Shown here: positions 1 to 64,000 of the stretch, one piece after another | How positions within the stretch are numbered: the stretch's first letter is position 1 | How the letters are laid out: each line of letters begins with the position of its first letter | Source: Antedon mediterranea | Taxonomy: Eukaryota > Echinodermata > Crinoidea > Comatulida > Antedonidae | NCBI RefSeq assembly: GCF_964355755.1 | Contig: NC_092671.1 | Span: forward strand, 40,685,804 to 40,749,803 | Reading direction: 5' to 3' | Length of the DNA stretch: 64,000 bases | Translations under genes and position numbers: made by a program | The notes under the pieces: generated by a model | Told to the model about the DNA's origin: nothing | What the model saw: only the letters and a program-made list of their open reading frames with translations | Databases searched by the model: none

Positions 1-1560
1 TCAATTGGATTATTCCATTTAGGTTGCAGAAGTTGATTGGAAATTCTAATTAGCAATCTTTCTTTAATGAGATTTTTTCATCTTTAATTGACGATAGAAT
101 GACTCATATTTTAATGAACCAATATAATAGTTTTAACTAGACTAGACACTCTTAATATCTCATCCACAATCGCCATTAGAGATTGTTATACTGTTCTATT
201 TGTTTGCAATGTTTTACTTTATCATCAAAGATCTATTATTTATAATTTATTCATAGTTAATAATCGTCATGATACCCTCACTTTCAAGCATCTTTGCTTC
301 AGTAATGATATGTCAAAATTTTTCATCCCGACCAGCTTCACTAGAACTTGGAATTCCATACCCAATGAGATTCGCGATATTTTTGTTAATGGTTCATTTA
401 TTAATTTTAAATTATCTCTAAAGCAATATTTTAAATGTCGGAGAGAAACTTTTAACTTTTTCAATCATTTTTTTAATCTTGTGAAATGTCTATGTTATTA
501 TAGTATATATATTCTTGTTTTTTTATAATTTTTGTGTTGGAGAGACATACCTTACCGGTGACAGCGTTTTGTTTAATGCTATTGTCTCTCATCGGCTTCG
601 TGTCTTGTAGGCTACTTCAGATATATATATATATATATATTTCTTTCTTTGTTTTGTAATTATTATTTCATGTTTATTGCCGAAATTAATAAAATAAAAT
701 AAAATAAATAAAATAACTTTTGTTTTTTTTTACATAATTTTGATTTTTTTTTCGAGATATCTGTTACAATGACATCCAAAACAGGAGCTAGCGTTGATGT
801 CGAAATAGCGGGCAACTCCGGAGACGCCGCCATACCTACCACAGCATCTAATCCAAGTGAACTTGCAAACCTCTCAAATGAGGCTCTCAATTCTCTCAGT
901 GAAAAATTTGGAAGTAAGTCATATAATAATATTTGAAAAAGTTTGGGTTGATGGGTGCCTTTAAAAAAAATATTTCCTATGCTCACAATATTTTGATTTT
1001 TATAAGATGTTTGTGTAAATAAAATTGTGTACAAAGTTTAATGTTAATATGTTTATGATAAAAAGTACTGATCCCCTTTCCACTATGAATATATAACTTA
1101 AATTCTCATGGCTTATGTTTTCTCACTTTAAATTCCTTTTTTAATTAAAGTTCTTTTATATTTGGTTTTGTTCCGCTAGTACCTGTGTTTGCAGTAGTAG
1201 CTTCCATAGCTGCCCTATTATTAGGCCTAAAACTGTTATGTTGCTGCATATGTATTTTTAAGATGTGCTGCAAGAAAAAAAAAGGTCTGAAGGGCGTTGA
1301 CTTGACGAGTGTTTCCATGTTAGAAAACAGCTTAATGGAACAGGTATGTTATTTATTGTTCCGTCTTCATAGTATCTTGTGATGATGATATATTCATTTT
1401 TTACAATATGTAATAATACTAATAATAATAAAAATGTTAAATTGTGACTTTTAGAGCGCATGCTGATGCGCTTCACATAAAATAAAAGTAATCCCTGAAA
1501 AAATAAAATAAAAAAGAACAACTAAAAATTGGAGTGACAGGCCATAACATATAGACCTAC
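1..1560 (+). pseudogene. Partial upstream duplicate of synaptotagmin-1 5' region (exons 1' and 2')
   Basis: Exon 1' is 769-913 (ATG at 769) and exon 2' is 1180-1343. Both closely match exons 1 and 2 of the complete synaptotagmin-1 gene (18309-18453 and 19315-19496). Flanking DNA matches too: 1-138 with 18113-18250 and about 1380-1560 with 19505-19640, so this is a DNA-level duplication starting before the window. The copy stays open across the exon 1'/2' junction. It encodes an acidic/polar N-terminus, one hydrophobic span and the Cys-rich CCCICI stretch, but has lost six codons of the Lys-rich segment after the membrane. Both donors (GTAAGT, GTATGT) are intact. A LINE fragment lies just upstream, and the sequence matching the TTTTACAG acceptor before exon 1 of the good copy reads TTTTACAT here. 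No C2 exons follow for 20 kb. It is either a decaying duplicate or an alternative 5' end spliced to 22680. Confidence 0.8.
139..712 (+). mobile_element. 3' fragment of a non-LTR retrotransposon (LINE), inserted in the duplicated synaptotagmin 5' region
   Basis: The block is absent from the otherwise matching copy at about 18250. An open frame at 310-528 carries a RTWNSIPNEIR stretch followed by a Phe/Leu/Lys-rich tail, like the end of the reverse-transcriptase ORF in CR1/L2-type LINEs (W-N-S-L-P then S-x-x-x-F-K). It ends in an A-rich TAAAATAAAATAAAATAAA tail. A short TAACT-like match on both sides may be the target duplication. The family assignment is tentative; the insertion itself is well supported by comparing the two copies. 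Confidence 0.6.
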
Positions 1561-3650
1561 TAGGTGACATAAAATATTATACAAATAATGAATGTGTAAG
1601 AGTGCAATGGTACAAATAATTGCATTATTTACCTATACATAACGTCTGTATTTTTATACATGTATAGGAAGCTCAAGCATATGCAGATGACAATAGCTTA
1701 CTGTTGATTGGAAACATCAGCTAAAACAGCAATGAATGTCAATGATATTTTCTTGGCAAGAGGTAACATTATAACTTTTTACAATCTTTTAATTTAAAAT
1801 ACAAAAAGTGTTTTGCTAAAGTTATTTACACTAAGCATTTCATGCTAAATTTCAAATTGAGGAAAATAAATATTCTTCCCTGGTGATCAAAGGTGTGTTT
1901 GTTGAAACTGTTTTACTTGCTTCAATATTATCAACACTATGTAGGTACTATTGTGTGTTATTATACTAAAATCTACTTCTTTTTTTTATTTAGCAAAAAA
2001 GAATCCGAAGAACGAACCAGCCCAACTGTTTCATTCACAATTTATTAATAATTAAGCTAGTCCGCAGGCACTCCAAACGGGAAATAATGTGTTATAAAAC
2101 AAAGCTAACATTTGTATCCACAAAGTAGTATATTATCTAGTTTACCCTTTCCCCTCCCCAACCCACCCCAATCCAACTTTTATTTTTATACCCCTATGTT
2201 TTTCTTTCTCTTTTTCATCTTTCCTACAATGTGTTTTTATGTCACCTTATGTCTGGTATCTTTCCTCCTTTTTTGTGTATTTCAATATGATACATATTTG
2301 ATTCTTGTTTTTAAAGCACTTCAATATCGCAGTGTTAATTGATGGTGTAGTAATCCTGGTTATCACAACATAACTACTGTATTTGTACTATAAGTTTATA
2401 TAGGTAGGTGGGAGTAGTTAAAAGACAATAATCAACTCATCAGACATAATCAAATATTATTATTTCTGTATTAATCCTTATGTTAAATTGTAAAAGAATG
2501 TTTGTAGTGATACTATAAATAGAACATTATCAATGGTAGGTAGGCATGTTGTACATTATTGAGTGTAAGTGGGTGGTTTTTGTCATTTAATGTTCAGTTG
2601 ACAATCACAATGTGATGATATTTTTGCACAGGCAAATTACTATTTAATTTTTTATTTTAAAAATCAGCGGACAATTGGTGTTTTTTTGTAATTTCTTATT
2701 TAAACTCTGAAGCATATTATATAAATATTTCTTATTAATAATACAAAATAAATTGGTGGGATAAAGTGGTGTGTAATAATATTGATTTGCTTAATTGAGA
2801 TTTCCTTTGTATTCTTGTGACCATACATTGATGTTTGCTCCTTTTTGAAAAACTCAAAGTATGTACGTAAAAAGTTTGTTAAGGCTACCGTATACTACTG
2901 CAGTAATATTTATATATACTCTTAAGTCTTTTTTTTTTTCATAAGCTTTTAGATGTTGCCGATTAAATATATTTTAAGTAAGTCATGGATAATTATGTAA
3001 ATGTCATCTAATGATTTTGTAAGGAAACATTAAATGCTAAATAAGTTGAGCAAACAATAAATGAAATGTGATTTGTTTTGGACTTGCAGATTAAACAATT
3101 TTCTCGTTTATGCAGATTTTTGGAAGGTGGTTTAATAATCAATGATGTAATAAAGAACAGTATATATGCTAGTACAGGTATATAAATATATATAAATATA
3201 AAATGTATTTGTTAATTTTTATCACAGTTAGCCTAGCATTTAATTAAGTTTTTGTATGAGGGAACTGGTTATAGTTTTAGATTTTGGTCTCACAAAAATA
3301 ATTAGTTAAAAATAACAAAATAAAAAATTGCAAAATATTTAAATCAAAATATGACAGACTATTTGAAATGTATTCACTAATTACTCAAAACTTGTGGATT
3401 AATCAAAAGTTAAGAACAGTTATGAGTATGTTTTAGTGGATGATATTTGTAAAGTATAACATTTTCAAGAATGCATGTTGCATGTGCTGTTGTAACAGAA
3501 ATTATGTCTGCTTTTGAACCAATGTTGTACACCCCAGTAACTGCAGTAATGAGGTTTTTTACAAGTTAACTGCAACATAATATTTACTATTTGCTGTTAA
3601 TATCAGTTAATAATGTTCGTTATCTCTGTAAAGAAATAGACGTTTTTAAC
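1561..3650. other. Non-coding stretch; one weak exon candidate at 1668-1724
   Basis: AT-rich DNA with no conserved coding region seen on either strand. At 1668-1724, after an AG acceptor (TGTATAG), there is a 57-base in-frame continuation of duplicated exon 2' ending in TAA. This candidate terminal exon is listed under findings. Confidence 0.5.
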
Positions 3651-3653
3651 TTA

Positions 3654-3790
3654 TGCTTGGTTCCCACTAGAGACGCAACACAACGATGTAACGCAACAGG
3701 GATGGATTTATCCGACTGTCGCTTGTCATTGGTCAACTCGTTTGCGTTGCGTCTACGTCGTTGCGTTGCGTCTCTAGTGGGAACCAAGCT
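3654..3790. mobile_element. MITE, 137 bp, TTA target duplication
   Basis: Near-perfect hairpin with arms TGCTTGGTTCCCACTAGAGA and its complement at the right end. The two arms continue as GCGT/ACGC-rich inverted sequence. TTA is present directly on both sides (3651-3653 and 3791-3793), as in PIF/Harbinger-type elements. No protein is encoded. Confidence 0.8.
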
Positions 3791-3793
3791 TTA

Positions 3794-4986
3794 GAGGTAA
3801 ACCAACATCATAAGATTCAAAAGCAGTTCAATAATTGCGTGACAAAGCTTCATATTATTATTGCACATGAAGTGCTGTTTACTAACCTTGTACATACTCC
3901 ATGGGTAGCTCATGTATATGTTTATTTCCAATTTGTTGTGGCCATGTTGATAATACCAATAACGTAATCAGTATATGTGCTTGTAGGCAGACGAATTTAA
4001 GTATGTACTCTTATACTGTATATTATATCAAACAGATCAAATTTGTACAAGAAAAAAAAATAGATTGTGAAGTTTAAGTTGCTACATCTCATCTATTATA
4101 TTCTATGAATGGACTTTATGTAGAAAACATTGATATTAGATTGTACCACAAATCCTAACATGGTCTTCGTATATTTTGTGTCTTAATTTGTAGTCATCAC
4201 AGGCCTTTGAGTTTGAAATTTGGAACTGAACACCGGCAGTTGAATCACTTTTATTTGTTTTTTTAAACAAAAACATTTACAAAAAATATTTACGAGGCAA
4301 CCCATTCCTTGTTGGTGTGTCATCATTCAAAAGAAGTCAGAGTTTGAATTCTCCAACATGAGGATATTAAGATACTGTACTTTTACACTTCTTATTACTA
4401 TTCTAGATAAAAAGAAAATAAACCATTATTATTATGGATTGTAGAACTGATAAAATGCCAAACAAACATGGGCGTTTCCAAATATTTCATTTTTGCCTTT
4501 CTGGCGTTCCGTACCTCTGCTGCTGATTACAACACTAATCATAGGTGGCGCCCCGTGAGATTTTAGCTTTCATCATTATACTGTATTTCTTCATCATTCA
4601 TCAACAATTAAAAAAATATGTGTGGGATCGATCGGATGAGGTCTATGGACTAGAGAGCGCGACACAAAACAGCGGGCGGCACACACAAAACAGTAGGCCA
4701 GTTATTTAGAAAGACAGGCCTGATGTGGTAGACGCTTTTTCTAGGTTATATTCTTGTTGTTTAGAAAGGTAAAGTTTTAGTTTGCATGTCAATAATCATT
4801 TTTGCATTTGTCATATATCGTATGTTAATGATCTTGCCTGATCTTTTGAAGTGTATAAACAATGATGCCTTTTTTTATTCAGAAAAAATTCCTGCTTACC
4901 TAGCCTAGCTAGGCCTAGGCCTAGGCCTACCTAGGCTAGCTAGCTAGTAGGCCTTGGCCTAATAGGCCTAGCCTAGTCCTAATCCG
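3794..4986. other. Spacer without recognised genes
   Basis: No conserved coding region seen. Around 4890-4980 there is a cluster of CTAG/AGGCCT-type palindromic simple sequence, a motif that recurs at 5590-5640, 6460-6590, 33820-33910 and 37180-37280. Confidence 0.5.
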
Positions 4987-5585
4987 GGATGCTAGTCAAG
5001 TTGCCCCATCGCAAAGTCGCCCCATACAAAGTCGCCCCTTACACAGTCGCCCCATCGCAAAGTCGCCCCAACGCAAAGTCGCCCCATCGCAAAGTCGCCC
5101 CATCACAAAGTCGCCCTATCGCAAAGTCGCCCCTCTAGTCTAGATCGTAACATCATTTCCCAATCTTCAGATGGTGCGTTAGTGCGACAACGGCGGAGTA
5201 ATTACGGGGGTTTCCTTCTTGTGAGGTAGCACGTTAGTGCAACCGCGGATTGATTGTCGTCCTCTCTGATGATGGGGGAGCGTGTCGATCGTGTGACCTG
5301 AGACTATATGGCGACCGGGGCTTCCCCTTTTATGCCTATACGTTCCGTGTTATTTTGTGTATCATTGCGACATTTTACGCACTTGTTAAAACTATTTTAA
5401 CGTTTTGGGGCGACTTTGCGATGGGGCGACTTTGTGTTGGGGCGACTTTGCGATGGGGCGACTTTGAGTTGGGGCGACTTTGCGATGGGGCGACTTTGCG
5501 ATGGGGCGACTGTGTCGGGGCGACTTTGCGATGGGGCGACTGTGTAAGGGGCGACTTTGCGATGGGGCGACTTGACTAGCATCCC
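4987..5585. mobile_element. Foldback element, family A, copy 1
   Basis: Ends are GGATGCTAGTCAAG and its inverse. Each inverted arm is a tandem array of roughly 16-base units of the type GTCGCCCCATCGCAAA (left, about 4998-5130) and its reverse complement (right, about 5405-5575). The roughly 260-base middle matches, in inverted orientation, the segment 34141-34395 of copy 2, so the family has a real shared core and is not a simple repeat. No target duplication is visible here. The apparent open frames over the arrays (5250-5627) come from the repeat period, and no transposase is seen. Confidence 0.8.
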
Positions 5586-5651
5586 TAGATAGAGGCCTAG
5601 GCCTATTGGATATCCCGGCCTATGCATAGGATGCCTAGGCTAATGTTATTA

Positions 5652-6339
5652 TGCACTTGTCAATTGTATGACGCACTATACGACCCCCGGAGAGGTGCGT
5701 CATTTGTCCGATGTGAGTCATACCTTTGTATACCATGACGCACCCCTGCGTCAAAAAAGTGACTTACCTTTACTAGACAATGACGCACCTATTTTAAAAT
5801 TAGCGACGGACCTTTTAGTGAATTATGACGCACCACGACTGTCTTTTTGACGTACCTTCACTGACGATTGTTGACCCCGACTACTGCAGTGCATGCAGTG
5901 TGATATAAAAAATCTCAAACTAATACGCGTGTCTGGTGCTATGGAGGCGCGCCAGGGTCGTCGATCGATGTTAATCAGGCCGGCTAGGAACGTTCTCACG
6001 TGATCACACAATCACACAAAGATTGGAACGGCTATTCATAATACAAATATTATGTCATTTTCCAGTTTGGCCGATAGAGGGCGCGAGTGATGACGCTCTC
6101 AAGCGTGACAATGTACAACCTGGCCGCCCCTCCGCGATCGTCAAGGCCTTGTTTTCAGGCTTTTTGGGTGGCGCGGGTTGGTGGTAAAGTGACGGACATT
6201 GACGCACCATTGAACATTGAGGCGACGCACCATTTGGGTTCTTTGACGCACCCCTGTGTCATTAATTATTTGTAAATGACGCACCCATGACGCACCACTC
6301 CCGGGGGTCGTATAGTGCGTCATACAATTGACAAGTGCA
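5652..6339. mobile_element. MITE, 688 bp, perfect 39-bp inverted termini, TTA target duplication
   Basis: Left terminus TGCACTTGTCAATTGTATGA continues through ACGCACTATACGACCCCCGG; positions 6301-6339 are its exact reverse complement. TTA flanks both sides (5649-5651, 6340-6342), as for PIF/Harbinger elements. Inside, many TGACGCACC motifs in both orientations form subterminal repeats, typical transposase-binding architecture. No transposase ORF. The perfect termini suggest a recent insertion. Confidence 0.85.
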
Positions 6340-6342
6340 TTA

Positions 6343-7780
6343 CTTTCTGGTTTTTTGCCTCTTAATTATTTATATTTAAATTGTTATTTATTTTGTTTAC
6401 TTTGAAAGATAAAAATTAAGAAAATAAATGTTATTATGATGGATGAATGAATGAACTAACTAGGCCTAGGCCCTCTAGGCCTATCCAACTTGGCTAGGCT
6501 ACTAGGACCGACCCAATTATTGCTCTTTGCCAACGGTACTGTATCTTAAAATAATATATTAATGCTACTATAGGCCTAGGCCTAAATTGATCATAATTAT
6601 GCTCACAATCACTTATTTATTTCTTGTTTTTTGATGGGCCACACATGATAGCATAGACTATAAATATATATATATATATTATATATAAAGACAAAAAAAT
6701 AACAGTAATTTGATGTCTCAGCGGCATGCTTCGAGAGTTGTTACGTCGCGTATATTCACCACATATCTATCTTAGTCCTGGCAGCCGGCAACTGATCGCA
6801 TCGTTGGAGTTTTAATTAATTTCACATATCCCTGGAAAATAATGTATTTCATAATTCACGGGTTAGCTCATATCAGTGCTCAGTACAGTCGAGTTTGAAT
6901 CCTCAAAACTGTTTGAAACGGTATTTTTACTTCATTGAAAATGTGTGATGTTTTTTTAAAATAATGATTTAGATTGTGTTTCATATTGTACGGTATTCTT
7001 ATTGTACAGAGTTTGTCAATGATTTCAATCATCTTCTGGCCTGGTGATGTAGTACACAATGTTTAACCAAATGTAATTTAAACAAAAAGAAAATCAATCA
7101 ACTAACCTTCATAACTGATGAATTCAGTTAATAATTTCACAAATGTTTGTTACCGACATCTAAGTACTGTAATTACTGTGTACATACCTAATTGTGAGCA
7201 TTGGTAAAATCATTCCACATTTTGTTTTAGACATGACCATGATACTAGTACTGTATTATTGTTAATGTAAAGTGTTTTTTAAAAAGTTCAAGGATAACAT
7301 TTTTTTATTTCTGCCATGTGTATTTGATTGATTGTTACCTGGTTGAATATAAATGGGGTCCCCCTCCTAAATACCAGGGTCTACTACTAATTACTGTAGT
7401 CCAGCCAAGTGTATACAAAATATGATATTTAGTTAGTGCTATTACTAAGTGAATTTTCATTAATAAAAAATGTTGATATAAAGTTTGCGGACTTTCTCTA
7501 TTTTTCGCGTATGGAAAGGGTACAGAAAACATTTTTCAAAACAATTACTTTACTGTATTTCTGAATATTTAATATAAATAACCAAATTTCTCTATATTAA
7601 AATTGTTTTTCAATGTCTGATTACAAAAAAACAAATTAATTTTACTGTTTCAGTTTGAATCAAATGCAGGCCTTTACTGCAGTACCTACAGTATTATTCA
7701 ATCTGATTCAAATTGACAGGAACAGATGTTATATAAAATATAAATATTTTATATTTGTGGGATGGTACAAATACTGTACT
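6343..7780. other. Spacer without recognised genes
   Basis: AT-rich DNA with a short (TA)n run near 6665-6690. I saw no exon, RNA gene or clear element. Confidence 0.4.
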
Positions 7781-7856
7781 TTAATATACAGATATTGACT
7801 GCTTAGAGGTTAAATATAAGATTTGACATCCCCGAGGGAATGATATTAAGTTCGAG
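7781..7856. mobile_element. Left half of a palindromic MITE split by the LTR retrotransposon
   Basis: This stretch is the inverted match of 13973-14060: GACATCCCCGAGGGAATGAT here, its complement ATCATTCCCTCGGGGATGTC there. Rejoined across the retrotransposon, the two halves make one long hairpin whose centre is 13937-13975. Confidence 0.8.
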
Positions 7857-8257
7857 TGTCATATTATAAATGTTGTGATTCTCTGTGTTTAGAGAAGGAT
7901 GCTTTAGACCAGGTCCGCCTTAATTAGCCAATCAAAATCGCATAAATTTTGGAGGGAAAATGTTATCCTCCTCTGAAGCCTAAAATTTGCATATCCAGTA
8001 TAAAAGTGGAATGTAATAGATATTAGGGGAGAAGAGAGAATAAGATCAGAGTAGATAAACGGAAAGATGATAAAGAAAATAAGGCTTAACTGGTACAGTG
8101 GTAGAAAGATGTATTATTAATCGAATTACAAGGAATAAATGTTCTAGTTGAGTTAAATATACTTTTTGTATGAGTTATCATTCAGTGACAGCTGTGTACG
8201 TCGCGTAGAAATATACGCCTGAGAAAGCTCGGAACCAACTAAGATAAATTCACTACA
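7857..8257 (+). repeat. 5' LTR
   Basis: Starts TGTCATATTATAAATG and ends CACTACA. Matches the 3' LTR almost base for base. It contains TATAAAAG at about 8000, a plausible TATA box for the element's transcript. Confidence 0.95.
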
Positions 8258-8271
8258 TGGTGGCAGCGGTG
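8258..8271 (+). promoter_or_regulatory. Primer-binding site, tRNA-Leu type
   Basis: TGGTGGCAGCGGTG follows the 5' LTR directly. It is complementary to the 3' end of a leucine tRNA of the kind ending CCACCGCTGCCA plus CCA (animal tRNA-Leu AAG, from general knowledge). It would prime minus-strand synthesis. Confidence 0.8.
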
Positions 8272-8795
8272 AAAATTTTTGTTTACATGATTTAAGTATC
8301 AAGAAGAAGAAGAAGAAGAAGTGACAGTGCCTACTCTACGGGCCTGTTAAATCAGTAACCAAAAAGTTAAATGGTTACGAAGATCTGGATTCCTGACAGT
8401 TTTTATACCGTGCGTTGTTTGGATAATATTACAACGAAGAAGAAGTACAGTACTGTTGAGCTCAAGACTGCTGGATATTCATCGGAGATATATTCACCGA
8501 GATCTGAAAGAAGAAGACTGAAGTAACAGAAGGAAGCCCAGTAAATTTTGAGAAGATTTGCAAAGCTGACTTTGTAAACTATTTTTATTTCGAAAGTAAA
8601 TTTTTGTACGGAGCGAACTTGGAACGTTGTTTGTGACTTTGAAGTAAATTAATGTCTTATATTGTATTGCATTTAAAAATTTATGTGGATTTCATATTTT
8701 TACATATCTGAATGGAATCAAGGTAATACAAATACTTTTATAACATATTTTGTATACATAAGTTTACATATTTCATTAGTAAAATTGTTATTAGC

Positions 8796-9521
8796 ATGAC
8801 AACTTTAAGATCGGGTAAAAATATAGATAAGACTATGTCAGACAAAGATACTAGGAAAGATATGGTTGACCAAGAAGAGGTTGACCAAGTCAATGAAATA
8901 TATGATAAAATGGCTAGGGATATTGATGTGCCCGAAATACCCGGCGGTATGCCTAAAGATATGATGCTCGAATATTTTCGAATGAAGTTCGAGGCCGAAA
9001 ACAAAAAGTTAGAATTACAATACCAACAAGACCAATTAAGATTAGAAGCAGATATAGAGCAAAAGAAAATAGATATAGAGCAAAGAAAAATTGAATCACA
9101 AGAAAGAGTGAAAATGATGGAATTAGAAAATAGGTCTAGCTACAGTAATGCTAGGAATATAGTAGATGAAATGAAGGTAAAGGTTCCTACTTTGAAGGAA
9201 TCAGATGATATTGATATATATTTTAGAACATTTGAACACTTGGCAGAAGCCACAGGTTGGGATAAGAATACGTGGTCCGCTAGGTTAGCACCTGAACTGT
9301 CTGGTAAAGCTAGGACAGCATATGCATCCTTAACCGTAAAAGAATGTGTAGATTATGATACCTTAAAGAAGGCAATCTTAGAAAAGTATGATGTGTCCGC
9401 AGAGACCTACAGATTTAAATTTAGAAATTCAAACAGAGTTAAAGATATGTCCATCAGGGAATGGCTGAATGAGCTCTTCCATTATTTAAAATGTTGGATG
9501 AAATGTGCTAATGTACTGTAA
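8796..9521 (+). CDS. Gag-like protein of the Gmr1-like element, truncated by frameshift (241 aa)
   Basis: Opens 525 bases after the primer-binding site. Residues about 70-110 form a Glu/Lys/Gln-rich coiled coil. Residues about 125-235 look like the capsid region of Gypsy gag (FEHLAEATGWDKNTW, then ISAR-like leucine- and alanine-rich helices). The frame is lost near residue 230; the capsid reading continues in another frame (about 9530-9643, with EQALDKMPEDLRLYLRD). The real gag was therefore longer, and this copy is disrupted. Structural protein of the retrotransposon particle; no cell function is implied. Confidence 0.8.
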   Translation: MTTLRSGKNIDKTMSDKDTRKDMVDQEEVDQVNEIYDKMARDIDVPEIPGGMPKDMMLEYFRMKFEAENKKLELQYQQDQLRLEADIEQKKIDIEQRKIESQERVKMMELENRSSYSNARNIVDEMKVKVPTLKESDDIDIYFRTFEHLAEATGWDKNTWSARLAPELSGKARTAYASLTVKECVDYDTLKKAILEKYDVSAETYRFKFRNSNRVKDMSIREWLNELFHYLKCWMKCANVL

Positions 9522-9928
9522 AAGAAGATGATGCTGCAGGCATTATTGAAATGATTATAATGGAACAGGCACTTGATAAAATGCCTGAAGATCTGAGGCT
9601 TTATCTTAGAGATAAACAAGTAAATAAGAGCTATGATAGCCGATGATTATATAGCTAATAGAGGTGGCCGTGGCTATTGGAATGCCGTAAATTCTGAAAA
9701 TAAGCCTACGTATAAGGGCCAAGAAAATAGTAAACCTAAGAATGGTACGACTCAGAATAACCCTGGAGCTAGGCAGCAAGGATACAATAGGTATCGCGGA
9801 AGGGGAGGCAAATTCCATAACTACTGTATGGTAGAAATTTCCAACAGAGAGAACCTTCAAATGAATGGATTAATGGCCTATGCTTCAATTGTAAGGAGAA
9901 GGGACATAAAATAGGGGATTGTCCTAAG
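9522..9928 (+). pseudogene. Broken gag C-terminal part with CCHC zinc knuckle
   Basis: Coding sense jumps between frames: capsid end (about 9530-9643), a basic Arg/Gly-rich segment (9633-9840), then a zinc knuckle CFNCKEKGHKIGDC at 9881-9922 (spacing C-2-C-4-H-4-C). The knuckle is in the same frame as the following pol ORF. At least two frame changes are needed, so this is mutational damage rather than one programmed shift. Confidence 0.75.
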
Positions 9929-11371
9929 ATGGTAGCAAAAGGAAAGACTAGTGACACTAAGAAGGGCCCGAATGTGAAAGATAGCTTAAGATGTGAAGGA
10001 CTAAAATCAGATAGACCCCAAGTAGTTATAGATAGTGTAGAAAATAAAATGGAGAAATGTACAATACCAGGAAAATTAGAAGGACAGGATATAACTATGC
10101 TTAGAGACTCGGGATGTACCCAGTCAGCTGTTAAGGAAAGTCTAGTGCCTAACAAATGTTACTTGCCAGAAAAATGGGTTACGTTAAGAGGTATAGGAGG
10201 CGATATTACCGTCCCCTTAGCTGAGGTAGCTATAGAAAGTAAGATAGTGACAGGAAAAGTGATTGTAGCCGTAATCGAAGGATTACAGAGGGACATGTTA
10301 TTGGGTCATGATTTGGACCAGAATTGTGGGGAAACAATGGCTAAAGAAATGTTCGTCCTAACTAGGGAGCAAGCCAGAATAGAAAATGATGTTAGAATAC
10401 AAGACGAAATGATATTGTTAGGGAAAGATAGTAACTTTAAGCCGATAGAAGAGCCGCCTAAAGAAACTAATGTACAATTGTGGAAAACAGTAGTAAATGA
10501 CAACAAAATAAATAAAACTAAGTGTTTAGATGATATGAATGGAACAGAAATGAATAATTTGTTTGACGAAAATGAGGATAGAGCTAAAGATAAAACAGTC
10601 AAACATAAAACTTATGAACAACAGCACAAGCTGAACCTAACTAAACAAGAACTGATCAAATTGCAAACTAAGGATGACTCACTCAAAGGAGTGTTTGACA
10701 GGGTAGTCCCTATAGAAGAAATAGGTCAGCATAGGGTATGTTTCTTTATGAGACAAGGTATATTGATGAGAAATTGGAGTAGTATTAAAGATAAGAATAA
10801 CCAAGTGGAACAGATTGTATTACCCACTCAGTGTAGACAGGGTGTATTACACTTAGGTCATAATGTGCCATTTGCAGGTCACATGGGTGTTGAGAAAACT
10901 AAAAGTAGGGTCCTGAACCAATTCTATTGGCCAGGTATATTTAAAGATGTGGTAGTCTATTGTAAAGTCTGTAAGGAATGCCAAAAGGTAGATAAGGGTA
11001 AAAGTAAAAGGAAACATACTTTGATACCATTACCGATTATAAGTACACCATTTAAACGTATAGCGATAGATATTGTTGGACCCTTATCTAGAACAAGCCG
11101 TAATAACAAATATATGCTTACTATAATTGACTATGCTACAAGATATCCGGATGCTATCCCGTTACCCAATGTTAGAGCTGAAACAGTAGCCAGGGCTCTA
11201 ATAGAAGTCTTTACTAGAGTAGGATTACCCGAAGAGATTGTACATGATCAAGGAACTAATTTCATGTCTTCAATTATGCAATCTATAGGTAGTATGTTGG
11301 GGATTAATCAATTAAAGACTACAGTGTACCACCCCCAAAGCAATGGGCTTGTTGAAAGATTTCACGGTTGA
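9929..11371 (+). CDS. Pol part 1: protease and integrase of the Gmr1-like element (480 aa, ends at TGA)
   Basis: The frame is open from the zinc knuckle upstream. An aspartic protease motif (DSG, D near residue 60) is followed by a linker. The integrase follows: HHCC zinc-binding domain at about residues 308-350 (HLGHNVPFAGHMG, CKVCKEC), then the DDE core with Asp near 380 (AIDIVGP), Asp near 440 (HDQGTNF) and Glu near 476 (LVERFHG). TGA at 11369 ends the frame right after the conserved ERFHG. The next frame (11372 on) continues in phase as the integrase C-terminus, so this looks like a nonsense change, or less likely a readthrough site. Confidence 0.9.
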   Translation: MVAKGKTSDTKKGPNVKDSLRCEGLKSDRPQVVIDSVENKMEKCTIPGKLEGQDITMLRDSGCTQSAVKESLVPNKCYLPEKWVTLRGIGGDITVPLAEVAIESKIVTGKVIVAVIEGLQRDMLLGHDLDQNCGETMAKEMFVLTREQARIENDVRIQDEMILLGKDSNFKPIEEPPKETNVQLWKTVVNDNKINKTKCLDDMNGTEMNNLFDENEDRAKDKTVKHKTYEQQHKLNLTKQELIKLQTKDDSLKGVFDRVVPIEEIGQHRVCFFMRQGILMRNWSSIKDKNNQVEQIVLPTQCRQGVLHLGHNVPFAGHMGVEKTKSRVLNQFYWPGIFKDVVVYCKVCKECQKVDKGKSKRKHTLIPLPIISTPFKRIAIDIVGPLSRTSRNNKYMLTIIDYATRYPDAIPLPNVRAETVARALIEVFTRVGLPEEIVHDQGTNFMSSIMQSIGSMLGINQLKTTVYHPQSNGLVERFHG

Positions 11372-13426
11372 TTGAAAAATATGATAAGGACACTTACAGT
11401 TAAGCAAAGAAAAAATTGGGATAACTACATACCCCCCTTTCTGTTTGCATACAGAGAAGTTCCTAGTAAAGCGACGGGCCATTCACCTTTTAAATTGCTT
11501 TATGGTAGAGAGGTGAGGGGACCCTTGAGTTTACTCAAAAGTAATTGGGTAGAAGATGAAGAAACATCTACTGATGTTATCAAATACATGTTAGACATAA
11601 GAGAAAAAATGGAGGAATTAATGAAAGATGCTAATGTAAACAAACTTGAACAACAAGAAATTATGTCCCAAAATTATAACAAGAATGCTATTGATAGAGA
11701 ATTTGTAGAAGGGGACAAAGTGTTGATATTCCTTCCAGTAGGAAATAGTAAGTTAGACAGTAAATGGCAAGGCCCCTTCACTGTTACAAAAAAGGTCAAT
11801 GATGTAAATTATGAAATATACATAGGAGGTAGAAGAAAAGAAAAACAAATTCTACATGTTAATATGTTAAAGAGATTGTATGATAAAGTAGAAATAAGTA
11901 AAGATGGTTATTATGTAGTAACAAATGTTCAGTCGATAGAAGAAGTAGACTTAAATGAAACAGTCCATGACAATGAGTTAGATAGTGAAATAGACATAGG
12001 ATTGTCTTATCATCAATCACAAACATGGAGAGATGTTAACGTTAGTAGTAATTTAAATGATACACAAACTAAACAATTAACAGAATTGTTAAAGTACCAA
12101 CAGAATGTATTCTCGGATGTACCAGGTAGAACTCACTTAGTGACACATGAAATTAAGACTAATGGTGAAATGCCTATAAGGCATAGGGCATATAGAACGC
12201 CCCAAGCATTAAAGGGTAAATTGAAAGAAGAATTAGATAGTATGTTGGCTATGGGTATAATAGAACCTACAGTTAGTGCCTATGCTGCACCTATTATTGC
12301 CCTGAAGAAAGGCCATAATCAAATTAGAATGGTGACAGATTTTAGATCACTAAATAAGACTACACAATTTGACCCTTATGTTATGCCTTGCATAGACGAA
12401 ATGTTGGATGAGGTATCATCCGCAATATACATAACTACGTTAGATCTAACTAAAGGATTTTACCAGGTGCCTCTGGATCCTAAGACCAAAGACAAATCAG
12501 CATTTATTACACAATTTGGACAGTATTGTTACAATGTACTTCCATTTGGTATGCAAAATAGCTCTAGTACTTTTCAAAGATTAATGGATAAGGTATTACA
12601 AGGTACTGAAGGATATGCTAAGGCATATATAGATGACATATGTATTTATAGTCAAACTTGGAAAGATCATATTTTTCATTTGAATGATGTATTAGAAAGA
12701 TTAAGTAGTGCTGGATTGACAGCAAAGCCTTTGAAATGTAAAATTGCCTATGCACAGGTAGAATTTCTGGGGCATAAGATTGGTAATGGAGAAATTAGAC
12801 CCATGATTGATAAGGTTGAGGCTGTGGAAAAGTTCCCCAGACCTTTGTCTAAGAAACAAGTCCGATCATTTCTCGGATTAACGGGCTATTACAGAAAATT
12901 TGTACAGAACTATGCCGATATTGCTAAGCCATTGATTGATTTAACTTTAAAGAGTAAAAGTACCGTTAAGTGGAATGAACAATGTGAAAATGCCTTTGTA
13001 ACTTTAAAGAAACGACTTACTGATGATAATGTATTAAAAGCCCCAAATTTTGATAAGATGTTTATATTGCAAACCGATGCCTCAAATTATGGCATAGGTG
13101 CAGTGCTGAGCCAAATAGATGGTGAGGGTAATGATTATCCCATTGTGTACTTAAGTAGAAAGTTATCCGTACATGAGCAGAGATATTCTGTGCCAGAAAA
13201 AGAGTGCCTCTCTATTGTTTGGGCTATCAATAAACTTAAGTATTATCTGTATGGTTGTGAATTTCAAGTTCATACTGACCACCAGGCATTGAGATGGATG
13301 GACTCAATGAAGGGTGCCAATGTTAGACTTATGAGATGGGCTCTGTTTTTACAAGGATATAAATTTAAAGTTATTTACAAGAAAGGATCATTAAATGGAA
13401 ATGCAGATGGATTAAGCCGTGCATAA
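11372..13426 (+). CDS. Pol part 2: integrase C-terminus, reverse transcriptase, RNase H (684 aa)
   Basis: In phase with part 1. Residues 1-190: end of the integrase with a GPY/F-type module (KWQGPFTV, then ILHVNMLKRLY). From about 265 the reverse transcriptase: MVTDFRSLNK, LDLTKGFYQVPL, LPFGMQNSSSTFQ, catalytic YIDD with the two Asp at 421-422, then FLGHKI. RNase H follows from about 560 (TDASNYGIGAVLSQ, later HTDHQALRW and a final NADGLSRA). Nothing after RNase H, and no envelope-like ORF. Integrase lying N-terminal to RT marks the Gmr1 group. Confidence 0.92.
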   Translation: MKNMIRTLTVKQRKNWDNYIPPFLFAYREVPSKATGHSPFKLLYGREVRGPLSLLKSNWVEDEETSTDVIKYMLDIREKMEELMKDANVNKLEQQEIMSQNYNKNAIDREFVEGDKVLIFLPVGNSKLDSKWQGPFTVTKKVNDVNYEIYIGGRRKEKQILHVNMLKRLYDKVEISKDGYYVVTNVQSIEEVDLNETVHDNELDSEIDIGLSYHQSQTWRDVNVSSNLNDTQTKQLTELLKYQQNVFSDVPGRTHLVTHEIKTNGEMPIRHRAYRTPQALKGKLKEELDSMLAMGIIEPTVSAYAAPIIALKKGHNQIRMVTDFRSLNKTTQFDPYVMPCIDEMLDEVSSAIYITTLDLTKGFYQVPLDPKTKDKSAFITQFGQYCYNVLPFGMQNSSSTFQRLMDKVLQGTEGYAKAYIDDICIYSQTWKDHIFHLNDVLERLSSAGLTAKPLKCKIAYAQVEFLGHKIGNGEIRPMIDKVEAVEKFPRPLSKKQVRSFLGLTGYYRKFVQNYADIAKPLIDLTLKSKSTVKWNEQCENAFVTLKKRLTDDNVLKAPNFDKMFILQTDASNYGIGAVLSQIDGEGNDYPIVYLSRKLSVHEQRYSVPEKECLSIVWAINKLKYYLYGCEFQVHTDHQALRWMDSMKGANVRLMRWALFLQGYKFKVIYKKGSLNGNADGLSRA

Positions 13427-13517
13427 ATAATATTATAGAGGTGTTATTAGTAGATAGTTTAAAGTAAAATGGTTTTAAATGTTAAATTTTTGGAAAGATT
13501 GACACAATCTTTTTCCC

Positions 13518-13528
13518 AAAAAGGGGAA
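13518..13528 (+). promoter_or_regulatory. Polypurine tract
   Basis: AAAAAGGGGAA directly before the 3' LTR; expected plus-strand priming site of the retrotransposon. Confidence 0.75.
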
Positions 13529-13931
13529 TGTCATATTATAAATGTTGTGATTCTCTGTGTTTAGAGAAGGATGCTTTAGACCAGGTCCGCCTTAATTAGC
13601 CAATCAAAATCGCATAAATTTTGGAGGGAAAATGTTATCCTCCTCTGAAGCCTAAAATTTGCATATCCAGTATAAAAGTGGAATGTAATAGATATTAGGG
13701 GAGAAGAGAGAATAAGATCAGAGTAGATAAACGGAAAGATGATAAAGAAAATAAGGCTTGACTGGTACAGTGGTAGAAAGAAGTATTATTAATCGAATTA
13801 CAAGGACTAAATGTTCTAGTTGAGTTAAATATACTTTTTGTATGAGTTATCATTCAGTGACAGCTGTGTACGTCGCGTAGAAATATATACGCCTGAGAAA
13901 GCTCGGAACCAACTAAGATAAATTCACTACA
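13529..13931 (+). repeat. 3' LTR
   Basis: 403 bases, TGTC...TACA. Differs from the 5' LTR at three visible substitutions (in AAGGCTTGACTGG, AAAGAAGTATT and AAGGACTAAATG) and by one extra AT in a short AT run. Confidence 0.95.
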
Positions 13932-14060
13932 TCGAGGGAATATATATTTCCCGAAGCGCCAGCTGAGGGAAATATATATTCCCCTCGAACTTAATATCAT
14001 TCCCTCGGGGATGTCAAATCTTATATTTAACCGATATAAAAGGCAATATCTGTTATATTA
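13932..14060. mobile_element. Right half and centre of the palindromic MITE
   Basis: Contains the hairpin centre (GGGAATATATATTTCCC ... GGGAAATATATATTCCC) and then the inverted match of 7781-7856. The first five bases are the retrotransposon's target duplication. Confidence 0.8.
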
Positions 14061-14489
14061 TATAGCCAAGAACAAGTCTGCTGGGTTGGGTGAAGCTAGG
14101 CTAGGCCTCCTATATTTGTATTGTATTAAAACAAGCCTGCCTAGACACCTTACCTTGCGAAGAATAATATACAGATAATTACTAATTAATGATTCCTTGG
14201 CAATAAAATATTCACTTAGGCCTAGGTCGTTTAAATTAACAGAAGAATTTCCATCAATAAGCCTATTAATAATAATATTATAATCAGGTAGGCCGAATAA
14301 AAATTTGTCTTCTTAACTTCTCTTCGAGGAGCCGAATCACCGGATTTTCAGCGCGTACTAGTTACTAGGTTACTACACAGTGAGTATTGACCAATCACAA
14401 ACGGTGTTTCATGACATTTAGGGTGGACTAATAACAAATGAGGGCGCTATGTATGCATAGCTTAAATAGTTTAGAAGATTAATTTCTTC

Positions 14490-14860
14490 AAGCAAGTTCA
14501 GTGGCGCAGCGGTTGAAGCATTGTCTTGCGATGGAGTGACAATTCCACCCGAGTTCAAGATCGAGTTGATGACTTTTGTTTATTTATCGGCAACGCGAGT
14601 GTTGGCACACGAAAATTACACAGTCAATATCATCGAACTCGAGAATCTATATGTTTAATGACAGGGGACACGATAATTACGCGAAAATTACACAGTCAAT
14701 ATCATCGTTCTCGAGGATATATACGATTTACGATCCTCGCAGCGGTAGTCATGTGATGCAGTTTCAACCAATCACGTTCGCGTATTTACATAGGCTATGT
14801 AATGTTGTCAATTAGTGAATGATGAAAGGTTATATTCATCATCCATGCAATTATTTGTAC
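14490..14860 (+). repeat. SINE-like repeat with degenerate tRNA-type head
   Basis: AGTGGCGCAGCGGTTGAAGC at 14500 resembles a tRNA D-arm/box A, and GAGTTCAAGATCGA a degraded box B. A roughly 25-base phrase (GAAAATTACACAGTCAATAT) occurs twice downstream. No exact partner copy in the window, so family and ends are uncertain. Confidence 0.4.
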
Positions 14861-17026
14861 CATTCTACTCATAAACATTCATTATTTGTATCTTATTGAA
14901 GCATGGAGCTAATAAATTAACTCTATGGTAGAAGCAGTGTATTACAGTAGCAAATTCTTTACATTGGTACATGATTCACAATTTTTTTACACCAAAATTT
15001 GTAAAAAAAGCAGAATTTCATCGAATAAAATGCAATTTGACAAGACTGGATACTGTATAAATAAATGACATTTAGTTTTGTACAACATTGGTACAGCCAA
15101 TTTGAGTTATTAACATTATCAAACATTTTGTATAGATTATACACTTATTAACAAATAGTAATGTTTTTAAATTTCATTAATAAATTGTTAATGCATTCTA
15201 GTATGTACGGCCCCTCCTTTTCATAATGGAATCTTCCAATATTGATTATAATAATGAGGGTTCAGTTTGCTCTAATACTACAAAGATTATAGCATAGTTG
15301 GTGCTTTGAATTTTGCTTGGAAATATTCAACATATTTCTATATTTACAGGGGAGAGAAAACAAAAAACAAGCCATATGAAGATACCTAAACTACTTTAAC
15401 GTGAACTGTGTATTTTGGACGACAACCTAGGACAGGATTTGGCATTTATTTTGGTGAGTTTAAGCCGATAATATTACCTTTTGTATCAAGTAGTATTTAT
15501 TGATTTTAGTGTGGTTGACGACATGTTTCCTCTGAGTAATTCTACATACACAGTGAAACAATATTGAACACGGTTACATATTCTTATTATTTCAAAAATG
15601 TATTAAAGGTTTAATATTTCTTATTTATATATCATCTTATTACTACAATTTTTTTTATCATTCAATGGATAAAATGTTCTTTGTTATTATTGTTATACAG
15701 ATAAATATAATTCATGAATTTAGAACAGAGATATTATTATAGTTCAGAAATAATATCTCTATGGTTAGAATTGTTAGTATTCTGCATCTTCTTTTTTTTT
15801 ACTATTTAAAAATTTAAATAAAAATTTGTGTTTCTGATTAATGTTTCTGTACAAATATTTTAATTAAAACCATTTGTTTACATTTGATGGATAAAACCAG
15901 GGAATTTCTGTGTGACCTGACCATAAACAATGTCAATAATGTTGACTTACAAATCAGGGAGGTATTTTTAATTTAAATTTATTTTAATTTATTTCTAGAC
16001 TATTTATTTTATTTTACAGGCACCAATGAAAGCTGTAATTTTTAATTCAATCCACTGACTCAATATCAAGATACTGTAGTGTAAATCAATTAATAATTAT
16101 TATGCCTTACTTACAGCATTTTCATTGATAAAACCACAATAGTAGTGCAATTCTTTTGTTAGTTTGATACTGAAATGAAATTTCAAGAAATGTCAGTGTA
16201 TTCCACAAAACCTGTACTGTAGAATATGGTTCTTTTCTTTTTCTAATAGCAATCTGCATATTCTTAAACAATATGTTTATTTGCAGCATATGGTTTAAGC
16301 TAACTTATATTTTACATTATCATATATTATATTTATGTTTTGGTATTCTTCTGCTAGGATATCCTTATTAATAATAGGCATACACTTACAATATTATGCC
16401 AACTACGGATAGAATTAGTTGTGGTTGGCCAATGCACATTGACCTTTTGTTTTGTAGTTAACACAAACTTGCATAATCTACCATATGTCCCTATATGTGT
16501 AATCTAAATGTTAGAACAAAAAGGATGTCAATAAATTTGTAATAATTATCTCTTTTATCCTTACAAAATGTGGTTGACTTTATTTATCCCATCAAGTTGT
16601 TTTGTTATAGGAATGTAACCTACTTTATCTATTGGATGATCTATATCCACATCACTCTGTTTAAAATCAGGTTTTGGTCAAAAAATATAATAACATACAA
16701 TGAATTATTTTATTAAAAATATGGGCATGATTAAACGGTACTTAAAAAACTGTCAATCCAATAAATTCATAAAACATATTGGTGTTTTTCAAACAAATCT
16801 GTGACCTTTGAAGCATAAGAATAATTTGCTGGCTCCTTTACTTACAATACGTTTTGATTTAGCTTATTCACCCTATTTTTTAAAAATCTCCGTTATTTTA
16901 TTCACCATTTTTGCCTTTTCCGAAGCTGCTAATAGTAAAGAAAAAGCTGCTAATAGTAAAGACAAATCAATATTAAGATAAATTGGTCATGAATTTAGTT
17001 TACATTTTCTGGAAGAATAAAGTCTA
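14861..17026. other. Spacer; possible 5' non-coding exon at 15350-15453
   Basis: No conserved coding region. The segment 15350-15453 follows TTTACAG and precedes GTGAGT, so it has both borders of an internal exon and could be a 5' UTR exon of synaptotagmin-1. There is no further evidence for this. Confidence 0.3.
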
Positions 17027-17495
17027 CATAACAGACAAAATATGAACACAAACTCTTTCATTCTTCATAACAGACAAAATATGAACACAAACTGTTTCAT
17101 TCTTCATAACAGACAAAATATGAACACAAACTGTTTCATTCTTCATAACAGACAAAATATGAACACAAACTGTTTCATTCTTCATAACAGACAAACTATG
17201 AACACAAACTCTTTCATTCTTCATAACAGACAAAATATGAACACAAACTCTTTCATTCTTCATAACAGACAAAATATGAACACAAACTCTTTCATTCTTC
17301 ATAACAGACAAAATATGAACACAAACTGTTTCATTCTTCATAACAGACAAAATATGAACACAAACTCTTTCATTCTTCATAACAGACAAAATATGAACAC
17401 AAACTGTTTCATTCTTCATAACAGACAAAATATGAACACAAACTCTTTCATTCTTCATAACAGACAAAATATGAACACAAACTCTTTCATTCTTC
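17027..17495. repeat. Minisatellite, 39-bp unit, about 12 copies
   Basis: Units of the form CATAACAGACAAAATATGAA plus CACAAACTCTTTCATTCTT, differing mainly by one C/G position. Because 39 is a multiple of three and the unit lacks stops in one frame of each strand, the array looks like a repetitive ORF on both strands; I do not regard either as a gene. Confidence 0.95.
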
Positions 17496-17499
17496 TCTT

Positions 17500-18112
17500 C
17501 TTTCGATGTGAAACCGTCTATTTGCATTAAATTTGATGTAATACTAGACCACTAACCGGATTTTCAGCAATATACAGTACTATACAGCAATATACAGTAC
17601 TTGTATCCTCTTAAATGGCTTACTACGTAATGTTATCAAGTTGAACAAAATTCAATAAGATTCTGTGTTAGTAGTAAAGCCTTGCATTCAATTCTGATAA
17701 GTTTACTACCAGTGTTGACATAGGAGGTCAGTGTTTGTAGAGTACAAGTATCCATAATTGAATTGAATGAAAAAATACTGTGGAAAGTACTTTTCATACA
17801 ACTGAAAAATAACAGATAATTTCTTAAGAAGTTTTATGGTTCTTCAGAAATTACAATTGTATAATTTTAATTTAGTTTTCTTGCCCATCGCATGTCATGG
17901 CATCATTGCCATGTTATTGAATATTCAGACTGCTAATGTACTACTAACTTGCACAAGTAAGTAAGTAATTAGATAGTTAAGGTTTTTAAGATTTTTACAA
18001 TCAATTAAATACTAACTGTAGCTGTAGCGTGACTATTTCGCAATGTGTGTTTATTGTATAGATCTTATTGATTTGTTTTATTATACATCAGGTGAATATT
18101 TACGTCCATTGA
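17500..18112. other. Spacer upstream of synaptotagmin-1
   Basis: AT-rich, with small CAGTAC/ATACAG repeats near 17565-17605. Nothing coding seen. Confidence 0.4.
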
Positions 18113-18308
18113 AAATCAATTGGATTATTCCATTTAGGTTGCAAAAGTTGATTGGAAATTCTGATTAGCAATCTTTCTTTAATGAGATTTTTTCATCTTT
18201 AATTGACGACAGTAGAAATAATGAATCATTTTAATGAACCAATATAATAAGTTTAACTAACTGTTTTTTTACAGATTTTAATTTTTTTTTGACAAGATAT
18301 CTGTTACA

Positions 18309-26348
<8,040 letters not shown>

Positions 26349-29250
26349 TAAAAACATAGCAGGAAACAAAAACTGGTTACATCTAGTTAATTCCTATTCT
26401 TCTCTTTAAAATAATAGATTTCGTTGAGAACAATTCTTTCAGTCTATGTATCGTTACAATAATGTATTGTCTACTTGCCACTTGCCCGAAAAAAATGGGT
26501 TTTTGTCATTTGGGCAATCACAAGTTGGCCGGTGTTGCCAAATCCTATAGTGAGTTTCTAATTGAAAATATCAGATAGAAAAAATATAGTTTGGAAATGT
26601 CCAAAATGTTGTCGATTGGTGAGCAATTCTCATGAAAGTCACCTGTAGGAGCAGCATAATAATCCGGTTAAATTGAAATAAAAAATATTGTAGGACAAGT
26701 TTATTTCATTAAGTTCAGGCAAGTGGTTCAATGGCTATTTGGCCACATTCAAAGTTAATATATTCCTATCCCATCTAGCCTACTATGCCTTCGCCCCCTG
26801 AAACTATTTCTACCCTCAAGAATGCACGCGACGCATCTCCTTAAGCCCCCGTTTAACCCTATTGCTAAATATGCTTGTTTTCAAGTTGATTTTGTTGCCT
26901 CCATAAAGACAATTCCAATATTCTCCTATAGAGCCTTGATACACGAATCCTCTTTCCAGATATAAATCTAAATATATACAATAGATGTATACATTATAAG
27001 TGTAAAACATTGCTCTTGTATTGCCTATATTGCACTGGTAACAAATATTATCTCAAAGTAAAATTGGTATTAAAAGTAAAGCATTTGTTTGTTTATGTAA
27101 TGTAATATTTCGTTTTTTAACAAATGTTGAAATTGTCTTTGAGATCTAAAGAATATATACAATGTAAACAAAATAACTATCAATATACCGTTATTTTATT
27201 TCCTGGCACAAGTTATGTTTTGCTTCTGCGTGAAAACAAACATTTTTCCATTGAATTTGGACCAATTTCTGTGCAATCTAATGTGAATTTTAACAATTTT
27301 ATTCTTGCGTAATTTTAATCAATATATTTTACTAAAAATCATTCCTACCAAATTCAGGGTAAAGTATGTTTAGTTATAAAAACAGTAGATAATGAAAGAT
27401 AATGAAATGTAAGTTAAAATATTATGAAAGTATTCCAATGTTTAATAGATGAACTATTTATAGAATTCATGATATTTAAAAAAAAGCAATATGTACAAAC
27501 AATTTGATGGGCTTTCCAATGTTTTTTTTTAAAACATAAAAGATACCTGTTGAGAAAATATTTAAGTTTGTTGGCGCAAACTTTGCACTTGATAAACACA
27601 CATATAAGGTCACTTATTTATTATCATTCCATGTTCATTATCTAATATTTTAACACTTAATCTATGTTAGAATTAATATCTAAGGTTAAACAATATTCAT
27701 TCCTAGTGATGTATTCCAATGTAACTGAAAGTCCGTTTACAACTCAAAATTAAATGTAAATTGTATTCATAAATAGATTTTGTTGATGAATTTCAACCTA
27801 TTGAATTCTGTAACCTTTGTTTATGATATTTTAGAATGCATAAATAACTACATGATAGTTGTTTTACCTAGATCAGTAAAATGAATATGCTTTCCTGTTG
27901 ATTCTATGAAAAAGAATTGACAATGTTAAACTTTTAACAATTATACTAATAATTTATTTTTAAAGTTACTCAACACACTGTTTAATTTAAGACTAGGTAC
28001 TTAAATTCAGCAAATGTTACTTAATTTCTGTATTTATTGTTTATGTTTAAACCCTTTTAAATGTTAAGTAGTATTGAATTTATTGGTAAACTTTGTTGAT
28101 TTGCTTTCAACTTGAATTAAGTATCAATATTCAGTGCAAAAAAATAGTATATTTATGTTTATCTGTGTTGTAGATATGATATTATACAGTATATTATACA
28201 GTATATTTAATCAGTTATGGACAAGTAGTATTGTAAATGTTAATGATTGAAAATGTAAACTTAGAATATGTAGATATGGCTTGTGTGTATGTGTATATAT
28301 TATATAGGCGTATGCGCTATTTATCCCATTTGTGGGTGATGATTCCATGTGGTATTTTGGTGATTAAAGTAACCTTAAACTCCTCATTCAATTACATTAC
28401 TTCTGCTGCCATTTGTTGATTTACGCTAGTTCCTAATAAAAACTTAATTTATCCGCAATTGTTGAGTTAGTAAAAATTGCAACAATTTGTAATTTATTGG
28501 CAGTTAAATGGTACCCATGCTTCATAACATATTAATAATTAATTCTTTCTGAATTAAACTCAAAGGTACATGTCCTAAACATAGATTGCTACAAAAAACA
28601 AACTGATTATTTTGTCAAATGGGCATTCAATATTTCTTGACAATTATTGTCATGTTTTAAATTGCCCTGCAAACTTATCAATACTGCTTGCAATCTTCTA
28701 CCTGGACTGACCTTAGTGTCATTATTATGTTGATGTATCGTTAGTGTTGTATATAGCGTGTACTGAATAAAGGCGTTATGCCATATAGTCTTCAGAAAAT
28801 TATTTGATTATTTTGTTATTTTAATTGCATAAAAATCGAGTGAATTTTACAGTATATGAAAGACTGGTTGAAGTAGGGCCTGCAACTATATGGAAATCAC
28901 AAGTTTGATGCTCTTTGTTGTGTTCACATCTTTTAAAATTATAACAATTAAGTCGGTAGGCAGATAAAATATTAATTTTTATTTCAACTTTATTCCAGCT
29001 GGACAAATTAATGCCAGTTGATATCCAGGGCCCTCTTAAATTCCAGTAAAATACATAACAATTATAAATAGCATGATAACATACATTATTTACAAATATA
29101 TTATATACAGTACTAAATAATAAACAGAAATATGTTTTTTTTTGTTGAATACAGTATCTCACACACTTTCACCCAAGAACGACAATAAAAATAAAAAGGC
29201 ACTAAGCGCCTTCCATACAATTGAATTCGAAAATTCAAGTCGCATGTTTC
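26349..29250. other. Probable synaptotagmin-1 3' UTR and spacer
   Basis: No conserved coding region on either strand. AATAAA at 28766-28771 is a possible poly(A) signal for synaptotagmin-1, giving a long 3' UTR of about 2.4 kb; others occur earlier, so the end is not fixed by the sequence. Confidence 0.4.
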
Positions 29251-29363
29251 CACAATAAAAAGAGCGTCATTTCGACGATCGAGCATTCTCTACTTCTACG
29301 GAGCGCCATTTATGCCTTTATTTATTTCCGAAATAGAAATAGTACTACGGTAACTGGTTCAGT

Positions 29364-29740
29364 GGACCAAATTTAGCACCAGTGGAGCACAGTGATATAA
29401 AATATAAAGAAGTCGCTAATTTTAATATCTTTTCGTATGTTAATACACTGTGCTCAAGTGGACCCAATTTGGAGCCAGTGGAGCACAGTGATATAAATAG
29501 AAACAAGTCATTGAATGTTAATATCTTTTCGTATGCTAATACACTGTGCTCAAGTGGACACAATTTGGAGCCAGTGGAGCACAGTTATATCAAATAGAAA
29601 TAAGTCACTAATTTTAATATAGTTTCGTATGTTATTACACTGTGCTTAAGTGGACCCAACTTGGAGCCAGTGGAGCACAGTGATATAAAATAGAAATAAG
29701 TCACTGAATTTTAATATCTTTTCTTATTAAGCATATTTAA
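29364..29740. repeat. Tandem repeat, 96-bp unit, about four copies
   Basis: AGTGGAGCACAGTGATATAA recurs at 29381, 29477, 29573 and 29669, a spacing of exactly 96. One inverted copy of the same unit is in the right arm near 33430-33500. Confidence 0.9.
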
Positions 29741-29828
29741 ATACCTACCGGTATGGGACCATACATGTTCGATAATACAGTGTCACATATCTCTATTTAT
29801 AAAAAAAAACAATATTAACAAAAAAAAT

Positions 29829-29895
29829 ATCCTTCGAGGTTCAAACCCCAGCCGATAGCACTCAAAACTGAGCATTACCCGTTCCGCCACCAAGT
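29829..29895 (-). repeat. tRNA-like SINE head, minus strand
   Basis: Read on the minus strand: GGTGGCGGAACGGGTAATGC (D-arm like), a CTCAGTTTTGAG anticodon-type stem-loop, then GGGGTTTGAACCTC (box B like). Too degraded to be a functional tRNA. Confidence 0.4.
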
Positions 29896-29991
29896 ACATG
29901 ACTGAAAAGCTGATAATAGTCTATTTATACGTGTATGACATAATTGATCATTACGTCATAAATATCCTATTAACCTTGCTAAAACCAAAAT

Positions 29992-30064
29992 GATCAGTTA
30001 GCTCAGTCGTCTGAGCGTCGTGTTAACAACACGTATGTCGTGGGTTCGATTCCCACGCTGGTCG
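29992..30064 (+). tRNA. tRNA-Val(AAC)-like sequence, probably the head of a SINE
   Basis: The 73 bases fold as a cloverleaf: acceptor GATCAGT/GCTGGTC (three G-T pairs), D-stem GCTC/GAGC, anticodon loop TTAACAA with AAC at 30025-30027, T-arm GTGGG TTCGATT CCCAC with a perfect box B. The outermost anticodon-stem pair is T-T, a flaw. It is followed without a break by a conserved-looking body and a T-rich end (30223-30240), and it lies inside a transposon nest. A tRNA-derived SINE (29992-30240) is therefore more likely than a working tRNA gene. Confidence 0.55.
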
Positions 30065-30364
30065 GTGGAATAGAGTTAAGGCTATGCGAGCCACTGTGTT
30101 TGGGGTTCACAGATCATACGTCCCCCTTTCCACCACACATCATGAGGCGACAACATCAATGCATCTGGTGATGTGGTGGAAACGACCCCAAAAGGCTGTG
30201 CTGAGGCAGGGAGAGCACATTTACCATCTTTTTATTTTTTGCTCTCGCAAACTGCTTTGATGGTTTAAATTTTATGTTTAGCGCCCTCAATTTTTTTTAA
30301 TGTAAAAAAAAGGGAATTAATTCTCTTCGTTACGTGTTTAGAAGAGAATTAATTTTATCTCATC

Positions 30365-30500
30365 GTAGTTTGGTATGCCGTGCGTTTGTTATGCAAATGA
30401 GTGAGCACATGTGCTGTGGGAAAGATGGTATTGTTAGTCATTCGTGATCAACACACAACACTGTTCAATTTTTATTTAGTTAATCTTTTACATTATAATT
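30365..30500. repeat. Dispersed repeat, direct match to 32848-32995
   Basis: GGAAAGATGGTATTGTTAGTCAT and the preceding TATGCAAATGA region recur at 32870-32930 in the same orientation; parts also recur near 56185-56310. Confidence 0.7.
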
Positions 30501-31097
30501 ATAATTCTACCGTTACACATTATAGTGTATTTTTAAATATCCGTTTCATACAAGATATTGTATTGTAGGCCTACTGATATTAGGTTGTGAACAAAAGTTT
30601 ATGGTAGAATAAATAAATAAATGTGTTTTAAGCAGATCTTCGAAATTGAAGCATATGAAGTCAAGTTTTTTAAAACTCAACCTAAAATTTGCATATGGAT
30701 AGTTGAAATTTAACATTATAATTATCAAAGGTGATAATTGTAATTGTTTAAAATATTAAAATTAGTAAGTAGGCTTTTGTGTGCTAGCTCTGTTTGTATT
30801 TCATAATTTTGTTTTGTTGAATTACCGTCACGGCCGCGTGCATTGCATGTCTCATACTTGGGAAACGATCACCATTGTATGGCTGGTCCTGAAGACTTTT
30901 ATATTTCGTTTCATAATTTCCGGGGGATCGACATTCTTAGCTCTGCCCCAACCATGGTGAGCTTAACAGGAGACTTAATTTCATATTTCAATAAATACTT
31001 TTTTCAAAATTGTATTTGCTCAGCCCCAACCATGGTGGGTGGTAGTGAAGACTCTTATATATCATGTTTCAAAATACTATACGTGTCATTTCTGGGG

Positions 31098-32824
31098 GGT
31101 TCTAGGACACCTACCCCCTAGACAGTTACCCCCCGGATGTTTACCACCCGGACAACTACCCCCTTAGGACAACTACCCCCCGGACAACTACCCCCCGGAC
31201 AACTACCCCCTTAGGACAACTACCCCCTTAGGATAACAACCCCCCGGACAACTACCCCCCGGACAACCACCCCCTTAGGACAACTACCCCCTTAGGATAA
31301 CTACCCCGCGGGTAACTACCCCCCGGTCAACTACCCCCCCGGTCAACTACCCCCCGGTCAACTACCCCCCCCCCATCCAAAAGTAGACAAATATATAGGA
31401 CCGGTTTCTGTAAAAATGAAATCATCTGTTTTTAACGGGTGTTTCGAAACTAGAGACCCGAGACCAGAGACCTGAAACGAGACCCAATACGAAAAGGGAG
31501 ACCTATTGGGTCTCCCTTTTCGTATATTAGGGTCTCCCTTTTCGTATAGAGTGGTCTCTCTTTTCGTATAGTGGGGTCTCCCTTTTCTTATAGTGGGTCT
31601 CCCTTTTCTTATAATGGGTCTCCCTTTTCGTATATTTGGGTCTCCCATTTTGTATATTTGGGTCTCCCTTTCGTATAATTGGGTCTCCCTTTTCGTATAT
31701 TTAGGTCTCCCTTTTCGTATATTAGGGTCTCCCTTTTCGTATAGTGGGGTCTCCCTTTTCGTATAGTGGGGTCTCCCTTTTCGTACGTGGGTCTCCCTTT
31801 TCGTATATTTAGGTCTCCCTTTTCGTATTGGGTCTCGGGTCTCTGGTCTCTGGTCTCGGGTCTCTAGTTTCGAAACACCCGTTTTTAACCGATTATTCTG
31901 TTTAACAGCACGCTAGACCCTAGATGTGCTAGATTTAAAGTACCGTATTTATTGAAAAAACGGCCTGGGCTGTTTATTGTTTAGGTGGTTTTTAGGTGGA
32001 CATTTATTGGAAGAAAGTTGTTTATTCAATGGGAGAGGGTATAATCTAATGGAAATAGACGCCGATTATTTCATATGATGTTTCATGGGAGTGACATGGT
32101 CACCGTTTATTTGAGGGGAATTTATTTAAAGATCGACGTTTATTCGGTGAGTGAAAATTGAGGTCAAATATCAAAAGTGATATTATTCTTCAAGTGTACA
32201 AAAATACATATATGACAAATTTGAGACAAAAATTAATTCTTTTAAGACCAGTGGTTATCGAAGCATTGTCCTGACGCAAAAATTATTATTATTATTATTA
32301 GCGAACCCAGTATTTACAGTAAATACAGGGAGTACTATAATACGTTCGACTATCCTATGATCATGTGTGACAATCTTCAGTTTATACCAGGCTGTATTTA
32401 TGTTCAATCTTTTACTTTTGTTTACAATAATGAATAGTAATTCGTCAAAGTAACGAATTAAAATATAGTTATTAATTCCTATTATACACTGTTGCAGAGT
32501 CAGGTTGTTGAATGGTCTGGGTGGTTAGGGTGTTCTAAAGGGATAGTTTTCTGGGTGGTAATTGTCCGGGGGGTAATTGTCCGGGTGGTAATTGTCCGGG
32601 GGGTAATTGTTCCTAGGGGGTAATTGTCCGGGGGGTAGTTGTCCAGGGGGTAGTTGTCCTAAGGGGGTTGTTGTCCTAAGGGGGTAGTTGTCCGGGGGGT
32701 ATTTGTCCGGGGGGTAGTTGTCCTAAAGGGGTAGTTGTCCTAAGGGGGTAGTGGTCCAGGTGGTGGTTGTCCGGGGGGTAGTTGTCCGGGGGGTAAATGT
32801 CCAGGGGGTGAATATCCGGATACG
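31098..32824. mobile_element. Foldback element, family B, with 8-bp target duplication
   Basis: Both arms are tandem arrays of about 14-17-base units of the type GGACAACTACCCCC (left, 31105-31372) and the inverse GGGGGTAGTTGTCC (right, about 32555-32815). TTCTGGGG flanks both sides (31090-31097 and 32825-32832). The uninterrupted target is recognisable at about 56245-56290, where the sequence corresponding to the two flanks is contiguous. The core contains a second element (31437-31880). No transposase ORF. Confidence 0.8.
31437..31880. mobile_element. Hairpin element, 444 bp, 9-bp target duplication, nested in family B element
   Basis: Inverted termini GGGTGTTTCGAAACTAGAGA and its inverse, followed by an array of about 18-20-base units GGTCTCCCTTTTCGTATA. 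GTTTTTAAC flanks both sides (31428-31436 and 31881-31889). A 9-bp duplication is typical of Mutator-like transposons, but the class is not proved. The minus-strand ORF at 31358-31648 is a product of the array. Confidence 0.8.
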
Positions 32825-33692
32825 TTCTGGGGACCTTGTAGCTATTTTAAACAGTTTGGTAAGCCCTGCGTTGTTGTTATGCAAATGATCAGTTTGTGCG
32901 TGTATGGGGAAGATGGTATTGTTAGTCATACGCGCTCAAAACGCCACAAAATTAAATTTAAAAGTTAAATTTTGATTTTATTTTGTTAATCTTTATTAGA
33001 AATTCAAATCATGTAAAGATACAATTTTCCGGGCGGGAATCTAGAAACTCCCCTCCTTTAGTTTACAAAAGTAATCTTGAAAATTCCGGAGCAAGACCAT
33101 TTGCAGACTTGTAGATGCATGCGATCTTGGACTGTATGAAGATTTAAGGTGTTGTAAATGTTAGTTCGTGGTGTGAGAGGATGAGCTTTAAGGATATACA
33201 CTACACTACACTACATCAATAGTCAATGTGTGGAAGGATTATAGTGTTATAGAAGAAAATGGATGTGTTTTTATTAATGAAATAACCGAGCACGCGATAA
33301 GATGGAGATGGACAAGCCCAGTTTGGAACGGAGTTTATTTACATGAAAAGAAAAAGATAAATTTGAATCAATGTGAATGCCAAGATGTTTCTGTTTGTCA
33401 GTTTGTGATATGGGAATATACGAAACGATATTAAAAGTAGTGACTTTTATTTCTATTTTATATCACTGTGCTACCCTGATGCTAAATTGGGTCCACTTGA
33501 TAAGCTACCGTAGTACTATTTCTATTATTGAAGAAACTGGCAAAAGAGATTTACGGATCAGCCCAAGCGGAAATCGGCGGCAGACTGTTCAGCGGAAAGG
33601 CAGTAATCATCATCAAAGGCATAAATGGCGCTCCGTAGAGAAGTAATGCTCCACGAGTCGTCAGAATGACGCTCTGAATATACCTCCACAAA

Positions 33693-33726
33693 ATGGCAGC
33701 TAACAATAGTGTGGCGGTTAATTTGG
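33693..33726 (+). CDS. NUP205: NUP205 first coding exon
   Basis: ATGGCAGCTAACAATAGTGT... ends in TTGG|GTGAGT. Its phase (1) joins exactly to the acceptor CATTTAG|TTGCCCGCC at 37373, giving VARQWSPYKDLYHIVD, the usual NUP205 start region. An ATG at 37312 in the open frame before exon 2 is intronic in this model. The start sits in the open TE border described for 29255-33680. Confidence 0.8.
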
Positions 33727-36700
33727 GTGAGTATCGTCTTTATAACGCGATTATGCCTTATTTAACTGGATTATATATACACGATAGTTCAGAAAAATAA
33801 ACATTATAAAAGAGGCCTACTACAGTAGCTAGCCTAGACTAGGGCCAAGGAGTTAGCTTACAAAACTAGGCTAGCTAGGCCTACTAGGCTAGGCGGCTAG
33901 GCCTATTGTATTGGCCTAAACTGTGTGGATGCTAGTCAAGTCGCCCCATCGCAAAGTCGCCCCATACAAAGTCGCCCCTTACACAGTCGCCCCATCGCAA
34001 AGTCGCCCCAAAACAAAGTCGCCCCGACACAGTCGCCCCATTGCAAACTCGCCCCAACGCAAAGTCGCCCCAACGCAAAGTCGCCCCATCGCAAAGTCGC
34101 CCCATCACAAAGTCGCCCTATCGCAAAGTCGCCCCAAAACGTTAAAAATAGTTTACAAGTGCGTAAAATGTCGCAATGATACACAAAATAACACGGAACG
34201 TGTAGGCATAAAAGGTGAAGCCCCGCCATGTAGTCTCAGGTCACACGATCGGCACGCACCCCCATCATCAGAGAGGAAGCCCCCGACTAATCACTCCGCG
34301 GTCGCAATAACGTGCTAGCTTTACCAGAGGGAAACCCCCGTAATTACTCCGCCGTTGTCGCACTACAACGCACCATCTGAAGATGGGGAAACCCCGCCGG
34401 AGTTTTACGATGATATCAGTCGCGTTCGAAATCGGTCGCGTTTAATTTTGGTCGCGATAAAATGATGTTATACGATCTAGATTATTTTTACTTTGGTCGA
34501 TGAATATTTATTATTATTATTAGGCCTATATTAATAATTGATTTTTGTTTTTATTTTACAGGTCATGATGAGAAAGATGTTTACAAGATGATTACAATTT
34601 GTAAACATAGTTTAAGATTATAGTATTATCCAACATAATGTCATTTAACAGTACATAATTATTTAAATGTGAAATATTTTATAGGAAACGTAGGCTACGT
34701 CTGTGTCTTTTATTTTATACGTAAAACAATTTATTTATAAACATTCAGTTTACTATTATATACATAGTATTACAATGAACATTGATTGTAAGCCTGTAAG
34801 TAAGTAAGTAAGTAATATTTATTGCTTTCCAAATACAGTACAAATAAATAAAACAGGATAATGTAAATGAAATAAAAAGAGAAACATTAAATATAAAAAT
34901 ACAAGACAAGACAAGAAAATAAGCATGGAAAGCAGAGGATGGCCCTTTAAGCCCAGAGGCTTGTTTCCAAAGGGGTCCCCTGGAAAGGCAATCCCATCAT
35001 TATATCCATTATAAAATTGCATCATATCACCACTATGTCGTATATAAATGATGACGTGCGTGTGTGTATTCGTTGTACGTCCGTGTACGTATTATTCCGT
35101 GCCTCTTCACTGTCTTGTTTAAATTAAAATTAAATAAACACCCGATATGAGGATATTTATTAGGGATGATAATTAGAATGTTCTATAACCAAAAGGGTTG
35201 AAAAGAATGTCTTCAGTAAAATTATCATTGTGCTGTTGAATAAAAGGCGACTCGCCATCTGAAACATTCTCTGAAACCAATCGGAGCCGTGCCTTCTGGT
35301 ATCTGCAGTTTCCTCACAGCTGCTACGTCTTTCTGCTTACCGTCGGGGATTCCCCTTTTTAAAAAACACGCACACGATACTGTACGATGGTTTTTCCATG
35401 GTCAAAATGTAGCGTTTTAATTTTACTAAAATACCTGCATGTAAACGGCGATGAGATCCTTTTTTTTTTTATTTCTTTATTTTGAAAAGTCATTATAAAA
35501 TTAAGACACATATTTTGTCAATAAATGCAAAATGATCAATAAGTAGCCTATATAACACTCATTGTTTTAACTACTGTAAATCTATACGAAGGCCTACTAC
35601 ACATGTATACATTTATTATAATTATTATCCTAAAAAATGAGCTGGTATCCACGCGTAGGTTGAAGAAAGATTCGTAATTGTGGCTCTGGTAACTAATTTT
35701 AAAATCCTATTAAATTAACATTTTCGAAACTATAAATCAGGGATAATCTTTTTAGAACTTTCAAACAAGGGACTATTTTTTTAATGATTTTTAAAAAGCA
35801 CATCACTCCATTAAAACCTGTAAAATAAAAATTAAAACACAAATTATAATAGGATAAACATTATAATGCATACGACATTTAGCGCGACCAAAGTAACAAC
35901 GCAATCGATACGATATCAAACGCAACCGATATGATTAAAACCGCGGGCGACTTTGCGATGGGGCGACTTTGCGTTGGGGCGACTTTGCGATGGGGCGAAT
36001 TTGCGATGGGGCGACTTTGTAATAGGGCGACTTTGCGATGGGGCGACTGTGCCGGGGCGACTTTGCGATGGGGCGACTTTGCGATGGGGCGACTTTGTAT
36101 TGGGCGACTTTGTATGGGGCGACTTTGCGATGGGGCGACTTGACTGGATCCCAACTGTGTCATAATAGGCCTAACTACTGCGGCCTATCTAGGCCTAGGC
36201 GCACCCAAAACTGGACATAGCCTACTAAGTCTCCGCGATCACCGCCGCGCAGCGGGAATGTTTTTAAATTTGGTAAGCTCGATAGAGGTGCGAAATTGCA
36301 TTAGAGGCCTAGCACCTTTATAACTGTAATTTCGCACCTAAAAATTAAACATTAGATTTACTGAACAACGAAGTGGCCAATCATAAAATTATTATCGGAT
36401 TTAAATTAAACAAGGCCAACAGCCATTAAGTCGCGTGCTACAATGCATAGTGATACCGGACCGACAGATCGACCGACCGACATAGTGAACTATACTGACT
36501 GAAATTACTGAACATGTTTAAAAATATTTATATTTTTTTAATTTACACGTGCGTAGCTTGTCACTTTTGACGTGCTCGTATAACGTAATTTCGAGTTGAA
36601 AAGTAAGTCAAGAAAACAGAAATCGGGCAAAAAGAGTGTGCAACAACATTTAACGCGCAGTGCGCGCGCAAAAATATGCGCACTCATGGCAATTTTGTAA

Positions 36701-39700
36701 ACGCTTAAAATTGCCTGAAACGTACTCTTATTTCATCGAAAATAAATTTTGAAAATTTTAAGCGCGCGTACGCATGCGTTACATGCGCTACGCACGTAAT
36801 TGTATTGCCATATGATGATTTATGCCCTGAAATTTATGAGTACCAAATTTTATTTAATTGTGATTCATGGTTGTGAAGATATGATTACAAACGTGATTTC
36901 GTTAAATCGTGCGTAGACCGCGTAATTTTTTATTGCGCACCGTGAAGACATAACCACATTGATTCCTGGCCATAAGGAATATACTGTGAAAAATTGACCT
37001 AGCTAGATTAAACTGATATCAAGATAAGGTCAGAAAGCGATAAAACGCATAGTGATACCGGACCGACAGACCGACAGACAGACAGACCGACCAACCGACC
37101 GACATAGTGAACTATAGAGTCGCTTCCACGCGACTAATAATACCTGTTTTGTATTGTAGAAACTTTATCAGTTAATTATCGGTTAGGCCTATAGGGCCCA
37201 CCTAGGGCCTAGGCCTACTTTTTATCTGTTAATTATCGGTTAATTTTTGGCTGCGAAAACACAGCCATAGGCTAGGCCTAGTCTAGTTTTTTTAATTTTC
37301 ACTTTAACAAGATGGAACTATATTCTCAGACTATTGATACTAATTTTATATTTGTTGTCATGAAACATTTAGTTGCCCGCCAATGGAGTCCTTACAAGGA
37401 TCTGTACCATATAGTGGATGCAGCCATTACACAAAAAACACCAGATTCTTACTATGACTTGGAACTTGCTCTACGAAAATACAAGCCAGACCTCATTTCA
37501 TTGTTGAAAAATCCAGTAAGCATTTTTAATCCTTTTACAAGATTTAGGGTTAGGGTTCGTCTGAATAATTTAAACTTTCGATTTGAAAGATTAAGAAAGG
37601 TCAATCTCGTCCAAAATGGTCAATCGGTATTGCTTATAACATTTTCCCTTTTTGGTCAAAACCAAATTTCTGGAAATTCCTTTATTGAGAGAGTTTTGAA
37701 AAGAAAATTACTGTATAGTATTATGAATCAATATTTTAATGTGAATGTTTCCATTTTATTAATATGTTTTAAGAATTTCATCTTTGTTTTTCATGAACTA
37801 TTTTTAAAACATATCTTGTTTATTTTGAAGGCAAAAAATTCACAGCACAGAGAGAAAGTAAAAAAAGCAAAAGAAGATGGAATAGTAATAGAAGGTCAAC
37901 CAGGAACAAGAACACTTCCAGAAGAATTTATTAAAGAGTCTCTTATCATTAGTGATCTCTTTGATCTAAATGAGTACTCAGCAGTTGAGCTTCTTCTAGC
38001 AGGTACAGTACATTTTGAAAAACCTTTTTTCACCACCTGTATCATAAAACTAATTTTAATAGAGATCTTTCAATTTTATCACACATTACATTAAATAACA
38101 CAAGTTCAGATTTTGTTGTTGTCGTTTTTTTCTCCAAGTAAAAAAATAGTTTATAGTTTATCATAAACCTCAACCTAAATGTATAGGAAAGTAAAATTGC
38201 AATGTTTCACATTTTACTGTTGATAATATTACAATTATTATTATTATTATTTTAGTAATAGTCCTCTCATTTATTTCTTATACAATTATAATAAATGTTT
38301 CTGAAATCAATATATTGCAGGTGAACAGCAACAACCACACTATCCAGGACTCCCTCGGGGTCTAGTAGCTGTCTTGTTATACTATGATGGCCGTAGAAGC
38401 ATTGTGAATGCTCTTCACCTTCTCATTCAATCATGCAAAGGAAGAACATGGACTCTTGAACTCGATGAAGAGCTGATGTCACTTACCACTAACTTCACAA
38501 ATGAACTGGTTAACAATGGATTGGTTGACAAGATACTGTTTTTACTTCTTGAATTTTTACCTGATAAAGAGATTGAAAAGTTGGCAAAGCAACGAGCAAT
38601 TGGAGGATTTAAACATCGTCATCAGGTACACATCATTTATGCTTCTTGCAGTTAATTTACTGTATCAACGACTGGCGTTATTTTTAAGCCGATTCCACTA
38701 GGCGAATTTGTTCATGCAAATCAAAAGCGTCGGCTTATACACAAACATATTCATACATATACATATATATACACATACACATACATATTCATGTTTCTAT
38801 CTTCCAAATCCCTCTCTGCGGTGAATTCTATTCTATTGAATTTTTCTCTTCAGCAAAATTGGTAGAAATTGTTTCTACCTTTTGTAGAACCACTGCCTCT
38901 CCCAGCACATGCTCCCTTCCACTGCTAATATATAAGAGACAAACCTGAATTATGGACAATAATAATGACTAACTTGTGATTATTTCTTATAGGTGATGGA
39001 ATTACTGAAGGAGATTAGATCTTCACTTGCAGATTGCTTGTTCTCTCTAGCTTGCCAAAGTCCATTCAACAAGTCTAATTCTATGGCACTTATAAACTTC
39101 ATGAAAAAGAATGCATGTTTAAACGCTGAGGGTATTTTGGACGATGTAAGCATTACCCTGCTTACAACATTTATGTACTGTGCATATATAAATGTCTCGG
39201 ATTCAGCTGGTCAAAGTCAAAGTGGTAAACAATTTATATTTCTATTATGAAATTAGAATAATGGTAAATTTAAATTAATGCCAATGTAATGTGTACTATA
39301 GGAACTTGACTTACTGCAGAGTACTTTAGAAAGCACTTGTATTAGAACCATTTAACAGACGTGATTTTGAATCAATTCTTATTCATCATACATAATCAAA
39401 ATCATGTTAAACAACCACAATTTATATTAATTGAGTACTATCACCATTTTATTTTTTAAACAATTATAACACTGACAATTAACATGTTTATCTTTCACAA
39501 GCAGCAGTAACTGTACTACATCTATAATTGCATAACCCCTTAGGCCTACACAATTACCATGTACCAAACACAATGCTCTTGCCCTAGTACTGAATATAAT
39601 TTTTATTTTCATGCTTTTTCATAGATATGTTAAAAAGTTTACCTTGTATAGCGGACACAAGTTACATTGCAGATATCCAACAATTGCTGTTGTCAGATGA

Positions 39701-42700
39701 TGCTTGGGTTGTCTATGGTGTCAAGTCAGTATTTCAATTTGTGTGGGCAGTAATGCTTAGAAATATTGCCCAGCATTATGATTCACAAAGTAAGAAATAC
39801 TAAATGTATTACTTAATTAATTAATATTATTTAATAAATACACTAAATGACTTATCGTAACCAGCATGGGCAATTTAGGCATTTAGTTAATAATAACAGC
39901 CAACACTAAAAAAAAACTGTTTTTAAATTAATATTTGGCTATTTAAATAAATGCTTGTCTGATTTCTGAAGCTATGTTCATGTTGTTTACTTTTATCCAG
40001 ATTCCAGAATTGAAATCCTATTTCATAATATACTGTAATATATGTATTAGGGTTAGGCAGTAGTAACCAAAAATAATATACTGTAATATGTATTAGGGTT
40101 AGGGAGTAGTAACCAAAAATAATATACTGTAATAATATACTGTAATATGTATTAGGGTTAGGGAGTAGTAACCAAAAATAATATACTGTAATAATATACT
40201 GTAATATATGTATTAGGGTTAGGGAGTAGTAATCAAAAATTAGCAAACCTACTTGACAGTTCTGCTGTCAAAATGAACTAGATGAACATTTTTTTATCAT
40301 ATTAGGAAGAGGGCTTAACAAATGTATCTTTGAAAGAGTTGTATAATATAAAATTGTATTGACTTCATTTATTTTACTTCAGTGATTTGTATTTACAGGT
40401 TTGCAGGAACATATTGAAGCAGATGAAATGTTAATTGACCTAGCTTTGGAAGGAAATGTATTCAAATTCCTTTTAGAAACTATTAATAAAAAGAAGAATT
40501 TTCATGAAAGCGTAAGTTTATTTATTTTCAAATCAGTGATTCATTGAGTGAAAATACCCTGCAACCCCATTTAGGCTAGCTATCCAAATTATTTATTCTA
40601 CATCTATTATACTTCAAATCATTGCTTTAAATACAATTATGTACCTTCTGTGGTAAAACATGGCAAATGTGTATGTGTTCAAATATATTATTTCATAAGA
40701 AATTTTTCTTTACAATTGAATATATATAAAAAAATAAGGATGGATATTTTAATAGCAACTGTAATGTGTAAAAAAAAAATTGGAAATAGCTGTCTTTTAA
40801 AAGTGTTCTAATTGAGTAATATTTGTTTTTAAAGGAATTTCGAATTAGACGTTTTCACACCCTTGTTACAGACTTCATTGTCCAGATGCCACTAAAGGTA
40901 AGAATATAGTATTATACTTTACAAGATTATAGAGATTTTAAACCATTGTACACCATTTATGCATAAAAGTACACATTTACACAAGATTATAGAGATTTTA
41001 AACCATTGTACACCATTTATGCATAAAAGTACACATTTACACAAGATTATAGAGATTTTAAACCATTGTACACCATTTATGCATAAAAGTACACATTTAC
41101 ATTGACGCTAATGTTTTCTTTTTAGATAAAAGAACTTCGTAATCGTGGAGATGAAGCTGCTCGCATTTTGTTTGCTCATGCTCAAGAAGGATTAGAACCT
41201 CCAGTCAACCTTCCAAGACACTTTGAGCATTTTATGAGATTGGTAAGTGATTTCATTTTATGAGATTGTTAAGTGGTTTTATTCTACAGATTCCAACATC
41301 TCCTTTCACCATATCTGGTTCTGATCTATATTTTTGTTACTTATTGAACTCCCAGTAGATGATTTCTCTACATATTTCTATTTAAAATAGATTTCAGTAC
41401 TGTACAGTAAAGATGATTTGAACTTGGAACTGGCAGTAGAGTACTGGTGCCCATCTGAACAGTCACTGAGTCCATCAAGGTCCAGCTATGCTACCTCTTA
41501 CAGACACAGACCATCAAACAGACAGGTGACTCCTAATTAGCATAATACTTGTCTTTTTTTCACTATACTACTCTAAATTCATACATAAATAGTTCTATTA
41601 TACTAGTAAGAGATAACTGGTTACAATGCTCAATTCCATTGATAGAGCTAGATGTATATCAACAAGGTCAACAGCCATAAGTCGCGTGCTAAAACGCATA
41701 GTGATACCGGACCGACAGACAGACCGACCGACCGACATAGTGAACTATAGAGTCGCGTCCACGCGACTAAAAATAAAACTGTTTTGTATGCTAGCAGGGC
41801 TAACACACTCATCAGGTGAAAAATACAAACATCACACAAGATAAATTATGTATGTATGGACAAGACTTTGATTATGTAGTTAATATGCCTTTACTTTCTG
41901 TGTTTACGTTTGATCTAAATGTAATTATAATATATTTTTTTATTTTATAGGTCAGCCTTTTTAAGTTTATCCGAATGGCCGGTGATCTTTTACCACCTTC
42001 ACTGTATGTTCCATACATTGCTATGTTGAGCGGCCTGGCTACTGGACCTCTCTGTGCTCATCACTGTTTTAACCTTTTGAAAGTGAATGGCTTATCTGGC
42101 GGTAAGTTACAATTTTTTTCTTTTACTTATTACCTTGTGACACGAGAGAGTTTGAAGTAAGAGTGATTAAATATATTTATTCTTTCAAGGAGGAAGTGTG
42201 ACAAGTGTGTCATGGGATCATTTTTTCCAATCACTTAGCCGTTATTACTCAAACCTTCGTCAAGAAACTGGAGCCCACCATGTAGGAGGTCAACGTCAAA
42301 TACTTGGTAGAGGTATTACGCCTCAGGAACTTGATGGACTTGTTACAGTACTTAAGTTAATTCAAACGGTTGCTGAATGGGTAAGATACTATTGTACTGT
42401 ATGCATATCACTCGTACCTTTTGGTACTTGGTGGTTGTCTTCTTTAATACTTAATAGTTTGACAAGGAGACCTTGGTGAGTGGCTTATTAATTCTTCTCG
42501 TACCTTTTGACGTGGTACTTACTTGGTACTTGGTGGTTGTCTTCTTTAATACTCAATAGTTTGACAAGGAGACATTGGTGAGTGGCTTATTAATTGGACA
42601 ATATCTCTTTATTTATTGTTAGTGGCTTCAATAGATTCTTGGGGTCAGTTTATTCTTTTATTATTATCGAACTATTGCTTAGTAGGTAAATATTCAATGT

Positions 42701-45700
42701 TTTATTATAATAGCCCAGAAATAATTTTTCTTGATTATTTTTTAGGATGAAGAAGCACGAATTGGTTTGTGTGAGAACCAAGCCTGGTTACCAATTGTCT
42801 TACTGTTTGGTATTATTACATGCAGCGTACCTCCTTTGTTGAAAGCTGAATGTTTAAAAGCACTATCAACATTTGCCAAGACACCAGAACTAGCAGCAAA
42901 TCTCTGGCAAGCATTAGAGAATTCTCAGGTACTGATTGACTTATTGATTTGTGCATCAATTTATGCAGTAGTTACACTTCAATTCATTCATCCTCATATT
43001 CAAAGATCAAATTTATTTTTAATATTAAAAATGATAAAAAACATAATTACTCAAAGAATTCACTTTTCAGATACTACCAACTTTGGACATCGGTTCCTCT
43101 GGAAGATCTGGTATTCCATTGGATTTAGAAATAGTTGAGTCCCGAAATGAAGAGTTTCCTATGACCATAGGTTTCCTGGAGTTCATGTCTTGTCTGGTTC
43201 AAATACCAATTCCAAATACACTTGGTGCTGGTCTTAGAGCCCCAGGATTTGATCCTTATTTAGAATTTTTGCGTGATCAAGTGTTCTTAAAGTTTCATAC
43301 ACGTGCTTATCGTGATACAAAAGAAAAGGTGAGTTTAATTTACTAGTTACGATTTAAGTTGTTTAACTATCATCTGATATATTTTGTACCAGAGTTCTAT
43401 TTACACACACAAACACAAATTGATCAAAATGGTGCTATTGCAATTGATTGATCAAAATGGTGCTATTGCAATTGATTGATCAAAATGGTGCTATTGTTTG
43501 TAAATACTGTAAAGTAGCTTTGCATCAATTACTTGACACCCTCATCCAAAACAACTCCACAGTAGTTACAAATAATTACAATGCTGTTGGTGCAATTACT
43601 TGACACCCTCATCCAAAACAACTCCACAGTAGTTACAAATAATTACAATGCTGTTGGTGCAATTACTTGACACCCTCATCCAAAACAACTCCACAGTAGT
43701 TACAAATAATTACAATGCTGTTGGTGCAATTACTTGACACCCTCATCCAAAACAACTCCACAGTAGTTACAAATAATTACAATGCTGTTGGTGCAATTAC
43801 TTGACACCCTCATCCAAAACAACTCCACAGTAGTTACAAATAATTACAATGCTGTTGGTGCTTGGGCTCGAATATAACCCTAGTCATCAGCCCAAACTCG
43901 GTGGTCTAGAGGTATGAACACCAGGCTAGTGATCTGGAGGTCGTGGGTCCCACATGAGAAGTAGTTTATTGCAAATATTCTCAATGTACCTAGTATAAAG
44001 TGCAAAGTCAGAGTTGGACAAAACATCTGACAAAAATGATACTAAAAACTACTATTTGGGATTTTCTACTTCAGTGGGAGGTTGCATCAAGATGCCTACA
44101 GATCTTTCATAAATTACTGTTTGATCACAATGCAAGTATAGAAGATTTTATGGATCAGATACTAGATATACAAGGTGGAGGCCAGACAGTGGCAAATAAG
44201 CCTGCTGGACATCATCTTATTGTACAAATGTTTAAGGACACTCATCTACTAAAACTGGTCAGTAACCCTCAATTATAACTCCATTTTTATAGTAGCGCTT
44301 ATAAGCAAGCTTTCAATGCGTTATTACCCTGGTCATTCTTTGAAACAACAGTGTATACATACACATACTCCTATAATAATGCAGCTACTAATCAGCACAA
44401 AGTCTTGATCTAACTGGTACCCATTTTATACACCTGGGTGGGGAGAGGAAAATATGTAATTAAAGTGTCTTGCCTAAGGATACAAGCAATGCAGCGAGAG
44501 TTGGATTCAAACACACTGTGCCACACTCTTTGCACTATGGCAGTAGAGTTTGCATCATTCCATGTGATTGCTATAATCCATTGTCTATCCATTATTGGTA
44601 TATTTTTTAGTTTGAAATTTCTTATTTATTTTAGATCCTTTATATTATTCACGAAGCATGTGAGGTTTTTGATCAGTATAAAACCTTTCCAGGCAGTGTA
44701 CATTTAGAGTCTGCTGCCCTCTATTGTCTCAAGATGATTGACATCGCTATCGAAAAACAAGCAGAATTTTTTGGACTGGTCAGAAGTCAAAGCTTAGGAG
44801 CCATGGTTACCCCCATGGATCAGTTACTTATGTCTATCAACCCTAAGACCGGCAAAGCTGACCATTTGGTGGACATAGCAAAGTAAATTATTACATTATA
44901 TAATCGAGACATCAAGCTATTTTATGCAACATATTGCATATAAAATGTTAAATAAAATAGTTTTGATTATTTTAAGTTAATATTATCTTAAATTAAATAA
45001 TAAATATATTTTGTATGTAGGTTTGTGTCCCACGCCACAGCTTATCCTGAACACGCACTGATTGCTGTTAAAGTGTTATTCAGTGTTGTTAAGACATCAA
45101 ACATCCAATCTGAGATTGTTGGATTATTTTCAGTCAATGAGGTAAACAATTGGTTTGCTGTCAATGATTAAATTTGTTGACTTTTCATTTTAGTGCTTGA
45201 TTAATTGCAGTATTTTTTTGTTCTCTCTAAATGGAGAATAATTCTTTGTGTAATATGTTTTTCAACAAATCTGGTTACATAAAGCACAACATTATTCTGC
45301 AATGTCACTTATATTTTTAATAAACCAGAATTGAATTGAAAATAAGCATCAACACAGATTGGGTCCAAAAGATTTTGTTTTAAAAGGTTTTTCCATTTAC
45401 AGTAATATTGAATTCTGGTAGTTCTGTTTTTTCAGGAAGCATGTTATATGAACATCATTATTATTTCTTTATAAACTGTTACTGTAATATTTGTTCCTGA
45501 CAAAAAGGTTATTGATTATTATAGGTTGTTGGCAAAGAGCTGATCATAGGATTTGTAGATTGTCTTGAAACTGATGAGCCTGAAGAGGAAGAAGGCGAAC
45601 TAGCCCTTCAAGACATCGAAAACCAGGATATTGTAAACATTCGCAACGCAACGCGGCTTGTCATCTTGCGTCTGTTGCTGTTCTCATTAGGACAACCAGC

Positions 45701-48700
45701 TCCAAACTTAGCACACTTCTTCTTGGGTTTTGACGTAAGAAAACCAATTAGTAAAAGTAGCCTCCAAGATCCAGGTGAGAAAAATGAAAAGAGATTTTTT
45801 ATGAATTTCTGTTATGTTTAACTAACTCAAAATCATTGTAAATCTTCTATCATTGTACATACAGATTCTGTGACAATACTGTGAGTTCTTTCAACAGACT
45901 GCAAGCGATATGAAATATGAAATTAATTGTATTCATTACATTCACACAGGTGTTTTAGGGTCACCGAGAACCTGTCTGCATGCAATCCTAAGCATACTGG
46001 AGAAGGGTACTGGCAAAGGCTCAGGGTTAATCTCTATACATACAATGCCAAAACTAGCAGAACATTGTTATCAGATGGTGTACCAATTATGTTCCAATAG
46101 TGAGACATCAATTTCAATCATGCGCTATTTGGGAATGACGCATAATTTCTTTTACCGTCATCTTAAACATGTTCCTTTTGTGAACAGAATTGGACGTAAG
46201 TAATAATGTTTTTTTTTTGTGGAAAACTATAAATTTTGATTATTTTCAATTTAACTTTAATTGTTAGGTATATACAAATAATGAATATTTATGAGTAGAA
46301 TTATGAAAATATTTCATGTTTTGAAAGATTGTTCTATTAAACATGGTGGAGCTCAGTTAAATAAAGGTAAAGGTAAAGATCTACCAGACCAATCTTTATA
46401 TTTTTTACGATCACTTAATATTGTTTTAAACAGAAAACACAAATGAGAAATTGCTACTAAACCAGCAAGCATGGTTACTTAAATCTGTAGCTGTAGAAAT
46501 ACGTCTGACTTCAGTAAATAGACAACGCTCTTACACACAAAGACTTCTTAAGTTATTATTAGAAGATGTACCATCAACTGTAGTAGACCGAGGTAAGATT
46601 CAAAACTAATTTATATCTTGGTTTTATCAATGTTTGTACATTAAGCATGTGTTATGTAATATTTCTTAATTGTTTGCTCCAATATAGATGACAATGATGC
46701 CGAAGTATATGGTGAAACTAACCAATCAATTATGGAGACTACATCTGGACAGCAAGTTGGACCAAACATTTTAGGTATCTAGTAGCATCATTTAACTTTT
46801 TATCATATTTGTTGTATATTAAAATTTACCATTTTGATCAACAGAATGAAAAAAAATGAATAAATAAAACATTATCGGATATTTCTAAAGCAAAATAAAT
46901 TCCTTAAAATGATGGTAAAACATTTTAATTTCTAACTTTGTTTATTTCTAATTTTGTCACAGGTATACAAGTAAGACGAAGAATTTTGCAGATTTTAGAC
47001 AGTATTGATCTTACTCAGACTTACCCAGGAAATGTTCAGCTAGACTTACTTGAACCTTCCGTCACAGAGCAGTTGATTAAAGCGTGTGAACAACAGATGG
47101 ATAATGGTATGACACTCTGTAACATACATGCTTTACATAGGGAGTTGATCGGTAGGTTGAATGCACAACAAGGTCCAGCTATTGTGGGAAATAGACCTCG
47201 AATTTTACAGGTATGACAATTATTCTTAATTTTTCCATTTTATCATATTTTTAATGTTTTATATACGTGACAAGCAAGACAATTTTCAAGCCAGAGTGCT
47301 TGACTAAATAAAATAATTGAATTGGATATTCTGATTAGCCGTTTTGTTTGATCTGAAACTTGCCACATAAATAAAAAGAATTAAATTGTTTTAAAAACAT
47401 TTCTATATAAGTATTTTATATATATTATATTTTTTTAAGCAAAATCATATTGTGTATATTTATGCAAATTTTGGAAAAAAAACCCACATTCTTAGCCACT
47501 GTTTTTTTTTACAAATAGGAAATACAAGAAATATTGAAGAACGTAGTTGAATGCAATCAATCAAAGGAGATGGCTGGTGCTAAACGTCACGCTCTTGATG
47601 CTTGGCGACAAGTTGTAGAGATCTTGTTTGCTTCTTGTTCTCAAGACTTACTTCCTCTAGATATCAGAGAAACTATTCTGTTGGATTTGATTCAAGAACT
47701 ACTCACTAAGGTGAACATTATTTCTCAATTAATTTTTACAATTCTAAACGATTTTTTTAACAGTATTTGTAAAAGTATTTTAACATATAAATAGTATTTT
47801 AACATTGCCTTTTTGCAATTTGATGCCATGCAAAACAATTTTCCATTTTGAAGTGCACCAATAAAATTTCTTTGTGAAAATGGTAAAGGCATGTATAAAA
47901 TGAAATATATTTGGATTTCAGGTCACTGATGATGCTACAGTACCTGAACTTACAGCTCCAGTATCTGGCATCCTTATAACACTAATGACAAATTTACTGC
48001 AGTGTGTTGTAGTAGATCAGTCTAAAGCTATCCCAGAACAGCTATCTACACAATATGTTCACATGTTAGATGGGTCAGTTATTCATGGTAGTGGAACATC
48101 ATTTGGAGGATCTGGAGTCATATCTGCTGCTGTTCTCACAGAAATTCTAAGAAAATTCCTTACATTTTTAGTTCAGTCAAGTAAGCATCTTACTATTTGG
48201 CATTGTGGCACTGGAACTCATCAGTAGTCACAATATCAAGATTTCTCTTAAGCCCTGTCTACACTATTAAACTTTATGTGATGTGCCCATATATGGACAT
48301 GATGATGTCACATCACTACAATATTTGGGCATATTACCAGCATTTGGGCACATCACACAATTTTTGTCAAACTAGTTTGATAGTGTAGACAGAGATTTAT
48401 GGCCCCAAACCAGTGTCACAACCTGAACTCTATAGTACCCTTTTACACTATCGACTGAGAGAGGAACACGAGTTGAACTCGGAGGCAATTTCCATTTACA
48501 CTAGCCAAAAAAACTGCGAGATAAACTCGAGTTGCGCCCATTTACACTACATCGATCACCCCGGTGCTGTCAATCAAATCACTATTGCAAGCGCACACGT
48601 GGAACTTAACTGACTATTGTTTAAACGTTTAAACACTGGAACATATCGACAAATCTCATAAAAACATAATAATCTGAATTTACACACAATTTATTTAATT

Positions 48701-51700
48701 TTGAATGTATAGTCCAGTGTAATATTTTCTTTGTAGCTATTAAGATTATCATTTATTATTTTAAAAATTAGGGCCTAACAATTATTTTTCTTTTTAAAAT
48801 GACTGCATTTCCGCCTTGTAGACTGTACGTACATTAAATAGGCTTTAAATTGTTAGGTTGGCATAAAAATAGTGTAGGTATGGTAAGTATTTAAAATAAA
48901 AATGTATTTTTTAATTAGCATAACAATGTATCAATGAAGGAAAATTATTATATGGTACTTTTTTAGTTCCTAAAAAAGATATCATTTTCATCCATTGAGA
49001 CATCAGTATTATATATATTTTCCCCCTTTTCAATAATTAGGCCAACATAAAATCGGTCAGGGTAGAGTTACATCAATATTACATTATTTTAGGCTTTCTG
49101 GTAAGGTAGAATGCACACGAACAATTTCAATATTTTCAGCAGAAAAGAAAACTCACAAATTTGTTTGTGCCTTTAAAAGAAACTTAACGAACAGCACAAT
49201 ATATTGTACAATTATTATTGTAAGCAAAAAAATATATTGTTTGTATTTCTGTGACAACATGTTACATTTTCACGTCAATGACCTTTAACAGCTCGGTGTT
49301 GAACCACAAAAACCGTTTACACTTTGTGTATCCGGTGTAGATTCGACTACACCGGAGAAGGTACATCGGAAAACATTCAGCTTCGTTTCACCCCGGGGAG
49401 AGCACACCGGGGTGGTTGGATTTTCCCATTTACACCAGTCAATAAAAATCACAACACCGGTGTTTAACGGCCCGGTGTACTAACAACCGCGGGGTTACAC
49501 CGCTGTTACGGTGATAGTGTAAAAGGGGTATAGGAAACAATTCATTTTAGAGTTCCTTGTGAAAGTTATTGAGTAATGTATTTGTTTATAATTTGTATAC
49601 AGGTGCTGGTCATGTATTTGTTTATAATTTGTATACAGGTGCTGGTCAACTACGTGTCCGTAGCAACCTTTATGGTGCATTGATGAACTTTTTACAAATG
49701 CCAAAAAAAGTTAATGAGATTCCAACTTTAAAAGGCCGTAACGTGCTTGATTCGTGTATGTTGTCAGAGTATGAAAAGATGACAACAGCAAGTCTAGTAG
49801 TAATCAATGAATTTGGTGATAGTTTTATGGAGTTGGTGTGTAGAGACGCTTGTGATGGGCATGATGTTGGAAGGGTACAGTATTATAACATTGTTTTTAG
49901 ATAAATCCAATTTAATAGTCGATTATGTAATTTTGAAAATAACTAGCAGTAAAAATGTTTAAAACTTTTTCTTAGATGTTAGCATTGTCGCTGATGGATT
50001 GTATTCTATCAACTGACAAGCAGAATAGATGGCTTCACTTTCTTAACTCAAAGGGATATCTGAGACACATAATAGAAAGTCTGGTACAAGAAGACCAGTC
50101 ACTGCAGGATATGTTGAGACCAACGCCAGAACCACTGCGTGCACTCTACATTTATGAATCCAAAATGGTAAGTAAACCAAATTAATATTCAATCAATATC
50201 AAGTGATTTTTGCTCGTCCACATGTAAACCAATTATTTTGTTTCATCCAATATTTCTTTAGTCACTTCTGACACGTATTGGTGAAACTACAAATGGAGCT
50301 GAGGTGCTCCTGCAACAAGGAATTATGGGAAGGCTATCTGAGTGTCAGTTTCTCGAATTACGACCGGAAAGAGACATAACCAGGTTGGTTGGTTGACTTT
50401 TTGTTTTTTTTGTACTGAAACTGATCTTTAATATATTCCAGGAATCACTATTACATTTCTGTATATAGTTCTTTACATTAAACCATCCACATGTGCGACG
50501 TTTCGACTTGTTATACAGGTAGTTAATATAAAAACCAGTTGAAAACATTTTTCAAAGCTATTACCTCTGTTGAAATAGGTTTTTCTTCATTTTGCGTATT
50601 ATTGTCATGTACAGGAGAGGTGATGGTGCAGGAGACATTGTTAAGTCTGATGCCTTTATTCCTACTGTATTGCACCGGTACAGACAGCTTTTGTTTCCTG
50701 TTCTCAAACTGTGTATTGCTATCATGACCTCTCTTGGGGGTCAACATAAAGAAGCCACAAATCAGGTAAATAAAACAATAGTATTTGTACAGTTGTATTT
50801 TTGTGAGGGTCCCAAATGATCACCATCGGCTGGATGGACCCTAATGATCAGCTTCGGCTGGATGGACCCTAATGATCAGCTTCAGCTGGATGGACCCAAA
50901 TGATCAGCTTTAGCTGGATGGTCGCAAATGATCACCTTCGGCTGGATGGTCCGTAATGATCACCTTCGGCTGGATGGACCCTAATGATCAGTTTTAGCTG
51001 GATGGACCCTAATGATCAGTTTTAGCTGGATGGACCCTAATGATCAGCTTTAGCTGGATGGACACTAATGATCAGCTTCGGCTGGATGAACCACCCCTGT
51101 AAAATATTGTTGAAATAAAATAAATAAATAAAAAGAAAGAAGAAACATTTCAATTTAATTATGTGGACATTTAGAGAAACATTTGTTTTCACTCTCGGCT
51201 GCTTACTGGAGTTAGTTACATCAATTTTGTATTTTAAATGATTAGATTCTACGTTTTGTGTTCTCTCACTCTGAACTGTTTACCGCAATCCTCCGTGATC
51301 ATCCATCTCATATAAGTGTGGAAGCTTTTCAAGAATTATCATTAACTACTGCAGTAATCTGCAGAACAGCAGCAGATGGTAAGACCTCATAATAAGGATA
51401 TTTGATAGATTGTATTGGTTGTTTGTTCACAAAGTTTGCTACAGGTTAACGCTTTTGGAATGTGATTTTGCATATAATTACAGAATTTAAAAAGCATATA
51501 TTTGCAATAAATGATGCAAAATATAAATAATATTTATATATTAAAAATGGATTTTGAAAATGAGTTTTATTTGTTTACAAATATATTTTTGTGTGTGTAG
51601 TTGATTACTATGGTGGTTCACCTTATGATGCTATTGGCCAATCACAGCTTGTTATTCAAGGGCATTTAAGTAGAATACAGAGACAGATATTGGCATTAGT

Positions 51701-53780
51701 GCCGCGATATTGTATCCATGATCACTGGAATAAACGACTTAAATTAGCAAGTGAAAATGAAATTAAGGAAGAAGACAAAGAAAAGATACGCCTTTCACTA
51801 CTTGAGGTCAATTCAAATATCATTGCTTACTGTAGATCAGAGGTTTCTAGTACAGGTAGGTTTTATTTCTTTAAATGTTGCTGTTTTACTTATTGTTATT
51901 GTGCAACTGTTAAAACAATAATTGTTTTTAAATAAAAAGAATTCATTTTTTTATTAATTCATAAATGTAACTATTATTCAGGTTCAACTGGACAGTCCTG
52001 TAATGTTCTTTTTACACCTAGTTTATCTGAAGCATTGACAAGAAATTATCATCAAGTTACAGGTATCATTTTAGAACATTTTTTGTGAAAAATCATTAAT
52101 TTTAATTTAGTAATATAAATTATTGTTAATTATTATTTGTTAATTATTTTATTTGACTTAGAAATACCAATGGCATCCTTAAGTGCAACCAAACCTCCAA
52201 GTCTTGGTCTAATTGTACGACATTTGCAACAGGTGGCAAACACATTCTTACCATCATTTGACTCTCACCAACAATTAGTTCATAAGCTGTCAAACATTTC
52301 AGAATTATCTGCTGAAGAACTAAAAGAGGTAATATGTTTAAGGTTATTATACTATAACCAACTTCAATACCTATTATACTTTATTAAGGTACAGATATTG
52401 TATATTGAATTTTTTTTAACGCGCATTGAGCAGTGGTATGTGCGCTATATAAATCCATATTATTATTATTGTATTGTTAATACCTACAATGTAGATTTTT
52501 ATAACATAAAATGTGTATTTATTCTTCAAATTAGTTTATTAAACCAGTTTTGACAGACAGAATTGAGAAATTATCAACAAGTTATAGACAACAAGTAGCA
52601 TGTGAACAAATTGCTCAGATGATCTGTATGAAAGCCAAGGAACTTGCTCTTAAATACTGTATCCTTATCAAACTCAAACGTTATTCACTTTACTTTTTAT
52701 TCAAAATTCTCATAAAAACAAATACAAACATACGGAAACAAATACAAGACAACATCAACCACAAATGTCTGAGGTATTGATTGTATAAAAATTAGTTGGA
52801 ACTTTATTTTATGTTTTTCTATTCCTGAACACTCTAAAAAGATATTTTGGAGAATTGTCTTTTTCTGATTTGGCGCCATCTAGAGTTTTATTTCATTCAC
52901 TGCCAGCCAACTGACCTGAACAATTCCTTGTTACCACCGCTAATGTCAAGAACTCATCAAGCGAGGGATCTTGCTGGTAAGTTAACAAAATCTTTAGAAT
53001 TTATATCATTTTGCTACCTGTGACCACTCAGTTAATATCTGAACAATATTGTTTTTTAGACCCATTTAACTTGGATAGAAGTGGCATTGACGATGGAAGT
53101 GAGCCATTGACTGGAAATCAAACCAAGTCTATCTCTAAAGCCGATATTCAACAAGTAAGCTTTAATATACAGTATATATGATAAATTAATATTCACAAAC
53201 ACTAGACATTTCTTTCCAATCATTTCTCTAAACCTTATTACATTCTTATTCATTCATATTAATGGAAACTCACAACCACTATCATGTTTACCATTAGTTA
53301 AGCTCTGTCTACACTATCAAACTTTGTGTGAAAACAAAATTGATGTGCCCATATATGGCTATGATGATGTCATATCACTACCATATTTGGGCACATCACA
53401 CTTGACTTGTTTTGTCAAACTAGTTTGATAGTGTAGACAGAGCTTTAAACAAAAGCACAAAAAACATAGTAATATTTAAACAGCCTACATCTTCAGTGTT
53501 AATCTATTTCAATAATCATTTATTATTAATACCAGTATTACTACTGTATTACCACTTTAAATTTGTTTAGTATTGTATTTGAAAATGACAATTTCCTTTG
53601 TTTTTACAGCTAAAAGAAGAAGCGCTGAACTGCCTTACTGAGTCAGTTCTTCAGAAATTCCGAGACATTGAAACCCAATATGGCAAGACTGTGTCACGGT
53701 ACAGCTTTGTATCTGTCCTTGCCCGTCGAATCCGTAGACTTCTCACAATTGGAATTCAAACAGATATTCCTATTCGATAA
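33693..53780 (+). CDS. NUP205: Nuclear pore complex protein NUP205, 36 coding exons (about 2038 aa)
   Basis: Scaffold nucleoporin of the inner ring, a long alpha-solenoid. Exons: 33693-33726, 37373-37515, 37831-38002, 38321-38625, 38993-39224, 39625-39789, 40399-40511, 40835-40897, 41126-41242, 41391-41525, 41951-42101, 42190-42380, 42746-42928, 43071-43328, 44075-44257, 44635-44882, 45021-45141, 45525-45774, 45950-46195, 46434-46592, 46688-46774, 46963-47210, 47519-47710, 47922-48180, 49639-49874, 49976-50167, 50262-50383, 50615-50765, 51246-51378, 51601-51855, 51982-52062, 52162-52328, 52535-52658, 52842-52976, 53060-53154, 53610-53780. Phases add up (6117 bases). The model tracks human NUP205 (2012 aa) throughout: WSPYKDLYHIVD, TWTLELDEEL, LGAGLRAPGFDPYLEFLRD, CRDACDGHDVGRMLALSLMD, LIWRHLEFYFIHC. 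Weakest junction: exon 33/34 (donor GTATCC; purine-rich acceptor). Confidence 0.95.
33927..36152. mobile_element. Foldback element, family A, copy 2, in NUP205 intron 1, 8-bp target duplication
   Basis: AACTGTGT flanks both ends (33919-33926 and 36153-36160). Arms are arrays of the GTCGCCCCATCGCAAA unit (33940-34135) and inverse (35945-36140). Next to the left array, 34141-34395 is the inverted equivalent of the core of copy 1. Copy 2 holds about 1.5 kb more, bordered by another imperfect inverted pair rich in GGTCGCG / CGCGACC (about 34405-34460 and 35880-35940), which may be an inserted relative. 34800-35030 contains an unrelated dispersed repeat. No transposase seen. Confidence 0.85.
36430..37137. 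mobile_element. Dispersed element with GTCGCG ends and CGACAGACCGAC tracts, NUP205 intron 1
   Basis: AAGTCGCGTGCTACAATGCA, GTGATACCGGACCGACAGA and GACATAGTGAACTATA occur near 36430-36500 and again at 37045-37135, ending CACGCGACTAA. A short version with both ends close together is at 41665-41772. Moderately GC-rich interior with many GCGC motifs. Confidence 0.6.
40027..40240. repeat. Tandem repeat, about 45-60-bp units, NUP205 intron 6
   Basis: About four units AATATACTGTAATATGTATT plus AGGGTTAGGGAGTAGTAACC. Each unit carries one and a half telomere-like TTAGGG words, which I take as chance. Confidence 0.85.
40921..41100. repeat. Three identical 60-bp tandem copies, NUP205 intron 8
   Basis: ACAAGATTATAGAGATTTTA ... 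ACACATTTAC occurs three times without a single difference. Confidence 0.95.
41665..41772. mobile_element. Short copy of the GTCGCG / CGACAGACCGAC element, NUP205 intron 10
   Basis: AAGTCGCGTGCTAAAACGCA ... GAGTCGCGTCCACGCGACTAA with the CGACAGACAGACCGACCGAC tract between. Same family as 36430-37137; looks like an internally deleted form. Confidence 0.65.
42405..42600. repeat. Tandem duplication, two copies of about 95 bp, NUP205 intron 12
   Basis: GGTACTTGGTGGTTGTCTTC through GTGAGTGGCTTATTAAT appears twice with small changes. Confidence 0.85.
43425..43865. repeat. Two tandem arrays in NUP205 intron 14: 28 bp x 3 and 67 bp x 5
   Basis: GATCAAAATGGTGCTATTGC (28-base period) three times to about 43500. 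Then ACTTGACACCCTCATCCAAA at 43531, 43598, 43665, 43732 and 43799, an exact 67-base period. Confidence 0.9.
43885..43985 (+). repeat. tRNA-Thr(AGT)-like SINE fragment
   Basis: CGGTGGTCTAGAGGTATGAA (box A like), CCAGGCTAGTGATCTGG (anticodon arm, AGT) and GGTCGTGGGTCCCAC (damaged T-arm). Degenerate, so not a working tRNA. Confidence 0.5.
44425..44535 (-). repeat. Dispersed SINE-type fragment in NUP205 intron 15
   Basis: CACCTGGGTGGGGAGAGG ... AAAGTGTCTTGCCTAAGGA ... GTTGGATTCAAACAC. The last phrase is a box B-like sequence read on the minus strand. I recognise the type as a common invertebrate repeat; ends are uncertain. Confidence 0.4.
48251..48396. mobile_element. MITE, 146 bp, TTA target duplication, NUP205 intron 24
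   Basis: Ends AGCCCTGTCTACACTAT and ATAGTGTAGACAGAGAT; TTA at 48248-48250 and 48397-48399. Interior carries GATGATGTCACATCACTA and TTTGGGCA words shared with 53301-53444 and 25922-26060. Confidence 0.85.
48431..49532. mobile_element. Inverted-repeat element, about 1.1 kb, NUP205 intron 24
   Basis: Left end ACCCTTTTACACTATCG and right end GATAGTGTAAAAGGGGTATA are inverted. Both subterminal regions hold further CCATTTACAC and CACCGGGGTG / CACCCCGGTG words in opposite orientation. Non-coding; TA-type flanks are possible but not clear. Confidence 0.65.
49567..49638 (+). repeat. 36-bp tandem duplication carrying the exon 25 splice acceptor
   Basis: TGTATTTGTTTATAATTTGT followed by ATACAG|GTGCTGGTCA occurs twice, giving acceptors before 49603 and before 49639. 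See findings. Confidence 0.9.
50812..51095. repeat. Minisatellite, 28-bp unit, about 10 copies, NUP205 intron 28
   Basis: Units AATGATCAGCTTCGGCTGGA plus TGGACCCT with scattered changes. Confidence 0.95.
52410..52475 (+). repeat. 3' end of a LINE/SINE-type retroposon
   Basis: GCGCATTGAGCAGTGGTATGTGCGCTATATAAATCC followed by (TTA)n: the GCGC-TATATAAAT hairpin plus trinucleotide tail is a common 3' end of CR1/L2-related retroposons. A minus-strand relative is at 60978-61080. Confidence 0.55.
53301..53444. mobile_element. MITE, 144 bp, TTA target duplication, NUP205 intron 35
   Basis: Inverted ends AGCTCTGTCTACACTATC and GATAGTGTAGACAGAGCT, perfect over about 23 bases; TTA at 53298-53300 and 53445-53447. 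Best-preserved member of its family here. Confidence 0.9.
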
Positions 53781-54773
53781 AATGTTGCTACCCTTTTTGT
53801 ACAATTATTTTTTGCTTGTTTTTGGCCCTGACATTGTTAATGAAGTTGAAGTCAACTGAATGTTCACATTTTGTTCATACTCAATGAATATTTTAAAGCG
53901 GAAATTGTAGCTTTTGCCTGTACAGTAATTATACCAGTAGTGTATTGATATGGTTTTAATATATACCTATTACAAATATACATTTTACATATACATTTTT
54001 TTTCTACTTACATGTATTTAATACATTGAAATACAATATTTGTCAGTAAAGTTCCACATTCGAAATTTATAACTATAAACATTTTGTATGGCGAATAGGA
54101 ATACTGTAAGTTTAGTAGTTATCAATTTAAGTAAAATAGTAAAAATTGTCATTTGGTGTAGTATTGCATTCATGATTAAAACTGAATAATAATAATATCC
54201 AATACATTCTGCTATATAACAGTGATTAGCAGTTGAGTCATAAGTGACAATACTGTATTTTCACTGTTCACCAATATTACAAAACTTACAGGTTAACTTT
54301 TTGATCGTGATGTGCGACATGTCCGCCCTCCCGTCTTCATAATTGTTTTATACTTTTTACATCTGGTGTACTAATACTATTGCTGTATGTAGTCAATCTT
54401 TAATACACACTAAACTAAGTATCTTTATTCCTTTCATTGTCACATCGCCTGTCTTAATGTGCACCACTGCTGCAGTGTACTGCCTGGCTTTTTAAATATC
54501 AAGTCCAAATCTGTACTTAATGTATCGGATTGGCAACTATATAACGTTGTTTCCATCTGTGTTTTGCTAACGCTGAACAGGTTTTGTTTACGAACAGCCA
54601 CTACGATACTTATATTCTATGAAATGGAAGAAAATCAGTAGATAGTAATAGACTGAGCATTTTATATAAAACTCATTTTGTACATTAAAGAATGGAATTG
54701 TGATAAGGATGTCTAATTAAAAACGATTTACATAGATGATGTATAATGCAACGTTAATCGTCTTGTAAATAAA
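53781..54773 (+). other. Probable NUP205 3' UTR with AATAAA at 54768-54773
   Basis: Untranslated AT-rich stretch after the NUP205 stop. AATAAA at 54768 is a good poly(A) signal candidate. If it is used, the transcript would overlap the last exon of the minus-strand mini-C2 gene (54440-54616). Confidence 0.45.
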
Positions 54774-55453
54774 GAAAACGAAAATCAATAAGTGGAGAGG
54801 TAGAATCGTTGTATGTTATTCTATTACAGGTCTTTACACTCATTCTAGTGAACATTATTTCACATTTAGCTTACAGGTAGTAAAACTCGACTTCTTACCT
54901 TTGTCTTGTTAAGAGGAACATTAAAAATCAAAGTTTCGCCAAAAAATGCTGAAGATGTTACTTTTTTAACTGAAGTTTTTAGCTTTACAAAACATTCGTC
55001 ACCATCGAACAGTTGAACCGTTATGAATATTTCTATAAATAAAAATGTGATAAGTTTACTCTACTGTCCGTGTATATTGGTCGCACTGATAGACATTGCT
55101 ACTGCAGGAGAGACATTATTAAAACTTACTAGTGGCCTTCTCGAATAAAATGTTTCTTGCCTCGATCACATTCAATGTTAGTTTTTGCTTAGGTGGAACG
55201 TAGCGTAGACATAATAATATTTCCCCTCTTTTTATCTGTCATAGTAATATAAAAACATAGGATGAAAAAAATCAAACATTCACGGATTCTGCAGCTAATA
55301 TGCCTAACCCCAGTTAGAATAAATGTGTGTATGAACTGTATCAAGTCAAAACGGTGCCTAAGAGAAACAACATGGTGCCTTGGTTTTATATTTTCTTACC
55401 GGAGTGTTTTTCTTCATCCATGTAATTACTTTACTCTTAGATATATCAGCCAT
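54440..55453 (-). CDS. Single C2-domain protein, synaptotagmin C2B-like, four exons (156 aa)
   Basis: Minus-strand exons in order: 55453-55400 (starts ATG), 55235-55130, 55032-54899, 54616-54440 (stop TGA). All introns are GT..AG, phases 0, 1 and 0, and the total of 471 bases is a multiple of three. After an 18-residue basic start the product is one C2 domain of synaptotagmin type: GEILLCLRYVPPKQKLTL (like [18 protein letters not shown] of C2B), VKLKTSVKKVTSSAFFGETL (like [19 protein letters not shown]) and a final LQQWCTL in place of QWHTL. Exon 3 is 134 bases, the same as synaptotagmin-1 exon 7, and intron phases agree. The loop aspartates are missing (SDPY absent; AVRKQNLF where LDYD is expected), so no calcium binding is expected. 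No membrane span. An acceptor-like TTCTTTTTACAG precedes the ATG, so further 5' exons, probably untranslated, may exist. AATAAA lies at 54429-54424. Function unknown; paralogue not assignable. Confidence 0.8.
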
Positions 55454-56943
55454 CTGTAAAAAGAATACTAAACCGGTTCGTTTTCACTACACACTTACTT
55501 AATTGTGTAGGCCTAAGTAGCTAAATATGAAAACATACTGAATCAAATCAAATCAAACAAGTAATTATCTGAACAAATCAAACTGACGGGTAAACTTCTG
55601 AACATAGGTTCAGCTTTTAGGCGTAGGAATCTTCAGTAATATTAATAATTTGTAGCAAATCGTGATGCATTTCACCTTTAAACGTCTATGCCTATTATTC
55701 ATAATAATCTATAATTGTTGCTCGGATTAAAGTCTCGTGAGTTACCAATCAATAGATTTATTTTGCATTCAATGACTACTTCGGAGATTATAATAATGGA
55801 CACGCTGCTTGCATTCAATGACTACTTCGGAGATTATAATAATGGACACGCTGCTTAACCACGCCGAGGGTATATTCTATCCCTTTTTCTATTACAGATT
55901 CACTATTTTGGCCAAATACAGGTAAATACTACAATGGATTGCTTAAATTAGAAGCGATTTTTTTATTATGATTAACCTTAACAGTTTCAAATCACTTAAT
56001 TTTATTTCTGAACCTCAGTCTCTGTGTCGTCCTTGTTCATTGTCCACACTTCATAGAATCAGTATTACAAAAGCATTGACCAATTTATAGGTCCATGGTA
56101 TAAGTAGGCCTATACTACTAACACAATTCTTTAAAACAAATCATTCAAGTTTCAAAGTGAGAACCTCATGCAGCTCTATTGTTGTCTTTGCTCAGCCCCA
56201 AGCATGGTGGGGTACTGAAGATTCTGATACATAAAAAAAATAATAGATGTAGGCCTACATTTCCGGGGATATTGCAGCTCTATTAAACAGTTAGGTATGC
56301 CGTGTGTTCTTATTCAAATTCAAATTTATTTACCTCCCTCAGGAAAAACAAATAAAAACTGTACAATAAAAGACACCAAAATGAAGATTCACACGAATCA
56401 AAAGATTCAAATGGTTTAAAAAACAAGTTAAATAAAGTGTTGCTGATGTTGTTAGGGGACAATACATCTTTAAAGATGCAAAGAATATATTGTTTTGAAA
56501 ATGTTTACTCACCTTGACCAAAAATTGAAACACACAAACAAAGTATTTACCTGAAAAAAACTGTAATTTAAATTAAAATAGTCGGATAAAATCGAAGTCA
56601 AGTGAGGTTTTGGTAGCGAATTTAATCGTTTTTTTGTCATTTTACATAAAGTGTAACATTATTTTTTTTCTATAGAAATAGAAGAATATTAACTTTGTTA
56701 AAACTACAAAATGGCCTATTCAAAGTCTGATTTTATTAATCTTAATTTTTCATGTATTTGGGGGACAATACATCTTCTTACGGTCCTCCCCTCCGATCCG
56801 ATCTATGTTGTGTCTACTATATCGTGTTCATTCACGCATGACTGTGATCTGCGGCATGCGATATGTGAACTATTGCATGCTTTTTTGCAGACCGCATGCA
56901 GTGTGTACGTGTATTGTCGGGGTCGGATGTCATTCAATTTAAC
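55454..56943. other. Spacer between the mini-C2 gene and ALDH16A1; probable promoters of both
   Basis: The two genes diverge across this 1.5 kb. It contains a 46-bp tandem duplication (about 55765-55855, TTCAATGACTACTTCGGAGA), a dispersed repeat at 56185-56440 related to 30890-31100 and 32830-32860, and a poly-T stretch. No promoter motif is decisive. Confidence 0.45.
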
Positions 56944-59900
56944 ATGGCAGCAACTAGGCCTAACAATACATCGTCTTTATCGACAGAGTCAAATTCGGTG
57001 GCTGGAATTTTTGATACTATGAGTTATGGTCCAGCTCCAGAAACTGAAAATGCTGCGCAGGTAATGCACAATGCGGTGTATTTGTAAATATTATTTTGAT
57101 AAAGTCCTAGCCCTCCTACTAGGAGGCTAGCTAGGCTAGGCTTACTAAAATACCCGTCTGAGCTACGTACTACCCGCACAACAACAACGTGGTGACATGT
57201 CTGATGATCGATACCATATAATATTAATGCGAATAATGACCATTTCGGTCGTTGTTGGTTGAGAGCCTAGCTAGTAGTCCAAATTAGGTTTATAGAACAT
57301 GAAAAACCGACTAATTATATAATATTTAATAAAACAATTTCCTACTTTTACGTACTTTTTAATTAAGGCATGGATTGAAAAACACAAAAGAAGTTTTGGT
57401 CACTTTATTGACAATAAATGGGTGAAACCAGTTGGCCGTAAAACATATACATCAAAATCACCGGTGACGGGAGAAGTGCTAAGTGAAACAATTCAAGGAG
57501 AGGAGGAAGACATTGAACTTGCAGTTTCTGCTGCTCACAAAGCTTTTCAATCCTGGAGCAAATTGTCATGCGATGTACGAGCTCGATATCTCTACAGGTT
57601 TGTACTTTTTCTACAAAAAGTCATGTTTTTGTCACAGCAGTGATCTTCAATCAACCTTATTTTGTTATTATTTTAGTAAAATTAGTGATTAGTCAATTAC
57701 TGAATTATATATGTATGTGATCTCAAACCTGGATGATAATGACTTTCATAAACATGAATAGACTGATTTGTAATCATGATAATTATGTGTATTTTTTACA
57801 GTATTGCAAGACATGTACAAAAACACAGCAGGTTACTGAGTGTAGTTGAAGCTCTTGATAATGGCAAATCCATTAGAGAGACAAGAGACTGTGATATACC
57901 ACTAGTTGTACGCCATTTCTATCACCATGCAGGATGGGCGGAATTAATGGATTCTGAGATGAGCAACTGGAAACCTGTTGGTCAGTGAAGCATATCTTAT
58001 CTATCTATTTATAACAAATAATGAATGTTTATGAGTGGAATGGTGCAAATAATTTCATGAGGTGAAAAATGGAATTTTATATTTCAATTATTTGTATCCA
58101 TGAATATAAAACATCTAGCTCATGTGCACTTTAAAGAACCTAGTACATCTTTCAAGATGAGTAAGGTGGTTACCCCGGTGTACTAGTACATCACAGCGAC
58201 TGATCATAACTGGACCCTCTGGGACACCAGTCTTTGACTGAAGAGGTCACCCAGTATATATAAAATATTTCAATTTAATTAGGTTTATTCGTTATTTGTA
58301 GGTGTTGTTGGTGCTATTGTTCCATGGAATTTTCCCCTAATGTTGTTAACATGGAAAGTATGTCCAGCTCTTGCAATGGGTAATACAGTTGTTCTTAAAC
58401 CAGCTACATACACTCGTCTCAGTGCCTTACTCTTTGCTGAAATATGTGCAGAGGCTGGTTTACCTCCAGGTGTCTTCAATGTTGTGACTGGTAATGGGGC
58501 ATTTGGCAGTAAGCTTGCCATGCATCAACAAGTTGATAAAGTAGCTTTTACTGGCTCTACACAGGTATTCTTATTGTTCTAAAAAAGCTATTTTAATAAT
58601 GTGATAATAATGCAGTAGTAGAATAACATTAACGGATGTGTTTAGAATGGGATTTTAAGATAATGCAGTTCTTTCATAAGATGATAGTTTTGCAACAAAG
58701 CTTTTCTGCCGGCTGGGACGTCCCATCGAAAGCGTTTGAGTTCGCTGAGACCCCGGGCTCTAGCATGTGTGAATGTGTGTTATTGTTGTATTGTAAAATC
58801 AGGAATGAATTGAATTAAATTAAGCATCAAGTTTTTAGCTTTTTTGGTTTCGCCACTCTTATTTTAAATAATTTATTTACTTTGTACATAAAAAAGAAAA
58901 GATAAATAAATGTTCTGAAATGAAAAATGAAATACATTGCTGTAGACCTGATAATGATTACATTGCTGTAGACCTGATAATGATTACATTGCTGTAGACC
59001 TGATAATGATTACATTGCTGTAGACCTGATAATGATTACATTACATTGCTGTAGACCTGATAATGATTAAATTGCTGTAGACCTGATAATGATTAAATTG
59101 CTGTAGACCTGATAATGATTACATTGCTGTAGACCTGATAATGATTACATTGCTGTAGACCTGATAATGATTACATTGCTGTAGACCTGATAATGATTAC
59201 ATTGCTGTAGACCTGATTGATTACATTACATTGCTGTAGACCTGATAATGATTACATTGCTGTAGACCTGATAATGATTACATTGCTGTAGACCTGATAA
59301 TGATTACATTGCTGTAGACGTGATAATGATTACATTACATTGCTGTAGACCTGATAATGATTACATTGCTGTAGACCTGATAATGATTACATTGCTGTAG
59401 ACCTGATAATGATTACATTACATTGCTGTAGACCTGATAATGATTACATTACATTGCTGTAGACCTGATAATGATTACATTACATTGCTGTAGACCTGAT
59501 AATGATTACATTAAATTGCTTTAGACCTGATAATGATTACATTACATTGCTGTAGACCTGATAATGATTACATTACATTGCTGTAGACCTGATAATGATT
59601 ACATTACATTGCTGTAGACCTGATAATGATTACATTGCTGTAGACCTGATAATGATTACATTACATTGCTGTAGACCTGATAATGATTACATTACATTGC
59701 TGTAGACCTGATAATGATTACATTATTACATTGCTGTAGACCTGATAATGATTACATTACATTGCTGTAGACCTGATAATGATTACATTAAATTGCTGTA
59801 GACCTGATAATGATTATATTACGTTATAGGTTGGACAAATCTTAAGAAAGTTGACAGCTGGCTCTGGTAAGAAATTGTCTTTAGAGCTTGGCGGAAAGTC

Positions 59901-62900
59901 ACCAGTGGTAGTGTTTGAATCGGCTGATCTTGATAGCACTGTTGAAGGGATAGTTGATGCTATATGGTTCAACCAAGGCCAAGTAAGGAGGATATTGTCA
60001 ATTTATTTTGAAGCAGTGCATTTTAAAATGGCATTATATGCAAAATAAAAAAATTGATTGATTGATTATTCCTGTTTTTATCATTAAAGTTCAATTTTTT
60101 TATAGTAGTTTAATTAGTGTTTATCTGTTTGAAAGTGCTCCAGCATTATTAATAACTTTGTAGCCTAGACTCTTCTACTCATATGTAGAATCTATAACGG
60201 GTATTTTACATTTCAGGTTTGCAGTGCTGGGTCTCGTCTAATTGTGCAAGAGACTGTATTAGAGGAACTTGTTGATAAATTGAAAGAAAGAATGAAACAC
60301 CTTAGGCTAGGTCACTCTTTGGATAAAGCCATTGATATGGGTCCTATTGTGGACCCATCCCAAAAGAAATCTATTAGTGATTATGTTGAAAGAGCTAGAA
60401 AGGAAGGTGCTGAGGTAAGTGTATAATCAAATAAAGTGAATGAATTCATTATAGGTTCATTATTTTATTTATTTATTATCATTATTATTTATTTATTTGG
60501 AATTACACCTTTAGATCAGTGGCACACTTATCACAAAGGTGCATCCTTCACAAACAATATAAAATATAACAATTAATTTACATACAGAAAAGTATAAAGG
60601 CAAAAAAACAACTCCTAACCTATCCCCTACCCCTCCGCACCCCAACTAATTTTAATCGATACATACAGTAGAGAATTACTTTACACAAATGAATACAAAA
60701 CAAAATATAGTAAAAGTGTATTAAATAAACATCACACAGCTTATTACTTATTACAAACACCCGCCAACCCCCCCCCCCCCTTATTATTATTGTTATCTAG
60801 TTGTATATAACCATTATTTATGCATTATATTGTGTGAATGTTTTTGTAGGTGTATCAGGTGCCAGGGTGCTTGCCTAAAGAGGGTTGTTATTATCCTCCT
60901 ACACTAATAACAAAGGTGCAAACTTCATCAGTTGTTGTCATGGAAGAGGTAATTTGAAACGTTGTACACATTTTTAACAACTTATAATAATAATAATAAT
61001 AATAATGATAAATAATAATAAGATTTATACAGCGCACATATCCACAAAAGTGCTCAAGGCGCTTGTGAAAACCATGAAACATATTAAAGACCCCTTCCCT
61101 GCAATTTTGGACGTTTTTTGGAAAATAATACATATATATCACTTTAAAAACATTAAACCATGTCATTCCTTGTCTTAAATGTACGTTTTATAGTAAATTA
61201 TGATAAAAAGTGAAAAACAATGCACTACCTAAGTAGCTCGCGGCGATCGACCTCTCGTGGACGGTCTTAGGCCTAGCCTAGCTAGGCTTAGTTTTGTAGG
61301 CCTAGCTGGTAAACATCGGTAACGTACGAACATCGTACGCTAGCTATATACCTAGCCTGACGTTGTATAGTTGCTGCATTAATTGTCTTTCTATTTTTGC
61401 CAGACTCCGTTGATACAAATTGGGGAAAACCCGGTATTTTCGCTGAAAAGTTAGGAGTCTTCCATTTGTTTTGGCCTCACGATCGATCGAAAAGTGGGCG
61501 AATTACAGGTGAAAAACAAAAATATCAATCCGCGCGCAATGCATTTTGGGATTTATAGCGGGCCGCTATAATTATTAGAATCGACTTATTTTTCACATTT
61601 TTAACCGTTTAAAGACGAAAAAAGTTATCGCAATAGGACCATATAGTATTATTTTTACATTAAATATAGTTTGTGATCTTAAATTAGATCTAAAAAACGT
61701 AGGGAATGGGGCTTTAACCTTAAACCTAAATACAACTGATAATTTTGACAAAAACCGAAATAAAAACAAGACCAATCGAACCCACATCACTGCTTCCGTT
61801 TAATTAAGTGGGTGAGTGGCCGAGCGGTTAAGACAGTGGAACCGTAATCACGTAGCCATAACATCGGCAGGGGTTCGAGGCTCACTCACTCCATGGTTCT
61901 GGTGGTAGAACGAGTCTTCTCGGATAAGGACTATAAACCGTAGGTCCAGTGTACACAACTTGCTTGTGTGCACTTTAAAGAAGCTAGTACATCTTTCGAG
62001 ACGAGTAGGGGGTTACCCCGGTGTATTAGTACATCACAGCCACTGATCACCAACTGGGCCCTCTGGGAGACCAGTCTTTGACTGAAGAGGTTACCCAGTA
62101 TAAATATATATTTCAATTAATCAAGCAATTTAAGGTGCATAGACCAGCCAGTACATAACTCACAGGTGTTCTCAGTGATGTGGATATTTAGCAAAACAAA
62201 TTAAAATCTAACAAATTGCCAAAAGCAGCCTACAGCAGATGTGTCTTAAGCGCACTCTTGAAAACATCAGTAGACTTATAAATTATAATGTTCATTTTTC
62301 CTTTAAATAAAGCATCAATCTTAATTTTTAAATAATTTTTTCAAAATTTATTAGTAAAGGAAGAATTAAAATATCAGATTTAATAACAAACTTTGAATGC
62401 CAATAGATATTTGGTCCTGTGCTTGTGGTTCTGGCTTTTAGGACTGCCAAAGAGGCCATTGCATTGGGAAACAATACAAATTATGGACTGGCGGCAAGTG
62501 TATGGACAGAAAATGTGTCATTAGCTATGGAGGTGGCACTTAGCCTTAAAGCAGGAGCAGTCTGGATTAATGCTCACAATATGTTTGATGCTGCAGCTGG
62601 ATTTGGAGGCTACAAACACAGTGGATATGGTAGAGATGGAGGAAAAGAGGTATGTCTTCAATAAATTATTTATTACAATGTATCTTGGTATACAAAAAAA
62701 ACCAGTGATCACTTAGTTTATGATTGTATTGATAATTGAATTATTAAATTAGCGGTATACCATGTAATTTGTAAAAAATATCAGTTAATGTCACCAAATA
62801 AAAATCTGTAAAATTGTCATGTAGTAGGTGTGGTTTTACCAACCAAGTCTGATAATGAAAGCAGTATGTTTGACAATGTTAATAGCATTATTTGTATTCT

Positions 62901-64000
62901 TAGGGTTTATATGAATATGTTAGTCCAGCTTGGCAAGATCGACCTTGTCCACAACCAGTTGAAGATGATTTAAAGACATTTGGAGTCACCGTACCATCCA
63001 CCCCAAGCAATTCATCTTTAACAGATTTTATCACAGTTGATGGGGTTAGCGTACCAAGGTAATCTCAACATAATTTTCGATAGTTAAATGGAGTTTTAAA
63101 AACTTTTTTTAGACATTTTGATTGAATATTAAATCACACATACAAATTGTACTTGACAGTATTGATCACACATACACATTGTACTTGACAGTATTGATCA
63201 CACATACACATTGTACTTGGCAGTATTGATCACACATACACATTGTACTTGACAGTATTGATCACACATACAAATTGTACTTGACAGTACTGATCACACA
63301 TACACATTATACTTGACAGTATTGATCACACATACAAATTGTACTTGACAGTATTGATCACACATACAAATTGTACTTGACAGTATTTATTGATCACACA
63401 TACCCATTGTACTTGACAGTATTGATCACACATACACATTGTACTTGACAGTATTGATCACCCATACACATTATACTTGACAGTATTGATCACACATACA
63501 AATTGTACTTGACAGTATTGATCACACATACACATTGTACTTGACAGTATTGATTGCACATACAAATTGTACTTGACAGTATTGATCACACATACAAATT
63601 GTACTTGACAGTATTGATCACACATACCTATTGTACTTGACAGTATTGATCACACATACACATTGTACTTGACAGTATTGATCACCCATACACATTATAC
63701 TTGACAGTATTGATCACACATACACATTGTACTTGACAGTATTGATCACCCATACACATTGTACTTGACAGTATTGATCACACATACACATTATACTTGA
63801 CAGTATTGATCACACATACAAATTGTACTTGACAGTATTGATCACACATACAAATTGTACTTGACAGTATTGATCACACATACCCATTGTACTTGACAGT
63901 ATTGATCACACATACACATTGTACTTGACAGTATTGATCACACATACACATTGTACTTGACAGTATTGATCACACATACAAATTGTACTTGACAGTATTG
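56944..64000 (+). CDS. ALDH16A1: Aldehyde dehydrogenase family 16 member A1, 5' part (9 exons, 545 codons visible)
   Basis: Exons: 56944-57060, 57368-57597, 57802-57980, 58302-58564, 59830-59982, 60217-60414, 60850-60948, 62407-62649, 62904-63058; the gene runs past the window. ALDH16 proteins (about 800 aa) carry one full ALDH domain and a second, partial one. Seen here: start MAATR as in vertebrates, YGPAPE, the NAD-binding PWNFP and NTVVLKPA, the FTGST glycine loop, LELGGKSP with the general-base glutamate, [11 protein letters not shown] with the catalytic cysteine, and NYGLAASVW plus [15 protein letters not shown] near the end of domain 1. Exon 9 enters the linker ([11 protein letters not shown]). 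An in-frame ATG at 56896 is possible, but the MAATR start fits the family. Introns 4 and 9 hold large minisatellites. The catalytic residues suggest a working enzyme, unlike the mammalian protein. Confidence 0.95.
58120..58283 (+). repeat. 5'-truncated SINE, ALDH16A1 intron 3
   Basis: GTGCACTTTAAAGAACCTAG through GTCTTTGACTGAAGAGGTCA matches the 3' part of the full-length element at 61810-62120; both end in an ATATTTCAATT-type tail. Confidence 0.8.
58934..59818. repeat. Minisatellite, 26/31-bp unit, more than 30 copies, ALDH16A1 intron 4
   Basis: Units ACATTGCTGTAGACCTGATA plus ATGATT, some with an added ACATT. The array ends within about 12 bases of the exon 5 acceptor (ACGTTATAG|GTTGG). 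Confidence 0.97.
60978..61080 (-). repeat. 3' end of a retroposon, minus strand
   Basis: On the minus strand CAAGCGCCTTGAGCACTTTT ... GTGCGCTGTATAAATC is followed by (TTA)n; same type as 52410-52475. Confidence 0.6.
61088..61713. mobile_element. MITE, 626 bp, TTAA target duplication, ALDH16A1 intron 7
   Basis: Ends AGACCCCTTCCCT and AGGGAATGGGGCT are inverted; TTAA at 61084-61087 and 61714-61717, as in piggyBac or Kolobok elements. Interior holds a GC-rich CTAG/AGGCCT segment and no ORF. Confidence 0.75.
61810..62120 (+). repeat. Full-length SINE with tRNA-type head, ALDH16A1 intron 7
   Basis: Head: GGTGAGTGGCCGAGCGGTTA (box A) with GGGGTTCGAGGCTCACTCAC (box B and acceptor-like closing stem), of the Leu/Ser tRNA type. 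Body includes CGGATAAGGACTATAAACCG, then the 3' part shared with 58120-58283 and an ATATTTCAATT tail. Confidence 0.75.
63131..64000. repeat. Minisatellite, 32-bp unit, about 27 copies, running off the window
   Basis: Units GATCACACATACACATTGTA plus CTTGACAGTATT with A/C and G/A variants, in the ALDH16A1 intron after exon 9. Confidence 0.97.

Follow-up and report, generated by a model that had tools for sequence, protein, structure and literature searches.

A single-C2B gene without calcium ligands near synaptotagmin-1 in the crinoid Antedon mediterranea, probably a local partial duplicate

A 64,000-nucleotide stretch of the Antedon mediterranea genome (hereafter the window) carries a small minus-strand gene for one C2B-like domain. 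Where did it come from, and what could such a protein do? An earlier note made from the sequence had proposed four exons with matching phases and a 156-codon frame, and all of this was recovered. Exon 1 as modelled (55453-55400, minus strand as are the others, 54 b) is followed by exon 2 (55235-55130, 106 b; phase 0 in, phase 1 out), which holds the C2B start (GEILLCLRYVPP...), exon 3 (55032-54899, 134 b; phase 1 in, phase 0 out) and exon 4 (54616-54440, 177 b with the stop), which holds the C2B end with its WCTL. The exons are separated by three GT-AG introns and splice to 471 b, 156 codons and a stop with the frame open throughout; an AATAAA on the same strand (54424-54429), 11 nt past the stop, is a likely polyadenylation signal. 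Exon 1 reads MADISKSKVITWMKKNTP and aligns with MTDISKNSESKVKIWMKKNT of a protein from the crinoid Anneissia japonica. Its ATG is directly preceded by the acceptor-like ttctttttacag (ttttacag), so that a further upstream exon is likely, untranslated or short, with at least an intron in the 5' UTR. Scanning 55454-58200 for donors gave eight sites, the best of which, a full consensus at 56513, could end a 5' UTR exon of the gene; an upstream coding exon like the MRPDINK of Anneissia could be read at none of the eight.

The flanks agree at the level of gene family with those originally described, here assigned by Pfam. A Nup192/205-family gene (37282..53780, plus strand; Pfam on three frames, two above cut-off, ends set by eye from open frames) lies tail to tail with the single-C2B gene, and an aldehyde dehydrogenase gene (57323..62661, plus strand; Pfam at 58283-58579 and 62407-62661, first frame at 57323 by eye) lies head to head with it. 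The label "antisense" had to be dropped: no exon was found on the opposite strand over the gene, which appears intergenic.

We searched about 5.8 billion proteins with the 156-aa product (P0001), as the earlier note had suggested. Among 16 scored candidates, the sole relative at E <= 0.01 was an Anneissia japonica protein named 'synaptotagmin-C-like' (P0002; 193 aa, one C2), matching at E 3.2e-42 with 56% identity over 99% of the product. A profile built from the two sequences found nothing besides Anneissia at E <= 10 among 363 candidates of ~106-338 aa. These searches reached proteins of ~86-273 aa and, for the profile, ~106-338 aa that share exact words, and within those lengths no Antedon mediterranea database protein matched; since the database does include proteins from this species, the gene seems unannotated there at such length, though it could form part of a longer fused model. 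Agreement between the spliced frame and an independently predicted protein is far beyond chance, and the gene is almost certainly real; it is presumably expressed. Frame disruption in relatives, named at the outset as a sign against the gene, was not seen in Anneissia: the reading frame is conserved across two crinoid families, Antedonidae and Comatulidae, as are segments including NVPLNKTKN and LFDGDE. The two products are alike in their single C2, in their ends (WCTL in the window gene, WCTF in Anneissia) and in all losses except one Asp, which only P0002 has, at the D303 position; P0002 further differs in an N-terminus longer by seven residues, 13 residues inserted ahead of the C2 and a longer acidic tail. 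At first no name could be put to a tiny one-C2 protein of this kind; the Anneissia relative is already a predicted NCBI protein, and single-C2B derivatives are described elsewhere in animals.

Domain searches bore out the remaining description of the product. Pfam C2 (PF00168) scored 26.1 bits on the window product (cut-off 22, E 1e-5) and 39.7 bits on P0002, and among solved structures synaptotagmin C2B domains come closest in sequence, with a profile E of 2e-20 to synaptotagmin-1 (Syt1). An AlphaFold model had a mean pLDDT of 66; the 19 Syt1 proteins in its input alignment help to impose the fold. No tandem C2A-C2B was present in either product, each having one C2, and no membrane span was seen in the modelled products, where the maximum 19-residue hydropathy is 1.11 for the window gene and 0.92 for Anneissia. 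The five acidic C2B loop residues that serve as calcium ligands, aligned by eye, are kept at 0/5 positions in the window gene and 1/5 in Anneissia. C2A, membrane span and calcium aspartates are thus missing from the modelled product, and the WCTL end is present, all as first proposed. Judged by its residues, the protein is very probably calcium-independent.

Synaptotagmin-1 is the calcium sensor of the nerve terminal, and a complete Syt1 gene lies in the window itself (18309..26348, plus strand), about 28 kb from the single-C2B gene with the Nup192/205-family gene in between. Its coding exons are 18309-18452, ~19314-19496, 22680-22808, 23381-23548, 24067-24237, 24983-25103, 25579-25712 and 26166-26348, and the spliced product equals Antedon mediterranea Syt1 (P0003) throughout its exons except for residues at hand-set borders. 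The three C2B exons pair off with those of the single-C2B gene: exon 2 with 24983-25103, exon 3 with 25579-25712 and exon 4 with 26166-26348, with lengths of 121, 134 and 183 b in Syt1, 106, 134 and 177 b in the single-C2B gene, and identical phases. For the 134-base exon, a gapless alignment to Syt1 with 12 of 45 residues identical had been reported; the same length, phases and 12/45 were reproduced exactly with the Syt1 of the window, along with 67/134 identical bases. The exon 2/3 border is a phase 1 intron at the same position as in Syt1, the signature intron stated in PMC2823689. Across ten C2Bs with borders set by eye, a phase-0 intron follows the 134-base exon in Syt1, the single-C2B gene and two further loci, L034 and L013; in L009/L029, L011, L012, L014, L015 and L020 it is missing or placed elsewhere. 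Two partial C2Bs, L010 and L022, also have no intron there and stand outside this count and the trees. As L013 has it too, the 134-base exon plan is not unique to Syt1. The idea of a DNA-level duplicate of a synaptotagmin C2B exon unit is supported by these comparisons; what it had overlooked is the likely parent, Syt1, in the same window.

The window holds other features around Syt1. The 5' exons of Syt1 recur in diverged form at 1-1354, where the DNA shares 80-91% identity with 18.1-19.5 kb; the first exon of this second copy (769-912) matches at 46/48 residues, its donor sequences are the same as in the original, and its membrane-span exon (~1149-1346) has small deletions with the frame open. 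This copy could provide alternative first exons of Syt1. Between it and Syt1, long frames at 8727-13423 with a zinc-knuckle-like motif seen by eye (CFNCKEKGHKIGDCP) are likely a retroelement, and tandem repeats with long open frames occur upstream of Syt1 (17021-17527) and within its C2A-C2B intron (24242-24769). We also considered whether the single-C2B product belongs to a repeat family, as up to 65 of 76 matches in the genome (E 0.002-0.2) look like one element, covering residues 35-124 or nearly so. The one copy read, L035, is a reverse transcriptase with a YADD motif by eye and matches P0001 only, not P0002 or Syt1, so we rejected these matches as chance. The element itself is abundant in this genome (G000), with up to 65 places and frames up to ~990 aa.

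A second C2B-only candidate on the chromosome, L034 (G000:C2:40461064-40462322, minus strand), lies about 280 kb from the single-C2B gene. It too is C2B only as far as seen, with no C2A in ~10 kb upstream, and has the three-exon Syt1-type plan with the 134-base middle exon. Unlike the single-C2B gene, it is far closer to Syt1 (64/133 identical to the Syt1 C2B) and keeps D303, D309 and a WHKL end, so that it looks like an intermediate. No other C2 beyond the genes described here was found by the genome C2 scan on the contig between 39.765 and 40.709 Mb, and no further near copy of L034 appeared among the 48 matches of a search. Linkage probably also holds in Anneissia, where the records of Syt1 (P0004) and P0002 give an identical longest contig value (5,844,021), which suggests the same scaffold.

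We then placed the two crinoid orphans, the window gene and its Anneissia relative, in synaptotagmin C2B trees, as the earlier note had proposed. Five Syt1 rows were taken from 120 proteins listed, and the crinoid C2Bs came from 20 of 40 C2-hit stretches plus L029, L034 and L036, which make up part of the genome's synaptotagmins. In the tree without L034, the orphans and Syt1 separated from seven paralogs at 93/97 (86/97 with the Syt1 C2A added). Holding the orphan with L009, L012, L013, L014 or L020 gave p-AU of 0.013-0.020, and holding it with L011, which we read as Syt7-like (p-AU 0.068), or L015, read as Syt4-like (0.124), was not rejected. With L034 added, the orphan, L034 and Syt1 stood apart from seven other C2Bs at 95/97, with the orphan and L034 together at 87/55; grouping the orphan with Syt1 alone was not rejected (p-AU 0.20), so both inner orders are compatible. 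Restricted to the first 80 columns, the corresponding values were 77/91 and 82/84, and without the orphans L034 joined Syt1 at 89/94. The orphan stem branch is ~3 changes per site, which makes the exact place unsure and long-branch effects possible. Leaving aside identity with Syt18, we hold with considerable confidence that the single-C2B gene is a partial duplicate from the Syt1 group, derived from Syt1 itself or via an L034-like copy.

Which Syt1 surfaces survive in the orphans? With residues numbered as in rat, counted from the sequence, both keep R281, E295, K325 and K327, and Y338 is replaced by F, leaving an aromatic residue; the E295 position is K in 7/7 paralogs. R398/R399 have become G/S in both, K313, R322, K324 and K326 are lost, and the Syt1-diagnostic columns kept in both number 7/29, no clear excess. 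According to PMC9623538, the primary SNARE interface comprises E295/Y338 and R281/R398/R399, K313/R322/K325/K327 can face PIP2, and R398Q,R399Q disrupts SNARE binding in Syt1. The Gly/Ser at R398/R399 in both orphans argues against SNARE competition.

Overall, these results are probably best explained if the C2B unit of a Syt1-type gene was copied locally and gave rise to a soluble, calcium-independent C2 protein. The last three exons of a synaptotagmin-1-type gene, the C2B unit, would have been duplicated locally in crinoids and would then have acquired a new short first exon. The predicted product is basic and soluble, consists of a single C2B fold and would be unable to bind calcium in the usual way. 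It may be a constitutive calcium-independent C2 module that retains part of the Syt1 C2B target surface (PIP2-facing K325/K327; SNARE-facing E295, R281 and the aromatic at 338). With neither vesicle anchor nor calcium loops, it would probably serve membrane traffic not as a trigger but as a peripheral binder or competitor. Binding to lipid or SNAREs, and any role, are putative readings of these residues, and we offer only tentatively that the protein is a peripheral membrane or SNARE modulator. A sharper version, a natural free-C2B antagonist that would take the place of Syt1 at PIP2 or SNARE sites and damp release, strikes us as rather doubtful: both crinoids retain K325, K327, E295, R281 and an aromatic residue at 338, whose roles are described in PMC9623538, and anchor and calcium sites are absent, but R398/R399, K313 and R322 are lost and Syt1-specific residues are not in excess (7/29). 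Extending this to a feather-star family of free C2Bs (the single-C2B gene and L034), derived from Syt1, kept near it and acting as calcium-blind competitors or clamps on its membrane and SNARE surfaces, would be decidedly speculative.

Other origins must be weighed against local duplication. Synaptotagmin genes usually have a C2A, and an ordinary two-C2 synaptotagmin, its C2A and membrane exons far upstream or missed, would fit the acceptor-like site before the ATG, which makes an upstream exon likely, and the full-consensus donor at 56513. The C2 scan gave no other hit from the gene to the contig end (~180 kb), although it was silent on the single-C2B gene itself and might overlook a C2A that had decayed as far; moreover, the aldehyde dehydrogenase gene takes up the region starting no more than 2.8 kb upstream, and the Anneissia relative is predicted at 193 aa with one C2. 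We therefore rejected such upstream exons, which the earlier note had raised as a way to an ordinary two-C2 gene, as very improbable. A decaying duplicate, that is, a pseudogene with a chance open frame that is sometimes transcribed, would account for the loss of functional residues and for very fast divergence: between the two crinoids the single-C2B copies are identical at 84/133 aligned residues, against 140/140 for the Syt1 C2B. Yet the frame and its conserved stretches persist in two families, over a time in which a neutral copy would be expected to be saturated and broken, and we consider this explanation very unlikely.

An unlikely but less remote origin is that the gene represents, in crinoids, the poorly conserved Syt18 group of Craxton, with its C2A lost, and is not a crinoid-specific Syt1 duplicate. 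Syt18 members are diverged and uncharacterised, with tandem C2 domains in sea urchin and a single C2B in Lottia, Xenopus and fish (Craxton 2010, PMC2823689), and L034 may belong to the same lineage or to a sister one. Against this, the linkage and the exon plan favour Syt1, but Syt18 may in turn have arisen from Syt1.

If local duplication from the Syt1 group is right, one chromosome carries the exons of the parent, L034 as a likely intermediate and a derivative at the far extreme, a clean natural case of a one-domain synaptotagmin and, at the Syt1 locus, a natural experiment in domain release. The Syt1 C2B is invariant between two crinoid families and more than a third of the aligned positions differ between the freed copies, so the comparison can reveal which surfaces of the C2B remain necessary once calcium sensing is gone. 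A literature search combining crinoid or Antedon mediterranea with synaptotagmin returned no such gene by title or start of abstract, and we found no prior description of what appears to be a Syt1-group, calcium-less single-C2B gene kept near Syt1 in crinoids.

Compared with the Syt1 C2B (P0003), the single-C2B gene shares the three-exon plan, the phases 1/0 of the 134-base exon, the full C2B length and E295/R281/K325/K327, with 39/125 aligned residues identical; in contrast to Syt1, it is without the membrane span, C2A (in the model) and calcium ligands, R398/R399 are G/S, and WHTL reads WCTL. Like the crinoid gene, the Syt18 group and the single-C2 synaptotagmins of Nematostella are strongly diverged synaptotagmin derivatives, some with one C2 and some without a membrane span (PMC2823689). 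The crinoid gene thus belongs to a known kind, the single-C2B synaptotagmin derivatives described in other animals.
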